NCBI GenBank assembly: GCA_026984135.1
Contig: JALSSR010000199.1
Location: 1-41,474, forward strand
Direction: 5' to 3'
Source of the DNA: Bacteroidales bacterium
GTDB taxonomy: Bacteria > Bacteroidota > Bacteroidia > Bacteroidales > JAADJA01
Length of the DNA stretch: 41,474 bases
Notes under the pieces: generated by a model
The model's input: the letters and a program-made list of their open reading frames with translations, nothing else
Databases searched by the model: none
Told to the model about the DNA's origin: nothing
Made by a program: the position numbers and the translations under genes
Part shown: piece after piece, positions 1-41,474 of the stretch
Layout of the letters: each line of letters opens with the position of its first letter
Numbering within the stretch: the first letter of the stretch is position 1

Positions 1-536
1 AAAAGGAGAAATCGGAAGTCGTTGCCGGACTTACCGAAGCCATTTTGAAAAAACGAAAAGTGAAGATCGTAGGCTATAAATCGGCACACAGCAGCACGGT
101 GAGCGATAGGGTAGTGGAGCCGATACAATTCACCACAAACTTTGTTTCGGTATGGTGCTATGAGCCGGAAAGCGGAGAAAACAAGCTCTTCAAAACATCG
201 CGAATAGAAAAAATCGAGATATCGGACAAGCCGTGGCAGTTTGAAAAGAAGCACAAAGCCGGACATATTGATTGCTTCAGGATAAGCTCCGATAAGCTAA
301 TACCGGTTAAGCTGAATCTTTCGATGCGGGCATATAACCTTTTGATTGAGGAGTATCCGCTTGCCGAGCGCGATATAAAAATCACCGACGACGGCAAATA
401 TATTTTCGAGAGCGAAGTATGTAGTTTTGCGGGTGTGGGGCGTTTTGTGATGGGCTTGGCAGGTGAAGTTGACGTTGTTGAACCGCAGAAATTTAAAGAT
501 TATCTGAACAAAAAAACCGGAAAGATTTGTTTTTGA
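1..536 (+). CDS. WYL-domain transcriptional regulator, 5' end outside window
   Basis: The reading frame is open from the first bases of the window, so this is the C-terminal part of a longer protein; the TTG at 45 is probably internal. What is visible fits a WYL domain followed by a WCX tail: a basic lead-in (KKRKVKIVGYKS), then VVEPIQF, a tryptophan-containing strand (VSVWCYEP), and LFKTSRIEKIEI, matching the usual pattern of a conserved Pro, a W/Y strand and 'RI..I'. WYL proteins are ligand-responsive DNA-binding regulators, often with an N-terminal winged helix, and are common next to CRISPR-Cas and other defence loci. Its place upstream of HIRAN and cas6 on the same strand suggests that it controls this cas operon. 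The DNA-binding half is not visible. Confidence 0.75.
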   Translation, partial: KEKSEVVAGLTEAILKKRKVKIVGYKSAHSSTVSDRVVEPIQFTTNFVSVWCYEPESGENKLFKTSRIEKIEISDKPWQFEKKHKAGHIDCFRISSDKLIPVKLNLSMRAYNLLIEEYPLAERDIKITDDGKYIFESEVCSFAGVGRFVMGLAGEVDVVEPQKFKDYLNKKTGKICF

Positions 537-845
537 GAATTTTAAACCATAAGAATAATTAGTATTTGTCTATAAAGTCATTAGTGCACTCTATTAGTCT
601 CGCAACCAATTCGCGGAAAAAAGTCAGACACTAATGCACTAAAAAAAAAGTTATTCGTGAATTAGTGGCTAACAAAAAGAATTCATCAAAAATCTTTGTT
701 TTCTAAAAATCAAACACTTTATGGACAGACACTATTTAGTTGGGATTTGGTTTTCCGTAGTTTTTTTATCAAAAAAATAAATTTGTGACGGAAGTTGACA
801 ATCACGACTCTTACTTTTGCTGCATAATCTTAAAAAACAGTAAAC
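537..845. other. Intergenic region with clustered ATTAGT motifs
   Basis: No gene is supported in these 309 bases between the WYL gene and the HIRAN gene. The hexamer ATTAGT occurs on the plus strand at 558, 580, 593 and 661 and on the minus strand at 630-635. TTAGTGCA (581-588) and TGCACTAA (635-642) form an inverted pair. A promoter-like TACTTTTG box lies at 812-819, just before the HIRAN gene. The cluster could be an operator for the upstream WYL regulator, which is inference. Confidence 0.4.
812..819 (+). promoter_or_regulatory. Bacteroidetes -7 box TACTTTTG before HIRAN gene
   Basis: TACTTTTG matches the Bacteroidetes -7 consensus TAnnTTTG and lies 26 bases before the ATG at 846. Upstream TTTG/TTG candidates (782-785 and 795-797) are not at the usual spacing of about 19, so only the -7 half is convincing. 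Confidence 0.45.
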
Positions 846-1196
846 ATGAAAGCAAAAGTAAACAGGTTTTATATGCAGTTTGCCATAGCAGGCTTCACAT
901 ATCATGAGGGAATAGAGGTTTTCGACAAACTGAAACCGGGACAAAAAGTCGAACTTGCCACCGAGCCGGAAAACCGCTTCGACCCGCGTGCCGTAACCGT
1001 AAACTATCGGGGGACGCTGTTGGGCTATATTCCCCGCTCGCTAAACAAAGAGATTTGGCAGTTTCTGTCGCTTGGTCACCACATCTTCGAGGCCTTCATA
1101 AACCGTATATCTCCCGATGAGCATCCCGAGAACCAAGTGGGTGTAACAGTGAGGATTATAGAAAATAAAACAAAAGAGAAAGTTATTAACAAATGA
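846..1196 (+). CDS. HIRAN-domain protein
   Basis: This 116-residue protein is essentially one HIRAN domain. The diagnostic pattern runs FAIAGFTYHEG (residues 12-22), a leucine/glycine turn (LKPGQKVELATEPENRFDP, about 29-47), then AVTVNYRGTLLGYIPRSLN. HIRAN domains, known from the HLTF/Rad5 helicases, bind DNA ends or damaged DNA; stand-alone bacterial versions are usually unassigned. It lies between the WYL regulator and cas6 on the same strand. The gap to cas6 is about 97 bases and contains a possible promoter, so it may be a separate unit. A role as a CRISPR accessory protein or DNA-end sensor is speculation from position. Confidence 0.75.
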   Translation: MKAKVNRFYMQFAIAGFTYHEGIEVFDKLKPGQKVELATEPENRFDPRAVTVNYRGTLLGYIPRSLNKEIWQFLSLGHHIFEAFINRISPDEHPENQVGVTVRIIENKTKEKVINK

Positions 1197-1217
1197 GGGA
1201 AAGCAGGGATTTTTTTG

Positions 1218-1225
1218 TAGTTTTG
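1218..1225 (+). promoter_or_regulatory. Possible cas operon promoter box TAGTTTTG
   Basis: TAGTTTTG fits TAnnTTTG and lies 68 bases before the preferred cas6 start at 1294. No clear TTTG element is seen at the expected upstream spacing, so the call rests on the -7 box and on position. Confidence 0.35.
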
Positions 1226-1293
1226 GGGGGTGGAAAGGCAGAATGGGAAGAATGAAGAAAGAAGGGTGGAGACTATTGATAATAATTTGCATT

Positions 1294-2106
1294 ATGAGAA
1301 TATCATTGACATTTGAGTTGTCGGGGAAAACACAGGAGATGCCGTTGAATTATCAATATCCGGTAAGCTCGTGGATTTATAAGGTATTGGAAAATGCCGA
1401 CGAAAGTTTTTCTAAAAAACTTCACGAGGAAGGATATAAATTGGAAAACGGCAAAACATTCAAGCTGTTTACATTTTCCAGACTGAAGTTTCCGAAACAT
1501 ACTTGGAAAATAATTCCAAAAACAGGTAAAATGAAAGTTTGGGCGAGGAAAGCTTTCCTTATAATATCATTTCAAGTGCCGGCTCAGGTTGAAAAATTTG
1601 TTGCGGGACTTTTTACCGACCAAAATGTTTTTCTCGGCGATAAAAATTCGGGCTTAAGAATGAAAGTACAAAATATAGAGGTTTTGCCAAATGATTATTT
1701 TGATGCCGAAGTGAAAGGTGACAAATCGGTTACATTAAAAATACAATCACAGACCGGAATTGTTTTGGGGCTTGAAACGGAAGACAAGAAGTACGAGCAA
1801 TATGTAAACCCGATGCACGAAAAATACAAGGACCTTTTTTTGAAAAACCTGACCGATAAATGCAATGCGGCAGGAGTTACCAGTTTTGAACCTACCGAGT
1901 TGGAATTTAAAGTATTGAATATAGCACCCAAAACCGTAATGCAAACCGTAAAAGCCGGTACAAGCTCCGAAACGAAAGTAAGAGCATACAATTATGAGTT
2001 TGAACTCACTGCTCCCAAACAAGTTATTGAAGTGGGGCTGAATGCTGGCTTTGGGAGTATGAATAGCTTGGGGTTTGGGTTTTGCGGGGTTAAAAATGGG
2101 GAATAA
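1294..2106 (+). CDS. cas6: Cas6 CRISPR endoribonuclease (type I-B)
   Basis: Cas6 cuts the CRISPR transcript within each repeat and leaves an 8-base 5' handle on the crRNA. From the start used here the protein is 270 residues, normal for Cas6. It begins with a ferredoxin-like first strand (MRISLTFEL). It carries the family pattern around the probable catalytic His44 (KKLHEEGY, then GKTFKLFTFSRL). It ends with the glycine-rich RNA-binding loop GFGSMNSLGFGFC. An upstream in-frame ATG at 1243 would add 17 residues (MGRMKKEGWRLLIIICI) that are not part of the family fold, so 1294 is preferred. cas8b follows after 12 bases. The handle predicted from the repeat here is ATTGAAAY, as expected for a I-B Cas6. 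Confidence 0.9.
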   Translation: MRISLTFELSGKTQEMPLNYQYPVSSWIYKVLENADESFSKKLHEEGYKLENGKTFKLFTFSRLKFPKHTWKIIPKTGKMKVWARKAFLIISFQVPAQVEKFVAGLFTDQNVFLGDKNSGLRMKVQNIEVLPNDYFDAEVKGDKSVTLKIQSQTGIVLGLETEDKKYEQYVNPMHEKYKDLFLKNLTDKCNAAGVTSFEPTELEFKVLNIAPKTVMQTVKAGTSSETKVRAYNYEFELTAPKQVIEVGLNAGFGSMNSLGFGFCGVKNGE

Positions 2107-2118
2107 AATTTTGAAGAT

Positions 2119-4059
2119 ATGATAAGAGAAATAATAAATTACACAAAGTACCTTAAAGAGAAATCGCCTTGGGTTTTTGAGGAAGGGTTGGAGCCAAGTA
2201 AAGGGCTACACATTTTTGTTGAACTTGATGAAGAAGGCAATGCAATTAATTTTCCGGGCAAAAAAGGGGAGAATTGGGATTATTATGACGGGAAGGGAAT
2301 GAGCCCGTTTTTGAAAAGTATTATTCCTTATGAGCAAAAAAGCAGAAGAGTTGGTACGCGAATGGATAAGGTTTTAGATACAGGAAAGGTGGAAGGAAGT
2401 AAAAAGTTTCAAATATTTTCGTGTTCTCCATATATTCTATCATTTAAAAAGAAATCTTTTCCTTTAATTAAATCAAGACTTACACCGTTTTTTAAAAATG
2501 CCTTGGATGTTTGCCTAAAAAAAGATGATAAAGAAAACAAGCAGAAAATAATTGCTTTTAAAAATGCACTTGTTGTTTTGTTGGATAAAATTGACGATTT
2601 AAAAATCAGTATAAATTCCGGAGAGTTGTTTGCTGAATATAAATCCGTTTTTAAAATAATGAAAAATGATGATTGGATATATTTTTATTATAAAAATATC
2701 CCTTTTGATAAATACATTGAAGCACATAACCTTTACTTACAAAATAAATTATTTAATACTAATGACTTTAATTCAGATGAAATAATCTCGGAAGAGACTT
2801 TTGGATTAAGTGGTTTTATTAATGGCTTGAATATGAAAAAGCCATTTTTAGAACACAAGACGGCCAGCATGTTTAAAGGTGTTGCTAGCAGAATCCAAGC
2901 AAAGGATACTATTTTCTTGAACGATTTCGATTTATTATTAAAGAGAAAGAACAAAGTATTTCCAAATCCGCTTCCTATTTTCATTGACGAAAACGAATTC
3001 TCAACTTCAGATGAAATAATCAAAATTTTTAGAAAAGATAACAAACTCACTTATTCGCAAATTCTGAAACAGATTTTTAAAAATACACCCGATAAAGTTT
3101 TACAAAACTACTATTTGCTATTCTTCAATTACAAATATGAGTTGGAAGATTTCGACTTTGTATCAAAATTCCGCTATTCAATGGAAGAGAACGGAAAATA
3201 TCCGGTTATTAAAAACCTGTTTGGAATAAAAATAAGCACGGATGAATTAAAAAGAGATTATCCGATTAAAAACATCTTTCAGTTTGAAGCGGATATTGTG
3301 AAAACGATTTTCAATAAAATTATCGTTGGCGATAGTGAAGGCAGCTATTGGGTTCATTATTTCAATAAAATAGATTCGAAATCAAAAGATTTATTTAACA
3401 AGATAATGAAAAAAACATCAGAACCAGTATACTCAATAGTGTTAAAATACCGCAAAACTTTTTACGATTATATCTATAAATCGAAAACACAGGCGATTGA
3501 TTGCACTATGTGGGATGATATTATGTGGAATAGTATAATAGGGGATTTGCGTAGCGACAAAATAACAGACAAAGGGTATCACAGCAAAGAATACGGCATA
3601 AAAGAGAAATTGAATATATGGTTTAGTTTATATAATTATTTTACTAACAATAAAAACAGAACAGATATGTCATCAAAAATTCCGGAATTATTAGAAAAAA
3701 TGAAACAGGTAGCCAATGACGAAAATGCTCATTTTGAGACTACCGAAGAGTTTGCATTCGGGGCGGGACAGATTATTTTTTACCTGCTTAATCAAAGTAA
3801 AGCCAGCGAACGAACCCATGCATTACTCGAACCTTTCATCCAGAAAGTAAAAGCCGAACAACTTCAAAGCTCAATTGCTCAGGCAGTAAATATGTATAAG
3901 CATGAAATCAGCTTTGGGCATGGCAGATTTGAACGGCTATCAAGTGAGGTGCTAGCTTTTGAAACAGATGATAATCTAAAAAATTATCAGCGTTTTTTTT
4001 TAGCGGGATATTTTGCCACCCCCGTCATTTATGAGAAAAAAGAAAATAAAAACGATTAA
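2119..4059 (+). CDS. cas8b: Cas8b, Cascade large subunit (TM1802-like)
   Basis: The 646-residue product sits between cas6 and cas7, the position of the type I-B large subunit. Its N terminus (MIREIINYTKYLKEKSPW) and size fit the TM1802 branch of Cas8b, a fast-evolving family with few fixed motifs. Cas8b recognises the PAM and helps load the crRNA-guided complex on target DNA. The C-terminal third (about 520-620) is helix-rich (FAFGAGQIIFYLLNQSKASERTHALLEPF is the type of sequence seen), consistent with the small-subunit-like helical domain that I-B large subunits often contain. I do not see a clear cysteine zinc cluster. The family call rests mainly on context and overall resemblance, so confidence is lower than for the other cas genes. 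Confidence 0.82.
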   Translation: MIREIINYTKYLKEKSPWVFEEGLEPSKGLHIFVELDEEGNAINFPGKKGENWDYYDGKGMSPFLKSIIPYEQKSRRVGTRMDKVLDTGKVEGSKKFQIFSCSPYILSFKKKSFPLIKSRLTPFFKNALDVCLKKDDKENKQKIIAFKNALVVLLDKIDDLKISINSGELFAEYKSVFKIMKNDDWIYFYYKNIPFDKYIEAHNLYLQNKLFNTNDFNSDEIISEETFGLSGFINGLNMKKPFLEHKTASMFKGVASRIQAKDTIFLNDFDLLLKRKNKVFPNPLPIFIDENEFSTSDEIIKIFRKDNKLTYSQILKQIFKNTPDKVLQNYYLLFFNYKYELEDFDFVSKFRYSMEENGKYPVIKNLFGIKISTDELKRDYPIKNIFQFEADIVKTIFNKIIVGDSEGSYWVHYFNKIDSKSKDLFNKIMKKTSEPVYSIVLKYRKTFYDYIYKSKTQAIDCTMWDDIMWNSIIGDLRSDKITDKGYHSKEYGIKEKLNIWFSLYNYFTNNKNRTDMSSKIPELLEKMKQVANDENAHFETTEEFAFGAGQIIFYLLNQSKASERTHALLEPFIQKVKAEQLQSSIAQAVNMYKHEISFGHGRFERLSSEVLAFETDDNLKNYQRFFLAGYFATPVIYEKKENKND

Positions 4060-4082
4060 TAAACTTAAAAAATTAAATTATT

Positions 4083-5045
4083 ATGACACAATTTAAAAAC
4101 AGAGCTTACGGATTTGCGGTAATCAAAGCAATCAACTCAAATTACAATGCCGATTTCAGCGGACAACCTCGTACTTTGCCAAACGGGCAGGTGTATGCCA
4201 ATGGTACAACCTTGAAATATACGGTTAGAAATTTCATAAAAGTCCTATATGGAGCACAGCAAAGAGTATTTGTATTCAAAAGATTTAATGACAATTATAA
4301 TCCTTTTACATTAGCTGATTCCTATGATGACTTTTTCAAAACAGAGGTAAAAAATGAAGACAAGAAAGTAATCATTAAGAATTTACTATCGGCTATTGAT
4401 GTTCGATTTTTCGGAGCTACATTCTCACCTAAAGGAAATGGAATAAAAGATAAAAACGTGTCCATTTATGGAGCTGTTCAAATAAATGACGGTCTTAATA
4501 GGTGGTATGAAGGAAACATTTTTACTGATCAAATTTTGTCTCCTTACGGTAATCCGAAAAAAAATACATCGGAAGGTAGCTCTGATGAGACAGAAAAGGC
4601 CGCAAGCACTCTTGGTCGAAAATCCAAACTCGAAGAAGGTCATTATGTGCATCACTTTTCCATCAACCCGAAAAACATTGAAGATATAGCAAGGCACGGA
4701 GCTGAAGGAACACAAACCTTATCGGTTAACGACATTGAGCTATTGAAAGAGGGGTTACGCAAAGGAGCTACTTATTACGATTCGGCGGCCAAAGCCGGTA
4801 CCGAAAACGAAATGCTGTTTTATGTGGAGCTGAAAGAAGGTTCAAAGCTTGTGCTACCCAATTTTACCGAAATGGTAAAAATTAAAGACAAAAAAGATGA
4901 TGGAAAGCGTTATTTCGATTTGTCGGCAGTAAAAGCGGAGCTGGCAAAGCATAAAGATGAAATTGAAAAATGCGAAATTTATTATAACAGCAACAATGTT
5001 GAAGTTGAAAATTTGCATGACGATTGTGTGATATTTGATTTATAG
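4083..5045 (+). CDS. cas7: Cas7, Cascade backbone subunit (Csh2-like)
   Basis: Cas7 polymerises along the crRNA spacer to form the Cascade backbone. The 320-residue protein begins with a RAMP-type first strand (KNRAYGFAVIKAINSNYNAD), followed by TLPNGQVYANGTTLKYTVRNF and the family hallmark DVRFFGATF (residues 106-114), equivalent to the 'D-x-R-x-F/W-G' motif of Csh2/Cas7. A charged segment (about 165-190) rich in Ser/Glu/Lys probably forms the thumb or another loop. It starts 23 bases after cas8b. In most I-B operons cas5 follows directly; here 157 bases and a two-gene toxin-antitoxin module intervene. Confidence 0.9.
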   Translation: MTQFKNRAYGFAVIKAINSNYNADFSGQPRTLPNGQVYANGTTLKYTVRNFIKVLYGAQQRVFVFKRFNDNYNPFTLADSYDDFFKTEVKNEDKKVIIKNLLSAIDVRFFGATFSPKGNGIKDKNVSIYGAVQINDGLNRWYEGNIFTDQILSPYGNPKKNTSEGSSDETEKAASTLGRKSKLEEGHYVHHFSINPKNIEDIARHGAEGTQTLSVNDIELLKEGLRKGATYYDSAAKAGTENEMLFYVELKEGSKLVLPNFTEMVKIKDKKDDGKRYFDLSAVKAELAKHKDEIEKCEIYYNSNNVEVENLHDDCVIFDL

Positions 5046-5202
5046 CTGTTTTCAATAATAGAATAGTGGTAAAGTTGCGCGTTATAATATCGCAAATCGT
5101 ACAATTTAAGACATATTTTTACCATGAGTACAAAAAGATACTTTTGATGTAATATTTATTCTTATCTTTGCGTTTTTACACAATATAAATTTAAATTATA
5201 CA
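5046..5202. promoter_or_regulatory. Regulatory gap between cas7 and abiEi
   Basis: This 157-base gap interrupts an otherwise tightly packed operon. It contains a TTGCG/CGCAA inverted pair (5075-5079 and 5091-5095) with a third TTGCG at 5168-5172 overlapping the promoter box, a direct repeat GTACAA (5099-5104 and 5128-5133), and two stretches resembling the CRISPR repeat. On the minus strand 5050-5068 matches the 3' part of the repeat at 14 of 19 positions, including ATTGAAA. On the plus strand 5095-5111 matches the 5' and middle part at 13 of 17. AbiEi-type antitoxins are known to bind inverted repeats in their own promoter, so an operator is expected here. Confidence 0.5.
5163..5170 (+). promoter_or_regulatory. 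Promoter box TATCTTTG for abiEi-abiEii
   Basis: TATCTTTG matches the Bacteroidetes -7 consensus and lies 33 bases before the abiEi ATG. A TTTG at 5143-5146 is 16 bases upstream, slightly short of the usual spacing. The toxin-antitoxin pair can therefore probably be transcribed independently of the upstream cas genes, and would also drive cas5 and downstream genes. Confidence 0.55.
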
Positions 5203-5970
5203 ATGACTGATTTGCAAAAAGAATTTATAGACATACTGGATGAATACGGTTATGATATTTTTAGTGTGCAAATGATAATAGACACTAAAAGACTATCCGT
5301 TAATAAAATTCATCAGGCAATCCGAACACTTAGCCGCTCCGGATTAATTGTTAAACTGGAAAGGGGCAAATATATCAGGAGTAGTTTTATGGATTCTTTT
5401 GTAATCGGTAACTTTCTTGCACCGGACGGCGGCATTGCATATTGGTCGGCTCTTAATTATCACGGTCTTACAGAGCAATTTGTAAATGTTGTTTTTGTGC
5501 AAACGGCAAAAAGGAAAACAGAAGAACTTAATGTCAATGGATTAAGGTATAAAATCATTAAAGTAAACAATAGAAAAGTTACCGGATATAGAACAGTTGG
5601 TTACGGTAATCATCAATACAAAATAACGGATTTGGAAAAAACCGTTGTTGATTGTTTTGATATGCCCCACCTTGCCGGTTGGTATCAGGAAATTATCAAA
5701 GCATTTAATCGGGCAGACCTGAATCAAAATAGATTAATTAAATACTGCAAGGCCATCAATAACAAATCGGTAATAAAACGACTTGCTTTTCTTGCCGAAT
5801 TTTTGGAAAAACCGAAAATGGAAAAATTTATTGACTTTGCTCAAAAATCTATCAATAAAGATTATTCGGTTTTTGAAATAGAACATAGCAGAAAAGGGAA
5901 AATAAACAAAAGATGGAAATTAATTATGAATATGGATGAAGATGAAATACTGGAAATTGCAAACTCTTAA
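5203..5970 (+). CDS. abiEi: AbiEi-type antitoxin, type IV toxin-antitoxin system
   Basis: This 255-residue protein has the architecture of the AbiEi/COG5340 antitoxin. An N-terminal winged helix (SVNKIHQAIRTLSRSGLIV then KLERGKYIRS, residues 31-60) is followed by the conserved body FLAPDGGIAYWSALNYHGLTE and a second domain with ITDLEKTVVDCFD. AbiEi represses its own promoter and neutralises the AbiEii toxin without a stable protein complex, the defining behaviour of type IV systems; here that is known of the family, not shown. It lies 157 bases after cas7 and 3 bases before abiEii, on the same strand as the cas genes. Finding it inside a cas operon, between two Cascade subunits, is unusual. 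Confidence 0.88.
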   Translation: MTDLQKEFIDILDEYGYDIFSVQMIIDTKRLSVNKIHQAIRTLSRSGLIVKLERGKYIRSSFMDSFVIGNFLAPDGGIAYWSALNYHGLTEQFVNVVFVQTAKRKTEELNVNGLRYKIIKVNNRKVTGYRTVGYGNHQYKITDLEKTVVDCFDMPHLAGWYQEIIKAFNRADLNQNRLIKYCKAINNKSVIKRLAFLAEFLEKPKMEKFIDFAQKSINKDYSVFEIEHSRKGKINKRWKLIMNMDEDEILEIANS

Positions 5971-5973
5971 ATA

Positions 5974-6831
5974 ATGACTTATAAAGAGATACAAAACATA
6001 GCAAAGAAATTACAGATGGATGAAGCTGTCATTGATAAAGACTGGATGCTCGGTCATTTCCTCAATGCTATGTTTTCATTTTCCGATATTTCAGAAAACT
6101 TTGTATTTAAAGGCGGCACTTGTTTAAGGAAAAATTATTTTGCAGATTATCGCTTTTCGGAAGATTTGGACTTCACACTTTTGGACGAGTCGTTTGTGAT
6201 TGATGATGCATTTTTCAAAAAGATAATAATACAGGCAGAAAGGAACAGCGGAGCCAAATATTATTTAAAAAACATAAAATCGCAGAACTGTCAGGATATT
6301 CCTCAGGGTTATGAAGTTGCCGTCATATATTGGGGAGCTTTTCACAAACCCAATCAACCGGTTTTACCGGTTAACCGTTGGCAAACCAAAATAAAGCTGG
6401 ACATCAGTTTTTCGGAAAAAACGATAATGAAACCGGTTATAAAACCTATTTTTCATCCCTATTCCGATTCTGATAAAATCACAAGCAAAGTTCCGGCTTA
6501 TCCGTTAAACGAGATTACAGCCGAAAAACTTCGTTCGTTGATGCAACGAAACAGGCCTCGCGATATTTATGATTTGTATTATTTATCAGGAATAATTTCG
6601 CCGAAACAGCATCCACAAATTTTGAGTTTGCTAAAACAAAAATCGAAAAACAAAAACATTGATTGCTGTAACTATACCGATTTTATAGATGATAAAAAAT
6701 ACAAGAGCAATAAAAGGGCTTGGGAAAGCAGCCTTAATTATCATCTGCCAAAGGGCAAATTAGTTGATTATAACACAGCCTATTTAATAGTTGGACAATT
6801 TGTAAAGAATATTTTAAATCCAGAAATATGA
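5974..6831 (+). CDS. abiEii: AbiEii-type nucleotidyltransferase toxin
   Basis: The 285-residue protein is an AbiEii/COG2253 nucleotidyltransferase. It has the strand-turn motif FKGGTCLRK (residues 45-53) and the metal-binding motif RFSEDLDFTL (60-69), where Asp64 and Asp66 should hold the metals. The family's C-terminal signature is AEKLRSLMQRNRPRDIYDLYYL. Studied members (AbiEii, MenT) transfer nucleotides, blocking growth; some act on tRNA ends. All key residues appear present, so it is probably active. It starts 3 bases after abiEi. Its TGA (6829-6831) overlaps the ATG of cas5 (6828-6830), so toxin and a Cascade subunit are probably translationally coupled. Confidence 0.9.
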   Translation: MTYKEIQNIAKKLQMDEAVIDKDWMLGHFLNAMFSFSDISENFVFKGGTCLRKNYFADYRFSEDLDFTLLDESFVIDDAFFKKIIIQAERNSGAKYYLKNIKSQNCQDIPQGYEVAVIYWGAFHKPNQPVLPVNRWQTKIKLDISFSEKTIMKPVIKPIFHPYSDSDKITSKVPAYPLNEITAEKLRSLMQRNRPRDIYDLYYLSGIISPKQHPQILSLLKQKSKNKNIDCCNYTDFIDDKKYKSNKRAWESSLNYHLPKGKLVDYNTAYLIVGQFVKNILNPEI

Positions 6832-7613
6832 AAAAACTAATATCGTTTACCATAAAAGCTGAAAAGGGTTTTTTGAAAAAACCCGATATCAATGAGGGAA
6901 TTTATCTGACCTACAATATGCTTCATAAACCCGCATTGCTTGGTATTCTCGGAGCCATTATCGGTCTTGAAGGTTATCAAAAAAATGAAGAGTTGCCGGA
7001 ATATTACAAGAAATTAAAAGATATTCCTGTGGGCATTGCACCTGTTGGAGCAGAAAAAGGGAACTTTCAGAAAACGAAAATAACCTATAACAATACTACC
7101 GGAATGGCAAGCAACGAAGCCGGGGGTAATCTGATAATTACCGAGCAAACTCTGATAAAACCTGCCTACAAAATATATCTGCTTCTGGATTTGGAAGATG
7201 AAAACCAAAAGATACTGTACAACAACATCAAAGAGCAAAAAGCAGAGTACCTGCCCTATCTCGGTAAAAACGATTATTCGCTTTGGTGGGAAAAGGAGGA
7301 TGTTGTTGAATATGATGAGTGGCATCCATTTGAAAAAAACAAAAATTTCAGTATTTCGACTTTATTTAAAAAAGATGAAGCTATTGTAAATTACATTGCA
7401 AAAGCTATGGGGAGAAAAGCATTGGCACAACAGAAGAATAGCTTTAATTATTTTGAAAGATTACCAATTGATTTTAATAAAAAATTATATCAATACAATT
7501 ATGCGGATTTTGTTTTTTCAAATGTGATATTTGAAGAAGAAGTAAAAGTGAATTCAAGCAATCTTTACCAAGCTATAAAAGACGGGAAAACGGAAATCAT
7601 TTTTTTGTATTAA
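6828..7613 (+). CDS. cas5: Cas5, crRNA 5'-handle-binding Cascade subunit (type I-B)
   Basis: Cas5 caps the 5' handle of the crRNA in Cascade. The N-terminal region gives the call: ISFTIKAEKGFLKKPD (first RAMP strand), then TYNMLHKPALLGILGAIIGLEG, the Cas5 pattern 'T...PP...LLGlLgAilGl' (about 29-50). At 261 residues it has the usual size. It lacks an obvious Cas5d-type ribonuclease signature, as expected when Cas6 is present. Its start codon overlaps the stop of abiEii by 4 bases (ATGA), and cas3 begins 3 bases after its stop, so it depends on transcription through the toxin-antitoxin module or from further upstream. Confidence 0.87.
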   Translation: MKKLISFTIKAEKGFLKKPDINEGIYLTYNMLHKPALLGILGAIIGLEGYQKNEELPEYYKKLKDIPVGIAPVGAEKGNFQKTKITYNNTTGMASNEAGGNLIITEQTLIKPAYKIYLLLDLEDENQKILYNNIKEQKAEYLPYLGKNDYSLWWEKEDVVEYDEWHPFEKNKNFSISTLFKKDEAIVNYIAKAMGRKALAQQKNSFNYFERLPIDFNKKLYQYNYADFVFSNVIFEEEVKVNSSNLYQAIKDGKTEIIFLY

Positions 7614-7616
7614 GAT

Positions 7617-10349
7617 ATGATTGAAAAACATAAATATACTCGTGATGAACTAGAAAAGATAATCCATAATCAGCAAAATTATTTTGCGCATTTATCCAAT
7701 GACGGAAAAGAAAAGGAGACATTGATAGAGCATATTTTATTGGTGCAAGATTATTTTATAAAATTAGTTTCGGTTCATCAATTATATAATGTAATTGAAA
7801 ATCTGATTGCCGGAATTATTGAAAATAAAGACATTCAGGAATTTATAAAAGAGTTATTCGTTAAGTCTGTTGCGGTTCACGATTTCGGGAAAGTAAATCC
7901 CGAATTTCAAAGTCAAAAAATGGATAATTCCATAAAAAAAATTAACCACAACTTGTCATCGGGACATTCATTGATAAGCGGCTACATCTTTTCATTGATT
8001 GGTGAACAAATAGCCAAAAAATATAATTTCTCAGAAGAGCAAGAAACATTGATTGATTTTTTATGCCTATCTTTCTCATATCCTATTGTGAAGCATCATT
8101 TGTCAAAATTGGAATCCTTTGCAAACGATTTAAAGTATTCTGAAAATATTGGAGACTTGAAGTTATTTACATCATTTTTTGAAGGTTTTGATGATGAGGA
8201 TTTTGTTAATGAAATCAATGAGTTTGTATTTCAAAACTCATCAATGATAGTTGAGGATGAAGAAAGTAAAAAAAGTATTACTGATTCCTTCCCTCTTTTC
8301 GCCCTGCTAAAACTAAACTATTCACTGCTAACTGCTTCCGATTATCTTGCCACAACCCATTTTATGAATAATTGGGGTACTGAAATAATGACTGATTTTG
8401 GTGTGTTTGATGAGGTTTTGAAAAAGAAAATCATCCATCAGGTTGAAACATCAACATCATACAACAGAAAAACTTACAATGAATTGGAAAATTATAAATT
8501 AGACTTTCCAACAGAGAAAAGTAATACCAACCTAAATAAGCTTCGCCAAAACTTAGCGGTTGAGACAATAAATGGTATCAGAAATAATCTTGACAAAAAT
8601 CTGTTTTATATCGAAGCCCCTACCGGAGGCGGCAAAACAAACTTGTCGATGCTGGTACTTGCCGAGTTTTTAAGAAATGATATTGACACAGGCGAAAATA
8701 ACATCACGAAAGTGTTTTATGTTTTTCCGTTTACAACACTTATTACCCAAACATTTAGATCATTAAAAGAAACCTTGGGACTTAAAGATGATGAAATTGT
8801 TCAAATTCATTCAAAAGCAGGGTTTTCGCAAAAGGGGACGGATGACAAATACGGAAGAGACAAACTCAATATTATCGATTATCAGTTTGTAAATTATCCT
8901 ATAGCTCTTCTTTCGCATATTAAGTTTTTCGACATTCTAAAATCAAATCGTAAATCGGCAAACTACCTGATGCATCGTCTGGCAAATTCTATAGTAATCA
9001 TTGATGAGTTGCAAACCTATTCACCTAGCGAATGGGATAAGGTAATCTACTTCATCAATAAATATGCAAAATATTTCAATATCAAATTTATTTTGATGTC
9101 AGCAACTTTGCCAAAAATTGATGAGCTGCTTTCTGAAAAAGGAAAAGAAGAGGGTTTTGAAAAAGAAGATTTTGTTAAACTCAATCAGAATAAAGACAAT
9201 TATTTTCAAAACCAAAACTTTGCAGAACGGATAGAATTTGATTTTTCAATGATAAATAATCAGGACTTTGATAAAAAAGATAAAGACAATTTTTTGAAAA
9301 ATCTTTGGGCAAAATTAGTTGAAGAATCGGAAAAATATAAAAGACAAAGCAAGGAAAAAAGAGTACATACGATTATTGAATTCATTTTCAAAAAAACAGC
9401 TGCTAAATTTATCGGGATTGCAAATAAGAATAAAAGTTTGTTTGATGAAGTCTTTATCCTTTCGGGAACTATACTTGAACCAAGAAGAAAGGAAGTTATT
9501 AATAAACTTAAAAGCGATGAATACAAAAGAAAAAATATACTCTTAATTACGACACAAGTAGTTGAAGCCGGCGTCGATATTGATATGGATTTGGGATTTA
9601 AAGACGCTTCGCTTGTTGATTCGGATGAACAACTGGCCGGTAGAATAAACAGAAATGTAAATAAACCGAAATGCAAACTATTTCTTTTTGATTACGATGA
9701 TGCCAAAACCATTTACGGAAAAGATTACCGCTACAAAGAAATTAAAGAAAAGTTGACAACCGAAGATTACAAAGAAATACTTCAAAAGAAAGATTTTGAC
9801 AAACTGTACAACCTGGTAATGAATCATATCAGGGAGTTCAACCAACAGGAGGCATACACCGATACTTTACCTGAATATTTAAAATCAATTAAAAATCTCG
9901 ATTTTGAAACGGTAAACAAAGACTTTCGGCTAATAAGCAATGCCATTCAAACTACTTCCATTTTTATTCCTGTGAATATTCCTGTTCAGATACCGGACAG
10001 TATGGAGAAAAACTTTTCGGACGAAGAACTTAATTTCCTGAAAGAAAAGATGAAATATAAAGATGAGGACTTTGTTTCAGGCGAAAAAGTTTGGGAATTA
10101 TATTGTGAAATTATTGAGAATAAAGATGATGATTTTACCAAACAAAAAGTACAGAAAGTAATAATGCAAGGTTTGGTTTCAAAATTCTCAATTTCAGTAA
10201 GTACTTATTCAAAAGAGTTTATGGCTATGGAAGGCAGAGGAAGCGGAGAAGAGAAATACGGATTTTATAAATTAAACTATTTTGATGAGGTTTATGATTA
10301 TAGAACAGGCATAAAAGCAAAAGAATTGGATTCGGCAATATTATTTTAA
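7617..10349 (+). CDS. cas3: Cas3 HD nuclease-helicase
   Basis: Cas3 is recruited by target-bound Cascade to unwind and degrade DNA. The 910-residue protein joins both activities. The N-terminal HD nuclease shows His39, HD at 88-89 (VAVHDFGKVNPEFQ), His111/His117, HH at 160-161 and Asp242 (SDYLATT). The superfamily 2 helicase has Walker A APTGGGKT (about 334-341), motif II DELQ (463-466), motif III SAT (495-497), motif V-like TTQVVEAGVDID (645-656) and motif VI EQLAGRINRN (671-680). Every catalytic element looks intact, so interference should be functional. The gene lies 3 bases after cas5 and 3 bases before cas4. Confidence 0.95.
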   Translation: MIEKHKYTRDELEKIIHNQQNYFAHLSNDGKEKETLIEHILLVQDYFIKLVSVHQLYNVIENLIAGIIENKDIQEFIKELFVKSVAVHDFGKVNPEFQSQKMDNSIKKINHNLSSGHSLISGYIFSLIGEQIAKKYNFSEEQETLIDFLCLSFSYPIVKHHLSKLESFANDLKYSENIGDLKLFTSFFEGFDDEDFVNEINEFVFQNSSMIVEDEESKKSITDSFPLFALLKLNYSLLTASDYLATTHFMNNWGTEIMTDFGVFDEVLKKKIIHQVETSTSYNRKTYNELENYKLDFPTEKSNTNLNKLRQNLAVETINGIRNNLDKNLFYIEAPTGGGKTNLSMLVLAEFLRNDIDTGENNITKVFYVFPFTTLITQTFRSLKETLGLKDDEIVQIHSKAGFSQKGTDDKYGRDKLNIIDYQFVNYPIALLSHIKFFDILKSNRKSANYLMHRLANSIVIIDELQTYSPSEWDKVIYFINKYAKYFNIKFILMSATLPKIDELLSEKGKEEGFEKEDFVKLNQNKDNYFQNQNFAERIEFDFSMINNQDFDKKDKDNFLKNLWAKLVEESEKYKRQSKEKRVHTIIEFIFKKTAAKFIGIANKNKSLFDEVFILSGTILEPRRKEVINKLKSDEYKRKNILLITTQVVEAGVDIDMDLGFKDASLVDSDEQLAGRINRNVNKPKCKLFLFDYDDAKTIYGKDYRYKEIKEKLTTEDYKEILQKKDFDKLYNLVMNHIREFNQQEAYTDTLPEYLKSIKNLDFETVNKDFRLISNAIQTTSIFIPVNIPVQIPDSMEKNFSDEELNFLKEKMKYKDEDFVSGEKVWELYCEIIENKDDDFTKQKVQKVIMQGLVSKFSISVSTYSKEFMAMEGRGSGEEKYGFYKLNYFDEVYDYRTGIKAKELDSAILF

Positions 10350-10352
10350 AAT

Positions 10353-10856
10353 ATGCAAATTACAGGTACACATATCAATTATTATTTCTCTTGCCGGCGG
10401 CAGCTCTGGCTTTTTGCCAATTCGATACAAATGGAGCATACAAACGATACGGTTTATGAGGGTAAGTTGATTCACGAAACTTCCTATCCGCAAAGACCAT
10501 CTAAATACGAGGAGTTGGAATTGGAAGGTATTAAGATTGATTTTTATGACGCCAAAAACAAAGTTATCCATGAAATAAAGAAGTCGAGAAAACTTCACAA
10601 AGCCCATGTATGGCAGGTAAAATATTATATCCATATTCTGGAGAAAAACGGAATTGATGGTGTGAGCGGGATTTTAGAATACCCCAAAGAAAGAAAAATC
10701 GAAGAAGTCTATTTGTCATCAATAGATAAAAGAAAGATTAAGGAAATTGAAAATGATATTATGAATATAATAGCTTCGGATAAAGTACCTGATGTGGAGA
10801 AGAAAAAAAGATGTAAGAATTGTAGTTATTATGATTTTTGTTTTGTAAGCGAATAA
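10353..10856 (+). CDS. cas4: Cas4 iron-sulfur exonuclease for spacer acquisition
   Basis: Cas4 trims prespacers and selects those with a correct PAM, working with Cas1-Cas2. The 167-residue protein has the four cluster cysteines: Cys14 (FSCRRQLW) and Cys154, Cys157, Cys163 ([13 protein letters not shown]). The RecB-type nuclease residues are visible as His41, Asp63 (IKIDFYD), Glu74-x-Lys76 (HEIKKS) and the QxxxY motif (WQVKYY, 88-92). Its stop codon shares one base with the cas1 start (TAATG), implying coupled translation of the adaptation genes. Confidence 0.94.
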
Positions 10857-11860
10857 TGAAAAAAACCTACTACCTATTCAATCCGGGTCGCCTCTCGCGT
10901 AAAGACAACACGCTGAAATTCACTCCTGTTGACGAAAACGGCAAGGAAGGAAAACCCCGTTATCTGCCTGTGGAACAAGTTGATCAGCTATACTGTTTCG
11001 GTTCTGTTGATGCCAACTCGGCTATGTATAACTTTCTTGGTAAGAATGAAATAGCGGTTCACTTCTTCGATTATTACGAAAACTACACCGGTTCGTTTTT
11101 ATCACGCGATTATTTGCTTTCCGGAAAAATGCTCGTGAAACAAATAGAAGCGTACACCAACCGGAAAAAGCGTATTGTGATAGCTCAAAAATTGATTGAC
11201 GGAGCGAGTTTCAATATGTTGAAAAATCTGAAATATTATGATAACCGCGGCAAAGATTTACGACCTATTATAGATAAAATCAATGAGTTGCGAGATTCGA
11301 TATATACTACATTGCAAGTTGACGAATTGATGGGAATAGAAGGAAACATCCGTATGAAGTATTACGAAGCTTTTGACTTGATTCTGAAAGATTTTGTAAT
11401 GGGAGGCCGGACAAAGCAACCACCGTTAAATCCGGTAAATTCCCTGATATCTTTTGGAAATATGATGTGTTACTCTCAGGTAATCAGGAGCATACACCAG
11501 ACTCAACTAAATCCTACGGTGAGTTATTTGCATTCGCCAGGAGAGCGTCGCTATTCGTTGGCTTTGGATATTGCCGAAATTTTCAAACCGATTTTGGTTG
11601 ACAGGGTAATATTTAAAATTCTGAATAAAAGGGAGTTGCGGGAAAATGATTTCGATTGTAAAGTAAATCGCATATTAATAAAAGATTCGGGGAAGAAGAA
11701 ATTTATACAAGCATATGAAAATAGGTTGCAAGAAACCATAATGCACAGAAAGTTAAATAAAAAAGTAAGCTACAAGCATATGATAAAGCTTGAAATCTAC
11801 AAATTGCAAAAGCATCTTCTTGGAATAGAGGAATATAAACCCTTAAAAATATGGTGGTAA
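10856..11860 (+). CDS. cas1: Cas1 CRISPR integrase
   Basis: Cas1 inserts new spacers at the leader-proximal repeat. The start at 10856 is chosen because it gives the typical N terminus ([20 protein letters not shown]) and overlaps the cas4 stop by one base; an ATG 18 bases upstream lies inside cas4. From this start the protein is 334 residues. The metal-binding residues appear as Glu162 (MGIEGNIR), His226 (YLHSPGERR) and Asp238/Glu241 ([10 protein letters not shown]). Type I-B Cas1 proteins have this length and these motifs. It is followed by a 61-base gap before cas2. Confidence 0.95.
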
Positions 11861-11921
11861 AATATTTTATTTTGTTTTAAAGACAAATTTTTATATTTTT
11901 ATCACCTTTTTAAATGGTTAT

Positions 11922-12185
11922 ATGTACGTAATAGCGGTTTATGACATAGGAGAAAAGCGAGTCGGCAAAATGCTGAAATTATTTCGTCAATATTTAAATT
12001 GGATACAAAATTCGGTTTTCGAGGGCGAAATAACCGAGGTAAAATTAAAGGAATTAAAGTCGAAAGCAAAGCAAATAATGAAATTGGAAACCGACAGTTT
12101 GATAATTTTTAAAAGTCGTGAAGAACGGTGGTTGGAAAAGGAGATAATCGGAGAAGAGAAAAACAAATTGGAGCAATTTTTATAA
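11922..12185 (+). CDS. cas2: Cas2, structural partner of Cas1
   Basis: The 87-residue protein has the Cas2 ferredoxin fold signatures: first strand MYVIAVYDIGEKR with the conserved Asp8, then LRQYL-like helix (LKLFRQYLNWIQNSVFEGEI) and a final strand SLIIFKS. Cas2 dimers bridge two Cas1 dimers in the spacer integration complex. Its end lies 222 bases before the first CRISPR repeat. The 61-base, AT-rich gap after cas1 has no clear promoter of its own. Confidence 0.93.
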   Translation: MYVIAVYDIGEKRVGKMLKLFRQYLNWIQNSVFEGEITEVKLKELKSKAKQIMKLETDSLIIFKSREERWLEKEIIGEEKNKLEQFL

Positions 12186-12407
12186 AATAGCAATCAAATA
12201 GTTGTCGAACCACCCAAAAACAGAACAAACGAAACAATAAAATAGTTTGGCTGTTCTTTGACATCTTGAAAATCAATAAATTACAGGGTTGTCGAACCTA
12301 AGGGGAAAATATATTAATACATATTGACGCTTTTAAATAAAAAAAATCATTATTTTTGCAAACATAAAACAGTGCCGTTCAACGGTTTAAAAATCGGGTG
12401 TCAACGG
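12186..12407 (+). promoter_or_regulatory. CRISPR leader
   Basis: This AT-rich stretch lies between cas2 and the first repeat, and the array reads away from it (the repeats end in the crRNA handle ATTGAAAY on the plus strand). It contains an 11-base direct repeat GTTGTCGAACC at 12201-12211 and 12288-12298, a TTCTTTGACATCTTG segment near 12254-12268, and a promoter box TATTTTTG at 12351-12358. That box would start transcription about 45 bases before repeat 1. A short inverted sequence CCGTTCAACGG lies near 12375-12385. The direct repeats may be protein-binding sites for spacer integration, which is inference. Confidence 0.8.
12351..12358 (+). promoter_or_regulatory. Array promoter box TATTTTTG
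   Basis: TATTTTTG matches TAnnTTTG and lies in the leader 49 bases before repeat 1. A TTGAC lies at 12324-12328, somewhat further upstream than the ideal spacing. Confidence 0.5.
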
Positions 12408-15013
12408 CTTTTAATCGCACCATTTTGGAATTGAAATTTTGATGTTGTTAATTCTTTTTTTGCTTTTTCGATTCTTTTAATCGCACCATTTTGGAATTGA
12501 AATACAGATCGTTATTATCGAAAACGGCGAAAAAAGAGTCTTTTAATCGCACCATTTTGGAATTGAAATAAGGTTAAGACTTTAAAAGATATATGTATGA
12601 AGAATCTTTTAATCGCACCATTTTGGAATTGAAATGATAAATCTGTAATTTGAATATCTCCATATTTTTTAGCTTTTAATCGCACCATTTTGGAATTGAA
12701 ATTAAAAAAGCAGCCTTGAAGTAATATCCATATAATCACTTTTAATCGCACCATTTTGGAATTGAAATACACTGATATAATTTGAATATCTCCATATTTT
12801 TTAGCTTTTAATCGCACCATTTTGGAATTGAAATTTGCTGCAACCGCAATTGAAACGGCAGCGCAAATATCTTTTAATCGCACCATTTTGGAATTGAAAT
12901 AATCATAGTCGTTATAACTATGTATATGGCAATATTCTTTTAATCGCACCATTTTGGAATTGAAATTCAATAGCAAAAAAAACAATTGAAATGCTTTCAT
13001 CGCTTTTAATCGCACCATTTTGGAATTGAAATTTGCTGCAACCGCAATTGAAACGGCAGCGCAAATATCTTTTAATCGCACCATTTTGGAATTGAAATAT
13101 TTCTTCCGGGGTCAGTTCATCAAATCTAACCCAACTTTTAATCGCACCATTTTGGAATTGAAATAGATTATAACCTGATTTGTTTGCAAATGAAAGTGAT
13201 CTTTTAATCGCACCATTTTGGAATTGAAATCTGTAAATTGAATTCTACTATAATCAGCAACACTATCTTTTAATCGCACCATTTTGGAATTGAAATTCCT
13301 GAATAAATGATAACTTCGCCTTACTTTCTTTTCTTTTAATCGCACCATTTTGGAATTGAAATGGAGTTACAACTGATTGAAAATGCACAATTTGATTCTT
13401 TTAATCGCACCATTTTGGAATTGAAATGCCATAACCTGGGTTGTTAAGACGGTATCCCTTGAGCTTTTAATCGCACCATTTTGGAATTGAAATGTGTATT
13501 GCCAACTTCTGCAAGTGTAACATCTTCACTTTTAATCGCACCATTTTGGAATTGAAATAAAATGAAACGGTGATGTGCGGCAATCCGTCGCGCTCCTTTT
13601 AATCGCACCATTTTGGAATTGAAATTATTGTCTATCAACGTCTCTGTGCTTGCTTTCGGTGCTTTTAATCGCACCATTTTGGAATTGAAATATAGCTTCT
13701 ACAGGTCGTAATCCTGTATTGTAAAGTCTTTTAATCGCACCATTTTGGAATTGAAATTACATAACTTATCCGGCTAAAATATTTTTAATTTCCCTTTTAA
13801 TCGCACCATTTTGGAATTGAAATTCAAAAGAATCCGGCGCATATCCTATTCCGTATTGACTTTTAATCGCACCATTTTGGAATTGAAATCAAAGTGCAGG
13901 ACACATTTCTTTCAACCGCACCCACCTTTTAATCGCACCATTTTGGAATTGAAATGACTTTCTTCAACCACATCCATATTTTTTTCATTATCTTTTAATC
14001 GCACCATTTTGGAATTGAAACTTGTTTAACTGGATGGTGCGGCGGTTGTATATTAACTTTTAATCGCACCATTTTGGAATTGAAACTACTTTGAGGAAAA
14101 TTTTTCAATCAATTCCAAAAAACTTTTAATCGCACCATTTTGGAATTGAAACATGATTACGGACGGGAACGCTGCCATTGTCAATCAAGCTTTTAATCGC
14201 ACCATTTTGGAATTGAAACTACAGATTTGATAATGCTTCTGAAATTGAATGTGTTACTTTTAATCGCACCATTTTGGAATTGAAACAACCAATATCCGAT
14301 TGGGACATCGAAAAATTCTGATACTTTTAATCGCACCATTTTGGAATTGAAACGACAAATATCCAAGATTATCATTATTTTTTAGATTTCTTTTAATCGC
14401 ACCATTTTGGAATTGAAACTTGACAATGTCGTTACGGATTATCGGGAATATCAACTTTTAATCGCACCATTTTGGAATTGAAACCACCAAGCCTCATAGC
14501 TTTATTACCATATTTAGAATCTTTTAATCGCACCATTTTGGAATTGAAACGTTTTAACGTTGCTCCCGTGTCTAATGAACTTTCTGCTTTTAATCGCACC
14601 ATTTTGGAATTGAAACAAATAAATATGTAGAAATTTCTTTATTACCCTGATGCTTTTAATCGCACCATTTTGGAATTGAAACAAATAAATATGTAGAAAT
14701 TTCTTTATTACCCTGATGCTTTTAATCGCACCATTTTGGAATTGAAACGTGCCTCCGCAGTGTCAAGGTAATTTTTATTAATACCTTTTAATCGCACCAT
14801 TTTGGAATTGAAACTTATAAGGATCGCGGATGCCGCTTTTTGCCCGCCAACTTTTAATCGCACCATTTTGGAATTGAAACCGGCTCTCAATCTCTTTTTG
14901 AAAAGCCTGAAGGCTGCTTTTAATCGCACCATTTTGGAATTGAAACTTTTAACCCTCTTCACCTTATTTAAATCAAGTAAAACCTTTTAATCGCACCATT
15001 TTGGAATTGAAAC
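12408..15013 (+). CRISPR. Type I-B CRISPR array, 40 repeats and 39 spacers
   Basis: I located 40 copies of a 30-base repeat that begins CTTTTAATCGCACC, continues ATTTTGGA and ends ATTGAAAT or ATTGAAAC. Spacers are 35-37 bases, mostly 36. Repeats 1-24 (12408 to 13955) end in T and repeats 25-40 (13992 to 15013) end in C; otherwise the copies look identical. Spacer 7 (12835-12870) equals spacer 10 (13033-13068). Spacer 34 (14617-14652) equals spacer 35 (14683-14718). Spacers 4 (12636-12672) and 6 (12769-12804) share their last 27 bases. The plus-strand direction follows from the I-B handle ATTGAAAY at the repeat 3' end and from the leader beside cas2. Confidence 0.98.
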
Positions 15014-15134
15014 CTAAAAATATAAAACCTCCTAACTTCCCAACTTCATAACTTTCAAACTTCATGACTTTCAAACTTTCAAACTTCCCAACCTCCTAAC
15101 ATCCAAATCAATAACACTTTAATCGCACATTTTA
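15014..15134. repeat. Array trailer: low-complexity tract and degenerate repeat
   Basis: After repeat 40 come about 75 bases of pyrimidine-rich units of the type AACTTTCAAACTTC (15027-15104). Then at 15117-15134 a sequence CTTTAATCGCACATTTTA resembles the first 20 bases of the CRISPR repeat with two single-base deletions. The latter looks like a decayed repeat marking an older array end. It reaches the stop codon of the adjacent broken SGNH gene. Confidence 0.6.
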
Positions 15135-16490
15135 ATCATTATGATTTTTATAATATTGAATTACGGAGAAAACCCGTCTGTTTTTTTCTGTTTTATTATT
15201 GATAATTGCAATATAAACTTTTGATATTTCGGTAAAAACCGCATCTTTCGGATGAAGTTCATCATACCAGTATGCTTCCGGATGTTTATGATTGTGTGTC
15301 TCAAGAAAGTGTGTAAAACCTCTTACATCAACGTGGTAGATATTCGGATACTCCTTGCCGAGTTCGATAAGCATCTCATTAAAGTCGAAAATCAGAGCCA
15401 TAACGATTGATTCTTCGGTATATTAATCAGTTATACCAAGATTTTCGAGCGGATGTTTTAGCCATTTCCCGTTCTCCAAAAACAAGCGTACCCCCAATTT
15501 TTTCCCTGAGTTCGGGACAGCATAGTCATAACCCTGTGTTATAATTTTCAGGGAATCAAAATGAATGGAATCCAATTTTCGCAACGACTCAAAGAGTATC
15601 TTGTATTCCAGTTTAAACATTACAAGCAGCCTGTAATAATTCTTATTTAGATATCTGCGTCCGTTAACTATTTTATCAACTTCCCGCATATCCGTATTAG
15701 ATAGAAACCTAGGCATAGAGTCAATAAAAAGATGATATTCAATAGGGCAAAAGTTCGCATTGCAAAGGGGAACAGGTTTATGGTTTTCGCGCAGAACCAC
15801 ATATTCGCGATAATCATCCAGAAATTTATCTTGTTCATCTACAGGTTTATTTGACACGAAACTCATCAGCCTGTTTTCGCCCACAAGGTCATTTCCGCCA
15901 CCGCTGACAAGGAAAACATCGGGATGCAATATTTTATACTCATCCTGATAATCGTGATTTGAAATCATATTTGCAGCCCAGTCGCCTCCGGCTGCAAGAC
16001 TGTAAACTGCTAAATTATCCTGCTCAATAAGGTTATCTGTTATATCTTCAAGAAACAACGGATACTCAAACCAGGAATCTCCTTCCGCAAGTATTATTTT
16101 ATTTTCCGGATGAAGTTTTTTATCTGCAAAACCATTTTTAATCTTTTTATTGAATTTTTTCAATCTTTTTTCCGAAGAATTTTTGTTCAAAGAGCCAATA
16201 ACTCCTACGTTTGCAGTTGATCCGTTCTTTATTTTCGCTTGCGCTCCTGTAAATATAGATGCTGTAATTTGATTGAGCCTTTGTATATCAATGTGTTGCA
16301 GATTTGAGCAGAGTAATCGCCAGTTTGTGTCGTTATTGTTGAAAAAACTTGTGGGATTCACCCAAAGTGAGTCCAGAAGTTTGTTTGTGAGGTTTCTTTT
16401 CATTAAAGAACTATCATCTTGCGCATAAGCATTTACCCATAAAATAAGTAACAAACCAGTAATGTATTTTAACAACCTGAAGCGTTTCAT
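15132..16490 (-). pseudogene. Secreted SGNH/GDSL hydrolase broken by an in-frame stop
   Basis: Two open segments in one minus-strand frame are separated by a single TAA (15423-15425). The first (16490 to 15426, 355 residues) has a Sec signal peptide (cleavage likely after AYA, residue 23), the nucleophile block AEGDSWFEYP (Ser139) and the GGGND block (197-201). The second continues without shift as YTEESIVMALIFDFNEMLIELG and holds the catalytic Asp-His block YDELHPKD. The family needs both halves, so the first product alone would lack the Asp-His pair. Intact homologues would probably be esterases or acylhydrolases acting outside the cytoplasm. The start overlaps the stop of the small upstream ORF (ATGA). 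A recent nonsense mutation or a sequencing error are both possible. Confidence 0.8.
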
Positions 16491-16636
16491 AATACAAAGG
16501 AATATAACATAAACGCACCCACAATAACAAATAAAATTGCGACGCTGATTTTCATAATATCCTCAGGTAGTTTTTTCTGTGTTGCAATTAAAATTGCAAG
16601 GGGAAAAATATACCAAAACTCAAAAGATAATTCCAT
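16487..16636 (-). CDS. Small membrane ORF, 49 residues, possible transporter remnant
   Basis: This short ORF starts 12 bases after the Rieske-ThDP gene and its TGA overlaps the ATG of the SGNH gene. It encodes two hydrophobic segments: FWYIFPLAILIAT near the N terminus and ISVAILFVIVGAFMLYSFVL at the C terminus, joined by QKKLPEDIMK. The first resembles the N terminus of TauE/SafE-type exporters and the second could be a final helix of such a protein, so it may be an internally deleted remnant. It could equally be a genuine small membrane protein. The packing in the operon supports translation. Confidence 0.5.
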   Translation of the reverse strand: MELSFEFWYIFPLAILIATQKKLPEDIMKISVAILFVIVGAFMLYSFVL

Positions 16637-16648
16637 TTGTTTTATTAT

Positions 16649-18595
16649 TTATATCAATGTTACGTCACATATTACTTCCAGCAAGGCGGGTCCATTGTGG
16701 TCGCTGATCTTTTGCATTGCTTTTTCGAGATCTTCCCTTTTTTCAACCCTGATTCCAAGAGCACCGCAATTTTCGGCAAATTCTGCAAAATTTGGATTGT
16801 GCATTGCCGTTTGCCATACTTTAAGTTCTGAGGAGCGTTGCTCTTTGGAGATTTTACCAAGTTCCGAATTATTGATAAGGATATGCTTTATGTTCATATT
16901 ATACCTGACAAGGGTCGTAAGCTCGGCAAGATACTGACCAAGGCCGCCGTCTCCTGAAACCGACCATACAGGACGACTGTCTTTTACGGCAGCCCAGGCA
17001 CCCATAGCAGCAGGCAAAGCAAAACCGATAGAGCCGAGGTAGCCTGACATCAGTATGGATTGGTTTTTACACTCAAAATATCGTCCGAAAGAATAGGCAT
17101 TGTTTCCAACATCAACAGCAATCACTGCATTGTCCGGCGTAATTTTATTCATTGCTTCAAAAACTGCAATAGAACCGATACCTTGTCCACGGTCATCTTT
17201 AAGTCTGTTTTCCTTTTCCGTACTCCATATCTTTTTCCTGACGGCTATTTCATCCCTTTGGTCAATAGTATCTGTTTTTCCGGTTAATTTTTTTTTCAAA
17301 AGTTTAGAGGTAACCCCCACTTCACCCCACAATGCCGCATCTATTTTATGAAATTTACTTAAAGCCAAAGGGTCGAAATCAATCTGTATCAGTGGCTTTT
17401 TAGGAGTAATACCGGTATGGTTCGAGAATGATGCCCCGAATACTATCAACATGTCACTTTCGTTCATAAACCAGGAAGCGACAGGAGTTCCGCTACGTCC
17501 CAATACTCCGCAAGCAAGCGGATGATTATCGGATATAAGTCCCTTACCTTTAAAGGTTGTGATAACCGGAGCGTTGAGGTTTTCTGCAAGTCCTTTGATA
17601 TTTTTCATACTGTATCTCGCCCCATGGCCAACAATAATTACCGGTCTTTTGGATTCTTTAATCATTCCGATAGCTTTCTCAACCATATCTTCAGGAGGTG
17701 ATATGTTAAACGGCGTTATCCTGTTCTCCGGGGTTTGGGCTTCTTCTTCGGCAGGCTTAAATGCAAATTGTACCTCGTCGGGAAAAGTTATATGCGAAAC
17801 ATCGCGTTTTACAAGTGAATGCTTTATAGCAAGACTCATTAGTTCGGAATGTTTGCTTTCTTTTTGAACTGCTATATTAAAGTTAGCAACAGTTTGAAAT
17901 GCTTTCACCAGATTCACCTCCTGAAAAGCTCCGGTTCCAACTACCTGGGTATTTATTTGCCCGGTCAATGCCAGTAGCGGAACCCTGTCAACCTTTGCAT
18001 CCCACATTCCGGTGAACATATTTGTGGCTCCGGGCCCGGCAATGCCAAAACAGGCTGCCGGTTTTCCGGTCAGCTTGGCATAACCGCTTGCAGCAAAGGC
18101 GGCAGCTCCTTCGTGGCGTATTCCGAAGTACTGCAACTTCCCTTTCTCTTCTAATCGTCGCATGGCATCAGCTACTCCAAGGTTACTGTGTCCCACCATT
18201 CCGAAAACTGTGTTCACACCCCAGTTAACCATTGTCTCCATCATAACATCCGAAATGGTTGGCTTATGTGGTTCTTCTTCTAAAATTCCAACGTAAAAAG
18301 CTCCGTTTTCTTCTTTCACCTCATAAGCATCAACACCATCGTCAAAACCGGGAGCCTTTCCTGAGCAGGGATGATAGTCCCAGCCGTGCCAGGGGCAACG
18401 CAAGATTCCGTTTTCAATGCTGCCTTCCCCCAAAGGCCCGCCCTGATGTGGGCAGCGATTGTCAAGAGCACAGATTTTCCCTTCGAAATGAGAAAGAGCA
18501 ATCTGGATTTTTCCGGCAGTGACTGTAGTTACGCGATTTTCGGACAATTCTGTTTTGTCATCAAGGACTTTGTACCATACTTTTTTTTTATTCAT
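16649..18595 (-). CDS. Rieske [2Fe-2S] domain fused to a thiamine diphosphate enzyme
   Basis: The 648-residue protein joins two modules. Residues 1-105 are a Rieske ferredoxin domain with CPH (48-50) and CPWH (67-70) ligands. Residues about 112-648 are a three-domain ThDP enzyme of the acetolactate synthase/pyruvate oxidase group: the catalytic glutamate Glu162 (GIRHEGAAAFAASGYA), a central domain (PVIIVGHGAR, 318-326), and the cofactor motif starting SGDGG (547-551) and ending INN (574-576). ThDP enzymes of this group decarboxylate 2-oxoacids or transfer two-carbon units; the substrate cannot be read from sequence. The Rieske domain suggests electron transfer to or from the active site. It is the fifth gene of the eanB-led operon, 18 bases after its neighbour. 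Confidence 0.9.
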   Translation of the reverse strand: MNKKKVWYKVLDDKTELSENRVTTVTAGKIQIALSHFEGKICALDNRCPHQGGPLGEGSIENGILRCPWHGWDYHPCSGKAPGFDDGVDAYEVKEENGAFYVGILEEEPHKPTISDVMMETMVNWGVNTVFGMVGHSNLGVADAMRRLEEKGKLQYFGIRHEGAAAFAASGYAKLTGKPAACFGIAGPGATNMFTGMWDAKVDRVPLLALTGQINTQVVGTGAFQEVNLVKAFQTVANFNIAVQKESKHSELMSLAIKHSLVKRDVSHITFPDEVQFAFKPAEEEAQTPENRITPFNISPPEDMVEKAIGMIKESKRPVIIVGHGARYSMKNIKGLAENLNAPVITTFKGKGLISDNHPLACGVLGRSGTPVASWFMNESDMLIVFGASFSNHTGITPKKPLIQIDFDPLALSKFHKIDAALWGEVGVTSKLLKKKLTGKTDTIDQRDEIAVRKKIWSTEKENRLKDDRGQGIGSIAVFEAMNKITPDNAVIAVDVGNNAYSFGRYFECKNQSILMSGYLGSIGFALPAAMGAWAAVKDSRPVWSVSGDGGLGQYLAELTTLVRYNMNIKHILINNSELGKISKEQRSSELKVWQTAMHNPNFAEFAENCGALGIRVEKREDLEKAMQKISDHNGPALLEVICDVTLI

Positions 18596-18613
18596 TTGGA
18601 TTTGTTTTTGTTA

Positions 18614-19474
18614 TTATAAAACGCTTTTTAATGTATCTATCCCCGTTTGAAAAAATGATTTTACAAGTTTGTGCTGGTTCACGGCCTTATTTTCCTTTAA
18701 TATTTCAGAAAGTTTTAATACGGCACCATTCCAGTCGGGCATCATCCATTTACCCACTTCCGAGGGTTTGATATTTTCAATACCTTTTACAGGTTTTTCC
18801 GACCAAAAACTAAGATAAAAATATGGTTCGTCAATCATACTGTCGGGTATTGCCAGGCCCAGTCCGAAGGATTTTGACAAATCACCTTTTTTATTATGTG
18901 CCAATGGTATAAAAGTGCCGGTGTCGAAGTGATGAGGCCAGATACGTACCGGTTCCGCTTGTTCAAAATCCTTTGCCACCTCAATAAGTACAACTTTTGC
19001 ATTATGACGGTATAATGTGTTTTCAATGAAGTATTTTTTGTTACTAACCGAAAAAACATCTCCCCTGTCAAGTTTGTGTTCAGGTATTTCGTAATGCATT
19101 TCATTACTGAATCCCGACACATCCACTCCCAAATTTTTCAGATTACGTTTTATCTCTTCAAAAACTGCAATTTGTGTTTTGCCGGCAAGGGTGATTTCCG
19201 TTTTTGTTTCATTTTTATCATCAAGAATGAAAATTTTCATTTCGGACAACTGCAAGCCCAGACGCACACCCTCAGGTAAAAGGTTTCCAAACAACATCTC
19301 TTTTTCAGGGATATATTCCATATTGGTATTGCTGTCGTCGGGTTGCCGGGGTATCAGATGGCGACCTGCCATTGCTAAAAATTGAGCTGCGTGATGTTGT
19401 TGCTGAAGAGCATCACTTAATTCCGTATTGAACGGTAGCGATAATAATCTCCACTTGTTATCAAGTCTTTTCAT
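18614..19474 (-). CDS. Uncharacterised protein with WPHHFDTG motif
   Basis: I cannot assign a named family with confidence. The 286-residue protein has no signal peptide or membrane segment. Visible landmarks are QQQHHAAQFLAMAGRHLIP (about 25-43), a charged middle region, the motif RIWPHHFDTGTFIPLA (about 178-193), SFGLGLAIPDSMIDEPYFYLSFW, and WMMPDWNGAVLKLSEIL near the end. The two His-rich motifs could bind a metal or a substrate. The layout loosely recalls DUF5996-type proteins, but this is weak. It lies 10 bases after the DUF427 gene and 18 before the Rieske-ThDP gene, so it probably serves the same pathway as EanA/EanB. Confidence 0.8.
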   Translation of the reverse strand: MKRLDNKWRLLSLPFNTELSDALQQQHHAAQFLAMAGRHLIPRQPDDSNTNMEYIPEKEMLFGNLLPEGVRLGLQLSEMKIFILDDKNETKTEITLAGKTQIAVFEEIKRNLKNLGVDVSGFSNEMHYEIPEHKLDRGDVFSVSNKKYFIENTLYRHNAKVVLIEVAKDFEQAEPVRIWPHHFDTGTFIPLAHNKKGDLSKSFGLGLAIPDSMIDEPYFYLSFWSEKPVKGIENIKPSEVGKWMMPDWNGAVLKLSEILKENKAVNQHKLVKSFFQTGIDTLKSVL

Positions 19475-19484
19475 TATGGTTAGT

Positions 19485-19766
19485 TTATTCGGTTATTTTT
19501 ACACCGTGCCAAAAGGCAACATAGTTTTTGATTTTTTCGGCAAGGCCTGAAGGCTCAGGATAGTACCAGGCTGCATCCTTATTAACTTTTCCGGCAACAA
19601 CAACATCAAAATACGATGCTGTTCCTTTCCAGTGACAAACCGTATGTGTCTGACTATCCGATAAATATCCTTTTATTACAGATTCAGGAGGGAAGTATTG
19701 GTTTCCTTCAATGTTAACTGTTTCGTTGCTTTCGGCAATCACCGTATCATTCCATATCGCTTTCAT
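19485..19766 (-). CDS. DUF427 protein
   Basis: From the start chosen here (19766) the protein has 93 residues. It shows the DUF427 layout: MKAIWNDTVIAES at the N terminus, GNQYFPPESV, the central HTVCHWKGTASYFDVV, and a tail with AWYYPEPSGLAEKIKNYVAFWHGV. DUF427 proteins are small beta-barrels of unknown function found in many bacteria, sometimes beside methyltransferases. An ATG at 19787 would overlap the end of the methyltransferase gene and add an unlikely leader, so the internal ATG 5 bases after that gene's stop is preferred. Confidence 0.88.
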   Translation of the reverse strand: MKAIWNDTVIAESNETVNIEGNQYFPPESVIKGYLSDSQTHTVCHWKGTASYFDVVVAGKVNKDAAWYYPEPSGLAEKIKNYVAFWHGVKITE

Positions 19767-19771
19767 ATTGA

Positions 19772-20734
19772 TTATTTTAATTTCCAAAGAGAATTCATAA
19801 AGAATAGTCGTTTATCAAAGAAATTCCTTACAACCTGAAAACCTGATCTTTCGGCTAATTCATTTATCATCACCGTATCGTATTTTTGAGAAATCTCCAT
19901 AAATATGGCTTCCCCTTCCTCAAATGAAACTGTCAGATTCAGTTCTTTAATTTCAACGGACTGGTTTTTAATACTTATCAATTCACTCTTAGCCGTTCCG
20001 GTTTCAGAATCATAGACCTCACGATGTTTGAAGTTTTGTAAAATAAAGTCCGCATCCAACTCGTCATTAATTCTTTGCAGAAGATTCAAATTGAATGCTG
20101 CCGTATGTCCGTGTGGATCATTGTAGGCTTTAAGAATGATATCGGAGTCTTTTTTCATATCAAAGCCTATAAACAATAAATCCCGGGGATTCATCACCTC
20201 TTTTAGTTTCGATAAAAAAGCGAGTGTATCGGGGTAGTTGTAATTCCCGATATTAGATCCGAGGAACAATAATATCTTTTTTGTTTGTCCGTTAAATTCT
20301 TTTTCATTCAGAAGCTCGAAATAATCGCCGACTTTACCAATGATATTCAATTCCGGAAGTTTAAGTTCCAGGTCAATGACCAGATTACTGACGGCGTCTT
20401 CGGAGATGTCAATGGGAATATATTTAAAATCACAATTTTTTTCGAGTAAATATGATAACAGTATCCTTGTTTTCATACCGTCGCCCGCGCCAAGTTCAAT
20501 CAATTCAAATTCATCACCTGATTCCGTAAAGGATTCAAAGATATGTTGTTTTTGTGTCTCGAAAATTTCCAATTCGCAATCGGTCAGATAATACTCCGGC
20601 ATTCGCATAATATCCTGAAATATCCTGCTTCCGGTGTCATCATAAAAATATTTTGAAGATAGGGATTTTGTCCCTGATGTTAACCCGGTTTGTACATCTT
20701 TAGCAAAGTCGGTATTTGTTTCAATCTGTTCCAT
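19772..20734 (-). CDS. eanA: L-histidine N-alpha-trimethyltransferase (EgtD/EanA-like)
   Basis: EgtD-type enzymes methylate histidine three times with S-adenosylmethionine to give hercynine, the precursor of ergothioneine. The 320-residue protein has the family N terminus SLSSKYFYDDTGSRIFQ (24-40) and MPEYYLTDCE (45-54). It has the SAM motif ELGAGDGMKTRILL (80-93), FLGSNIGNY (157-165), and the substrate-loop sequence TAAFNLNLL (211-219). No oxygen-dependent sulfoxide synthase (EgtB) gene is adjacent; instead a rhodanese-type EanB-like gene lies 21 bases upstream in the same operon. That pairing matches the EanA/EanB arrangement known from anaerobic green sulfur bacteria, hence the symbol. Confidence 0.9.
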   Translation of the reverse strand: MEQIETNTDFAKDVQTGLTSGTKSLSSKYFYDDTGSRIFQDIMRMPEYYLTDCELEIFETQKQHIFESFTESGDEFELIELGAGDGMKTRILLSYLLEKNCDFKYIPIDISEDAVSNLVIDLELKLPELNIIGKVGDYFELLNEKEFNGQTKKILLFLGSNIGNYNYPDTLAFLSKLKEVMNPRDLLFIGFDMKKDSDIILKAYNDPHGHTAAFNLNLLQRINDELDADFILQNFKHREVYDSETGTAKSELISIKNQSVEIKELNLTVSFEEGEAIFMEISQKYDTVMINELAERSGFQVVRNFFDKRLFFMNSLWKLK

Positions 20735-20755
20735 AATGTTATCAATATTTTGTTG

Positions 20756-22036
20756 TTACTCAGCCGGGATTCCGGTTTCATAAGGATTCCGAGGGTCGTT
20801 ACTCCACTCGAACCAGCCACCGTCAAAAACCGAGACTTTCGGCCAACCCATAAGCCAGGCATTCAACCAGGCTTCACTACCGCGCCACCCGGTACCACAG
20901 TAAAATGCCAGATGCTTACCGGGAGTTATACCGGCACTTTCCCAGTTTGCGGCTATTTCCTGAAATTCTCTTGTTGTGTGGTCAACATTCCTGTAGTTTT
21001 CCATATGATATGCATCCGTTCCGCAATTACCGAATATAGCACCCGGGATTCTGCCCTTTTTTTCAATATAGTTGTATCCGCTTACCTCACTGATGTACTC
21101 GGGCCAGCTACGAACACAGACAAGGTCGGCATTCTCCGACTTTAACATCTCTTTTGCTTCAACAATATCCACTGCAAGCCCGGGATTTCCCGGAATTGAT
21201 GCTCCAAAATCCTTAACCGGATCTTTCGGCACATCCTCCGTACTTATCTCGAAACCTGCGTCTTTCCACGATTGAAAACCACCGTTGAGCACTCTAACAT
21301 CCTTAACTCCGGCATACATCAAAATAAAAGCCGACCTGATAGCCCCAATATGGCCGGCAGCACTCCCCGGAAAAGGATTATTGTTATCGGGATGCATAAA
21401 CTTGCCGTAAAGAATGACCGTAGTATCTGCCGTTATACCATGATTTTGCAGTGCCTCCTTTAATTCCTCGGGAGACCTCCGGTTCCAGGTTTCCGGTGAC
21501 TCCAGTGCGAGAGTGTCAATATCAACAGCTCCGGGAATATGTCCGGATAAGTAGGCACTCCTGTTTCGATAATGTGCATGCAAAATGATGAATTTGTCAT
21601 TATCGTAATGTACCGGCTTTTCACCTTTGAGAAGACTATTGACCCATACGGCCGGTACGAGATGCTCATATCTTTTAAGATAATCCACCGGCAAATCTTT
21701 ATCAGACAGCCATTCATCCTGAAAATGATTGTAAACTCTTACATCGGAATATCCGGAGCGGATGAATAACCTTGCAACCTTCTCGGCTTCACCGGAAGAA
21801 TAGCCGTAAACGACCAAAGGTTTGCCGGGTGTTATCCCTTTTGACCTCACTATTTCAATCCAGTCTATATAGTTTGTCCATTTAAGCGGCAGGCTTTTCG
21901 CCCCTTTGATATGTCCGCCTCTTACTTCATTTTCAAGCTCCCACCCGTTATAGGCATCAACAGGGCGGACATCAATAACCGTCCCTTCTTCATCTTTTAT
22001 AAAGTTTGAGAGTTCTTTTGTTGAGATTTGATTCAT
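20756..22036 (-). CDS. eanB: Multi-domain rhodanese sulfurtransferase, EanB-like ergothioneine synthase
   Basis: The 426-residue protein contains three rhodanese-like domains (about 1-120, 125-265 and 285-426). Only the last has an active-site loop with a cysteine, FYCGTGWRGSE, Cys380 preceded by Tyr379. EanB of Chlorobium limicola, which turns hercynine into ergothioneine using polysulfide without oxygen, has its catalytic Cys412 after Tyr411 and a key Tyr353. Shifting by 32 places these at Cys380, Tyr379 and Tyr321 here, and all three residues match. The earlier domains have lost the cysteine, as in EanB. It heads the operon and the EgtD-like gene follows directly. A plain thiosulfate or mercaptopyruvate sulfurtransferase is the alternative. 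Confidence 0.8.
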   Translation of the reverse strand: MNQISTKELSNFIKDEEGTVIDVRPVDAYNGWELENEVRGGHIKGAKSLPLKWTNYIDWIEIVRSKGITPGKPLVVYGYSSGEAEKVARLFIRSGYSDVRVYNHFQDEWLSDKDLPVDYLKRYEHLVPAVWVNSLLKGEKPVHYDNDKFIILHAHYRNRSAYLSGHIPGAVDIDTLALESPETWNRRSPEELKEALQNHGITADTTVILYGKFMHPDNNNPFPGSAAGHIGAIRSAFILMYAGVKDVRVLNGGFQSWKDAGFEISTEDVPKDPVKDFGASIPGNPGLAVDIVEAKEMLKSENADLVCVRSWPEYISEVSGYNYIEKKGRIPGAIFGNCGTDAYHMENYRNVDHTTREFQEIAANWESAGITPGKHLAFYCGTGWRGSEAWLNAWLMGWPKVSVFDGGWFEWSNDPRNPYETGIPAE

Positions 22037-22337
22037 CGTTGATTTGATTTTTTTGTAAAGATAATAATTTTCAGATAATTAAATATCAATTTTCTCCATT
22101 TTCCAATACTTCCGGTATAGAATGAATTTTTATTTTAACATAACTATTTATCAATTGGACGAAGAAAAGGAAAAACCTTACATCTTCAAATGAAAGATGT
22201 TTTGATAACCAGTGAATATGGGCTTCTTGAAGATAAAGTAAGACAGGTACTTGCAACATGCATGCAAAAGGTTCGGTGCAGGGGCCCCAACATATAAACA
22301 TTTGCAAAATTATTATATTTTTGCAAAAACGATAATT
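22037..22337. other. Divergent intergenic region between eanB and acyl-CoA synthetase gene
   Basis: I support no gene in these 301 bases. On the minus strand a TATCTTTA (22056-22063), one base off the TAnnTTTG consensus, lies 20 bases before the eanB ATG. On the plus strand TATTTTTG lies at 22316-22323. A self-complementary TGCATGCA occurs near 22258-22265. A 73-codon open frame on the minus strand (22086-22307) has no recognisable family pattern. Confidence 0.4.
22316..22323 (+). promoter_or_regulatory. Promoter box TATTTTTG before acyl-CoA synthetase
   Basis: TATTTTTG matches TAnnTTTG and ends 14 bases before the ATG at 22338, implying a very short leader. No well-placed upstream TTTG was seen. 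Confidence 0.4.
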
Positions 22338-24020
22338 ATGAAAAATTTTCCAACCTTAACACTACCTGCACTATTAAAACAGTCGGTTGAGAAATATGCC
22401 GACAGGCCTGCCTTGGCCTTTGTGGGTGATAAACCCGTAACCTATGCAGAGTTTGACAAAATAAGGTTGTCATTAATGTCATTGCTTGAGAATCTGGATG
22501 TTAAACAGGGTGACAAAGTAGCTCTTCTGAGTTCAAATATGCCCAACTGGGGAATAACATATTTTGCCATTGCCTCTATGGGAGCGGTGGTTGTTCCGAT
22601 TCTTCCCGATTTTAGCCCCGTCGAAATCGAAAATGTATTAAATCATTCCGAATCAAAGGCTATCTTTGTTTCAGACAATCTTAAAGCTAAAATAGAGAAG
22701 TATAAAAACGATAAATTACTCCACAGAATATTGATTGACGATTTCTCAATTTTAGAATCGGATAAACCCGGAGTGCAATATAAAGAGGGAGCAAAACCTC
22801 AGAAGGAATATACTGTTAAGGAAGAAGACCTTGCCGTTATTATTTACACTTCCGGCACAACGGGAAAGTCAAAGGGCGTAATGCTTTCACATAAAAATAT
22901 AAGCTCAAATGCAGTGGCAAGTATGAGTGTTCAGGAGATAAATTCCAACGACCGCTTTTTGTCCGTTTTGCCCCTGTCGCACACTTATGAGAACACTATC
23001 GGTTTTATTCTTCCGGTTATTTGCGGAGCAAGTATTTCGTATATCAGAAAACCACCGACACCGGCAGTATTGCTGCCTGCCCTGAAAGAGGTTAGACCGA
23101 CCCTTATGCTTACGGTTCCTCTCATCATAGAAAAAATATACAGAAATAAAGTTTTGCCGAATTTTCAAAAAAACAGGTTGACACGATTTCTATATTCCAT
23201 ACCCTTTTTGCATAAAAAGTTTAACCGTATTGCCGGCAAAAAACTTATGGAGACTTTCGGAGGTGAAATAAAGTTTTTCGGTATTGGAGGTGCGAAGCTG
23301 GATAAGACGGTGGAGAAGTTTTTGCGTGAAGCAAAATTTCCGTATGCCATAGGTTACGGGCTTACGGAAACTTCTCCTTTGCTTGCAGGTGTTAATGCCC
23401 GGAATACAAAATTGCAGTCAACAGGACCTCCGCTTAAAGGGGTAACTTTAAAAATACATAATCCGCAAAAAATGACGGGTGAGGGAGAAATCTGGGCTAA
23501 AGGACCCAATGTTATGATGGGCTATTACAAAGAGCCGGAACTGACGAAAGAAGTGCTGACCGAAGACGGATGGTTTAAAACCGGAGACCTTGGAATACTC
23601 GACAAAACTAACTATCTCTACATCCGCGGAAGAAGTAAAAATGTTATTATCGGGCCAAGTGGCGAAAATATTTTTCCCGAAGATATTGAATCGGTTATAA
23701 ATAATTTCAAACATGTTGCCGAATCGCTTGTTATTCAGCAAAAAGGAAAGCTTGTGGCAATGGTTCATTTTAACCGTGAGGAAATTGAAGAGAAATACAA
23801 ACATTTAAAGGAAAAAGGAGGGGAATTTTCCGATTTTGTGGAACGGAAATATGATGAACTGAAAAAAGAATTGCGCGACTATGTTAACTCCAGAGTGAAT
23901 AAATTTTCAAAAATTCACGATGTTGTTGTCAGCAAGGAGGAGTTTGTGAAAACCGCAACAAAAAAGATAAAAAGATTTTTATATTCGGGAAAACCGGAAA
24001 ACCCTGAAAAGCATGCATAG
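22338..24020 (+). CDS. Long-chain acyl-CoA synthetase (AMP-forming)
   Basis: The enzyme activates fatty acids with ATP and coenzyme A through an acyl-adenylate. The start at 22338 gives 560 residues and a normal N terminus (MKNFPTLTLPALLKQSVEKY); an upstream in-frame ATG adds 29 unlikely residues. Family motifs are the P-loop-like IIYTSGTTGKSKGVMLSHKN, the A5 motif GYGLTETSPLL, and the A7/A8 region GWFKTGDLGILD followed by RGRSKNVIIGPSGENIFPEDIE. The C terminus has the catalytic-lysine-type ending VKTATKKIKRFLY. Substrate chain length cannot be fixed from sequence. The flavoprotein gene follows after 39 bases, suggesting joint expression for lipid metabolism. Confidence 0.9.
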   Translation: MKNFPTLTLPALLKQSVEKYADRPALAFVGDKPVTYAEFDKIRLSLMSLLENLDVKQGDKVALLSSNMPNWGITYFAIASMGAVVVPILPDFSPVEIENVLNHSESKAIFVSDNLKAKIEKYKNDKLLHRILIDDFSILESDKPGVQYKEGAKPQKEYTVKEEDLAVIIYTSGTTGKSKGVMLSHKNISSNAVASMSVQEINSNDRFLSVLPLSHTYENTIGFILPVICGASISYIRKPPTPAVLLPALKEVRPTLMLTVPLIIEKIYRNKVLPNFQKNRLTRFLYSIPFLHKKFNRIAGKKLMETFGGEIKFFGIGGAKLDKTVEKFLREAKFPYAIGYGLTETSPLLAGVNARNTKLQSTGPPLKGVTLKIHNPQKMTGEGEIWAKGPNVMMGYYKEPELTKEVLTEDGWFKTGDLGILDKTNYLYIRGRSKNVIIGPSGENIFPEDIESVINNFKHVAESLVIQQKGKLVAMVHFNREEIEEKYKHLKEKGGEFSDFVERKYDELKKELRDYVNSRVNKFSKIHDVVVSKEEFVKTATKKIKRFLYSGKPENPEKHA

Positions 24021-24059
24021 CTCACTGATTCATATTGCAGTTATTCAATGTATTATAAA

Positions 24060-25295
24060 ATGAAGAAAACCGATATATGTATTGTGGGAGCCGGTCCGGC
24101 AGGAGTTTTTGCAGCTTTGTTCCTGTCGAAGTTTGGTATTGAATCAACCCTGGTTGACAAAGCAAAATTTCCGCGTGATAAAATATGTGGTGACGGAATA
24201 AGCGGCTGGGTGCTCACAATTCTTAATGAGCTTGACAAGAGTTTGCTCGAAAAGCTATCGAAACAATCATTTATTAATTATTCGTACGGTATAAGGATTG
24301 TCGCACCGAATTATAACCGGCTTGATCTCCCCTTTTTTGACAGCGGAGACTGGGATCCTTCAATACCTCCGGGTTTTACCGCAAGAAGAATTGATTTCGA
24401 CAATTTTATGATTGAGGAGGTGAGAAACAGAAAAGAAATTAAGCTGCTTGAGAATAGTGAAATTACCGGCTACGAAAGATATGATAACAAAATCAGGTTA
24501 TCGGTAAAATCCGGAGAGGATATTGAGTCCAAAATTGTAATATTTGCTAATGGAGCCACTTCAAAATTCATGAAAGAACCGGGAGGTATCCTGAAAACAA
24601 AGAAATATGTAATGTCGGGTGTTAAGACTTACTACAAAGGTGTTACGGGATTTCATAAAGATAATTATGTTGAGCTGCATTTTCTGAAAAATGTTCTGCC
24701 CGGATACTTTTGGATTTTCCCGCTGGCCGGGGGGCTTGCTAATGTGGGTGTCGGACTCGACAGGTACAGAATCTCAAAGCGTAAACTTAATCTGAAAAAT
24801 GTAATGTTTGATGCAATAGAAAATGTACCCTACTTAAAGGAACGATTTAAAAATGCTCAACAGATCACAAAAGTTGAAACCTGGCCTTTGCCGCTATGGG
24901 ACGGGAAAAGAAGTATTTCCGGTGATAATTTTATGCTTGCCGGTGATGCTGCCAATCTTATAGACCCTGTCACGGGAGAGGGTATGGGACATGCCGCCAT
25001 TAGCGGGATGTTTGCAGCTTATCAAGCTAAAAGATCTTTGGAAGCAAATGATTTTTCGGCAGAAGCTATGAAAAAATATGATGAAGATGTTTATAGAAAA
25101 ATAGGAAAAGAACTTGATATAAGCAGTAGAATACCGCGCTTTATAAAACATCCTTGGCTGTTTAATGCGGTTGTTAACAGAACTACGAATAGTAATATCT
25201 TAAAGGAAAAACTGGCACTTGCAATGACCGACCTTGAAGTAAGAAAAGAGCTAAAAAGACCGATGTTATATTTGAAGGTAATTATGGGACGATAA
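24060..25295 (+). CDS. Geranylgeranyl-reductase-family FAD oxidoreductase
   Basis: This 411-residue flavoprotein begins with the FAD-binding dinucleotide motif DICIVGAGPAGVFAALFLSKFGI and carries the family features DKICGDGISGW and the second FAD motif MLAGDAANLIDPVTGEGMGHA. Members of this family reduce double bonds of isoprenoid chains or menaquinone tails, or act as related hydroxylases. A menaquinone methyltransferase and a polyprenyl synthase occur elsewhere in the window, so a role in isoprenoid or quinone side-chain saturation is reasonable but unproven. The ATG at 24060 is preferred over 24048 because it gives the usual short lead-in to the first beta strand. Confidence 0.87.
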   Translation: MKKTDICIVGAGPAGVFAALFLSKFGIESTLVDKAKFPRDKICGDGISGWVLTILNELDKSLLEKLSKQSFINYSYGIRIVAPNYNRLDLPFFDSGDWDPSIPPGFTARRIDFDNFMIEEVRNRKEIKLLENSEITGYERYDNKIRLSVKSGEDIESKIVIFANGATSKFMKEPGGILKTKKYVMSGVKTYYKGVTGFHKDNYVELHFLKNVLPGYFWIFPLAGGLANVGVGLDRYRISKRKLNLKNVMFDAIENVPYLKERFKNAQQITKVETWPLPLWDGKRSISGDNFMLAGDAANLIDPVTGEGMGHAAISGMFAAYQAKRSLEANDFSAEAMKKYDEDVYRKIGKELDISSRIPRFIKHPWLFNAVVNRTTNSNILKEKLALAMTDLEVRKELKRPMLYLKVIMGR

Positions 25296-25322
25296 AACCT
25301 GTTTTTATAAAAACAAATTGCA

Positions 25323-25341
25323 TTTCCACCATTTTTCCACC
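25323..25341 (+). promoter_or_regulatory. Tandem TTTCCACC motif, copy 1
   Basis: Two TTCCACC half-sites one helical turn apart (25324-25330 and 25335-25341) lie about 50 bases upstream of the promoter box of the gene at 25429. A near-identical 19-base copy (17 of 19) lies at 36514-36532. Possible shared regulator-binding site. Confidence 0.35.
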
Positions 25342-25393
25342 TATTTTACGTCAATTAATCCGTTAATATTCAATTTTATACATACTTATGCAG

Positions 25394-25401
25394 TATCTTT
25401 G
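25394..25401 (+). promoter_or_regulatory. Promoter box TATCTTTG
   Basis: TATCTTTG matches TAnnTTTG and lies 27 bases before the ATG at 25429, a typical distance. Confidence 0.5.
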
Positions 25402-25428
25402 TGCTCTAATTTAAAATCTAATAATATT

Positions 25429-25863
25429 ATGCTGGATCAAATTTTAAACGGCCTGAAAAGTCAGGTGGGAGATAAGTTAACCCAAATTCCCGGGTTTAAC
25501 GTAAATCAAATTGATGATGTTATCGGAATTACCGGTGATGTTGTTAAAGAAAAAGTAACTTCCGAAATTTCCGGAGGAGGAATAGGTACATTGATGAATT
25601 TGTTTTCAAATTCATCTAATAACAGTTCGGCAAATTCGCTCCAAAATTCAATAACCGAAGGTATTGTTTCAAAATTAATTTCAAAACTCGGACTGAATAG
25701 TTCTGTTGCATCATCTGTTGCCGGAGTTATTGTTCCGATGATAATCTCAAAAATAACGGGAGAAAACAGTAAAACACCGGATGATGATCCGTCACCGCTC
25801 GCAAATTTGTTTGGCGACGGCGATAGCAGTTCCATCGGTGGAATGTTAAACAAATTGTTTTAA
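25429..25863 (+). CDS. Small uncharacterised protein, DUF937-like
   Basis: From the ATG at 25429 the protein has 144 residues (MLDQILNGLKSQVGDKL at the start). It has a Gly/Ser/Asn-rich centre and a hydrophobic stretch SVASSVAGVIVPMIISKI that could pack as a helix. It ends in FGDGDSSSIGGMLNKLF. This composition, with repeated 'LxxLF' and 'GGMLxKLF' endings, is typical of DUF937-like small proteins of unknown function. No signal peptide is seen. The longer frame from 25318 overlaps the promoter box and is rejected. The DUF4332 gene follows after 38 bases. Confidence 0.75.
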   Translation: MLDQILNGLKSQVGDKLTQIPGFNVNQIDDVIGITGDVVKEKVTSEISGGGIGTLMNLFSNSSNNSSANSLQNSITEGIVSKLISKLGLNSSVASSVAGVIVPMIISKITGENSKTPDDDPSPLANLFGDGDSSSIGGMLNKLF

Positions 25864-25901
25864 TCAATCTAAATCAAGTATTAATCATAAAAATTAAAAA
25901 A

Positions 25902-26306
25902 ATGGCAAAATTATCCGATATTGAAGGAATTGGTGATGCTTATGCAGCTAAATTGAAAGAAGCCGGAGTTGCTTCTGTTGAAAGCCTTCTGAAAATGGGA
26001 AGCGACAAAAAAGGTCGTAAAGAGATTGCAGAAAAATCAGGATTGAACGAGAAAATGATCCTTAACTGGGTTAATCGTGCCGATCTTACAAGAATTAAGG
26101 GTGTTAGCACTCAATATGCCGACCTTCTCGAGGCATCCGGTGTTGATACGGTTCCCGAACTTGCAACAAGAAATGCGGAAAACCTGTGTAATAAGATGAT
26201 TGAGGTCAATAATGAGAAGAAACTCGTTCGTCAAACACCGGGTCTGGCTCAGGTTGAAAGTTGGGTTATGCAGGCTAAAAAACTTCCGAAAGTTGTTACC
26301 CACTAA
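25902..26306 (+). CDS. DUF4332 helix-hairpin-helix protein
   Basis: The 134-residue protein contains two helix-hairpin-helix-like units: LSDIEGIGDAYAAKLKEAGV (4-23) and LTRIKGVSTQYADLLEASGV (about 62-81), the layout of DUF4332. Such units often bind DNA non-specifically, but the function of this family is unknown. It is read with the preceding small gene and is followed by a strong terminator hairpin, so the two form a short operon. Confidence 0.88.
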   Translation: MAKLSDIEGIGDAYAAKLKEAGVASVESLLKMGSDKKGRKEIAEKSGLNEKMILNWVNRADLTRIKGVSTQYADLLEASGVDTVPELATRNAENLCNKMIEVNNEKKLVRQTPGLAQVESWVMQAKKLPKVVTH

Positions 26307-26325
26307 CAATTTTCAGTAACTTTTG

Positions 26326-26358
26326 AAAACCGGACTATAATATATGTCCGGTTTTTTT
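26326..26358 (+). terminator. Rho-independent terminator after DUF4332 gene
   Basis: AAAACCGGAC (26326-26335) pairs with GTCCGGTTTT (26346-26355) around a 10-base loop and runs into a T tract. It lies 19 bases after the stop codon. Confidence 0.9.
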
Positions 26359-26382
26359 GTGCACCAAAGTCACTATTTTTAT

Positions 26383-26390
26383 TACTTTTG
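26383..26390 (+). promoter_or_regulatory. Promoter box TACTTTTG before subtilisin gene
   Basis: TACTTTTG matches TAnnTTTG and lies 20 bases before the ATG at 26411, with a TTTG at 26356-26359 upstream. Confidence 0.5.
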
Positions 26391-26410
26391 TCGAAATAAA
26401 ACTATCAACA

Positions 26411-28492
26411 ATGAAAAAACTAACTTTATCTGCTACTGCACTTTTGTTGTGCCTGCTCTCTTACACTCAGGTTGCTCCTGATAAATATTGGATTAAATTT
26501 ACCGATAAAAACAATTCGCCTTTTTCCGTTGATAATCCTTCGGCCTTTTTGTCGCAAAGGGCGATTGAGAGACGTTTGAAACAGAATATTCCTGTTATGG
26601 AAAACGATCTTCCCGTGAATCAATCCTACATAGATAGTGTTACGAGTACGGGAGTTACACTGCTTACGGTGTCGAAATGGTTTAATTCCGTGACAATTTA
26701 TACTACGGATACAAATGCCCTGAACATTATCAATTCCTTTTCCTTTGTGCAATCTGTCGTAAAGGCATCTTCCGGGAAAATTACAGGTGCAACGAAACCG
26801 TTTTTTGCCAATGAGCATATTGAAGATTTTATAGAGAAACAGGGAAAGAACAAAGAAGTAAAATCCAATGCTTATGATTACGGTTCGGCACTCAATCAGA
26901 TTCAGATGTTAAACGGTGATTCGTTACACGACCTCGGATATGACGGAGACGGGATGATTATTGCCGTTTTGGATGCCGGCTTTCTCAATGTTAACACTCT
27001 CAGTGCATTTGACAGCCTTTGGAATTCGGGACGTATTCTCGGTTGGAAAGATTTTGTCAGTCCCCAAAGTCCTAACATTTTCAGTTCCCATTCTCACGGG
27101 TGTATGGTGCTGTCAACAATGGGGGCATATCTGCCCGGGCAAATGGTAGGCACTGCACCCAAAGCAAGCTATTTTCTGCTGCGTACTGAAGATGGTGCAA
27201 CGGAGAATCTTATTGAAGAGCTTAACTGGGCTTCGGGTGCCGAGTTTGCCGACAGTGCAGGTGCAGATGTCATTAATTCATCACTGATATATACAACTTT
27301 TGATAATCCCGCCTTAAACCATACTTACCAGGATATGGACGGGAATACGACACCAATAACAATTGCCGCCGATATTGCAGCAAGCAAAGGAATTGTGGTT
27401 TGTAATGCTGCCGGAAATTCGGGAAATTCGGCAACATGGCCATACATAGGTGCTCCCGCAGACGGAGATAGTGTCTTTACGGCGGGTGCCGTGACTTCAA
27501 GCGGAAGTTATGCATCTTTCAGTTCCAAAGGACCCACATCCGACGGAAGACTCAAACCGAATGTCGTTGCCCAAGGCTCCGGCACAACGGTTATCTCACC
27601 CTGGTCGGGTAGCGTTACCACCGGTAGCGGTACTTCATTTGCATCACCTATCACGGCAGGAATGGTAACCTCACTTTGGCAGGCTCATCCTGAAAAAACA
27701 AATATGGAAATAATGTATGCCGTTGAGCAAAGTGCATCACAATATTCAAATCCCGACACTTTACGAGGTTTCGGTATCCCCGACTATTTTAATGCTAATA
27801 AAATTTTGTCCGTCCCCGATACAATATCTTTCCAATTGGAGCTGAAACTCTTTTTGGAAGGCTCGTTTAACGGTACGGATATGGATGAAATGCCTGTATC
27901 CCTCCTTCCGTTACAGCAGCCATATAATCAGCCGCCTTTTGATTATCAGGGAGTCGAATCGGTTTCTCAAATTCCCGAAGGTGTTGTTGACTGGGTATTG
28001 ATTGAATTTCGCGACACCATATTACCTTCACGTGCAACAGCCGGCAGCATTGTGGCAAGGAGGGCAGCCTTTCTGAAAAATGACGGATCGGTTGTTGACC
28101 TTGACGGAATAAGCAGACTTCAGTTTACGATTGTCGTGAAGAATAATCCGTATCTTACTGTTCGCCATAGAAATCATCTTGATATCATCTCCAAATGGCA
28201 ACCTGTAACCGATAGCAGCGGAATAATGAGCTATGACTTTACTCAAAATGACCAATCGTGGGGAAATACCTCGCAAAAAGAAACCGGAAACGGGATTTTT
28301 GTTATGATAGCAGGTGACTCTAACGGTGACGGCATCATTGATGAAGCGGATAAATCGTCACTATGGCAATACCAAGCCGGGGAATCCGGCTATCTCAACT
28401 CAGACCTCAATCTTGACGGTCAATCCAATAATAGGGATAAAAACGAATATTGGTTTATTAATAACGGAAAAACAAGCTATTTGCCGGAATAA
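26411..28492 (+). CDS. Secreted subtilisin-like (S8) serine protease with dockerin-like tail
   Basis: The start at 26411 gives 693 residues with a Sec signal peptide (MKKLTLSATALLLCLLSYTQ). The S8 catalytic residues are visible: Asp188 (IIAVLDAGF), His229 (SHSHGCMVL), oxyanion Asn336 (NAAGNSG) and Ser409 (GTSFASPITAGM). A prodomain-like region (about 25-150) precedes the catalytic domain. The C-terminal region carries two EF-hand-like calcium loops, GDSNGDGIIDEADKS and LNLDGQSNNRDK, resembling a dockerin pair. I see no typical type IX secretion sorting domain after them. It probably acts in the periplasm or outside the cell on proteins. Confidence 0.92.
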   Translation: MKKLTLSATALLLCLLSYTQVAPDKYWIKFTDKNNSPFSVDNPSAFLSQRAIERRLKQNIPVMENDLPVNQSYIDSVTSTGVTLLTVSKWFNSVTIYTTDTNALNIINSFSFVQSVVKASSGKITGATKPFFANEHIEDFIEKQGKNKEVKSNAYDYGSALNQIQMLNGDSLHDLGYDGDGMIIAVLDAGFLNVNTLSAFDSLWNSGRILGWKDFVSPQSPNIFSSHSHGCMVLSTMGAYLPGQMVGTAPKASYFLLRTEDGATENLIEELNWASGAEFADSAGADVINSSLIYTTFDNPALNHTYQDMDGNTTPITIAADIAASKGIVVCNAAGNSGNSATWPYIGAPADGDSVFTAGAVTSSGSYASFSSKGPTSDGRLKPNVVAQGSGTTVISPWSGSVTTGSGTSFASPITAGMVTSLWQAHPEKTNMEIMYAVEQSASQYSNPDTLRGFGIPDYFNANKILSVPDTISFQLELKLFLEGSFNGTDMDEMPVSLLPLQQPYNQPPFDYQGVESVSQIPEGVVDWVLIEFRDTILPSRATAGSIVARRAAFLKNDGSVVDLDGISRLQFTIVVKNNPYLTVRHRNHLDIISKWQPVTDSSGIMSYDFTQNDQSWGNTSQKETGNGIFVMIAGDSNGDGIIDEADKSSLWQYQAGESGYLNSDLNLDGQSNNRDKNEYWFINNGKTSYLPE

Positions 28493-28566
28493 GGAATAAT
28501 TGTATTGATTCAACAGCTTTTTGATAAATTTTAGCCTGTCTGATATTCATTAAGGTTAAATTAATT

Positions 28567-28574
28567 TACTTTTG
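28567..28574 (+). promoter_or_regulatory. Promoter box TACTTTTG before ubiE
   Basis: TACTTTTG matches TAnnTTTG and ends 8 bases before the ATG at 28583, implying a very short leader. Confidence 0.45.
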
Positions 28575-28582
28575 CGGTTAAT

Positions 28583-29290
28583 ATGGTAAACGAAAAAGGC
28601 AAAAAGCAGCAGGTAAGGTCAATGTTCAACAGCATTGCACACCGGTATGACTTCCTGAATCATTTTCTTTCGGCCGGAATTGATTACAGTTGGAGAAAAA
28701 AAGCAATAAAAATACTTGGCAAAACAAATCCTAAAAAAATACTTGATGTGGCAACCGGAACGGGTGATCTGGCCATAGAAGCGGTAAAACTGAATCCTGA
28801 AAAAATTACCGGAATTGATATTGCGGAAGATATGGTGAAGATAGGTCGTGAAAAGATAAAAAAGAAGAAACTTACTGATATTATTGAACTTCAGGTAGGT
28901 GATTCGGAAAACCTCAATTTTGAAGATAATTATTTTGATGCTGCAATAGTTGCTTTCGGGGTGCGTAATTTTGAGAATCTTGAAAAGGGACTCTCGGAGA
29001 TGAACAGGGTTTTGAAAAAGGGAGCTATGATCGTGGTACTTGAGTTTTCAAAACCAAAAAAAACACCTGTCAAACAATTTTATAATTTCTATTTTAAAAA
29101 CATACTGCCGGGACTCGGACGAATGATTTCGGGTGATAGTGCTGCTTATACATACCTGCCGGAATCGGTGGGGAAATTTCCCGACGGGGATGATTTTTTA
29201 AAAATATTGCATAAAACGGGATTCGAAAAAACAAAACAAACACCGCTTACTTTCGGGATTGCAACGATTTATCAGGGAATAAAAAAATGA
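28583..29290 (+). CDS. ubiE: Demethylmenaquinone methyltransferase
   Basis: UbiE/MenG carries out the final C-methylation of menaquinone synthesis with S-adenosylmethionine. The 235-residue protein has the UbiE N-terminal signature VRSMFNSIAHRYDFLNHFLSAGID, SAM motif I LDVATGTGDLA (54-64), the family signature VAFGVRNFENLEKGLSEMNRVLKKG, and a YLPESVGKFPDG segment near the end. Length and motifs are complete. The DUF6125 gene starts 4 bases after its stop. Presence of this gene implies a menaquinone-based electron transport chain, which many anaerobic Bacteroidetes have. Confidence 0.93.
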   Translation: MVNEKGKKQQVRSMFNSIAHRYDFLNHFLSAGIDYSWRKKAIKILGKTNPKKILDVATGTGDLAIEAVKLNPEKITGIDIAEDMVKIGREKIKKKKLTDIIELQVGDSENLNFEDNYFDAAIVAFGVRNFENLEKGLSEMNRVLKKGAMIVVLEFSKPKKTPVKQFYNFYFKNILPGLGRMISGDSAAYTYLPESVGKFPDGDDFLKILHKTGFEKTKQTPLTFGIATIYQGIKK

Positions 29291-29294
29291 CGGT

Positions 29295-30023
29295 ATGACA
29301 AAGGACATTGACAAAAAAGATAATGCAAAATTGATTCTCGATTTTTTTCATCGTACGATGATGCACCATGCATTGTGGTTTGCCGAGGTACAACATCAGA
29401 TGGGACGGGAAAAAGCCTTTGCAGTATTGGATGAAGCCTGGAAAAGGAGTTCTGCGATTCAGATGAAAAGAATAGGTAAGGTTCTCGGTTTTGAGTTGGA
29501 AGATGATATTCCCAAACCTTTGCTTGACCTTTCCGCTGAAAAACTTGAAGAACTTCGTGATGCAATGGCGGTAAACTGGCTGGCTAACGACGGTGTATGG
29601 TTTCAGGCGGTTGAATTCAAATACGGTATGAACGATGCCAAACGCTGCAACGACTCCTGCTGGGCGCATTTCTCACCCTTTGAGGCGTGGTCAATAAAAC
29701 GGATTCTTAGTCTCGGTGAAAAACCGGGAATAGAGGGACTGAAAAAAGCCCTTGAATACCGGCTTTATAATTTCGTCAACAAACAGTCTTTTACGGAAGA
29801 GACGGAAAACAGTTTGATTTTCAGAATGAACGAATGTCGTGTTCAGGCGGCACGAAAGAGAAAGGGGCTACCCGATTATCCCTGCAAATCAGGTGGAATT
29901 GTGGAATATACAACCTTTGCGGAAGCCATTGACCCGCGGATAAAAACAGAGGTAATAGCTTGTCCGCCGGATCCTCATCCCGACGAATACTATTGTGCCT
30001 GGCGGTTTTATATCGAACCGTAA
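29295..30023 (+). CDS. DUF6125 family protein
   Basis: This 242-residue protein is cytoplasmic by appearance. Its C-terminal third has the features I associate with DUF6125: NECRVQAARKRKGLPDYPC, then GIVEYTTFAEAIDPRI, and VIACPPDPHPDEYYCAWRF. The four regularly spaced cysteines there (about residues 179-238) could bind a metal or an iron-sulfur cluster. The N-terminal half is helical (FHRTMMHHALWFAEVQHQMG). The reaction is unknown. The gene is coupled to ubiE (4-base spacing) and ends 2 bases from the convergent lipoprotein gene. Confidence 0.8.
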   Translation: MTKDIDKKDNAKLILDFFHRTMMHHALWFAEVQHQMGREKAFAVLDEAWKRSSAIQMKRIGKVLGFELEDDIPKPLLDLSAEKLEELRDAMAVNWLANDGVWFQAVEFKYGMNDAKRCNDSCWAHFSPFEAWSIKRILSLGEKPGIEGLKKALEYRLYNFVNKQSFTEETENSLIFRMNECRVQAARKRKGLPDYPCKSGGIVEYTTFAEAIDPRIKTEVIACPPDPHPDEYYCAWRFYIEP

Positions 30024-30025
30024 AT

Positions 30026-30778
30026 CTATTGCACAATTATATGCAATCGCGGATTTACGCTTCCCTGAAGACAATATGGAAGTATTGCAGTGTTGTCAAT
30101 GGTCAGTATTTGAAGGTTGCGCAGATTGCAAAGACTCTCGGGAATGTCAAGCATAACACCCGAATGACTTAAATTTAGCTCATTCAGAGTTACAATATCT
30201 CCCAATTCGCGTGGTAGAGCTTTAAGGTCGTTTTTGCCGATATTCAATATCACAAGCCTGTCGCATTTACCCAGTTCTTTTGGTATTTCTGTCAGATGAT
30301 TATGCCCCAGGTATAAAATTTCAAGGCTATTAAGATTGCCAAGTGATGCAGGAAGTTTTGTAAGGTTATTATATGCCAGGTTAAGTTCGTCGAGGTTTTT
30401 AAGATTCCCTATCTCCTCAGGTAAGCTGTCAATTTCATTGAAGTAGAGAGTCAGATTTTCCAGATTTGTAAGATTACCGATTTCGGGAGCTATCTTTTTT
30501 ATCTTATTTCTGCTCAAAGCAAGCCGTTTCAACTTTTTTAATTTTCCAATCTCCGGCGGTATTTCCGTAATGTTGTTTTTATAAAGTATCAACTCTTCCA
30601 AATTTGTAAGTTCAAAAACCTCCTTTGGTATTTCGGTCAAACCTTTTCGCCCGAGTCGTAATTCCGTAACTTTATTCTTACTCGCAAGTGCTTCTTTGAG
30701 AATTTGTTCTGTTGACCTGCAGGATGAAATAAATAATAAAACAAATGCAAACAAAATAAGTTTTAAGAATCTTTTCAT
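30026..30778 (-). CDS. Leucine-rich-repeat lipoprotein
   Basis: The start at 30778 gives 250 residues that begin with a lipoprotein signal peptide and lipobox (LLFISSC, Cys about 20). After a short linker come about seven tandem leucine-rich repeats of 23 residues of the type LTNLEELILYKNNITEIPPE and LKNLDELNLAYNNLTKLPAS. Such proteins are displayed on the cell surface or periplasmic membrane face and bind other proteins; no enzyme is implied. A longer frame from 30919 adds hydrophobic residues not part of a signal peptide and is rejected. It converges on the DUF6125 gene with 2 bases between stops. Confidence 0.87.
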   Translation of the reverse strand: MKRFLKLILFAFVLLFISSCRSTEQILKEALASKNKVTELRLGRKGLTEIPKEVFELTNLEELILYKNNITEIPPEIGKLKKLKRLALSRNKIKKIAPEIGNLTNLENLTLYFNEIDSLPEEIGNLKNLDELNLAYNNLTKLPASLGNLNSLEILYLGHNHLTEIPKELGKCDRLVILNIGKNDLKALPRELGDIVTLNELNLSHSGVMLDIPESLCNLRNLQILTIDNTAILPYCLQGSVNPRLHIIVQ

Positions 30779-30892
30779 AAGTATAAAGTCTTTAAAGACC
30801 TTATAATCCTGAATAAATACTTTAGATATTTTCATTATTATCAAATATAGCGCTAAAGTACAACAAAAAACAAAACAAATATCCGGGAATAA

Positions 30893-30946
30893 AAAAACCA
30901 TTAAGAAATCAAGATTCATCGAATTCTTAATTCCTTAATGGTTTTT
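30893..30946 (-). terminator. Terminator hairpin after nifJ
   Basis: AAAAACCATTAAG (30893-30905) pairs with CTTAATGGTTTTT (30934-30946). Read on the minus strand it follows nifJ by about 22 bases and ends in a T run. A second, smaller pairing (AAGA/TCTT) may fold within the loop. Confidence 0.8.
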
Positions 30947-30968
30947 AAAATAATAATTTCCAACCGGA

Positions 30969-33900
30969 TTATTCGGAATAATCCATTTTAGTCATACGTT
31001 CGTATGTTTTGTATCTCCATTTTGCATTCTCCTCGGCAGCCTTGAAAAGTTCGGCAGCTTCGGCAGGAAATGCCTTCATTAGCGACGTAAATCTCACTTC
31101 ACGTTTCAGGAAGTCCTGGAATGTTGACCAATCGGGTTCTTTCGAGTCGAGAATAAACGGATTCTTGCCCTCCTCTTCAAGAAGCGGATTGTAGCGATAC
31201 AATGTCCAGAATCCGGATTCAACAGCCAACTTTTCTTCTTCCGAAGCCTTGTTCATTCCAAACCTTAAGCCATGAGCTATACAGGGTGAATAAGCAATTA
31301 TCAGAGAAGGTCCCGGATATGCTTCGGCTTCACGTATAGCTTTCAGTGTCTGCGACTGACTGGCACCCATTGAGATGTGAGCAACATAAACATAACCGTA
31401 TGTTGTGGCTATCAATCCCAGTTCTTTTTTCCTGATTTTCTTACCTGAGGCGGCAAACTTGGCAACAGCTCCGATAGGTGTTGACTTTGACGCCTGACCT
31501 CCCGTATTGGAGTAAACCTCGGTGTCAAGAACAAGAATATTGATGTCGGCACCTGATGCAATAACGTGGTCAAGTCCGCCATATCCAATGTCGTAAGCCC
31601 AGCCGTCACCTCCAATAGCCCAAATTGATTTTTTAACGAGATACTGTTTCAGCTTCAAAATCTCTTTTGCAACGGGAGCCTTTTCTTTCTCAAGAGCAGG
31701 AATCAGCTTGTTTGTAACTTCAATTGATTTATCCGCATTGTTCATATTTTCAAGCCACTCGTCGAACAAAGCCTTTGTACCGGATGAAACATCGGTTGCG
31801 TTTCTCATCATATTGGCAATTGTTTTTCTGAAATTATCAATTGCGGCAACCATTCCGAATCCGTACTCGGCATTATCTTCAAACAGTGAATTTGCCCAGG
31901 CAGGCCCTTGTCCGCTCTCTTTGTGAGTACAATATGGTGTTGCAGGTGCGGAACCGCCGTAAATTGACGAACAGCCTGTTGCATTTGCAATTATCATTCT
32001 TTCACCGAAAAGTTGAGTTACCAGTTTTATATAAGGCGTTTCGCCACAACCTGCACAAGCTCCGGAGAACTCAAAAAGAGGCTGTGCAAACTGGCTGTTT
32101 TTAACCGATTTGTCTTTCGGAACAACATCATCTTTATAAGTTACCTGTTCGTGCATATAGTTCCAACGGTCGGCTTCATCAAGCTGAGTATCAAGCGGCT
32201 TCATAATTAGCGACTTCTCTTTTGATGGGCAAACATCGGCACATACACCGCAGCCAGTACAATCGAGAACACTCACCTGAATTCTGTATTTAAGTCCGTT
32301 GAAAGTTTTTACCGGCTTGGCATCCAACAAGTCCGTACCTTCAGGAACATTCTCAGCTTCTTTCTCGTCAAGCAGGAAGGGACGTATTGCGGCATGAGGA
32401 CAAACATACGAACATTGATTACACTGAATACAGTTATCAGCTATCCATTCGGGAACATCAACAGCTACACCCCGTTTTTCGTATGCTGTGGTGCCGGCCG
32501 GGAATGTACCGTCTTCCCTGCCCTTGAAAGCGGAAACGGGAAGATCGTCACCTTTAAGTTTGTTAATAGGTTCGAATACATTTTTGATAAAGTCGGGCAG
32601 ATCTCTTGTATCTTTCTTCTCGGTTACTTTAATTTTTGCCCACTCCTCGGGTATTTCAACCTTGATAACCTCACCACCTTTATCAACGGCAGCATAGTTA
32701 AGATTAACAATCATTTCACCTTTTTTGCCGTATGATTTGTTAATTGCCGTTTTCATCTCCTCCACAGCAAGATCGTAAGGAATCACTTCCGCAACTTTAA
32801 AGAATGCGGATTGCATAATCGTATTAGTACGATTTCCAAGACCGATCTCTTTTGCAATTTTTGTTGCATTTATTATATAGAAAGAGATATTATTTTCTGC
32901 AAGATACTTTTTATAATAATCGGGAAGATGTTTTTTTGTTTCTTCCTCATCCCAAATACTGTTAAGAAGGAATGTTCCGCCTTTTTTCAACCCTTTCAGC
33001 ATATCATACTTTTGCAGGTATGCCGACACGTGGCAAGCCACAAAATCGGGTGTGCTTACCAGATAAGTTGATTTAATCGGAACATCACCAAATCTGAGGT
33101 GAGAAATTGTTATGCCACCTGATTTCTTTGAGTCGTAGGCAAAATAAGCCTGAGCATATTTGTCGGTTGAATTACCGATTATCTTAATTGAGTTTTTATT
33201 TGCTCCGACAGTTCCGTCAGCACCAAGTCCGTAGAATTTGGCTTCAAAAGTACCTTCGGGTACAACGCTTATTTCAGGTAATAACGGTAATGATGAATTC
33301 TTCACATCATCGTTAATACTGATAGTAAATCTGTTTTTAGGTTCATCGAGTTTGAGATTATCAAAAACAGAAAGGATGTGAGCAGGTGTTGTATCTTTGG
33401 AACTTAAACCGTATCTTCCACCAACAATAACAGGTGCGTTTTCTTTATCATAAAAAATATCTCTAACATCAAGATAAAGGGGCTCACCTGTTGCACCAAT
33501 CTCTTTTGTGCGGTCAAGTACGGCAATTTTCTTAACACTTTTCGGGAGAACTTTGAAGAAATATTTTTCCGAAAAAGGTCTGTAAAGATGAACTGAAATC
33601 AATCCGACTTTTTCACCTTTGGCAGCAAGATAATCAATGACCTCTTTAATTGTATTAGTGACAGAACCCATTGCAACAATGATATTCTCCGCATCGTCGG
33701 CTCCGTAATAATCAAAAGGATGGTATTCGCGTCCCGTAATCTTTTCAATCTCACGCATATATTCCTCAACAACATCGGGTACAGGATCATAGAATCTGTC
33801 GGCAGCTTCTCTTGCCTGGAAATAAATATCGGGATTTTGAGCAGTACCTCTCGTAACAGGATGCTCCGGATTAAGAGCGTTATCCCTGAAATGCTGTAAA

Positions 33901-34502
33901 GCTTTCTCGTCAAGCAAAGGAGCCAGATCTTCCATTTGCATCTCCTCAACTTTCTGGATTTCGTGAGAAGTACGGAATCCGTCAAAGAAATGAATAAACG
34001 GTATTCTTGTTTTTATTGCTGTAAGGTGGGCAATTCCGGCAAGGTCCATTATCTCCTGAGCACTGGCGGTAGCAAGCATTGCAAAACCTGTATTCCGGGT
34101 TGACATAACATCGCTGTGGTCACCGAAAATAGAAAGAGCCTGAGCAGCAAGACTCCTTGCACTCACGTGAAAAACACCCGGCAATAACTCACCGGAAATC
34201 TTGTACATATTAGGAATCATCAGCAGCAATCCCTGGGAAGCAGTAAAAGTACTTGTCAAAGCACCTGCCTGTAACGAACCGTGAACAGCACCCGAAGCAC
34301 CGGCTTCCGATTGCATTTCCTTCACCTCAACAACCTCGTTAAAAATATTTTTTCTTCCGTGCGCAGCCCATTGGTCAATATATTCGGCCATATCGGATGA
34401 CGGTGTAATAGGATAAATACAAGCAACCTCACTAAACATATATGCAATATGCGAAGCAGCATAATTACCCTCACAAGTAATAAATTTTTTCTCTTTTGCC
34501 AT
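30969..34502 (-). CDS. nifJ: Pyruvate:ferredoxin (flavodoxin) oxidoreductase, single chain
   Basis: PFOR converts pyruvate, CoA and oxidised ferredoxin to acetyl-CoA, CO2 and reduced ferredoxin, a central step in anaerobes. From the ATG at 34502 the protein has 1177 residues, the full single-chain length. The N-terminal domain is recognisable from the pyruvate-binding loop IYPITPSSDMAEYIDQW and ASQGLLLMIPNMYK. Two 4Fe-4S motifs, CIQCNQCSYVCPHAA and CTGCGVCADVCPS, precede the ThDP domain with ACAGCGETPY, ATGCSSIYGG and IGGDGWAYDIGYGG. An upstream ATG at 34532 adds ten residues and is less likely. Expression is divergent from the dihydroorotate-dehydrogenase-like gene. Confidence 0.96.
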   Translation of the reverse strand: MAKEKKFITCEGNYAASHIAYMFSEVACIYPITPSSDMAEYIDQWAAHGRKNIFNEVVEVKEMQSEAGASGAVHGSLQAGALTSTFTASQGLLLMIPNMYKISGELLPGVFHVSARSLAAQALSIFGDHSDVMSTRNTGFAMLATASAQEIMDLAGIAHLTAIKTRIPFIHFFDGFRTSHEIQKVEEMQMEDLAPLLDEKALQHFRDNALNPEHPVTRGTAQNPDIYFQAREAADRFYDPVPDVVEEYMREIEKITGREYHPFDYYGADDAENIIVAMGSVTNTIKEVIDYLAAKGEKVGLISVHLYRPFSEKYFFKVLPKSVKKIAVLDRTKEIGATGEPLYLDVRDIFYDKENAPVIVGGRYGLSSKDTTPAHILSVFDNLKLDEPKNRFTISINDDVKNSSLPLLPEISVVPEGTFEAKFYGLGADGTVGANKNSIKIIGNSTDKYAQAYFAYDSKKSGGITISHLRFGDVPIKSTYLVSTPDFVACHVSAYLQKYDMLKGLKKGGTFLLNSIWDEEETKKHLPDYYKKYLAENNISFYIINATKIAKEIGLGNRTNTIMQSAFFKVAEVIPYDLAVEEMKTAINKSYGKKGEMIVNLNYAAVDKGGEVIKVEIPEEWAKIKVTEKKDTRDLPDFIKNVFEPINKLKGDDLPVSAFKGREDGTFPAGTTAYEKRGVAVDVPEWIADNCIQCNQCSYVCPHAAIRPFLLDEKEAENVPEGTDLLDAKPVKTFNGLKYRIQVSVLDCTGCGVCADVCPSKEKSLIMKPLDTQLDEADRWNYMHEQVTYKDDVVPKDKSVKNSQFAQPLFEFSGACAGCGETPYIKLVTQLFGERMIIANATGCSSIYGGSAPATPYCTHKESGQGPAWANSLFEDNAEYGFGMVAAIDNFRKTIANMMRNATDVSSGTKALFDEWLENMNNADKSIEVTNKLIPALEKEKAPVAKEILKLKQYLVKKSIWAIGGDGWAYDIGYGGLDHVIASGADINILVLDTEVYSNTGGQASKSTPIGAVAKFAASGKKIRKKELGLIATTYGYVYVAHISMGASQSQTLKAIREAEAYPGPSLIIAYSPCIAHGLRFGMNKASEEEKLAVESGFWTLYRYNPLLEEEGKNPFILDSKEPDWSTFQDFLKREVRFTSLMKAFPAEAAELFKAAEENAKWRYKTYERMTKMDYSE

Positions 34503-34764
34503 TGTTATATAATTTAAAATCCTAAAACTCAATTTTTTATTAAAAACCCATCGGATTTTTGACGCGGCGAATTTAATAATTATTACATTAAATCTGCCTT
34601 TTCACTCTTTATTTAGAGTTGATTTAGATAGCATTATAAATAAAGAAAAATTATTTTTCCTATAAAAAAAGTTTATACATTTGCTTTTTGCATTTGGATA
34701 TTAATATCCGATTAGTGTAAATTATTATTTTTTAGACATTTAACAATTTTTATACTTTTAAATT
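34503..34764. other. Divergent promoter region of nifJ and the DHOD-like gene
   Basis: These 262 AT-rich bases hold no gene. A plus-strand TACATTTG at 34676-34683 matches TAnnTTTG, about 82 bases before the ATG at 34765. I found no convincing minus-strand box for nifJ. Confidence 0.35.
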
Positions 34765-35778
34765 ATGGCTAATCTTGTAACAAAGTACATGGGTATTGAG
34801 CTGAAAAATCCGGTTATTGTCGGAGCAAGCAACCTTGTAACCAATATTGACAACATAAAAAGGATGGAAGATGCCGGTGCATCGGCTATCGTTTATAAAT
34901 CTCTTTTTGAAGAGCAAATACAGCTTGAAAATCTGCAAATGTTCGAAGAGATGCAGGAATTCGGGCACTCCCATGCCGAGGCAGGCGCTCTTTTCCCTGA
35001 CATTGAACATGCCGGACCGGAAGAACACCTGATGAACCTTAGAAAAGCTAAAGAAGCTGTTGACATCCCGGTTTTCGGAAGTCTCAATGCAGTTAATTTT
35101 GAATCCTGGATTGAGTACAGCAAAAAAATTGAACAAACGGGAGTTGATGGGATAGAGATAAATCTTTATTCGGTACCCACTGATGTGGAGATTATGGGCA
35201 AAGCAATTACCAATGAAAAAATTGATATCTTGCAGGCAGTTAAAAATGCTGTCAAAATACCTGTTGCGGTAAAACTTAGTGCCTATTATACCAACCCCTT
35301 GTATGTCATTAAAGAGATGGATAAACTGGGAGCTGACGGGTTTGTACTTTTTAACAAACTTTTCCAGCCTGAAATAGACATTGATAAGGAGGAGATGAGA
35401 TTTCCGTATAACCTTTCCAATCATGACGAAAGCAGACTGCCTTTGCGCTTTGCGGGACTACTGTACAATAATATCAACGCAAGTATTTGTAGCAGCCGGG
35501 GAATCTTTACGGGTGAGGATGTTATTTCAATGATTCTTGCAGGTGCCGATTGCGTTCAGGTTGTCAGTACATTATATAAAAACGGCATTGAGCAATTAAA
35601 ATCAATAATAACGGATATTTCAAGGTGGATGGACTCAAAAGATTATAAAACCCTTGATGATTTCAGAGGAAAGATGTCACGTAAAAACATCTCCGATCCC
35701 TTTGCTTATCGAAGAGCACAATATGTTGATATACTAATGAAGTCGGATGAGATATTTAAAATATTTCCCGTAAAATAA
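34765..35778 (+). CDS. Dihydroorotate-dehydrogenase-like FMN protein
   Basis: The 337-residue protein is an FMN-dependent TIM barrel related to class 1 dihydroorotate dehydrogenase. Landmarks are the first strand MANLVTKYMGIELKNPVIVGASNLV, the barrel strand VPVFGSLN-like segment (DIPVFGSLNAVNF), VDGIEINLYSV, PVAVKLSAYY, and the phosphate-binding end DVISMILAGADCVQVVSTLY. It differs from true PyrD in several substrate-side motifs, and homologues of this type are often annotated as 'dihydroorotate dehydrogenase-like'. Divergence from nifJ suggests a redox link to ferredoxin metabolism, which is inference. A terminator follows at 35922. Confidence 0.85.
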   Translation: MANLVTKYMGIELKNPVIVGASNLVTNIDNIKRMEDAGASAIVYKSLFEEQIQLENLQMFEEMQEFGHSHAEAGALFPDIEHAGPEEHLMNLRKAKEAVDIPVFGSLNAVNFESWIEYSKKIEQTGVDGIEINLYSVPTDVEIMGKAITNEKIDILQAVKNAVKIPVAVKLSAYYTNPLYVIKEMDKLGADGFVLFNKLFQPEIDIDKEEMRFPYNLSNHDESRLPLRFAGLLYNNINASICSSRGIFTGEDVISMILAGADCVQVVSTLYKNGIEQLKSIITDISRWMDSKDYKTLDDFRGKMSRKNISDPFAYRRAQYVDILMKSDEIFKIFPVK

Positions 35779-35921
35779 ACTGATGCTGAACGGAAATGTA
35801 AATTTCTCCGAGTTTAATTTATTATTAGTCAGGCAATTGCATTAAAGAAAATTTACATAGTTTACGATGTGAAACAAGTCCGTACGGATGCGTTTTAGTA
35901 TAATATTCCTGAAATATATGA

Positions 35922-35956
35922 AGCCCGCAATCTTAGATACAGGATTGCGGGTTTTT
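35922..35956 (+). terminator. Rho-independent terminator
   Basis: CCCGCAATC (35924-35932) pairs with GATTGCGGG (35943-35951) and is followed by TTTTT. It lies about 145 bases after the DHOD-like gene, just at the stop of the convergent small gene, and could serve both strands. Confidence 0.85.
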
Positions 35957-36296
35957 AAATGTAACTCATTGCAAACCCGCCCTCAAGATGACTGTCAGGA
36001 TTGTGAATAATTGTTGATTCTTTAGTTGTTTTTTCAAGTTCTTTTGCCAATATTTTCTTAATCTCTCCCGGATAGAAGACAACCGACTTAACCGGAATGG
36101 AATCACTGATAGATAAAGCCCGGTATATTTGCAAAGGTGCTCTGCCTGTATTTGTAATTAATATTGTGTTGTACCGAAAGCGATTTCTCGGTAATTTCAT
36201 ACGGGCACCGGGACCTAACAGGCCGGAATATGACGAGCGGTTAAACTTTGAAATGGTGTTTACTGCCGGTTCTTGAATCATTTTGAATATTGCCAT
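35955..36296 (-). CDS. Uncharacterised 113-residue protein
   Basis: I do not recognise this protein. It has no signal peptide or membrane helix. It contains several beta-rich stretches (RFRYNTILITNTGRAPLQIYRAL and SIPVKSVVFYPGEIKKIL), suggesting a small beta-sandwich, and ends in HLEGGFAMSYI. Its stop overlaps the tail of the terminator hairpin. Codon use and length make it a plausible real gene, but it stands alone and could be a chance frame. Confidence 0.55.
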   Translation of the reverse strand: MAIFKMIQEPAVNTISKFNRSSYSGLLGPGARMKLPRNRFRYNTILITNTGRAPLQIYRALSISDSIPVKSVVFYPGEIKKILAKELEKTTKESTIIHNPDSHLEGGFAMSYI

Positions 36297-36597
36297 TTTC
36301 TTACTGATTAATAATTAGGTTTTTCTTTACTTTTTAGTCATCTCCAAAAATATTATAAAATATTCCAATAAAAAAGAAAAAATCAACCCATTGTATAAGC
36401 CCCCTATTTTTCTGTATGAACCTATCATATTACTGTATGAACAGACATTTCCGAGTCAAAAAAAAATGAAATAATGACCTTCCGGAGGATGAAAAATGAT
36501 AAAAAACGGTCAATTTCCACCTGTTTTCCACCTTGGTTTGCTATATATTATATTTATAAGGATAAAAACAGGTGCTTAAGGGAGAGATAATATAGTG
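36297..36597. other. AT-rich intergenic region with direct repeats
   Basis: These 301 bases have no supported gene. They contain CTGTATGAAC twice (36412-36421 and 36433-36442, 21 bases apart) and the second TTTCCACC pair (36514-36532). An AT tract with TATATATTATATTTATAA follows at about 36541-36558. Upstream of which gene these act is unclear: both neighbours are on the minus strand, with starts at 36296 and 36996. Confidence 0.4.
36514..36532 (+). promoter_or_regulatory. Tandem TTTCCACC motif, copy 2
   Basis: TTTCCACC at 36514-36521 and TTCCACC at 36526-36532 repeat the layout of 25323-25341 with two mismatches over 19 bases. No gene start lies close downstream on the plus strand. Confidence 0.35.
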
Positions 36598-36996
36598 TCA
36601 AAAATGTATTTTGTGATAGTCAAAAACCTGCCCGTCTGTAAAGCTCTTGATTTTTTTGGATATTCGAATAAATATCTGCAAGTCTTGTATGGCGAACCAT
36701 CTAATGGCATTGGCATCACCTTGTGCTGCCAATGCCAGTTTTGCCAGAAGATCAAACTTATATTTAACAAGCCAGTCAAAAGCTTTCTTATCCTTCACTA
36801 TAGCCATATCGAAAGCTGCATATTGCGGAAAACCGTTTTTTATCAGCCATTGATTAGCCTCCTCACTTCCTCTGATAGCCTTTGAAAGTGCAGCTAATTC
36901 CGGATAACCGTTTTTCAGCAGCCACTCGAAAATTTTTTCATTTCCGTCAACCGCCTCTCCGAAAGCAACTAATATTTTTACAGGATACCGTGTCAT
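36598..36996 (-). CDS. Uncharacterised protein with four tandem 25-26-residue repeats
   Basis: I know no named family for this 132-residue protein. It is built of related helical repeats: EKIFEWLLKNGYPELAALSK, AIRGSEEANQWLIKNGFPQY, AFDMAIVKDKKAFDWLVKYKF and AAQGDANAIRWFAIQDLQIF. The shared pattern is A-hydrophobic-x-W-L/F-x-K-N-G-F/Y, about 25-26 residues per unit, suggesting an ankyrin- or TPR-like stack used for protein contacts. The last unit is degenerate (RISKKIKSF). No signal peptide is present. Confidence 0.65.
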   Translation of the reverse strand: MTRYPVKILVAFGEAVDGNEKIFEWLLKNGYPELAALSKAIRGSEEANQWLIKNGFPQYAAFDMAIVKDKKAFDWLVKYKFDLLAKLALAAQGDANAIRWFAIQDLQIFIRISKKIKSFTDGQVFDYHKIHF

Positions 36997-37039
36997 TTTT
37001 TAGTAAAAATTTATTTTTCAAAGATACATAAATTTGATT

Positions 37040-37047
37040 TAATTTTG
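37040..37047 (+). promoter_or_regulatory. Promoter box TAATTTTG before polyprenyl synthase
   Basis: TAATTTTG matches TAnnTTTG and ends 13 bases before the ATG at 37061, so transcripts would have almost no leader. Confidence 0.45.
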
Positions 37048-37060
37048 GTGGCATAAATTT

Positions 37061-38035
37061 ATGGTAGCACTTAAGGAAATACAACGACCCATACAGCAAC
37101 ACCTGACCGAGTTTGAGAAAAAATTCAGGTCTTCGATGAAAAGTAGTGTTCCGCTTCTTGATATAATAACCCGCTATATTATTAAGCGTAAAGGAAAGCA
37201 GATGCGTCCGATGTTTGTCTTTTTGACTGCCGATATTTGCGGAAAAATTAACGAATCAACATATACGGCAGCATCTCTGATTGAATTGCTACATACTGCA
37301 ACTCTTGTACATGATGATGTGGTTGACGATTCAAATACCCGAAGAGGATTTTTCTCAATTAATGCTCTTTGGAAAAATAAAGTTGCTGTTCTTATTGGTG
37401 ATTATTTGTTGTCGAAGGGGCTTTTACTTTCGCTTGATAATGATGAATTTGATCTGTTGAAAATAGTTTCGGAAGCCACACGAGAAATGAGTGAAGGGGA
37501 GTTGTTACAGATTGAAAAAGCCAGAAAACTGGATATAGAAGAGGATGTGTATTTCGAAATTATAAGAAAAAAAACTGCTTCATTGATAGCCTCCTGCTGC
37601 GCTGCCGGCGCTTCTTCCGTAAAAGCGGATAAAGAAACTATTGATAAAATGAAAGAATTCGGTATTTATACCGGAATTGCTTTCCAGATAAAAGATGACC
37701 TTTTTGATTATGAGAAATCGAATAAAACCGGAAAACCAAACGGTATTGATATCAAGGAGCAGAAAATGACTTTACCGCTCATATATTTTCTGAATAACAG
37801 TAGCAAAAAAGACAAAAGGAAAGTTATCAATATCGTAAAAAATCATAATAATAATCCCGACAAAGTTGCATCTGTCATTGAACGGGTTGTTGAGAGCGGA
37901 GGTATCGAATATGCAAAAGGCAAGATGAGGGAATATCATGACAGAGCTCTATCACTCCTGAAAGAATATCCTGAATCGGAAGCTCGCACGGCTCTTGAAA
38001 ACCTTGTTAATTACACTATTGAAAGACGAAAGTAG
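37061..38035 (+). CDS. Long-chain polyprenyl diphosphate synthase
   Basis: This trans-prenyltransferase extends an allylic diphosphate with isopentenyl units to make the side chain of menaquinone. The 324-residue protein has the first aspartate motif LVHDDVVDDSNTRRG (DD at 85-86 and 89-90), the second motif QIKDDLFDYEKS (212-216), the GKQMRP lysine/arginine region (45-50) and the LLQIEKA segment. Length and motifs fit octaprenyl/nonaprenyl synthases rather than geranylgeranyl enzymes, but chain length is not proven. Together with ubiE it indicates menaquinone synthesis. Confidence 0.92.
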   Translation: MVALKEIQRPIQQHLTEFEKKFRSSMKSSVPLLDIITRYIIKRKGKQMRPMFVFLTADICGKINESTYTAASLIELLHTATLVHDDVVDDSNTRRGFFSINALWKNKVAVLIGDYLLSKGLLLSLDNDEFDLLKIVSEATREMSEGELLQIEKARKLDIEEDVYFEIIRKKTASLIASCCAAGASSVKADKETIDKMKEFGIYTGIAFQIKDDLFDYEKSNKTGKPNGIDIKEQKMTLPLIYFLNNSSKKDKRKVINIVKNHNNNPDKVASVIERVVESGGIEYAKGKMREYHDRALSLLKEYPESEARTALENLVNYTIERRK

Positions 38036-38244
38036 AAGTGAAAGATAATGATATACACGACTGCAAAATAGTTCTTTTGTAAATCATTTTACTGAATCGA
38101 AGTACTGCATACGGATATTGGTGAACTTTCTCCAACCCGGGTAAAAACACAGGTTTTATCTATATTTAATCCTGATTATGTAACTGATCGCATTCAATAT
38201 CGTAAAATTTATAATTATTTCGGTTGTTCTTTTTCTAAAAATTG

Positions 38245-38252
38245 TAATTTTG
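38245..38252 (+). promoter_or_regulatory. Promoter box TAATTTTG with TTG upstream
   Basis: TAATTTTG at 38245-38252 with a TTG at 38224-38226, 18 bases apart, is the best-spaced Bacteroidetes promoter in the window and lies 16 bases before the ATG at 38269. Confidence 0.6.
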
Positions 38253-38268
38253 CACAAGGTTATCATTT

Positions 38269-39249
38269 ATGGTTATTGAGAATTACATAAGCAGACTATT
38301 ATTTAAGCATGATTGCGTCATTTTACCGGGTTTTGGCGGGTTTGTGACAAATTACACACCGGCAAAAATAAATTCGGTCAATCATACATTTTACCCGCCT
38401 TCAAAAAGTATTCTCTTCAATTCAAAACTCACAAGTGATGACGGATTACTTATACATGAGGTTTCAGTATCGGAAAAAATATCCTATGAAAAAGCCAAAA
38501 GTAATGTTTTGGAATTTATTGATAATTGCAGGATAAAAATTGAGGATACGGGTTTTGTTAAACTTCACGGGATAGGAACAATATCAAAAAACAGGGATGG
38601 CAATCTTCTTTTTGAGCCTGACACATCAGTTAATTATCTGGAAGAGGCATACGGATTAGCAGCATTTGTTTCCCCGCCGGTTTCGCGGAAACCCCTGCAT
38701 CGCCGAATAGAACAAAAATTTACAGACCGAAAACCGGTTCCTTACGAAGAGCACAAAAGGCGTAAAGTTGCTTATGCTTACCTTGCAATAATCCCTTTGA
38801 TTATAATAATAGGCTGGCTTGTTATCAATACAAATATTAAGAATCGGGATATTCAGAAGAGCAGTGTTGTACCTGCGACAGAGCAATTTTCCTCTGACAT
38901 CCGGTCCGGGGATATGAGTCCTGCAACTAAATCCAAAGATAACACAACACTGTCAGGTGCCAATTCCACAAATGATATTATTGAATCGGAGCCATCTGCC
39001 GAATCGGTATTTGAACCGCCGAAACCTGTTTATTATGTTATCGGAGGTGCATTCCAATATGAGAAAAATGCTGAAAATTTTGCAGCCGCATTACGTTCAA
39101 AAGGCTATAATGCTAAACGGGCGGGACTGAGCCGTCGCGGACTGCACATTGTCAGCTATTTTGATTCGACCGATAAATCGGAGGCACTGATGAACCTTGC
39201 CCTAATCCGTAAAAATGACAATCCTTCTGCCTGGTTACTGAAAAAATAA
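38269..39249 (+). CDS. HU-CCDC81 and SPOR domain membrane protein
   Basis: The 326-residue protein has three parts. The N terminus (1-about 130) is the bacterial HU-CCDC81 pair, seen in ISRLLFKHDCVILPGFGGFV and GFVKLHGIGTISKNRDGNLLFEP. A transmembrane helix follows at about 167-188 (VAYAYLAIIPLIIIIGWLV). After a low-complexity linker the C terminus is a SPOR domain (about 250-326, YYVIGGAFQYEKNAENFAAALRS type). SPOR domains bind denuded peptidoglycan at division sites and HU-like domains may contact DNA or proteins, so it may link the envelope to the cytoplasm. This architecture is typical of Bacteroidetes. Confidence 0.9.
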   Translation: MVIENYISRLLFKHDCVILPGFGGFVTNYTPAKINSVNHTFYPPSKSILFNSKLTSDDGLLIHEVSVSEKISYEKAKSNVLEFIDNCRIKIEDTGFVKLHGIGTISKNRDGNLLFEPDTSVNYLEEAYGLAAFVSPPVSRKPLHRRIEQKFTDRKPVPYEEHKRRKVAYAYLAIIPLIIIIGWLVINTNIKNRDIQKSSVVPATEQFSSDIRSGDMSPATKSKDNTTLSGANSTNDIIESEPSAESVFEPPKPVYYVIGGAFQYEKNAENFAAALRSKGYNAKRAGLSRRGLHIVSYFDSTDKSEALMNLALIRKNDNPSAWLLKK

Positions 39250-39268
39250 AACAAAATAAATCTCTGCC

Positions 39269-39937
39269 GTGCCAAAAGATAAACTTAAAAGATTTGCCGA
39301 GAACCTTACTTTTCCTAACTTTTTCCAACCTGACATTGAAGAAGCAACAAAAGGATTTCACCTGAAAGGCAAATGGAATAGAGAATTTTTTGGCAATAAC
39401 AATCCAATCGTACTGGAGCTCGGTTGCGGAAAAGGAGAATATACCGTTGCCCTTGCAGAAAAATATCCGGAAAGAAATTATATCGGAATTGATAGAAAAG
39501 GAGCAAGAATGTGGCGTGGATGCAAAACATCCGTTGAAGAGAATATGACTAACGTTGCATTCCTCAGAACACGTATTGATCTTATTCTGAATTTTTTTGA
39601 TAAAAATGAGGTAAGTGAGATATGGATTACTTTCCCTGACCCTCAACCGAGAAGGAAACAGGTGAAAAAGCGGCTTACTTCTCCCCGCTTCCTTGAAAGA
39701 TATAAGCAAATACTGATTCCTAAAGGGATCATACATCTAAAAACCGACAATAGTGAGATGTATCAATTTACTCTTTCAACCATTAATAAAGATGGTCACA
39801 ATTTGCTTTATCATACAAGTGACCTTTACAATTCGGGATTTAGCGACGATGCTGTTGAGATACAAACTTTTTATGAGCAAATGTTTTTAAAAAAAGGAGA
39901 GAAAATCAAATATATCCGGTTCAATCTTGGTAACTAA
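39269..39937 (+). CDS. trmB: tRNA (guanine-N7-)-methyltransferase
   Basis: TrmB makes m7G46 in tRNA using S-adenosylmethionine. The 222-residue protein has SAM motif I VLELGCGKGEYTVALAEKYP (about 48-67), YIGIDRKGARMWRG, and the signature ITFPDPQPRRKQVKKRLTSPRFLE, the TrmB-type FPDPxP motif. The start is a GTG at 39269, chosen because it gives the usual PKDKLKRFAENLTFPN N terminus. It begins 19 bases after the SPOR gene. Confidence 0.92.
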   Translation: MPKDKLKRFAENLTFPNFFQPDIEEATKGFHLKGKWNREFFGNNNPIVLELGCGKGEYTVALAEKYPERNYIGIDRKGARMWRGCKTSVEENMTNVAFLRTRIDLILNFFDKNEVSEIWITFPDPQPRRKQVKKRLTSPRFLERYKQILIPKGIIHLKTDNSEMYQFTLSTINKDGHNLLYHTSDLYNSGFSDDAVEIQTFYEQMFLKKGEKIKYIRFNLGN

Positions 39938-39969
39938 ACACTATTTAGTTGTTGACTTAAAATAATTAT

Positions 39970-39977
39970 TAATTTTG
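39970..39977 (+). promoter_or_regulatory. Promoter box TAATTTTG with TTG upstream, before queD
   Basis: TAATTTTG follows a TTG at 39949-39951 by 18 bases, a good match, and lies about 60 bases before the queD ATG at 40038. Confidence 0.55.
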
Positions 39978-40037
39978 CAGCACTGTCAAAATGGATATCC
40001 GGCATTCCGGTTAGTTCATTTTCATACATTATATTAT

Positions 40038-40487
40038 ATGGCAACAATAAGAGTTACAAAAGAGTTTACATTCGAGATGGCGCATGCCTTACTGGGTTAT
40101 GACGGTTCTTGCCGATTTGTTCACGGGCACTCATACGGATTAATTGTCACGGTAAAAGGGAAAACCGTTAAGGACATAAGTAACCCGAAACTTGGTATGG
40201 TCATTGATTTTGGAGACTTGAAAAAAATTGTAAGAGAAACGATTGTTAATAAATTTGACCACGCCCTTGTTTTAAACAGCAAAACTCCTCACGAATCGCT
40301 AAAAGGCTCTAATGAGATGTTTGATAAAATGATTTTTGTTGATTACCAGCCTACGAGTGAGAATTTGGTTGTTGATTTTGCAGAAAAGTTAACGGCAAGA
40401 TTGCCGGAGGGTATTGAATTACATAGTTTGAGATTGCGTGAGACTGCTACTTCTTATGCAGAATGGTTTGCGGAAGACAATTTATGA
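40038..40487 (+). CDS. queD: 6-carboxytetrahydropterin synthase (QueD/PTPS family)
   Basis: QueD converts dihydroneopterin triphosphate to 6-carboxytetrahydropterin, the first dedicated step to queuosine. The preferred start gives 149 residues. The zinc histidines and catalytic cysteine appear in FEMAHALLGYDGSCRFVHGHSYGL (His in MAH; Cys in GSCRF; HGH). The later FDHALVLN and the C-terminal LRLRETATSYAEW supply the catalytic His/Glu region. A start at 39975 would add a leader overlapping the promoter box and is rejected. The related PTPS family is the alternative. Its end overlaps the convergent small gene by 6 bases. Confidence 0.9.
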   Translation: MATIRVTKEFTFEMAHALLGYDGSCRFVHGHSYGLIVTVKGKTVKDISNPKLGMVIDFGDLKKIVRETIVNKFDHALVLNSKTPHESLKGSNEMFDKMIFVDYQPTSENLVVDFAEKLTARLPEGIELHSLRLRETATSYAEWFAEDNL

Positions 40488-40670
40488 TAGTTTGTTAAAA
40501 ACTTCGGTTATCACATCACTATAAATAGTTCCAAAGTTTATAATACACCATGCTTCAAGAAGAATTATCTCATCCCGTTTCAGCCATTGGACTGACTTTC
40601 TCAATTCTTTTTTAAACAAATCTTTGTTAAAACTTACCTTTTGCAGGATCGTCTTTGTGTATTTCAGCAT
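40482..40670 (-). CDS. Small uncharacterised protein, 62 residues
   Basis: This short minus-strand gene starts MLKYTKTILQKVSFNKDLFKK and continues ELRKSVQWLKRDEIILLEAWC. It has no signal peptide and looks like two amphipathic helices, one with basic residues. The pattern resembles short conserved proteins I have seen in Bacteroidetes, but I cannot name a family. It overlaps the 3' end of queD on the opposite strand by 6 bases, and no clear promoter box is visible in front of it. Confidence 0.6.
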   Translation of the reverse strand: MLKYTKTILQKVSFNKDLFKKELRKSVQWLKRDEIILLEAWCIINFGTIYSDVITEVFNKLS

Positions 40671-40939
40671 AATATGAACTTTTTAAAACCTATTTGAAGT
40701 TTATATATAAAACCTATTTACATTTGAAACGTAGAAAAAAGGAAAAACTTATATAAGAATTCATATTTAACAAATATTTAACCGATTTTAACATATTTAG
40801 TTGCGCAAAATGTAATGGAATTTAGAAGGTTGTATAAATTAGGATTTACTCACTTAAAGATGTTAAAAAATTGTCAAAATAGTATGTTTTTAACGAAATA
40901 AATCCTTTACCTTTGGCGCGATTTTTTAAATCATAAACT
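40671..40939. other. Divergent intergenic region before korA
   Basis: No gene seen in these 269 very AT-rich bases. A TACCTTTG box at 40908-40915 matches TAnnTTTG and lies 25 bases before the korA ATG. Confidence 0.4.
40908..40915 (+). promoter_or_regulatory. Promoter box TACCTTTG before korA
   Basis: TACCTTTG matches the -7 consensus. A TTTTTAACG stretch about 18-20 bases upstream is only a loose match to the -33 element. Confidence 0.5.
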
Positions 40940-41474
40940 ATGACTACCAAAAAGAAAAGTGTGGTAGATTTGGAAAACGTAGTAGTACGGTTTGCTGGCG
41001 ATTCCGGTGACGGGATGCAGCTTACAGGTGCACTATTTTCAGATGCTGCTGCAATAGCGGGAAACGATTTTGCAACATTTCCCGATTATCCGTCAGAAAT
41101 CAGAGCCCCACAGGGTACTGTTGCGGGAGTTTCCGGCTTCCAAATTCATTTCGGTCAGAAGAACATTTATACTTCGGGTGACCTTGCAGATGTTTTGGTT
41201 GCTATGAATCCTGCACCTCTGAAGAAAAATCTCGAATGGGTAAAACCCGGAGGGACAATTATTGTCGATACGGATACGTTTACGGAGAAAGCCTTGATAA
41301 AAGCGGGATACGAAAGTAATCCGCTTACTGATGACAGTCTGATGGACTATAATCTTATTAAGGCCCCAATCAGCACATTAACGAAAAATGCTGCTGCCGA
41401 ACTTGGTCTCGACAATAAGATGGTGTTGAAAAGCAGAAATATGTTTGCCCTCGGGGTAATGTTTTTCATCTTCC
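40940..41474 (+). CDS. korA: 2-oxoacid:acceptor oxidoreductase alpha subunit, 3' end outside window
   Basis: The reading frame from ATG 40940 stays open to the window edge (178 codons). The product begins MTTKKKSVVDLENVVVRFAG and carries the gamma-domain motif FAGDSGDGMQLTGALFSDAA, then TFPDYPSEIRAPQGTVAGVSG and DVLVAMNPAPLKKN. This is the N-terminal gamma-like domain fused to the alpha domain of KorA, the subunit of 2-oxoglutarate:ferredoxin oxidoreductase or a related enzyme. A korB gene would be expected just downstream. Which 2-oxoacid is used cannot be told from this part. Confidence 0.9.
   Translation, partial: MTTKKKSVVDLENVVVRFAGDSGDGMQLTGALFSDAAAIAGNDFATFPDYPSEIRAPQGTVAGVSGFQIHFGQKNIYTSGDLADVLVAMNPAPLKKNLEWVKPGGTIIVDTDTFTEKALIKAGYESNPLTDDSLMDYNLIKAPISTLTKNAAAELGLDNKMVLKSRNMFALGVMFFIF

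Follow-up and report, generated by a model that had tools for sequence, protein, structure and literature searches.

Five adjacent genes in the window, the whole 41,474-nucleotide stretch of Bacteroidales DNA that we analysed, very likely form an operon whose EanA/EanB core makes ergothioneine without oxygen in a host that can probably respire oxygen, and whose DUF427 protein is a partner of the EgtD-type methyltransferase irrespective of the sulfur route. The core belongs to a known pathway, one that is common in the host's group; of more interest are its occurrence in oxygen-respiring lineages, the swapping of EanB and EgtB, and a DUF427 partner that does not depend on the route. By orthology to the Chlorobium limicola enzymes, EanA would trimethylate histidine to hercynine; in EanB, Cys380 would receive sulfane sulfur from polysulfide, forming a persulfide, and the sulfur would then pass to C2 of the hercynine imidazole ring. 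These steps were shown in vitro for C. limicola EanA and EanB (PMC9516567, PMC7278568, PMC6282198, and crystal structures). A point against our explanation is that the major thiols found in Chlorobiaceae did not include ergothioneine (PMC6282198).

Arrangement of the genes

The five genes lie on the minus strand in the order EanB, EanA, DUF427, 286-aa protein and Rieske-ThDP (Table 1). A gap of 21 bp separates the EanB and EanA ORFs. The three same-strand genes 3' of EanA, which were absent from an earlier note on this DNA, follow at gaps of 5, 10 and 18 bp, and 158 bp separate Rieske-ThDP from the next gene. The tight spacing suggests that all five are read as one transcript.

Table 1. Genes of the putative ergothioneine operon (positions in the window)
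Feature	Position	Strand	Remarks
EanB orthologue, hercynine (trimethylhistidine) sulfurtransferase	20756-22036	(-)	426 aa, intact ORF; catalytic C380 codon 20897-20899
EanA/EgtD, histidine N-alpha-methyltransferase (hercynine-making)	19772-20734	(-)	320 aa, intact ORF; PF10017
DUF427 (PF04248) beta-tent protein	19485-19766	(-)	93 aa from ATG 19766; invariant Cys44 at 19635-19637
286-aa protein, motif WPHHFDTG	18614-19474	(-)	family without Pfam/NCBIfam match
Rieske [2Fe-2S] domain fused to pyruvate-oxidase-like ThDP enzyme	16649-18595	(-)	PF00355 + PF02776/00205/02775; closes tight gene run

Identity of the sulfurtransferase

The earlier note had read the first two genes as an EanA/EanB pair, a reading now backed by sequence, phylogeny and genome context, and had named an alignment with EanB and a phylogeny as checks. 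A profile search found three PF00581 (rhodanese) stretches in the EanB ORF. Residues 3-424 of the product aligned without gaps to chain positions 38-459 of C. limicola EanB (PDB 6ktv; E=1.4e-204, 683 bits), with about 68% identity over 422 residues. The next family after EanB was that of E. coli YnjE, which scored 285 bits; identity to YnjE-type sulfurtransferases was about 38%. Residues Y321, Y379 and C380 fall on 6ktv chain positions 356, 414 and 415, which correspond to native positions 353, 411 and 412 on the assumption of a three-residue addition in the construct. This agrees with the constant shift of 32 by which the earlier note had equated them with Tyr353, Tyr411 and Cys412 of EanB.

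The protein contains three cysteines (C307, C338 and C380), of which C380 lies within the CGTGWR loop. The equivalents of C380, Y379 and Y321 are invariant across 119 EanB sequences. The feature is necessary for EanB but does not diagnose it: the Cys and the two Tyr also occur in E. coli YnjE and in several other relatives. Taken as proof of EanB, the residue argument of the earlier note therefore fails. Twelve other positions, among them H153, H155, P223, A227, G228, F335, C338, Y343, N347 and G386, are invariant or almost so in EanB but do not occur in seven YnjE-like proteins. A quick maximum-likelihood tree (long outgroup branches, no bootstrap, archaeal and Firmicutes EanB left out) placed 61 EanB rows including those of the window and C. 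limicola on one side, apart from the YnjE-like sulfurtransferases (SH-aLRT 99), with C. limicola EanB nested inside the sampled Bacteroidota EanB diversity.

We considered whether the rhodanese could be an ordinary YnjE-type thiosulfate or 3-mercaptopyruvate sulfurtransferase that adjoins EgtD by accident. The EanB family is related to YnjE, and YnjE (PDB 3ipo, 2wlr) shares the three rhodanese domains, the Cys/Tyr/Tyr triad and the CGTGWR loop with the window protein. However, the difference in bit scores, the separate clade, the twelve EanB-only positions, the genome-wide co-occurrence of EanB with EgtD (see below for the p value and its relatedness bias) and a natural EanB-EanA fusion in genome G012 make this barely credible, and we rejected it. 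E. coli ynjE adjoins an ABC transporter, unlike the window eanB, which lies beside EgtD. By sequence, the protein is thus an EanB orthologue, an assignment carried by overall identity, phylogeny and the twelve EanB-only positions, not by the triad.

The methyltransferase

The EanA product matched PF10017 (E=5e-95) and solved EgtD structures (E=1e-45). Its score against TIGR03438, the EgtD equivalog model, was a near miss (280.1 bits versus a cut-off of 290.9), and the EanA/EgtD name therefore rests on other features. Assuming chain numbering one below native, the protein keeps Y56, N166, Y206, E282 and S284, which we take to be the histidine-binding set of EgtD. These matches and residues bear out the earlier description of an EgtD-type methyltransferase beside the rhodanese. 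It is the sole methyltransferase of this type in the genome.

The C. limicola system (Clim_1148/Clim_1149; PDB 6ktv, 6h98) has the same two enzymes, the same catalytic triad and an adjacent gene pair. Unlike in C. limicola, the window pair is followed by DUF427, the 286-aa protein and Rieske-ThDP, and the host encodes oxygen reductases. As reported in PMC11767532, a functional EanA from a 'Bacteroidales bacterium', a member of the same broad group, supports ergothioneine production in Bacillus licheniformis; the EanB-N tested there comes from Anaerobacillus, not Bacteroidota, and is 38% identical to C. limicola EanB. The metallopterin ergothioneine synthase MES (PMC9516567) acts on the same substrate by an oxygen-independent sulfurisation, but is unrelated to EanB.

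Distribution of EanB and its gene neighbours

EanB was found in 32 of 247 sampled genomes of the order, leaving 215 others for comparison. EgtD was present in 31/32 EanB genomes versus 13/215 others (Fisher p about 6e-28), DUF427 in 19/32 versus 3/215 (p 4e-17) and homologues of the 286-aa protein in 11/32 versus 0/215 (p 3e-11); all three p values overstate the co-occurrence, because the genomes are related. In one EanB genome (G032), EgtD was not detected.

A scan of public genomes gave at least 581 relatives, and the best 80 of these come mostly from Bacteroidota and close relatives, with isolates of Salinimicrobium, Saccharicrinis, Labilibacter and Sunxiuqinia among them. EanB homologues are also known from anaerobic bacteria and archaea (PMC9516567) and from methanogens (PMC7278568). 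The earlier note was thus right to place the pathway outside green sulfur bacteria; as a novelty the claim does not stand, given these reports, the relatives counted here and the Bacteroidales EanA of PMC11767532. In the best 80 EanB loci, many of which sit on short contigs, we found EanA in 57, DUF427 in 35, a Rieske-glutamate-synthase-like gene in 16, the 286-aa family in 14 and Rieske-ThDP in 8. The EanB-EanA fusion mentioned above is a single 676-aa frame (contig C693, 1732-3759; L190) near a contig end, with an incomplete EanA part. One EanB-EgtD contig is labelled Patescibacteria (L104) and is probably a mis-binned Bacteroidota contig.

Instead of ergothioneine, the pair might make a similar imidazole compound containing sulfur or selenium; or ergothioneine might be only an intermediate that the downstream genes convert. 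The recurrence of conserved DUF427, 286-aa, Rieske-ThDP and Rieske-glutamate-synthase-like genes with EanA/EanB would fit such an outcome, but the active-site residues of EanB are unchanged and many EanA/EanB loci have none of these genes nearby. We regard this alternative as improbable and retain ergothioneine as the predicted end product.

Exchange of the EanB and EgtB routes

The oxygen-dependent pathway uses the same methyltransferase family, which also lies beside DUF427 in several genomes, but inserts sulfur by means of the iron sulfoxide synthase EgtB and O2. The earlier note had reported no EgtB nearby; none was found in the window, and none above the family cut-off in the whole genome, where the best match scored 60 bits versus a cut-off of 360. 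We rejected a hidden EgtB elsewhere in the genome, since the FGE-sulfatase matches proved to be GldK, GldJ and one protein without a DinB domain that scored far below the EgtB cut-off.

Of 47 EanB genomes, 44, including that of the window, had no EgtB above the cut-off; in the other three (G014, G131 and G233) EgtB adjoins an EgtD gene. In G233, EanB (C168:14184-15419) and an EgtD-EgtB pair (C168:30304-32395) both lie on a 43.6-kb contig (L186/L187) whose base composition is even, making a binning error unlikely. Unless this contig is an assembly chimera, the genome holds both the oxygen-independent and the oxygen-dependent route.

Within the window's genus, EanB occurs in G000 and G067, and an EgtD-EgtB pair without EanB in G172 (L269). 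The window EanA is 57.8% identical to the EgtD of G172 versus only 43.3% to the EanA of G067. The EanB-linked and EgtB-linked enzymes are intermingled in an EgtD tree, with seven changes of EanB linkage, at least three of them forced by well-supported branches. As judged from these sequences, a single methyltransferase family has traded EanB and EgtB as partners, even inside this genus.

Salinimicrobium EgtD clusters with flavobacterial-type EgtB-linked EgtD (SH-aLRT 99), and no EgtB above the cut-off was found in nine Salinimicrobium locus records from eight genomes (G639-G646; records checked were L087, L098, L099, L105, L106, L108, L118 and L131). EanB is the only sulfur-inserting route detected in the genes of these isolates, and because their EgtD groups with EgtB-linked enzymes and no EgtB was found, EanB has probably replaced EgtB there. 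Repeated partner swaps around one methyltransferase family bear on why the sulfur step was reinvented, a question raised in PMC9516567.

Oxygen and the host

The earlier note had placed the pathway in an anaerobe. The window's genome encodes CtaD (aa3-type; 687 bits, cut-off 671) and CcoNO (cbb3-type; 1173 bits, cut-off 1080), both above the family cut-offs, and pyruvate:ferredoxin oxidoreductase (PFOR) lies at window positions 30969-34532. The coexistence of both oxygen reductases with PFOR leaves that placement unsupported and makes a facultative or microaerobic life more likely. Across the order, PF00115 matches reaching E<=1e-100, where aa3/cbb3 proteins fall (nitric oxide reductases may account for weaker ones), were present in 20/32 EanB genomes versus 14/45 without EanB (Fisher p=0.01, relatedness ignored).

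The 'anaerobic' ergothioneine route is not confined to anaerobes: it occurs in genomes that encode oxygen reductases, where it is often the sole route detected. The window's host can probably both respire oxygen and live without it, in which case the route would free ergothioneine synthesis from the oxygen supply and would not mark a strict anaerobe. Its value may lie in independence from oxygen under varying supply.

DUF427 as a partner of EgtD

The window DUF427 protein scored 108 bits against PF04248 (gathering score 22.1). Its predicted structure (pLDDT 96) best matched the DUF427 crystal structure 3djm (E about 6e-7), with which it shares the beta-tent fold and motif. MsrB and the cereblon ligand domain have the same fold, and DUF427 was reported mainly from bacteria and fungi (PMC4287342). 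The short DUF427 subfamily shows almost no variation at Cys44 and at many aromatic positions, whether or not its members are linked.

In Salinimicrobium, EgtD is directly followed by DUF427 in all eight genomes examined (L174-L181), with EanB located elsewhere, as is also the case for the EgtD-DUF427 pairs in L257 and L258. EgtB, EgtD and DUF427 are adjacent in EanB-free genomes (L243, L249, L264). Among 49 DUF427 loci of EanB-free genomes, EgtB and/or EgtD were found within the 9 kb read in 8, from four families, versus a roughly estimated chance expectation of about 0.1 (9 kb in about 4 Mb, times 49), and were not found within that distance in the remaining 41. Within the order, an EgtD-family match is present in 21/22 genomes that carry DUF427. 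DUF427 occurs in 83/395 genomes of the phylum, and the control Deinobacterium chartae has DUF427 without EgtD. We rejected the idea that DUF427 is specific to EanB, given its frequency in the phylum and its position after EgtD in EgtB-carrying organisms as well. Judged by this linkage, the protein partners the EgtD/hercynine module under either sulfur route. A link between DUF427 and ergothioneine genes, in the sense of EgtD and DUF427 together, was not found in the open literature searched.

Similar neighbourhoods occur outside Bacteroidota, as egtB-DUF427-egtD in Sinorhizobium mexicanum (Proteobacteria) and as DUF427-'mercuric reductase'-sulfite-oxidase-like-egtB-egtD clusters with msrA/msrB in Achromobacter and Aquincola. 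Several Bacteroidota loci have a homologue of the MerA-like reductase beside DUF427 or EgtD (about 39-79% identical to the G223 query). On a clinical Klebsiella pneumoniae plasmid (L273) and related plasmids, the neighbours of DUF427 are glutaredoxin, TlpA-like and sulfite-oxidase-like genes; neither egtB nor egtD appears in the stretch shown.

From the fold class, the invariant Cys and the gene neighbours, it is a reasonable inference that DUF427 handles or recycles the betaine product, for example by binding or re-reducing ergothioneine, in some lineages perhaps with the adjacent flavoprotein disulfide reductase. The invariant W/Y/F residues could plausibly form an aromatic cage for the trimethylammonium group. 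Only tentatively do we propose the full scheme, in which a dedicated, route-independent DUF427 would bind hercynine or ergothioneine or, with the MerA-like flavoprotein reductase, restore the thiol, while EanB and EgtB would be interchangeable modules. If true, a beta-tent family of bacteria and fungi would acquire a function, and the pathway a missing recycling or binding step.

A serious competitor for the DUF427 part of our explanation, though we would not call it probable, is that the downstream genes, DUF427 included, are stress genes with no tie to the ergothioneine genes beyond shared regulation. DUF427 often stands alone, and the proteobacterial neighbourhoods also hold MsrA/MsrB, OsmC, TlpA and sulfite-oxidase-like genes, as such co-regulation would predict. 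The EgtD-DUF427 adjacency, however, survives a change or move of EgtB or EanB across Bacteroidota families, and this, together with the near-constant EgtD match in DUF427 genomes of the order, favours a partnership with EgtD.

The 286-aa protein and Rieske fusions

The 286-aa protein had no Pfam or NCBIfam match at 1e-3, and a search of PDB sequences gave nothing usable. Its predicted structure (pLDDT 93) had no confident fold match in the PDB. In the order, the family was seen only in EanB genomes (11/11 carriers have EanB), and its gene follows EanA even where EanB lies elsewhere (G013). A conserved HHxD motif (H181-D184) offers a lead only; the WPHHFD motif is reminiscent of DUF5996, a link that no search match backs.

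Outside the window, the Rieske-ThDP gene recurs in five of the examined regions from the order, and it lies near EanB in 8 of 80 named loci. A recurrent fusion of a Rieske domain with a glutamate-synthase-like FMN domain (about 537 aa) was observed beside 286-aa and Rieske-ThDP genes (L042, L061, L064, L055, L038, L148 and L125), so that one cluster can hold two distinct Rieske fusions, ThDP-type and glutamate-synthase-like.

Other features of the window

A type I-B CRISPR-Cas operon (Cas6, Cas8b, Cas7, Cas5, Cas3, Cas4 and Cas1) occupies positions 1243-11860; its cas7 and cas5 genes are separated by an inserted AbiEi/AbiEii toxin-antitoxin pair (5203-6831). A repeat array at 12400-15019, with 66-bp spacing and roughly 40 units, fits a CRISPR array; it encloses the listed ORF 12515-13084, which is probably spurious.
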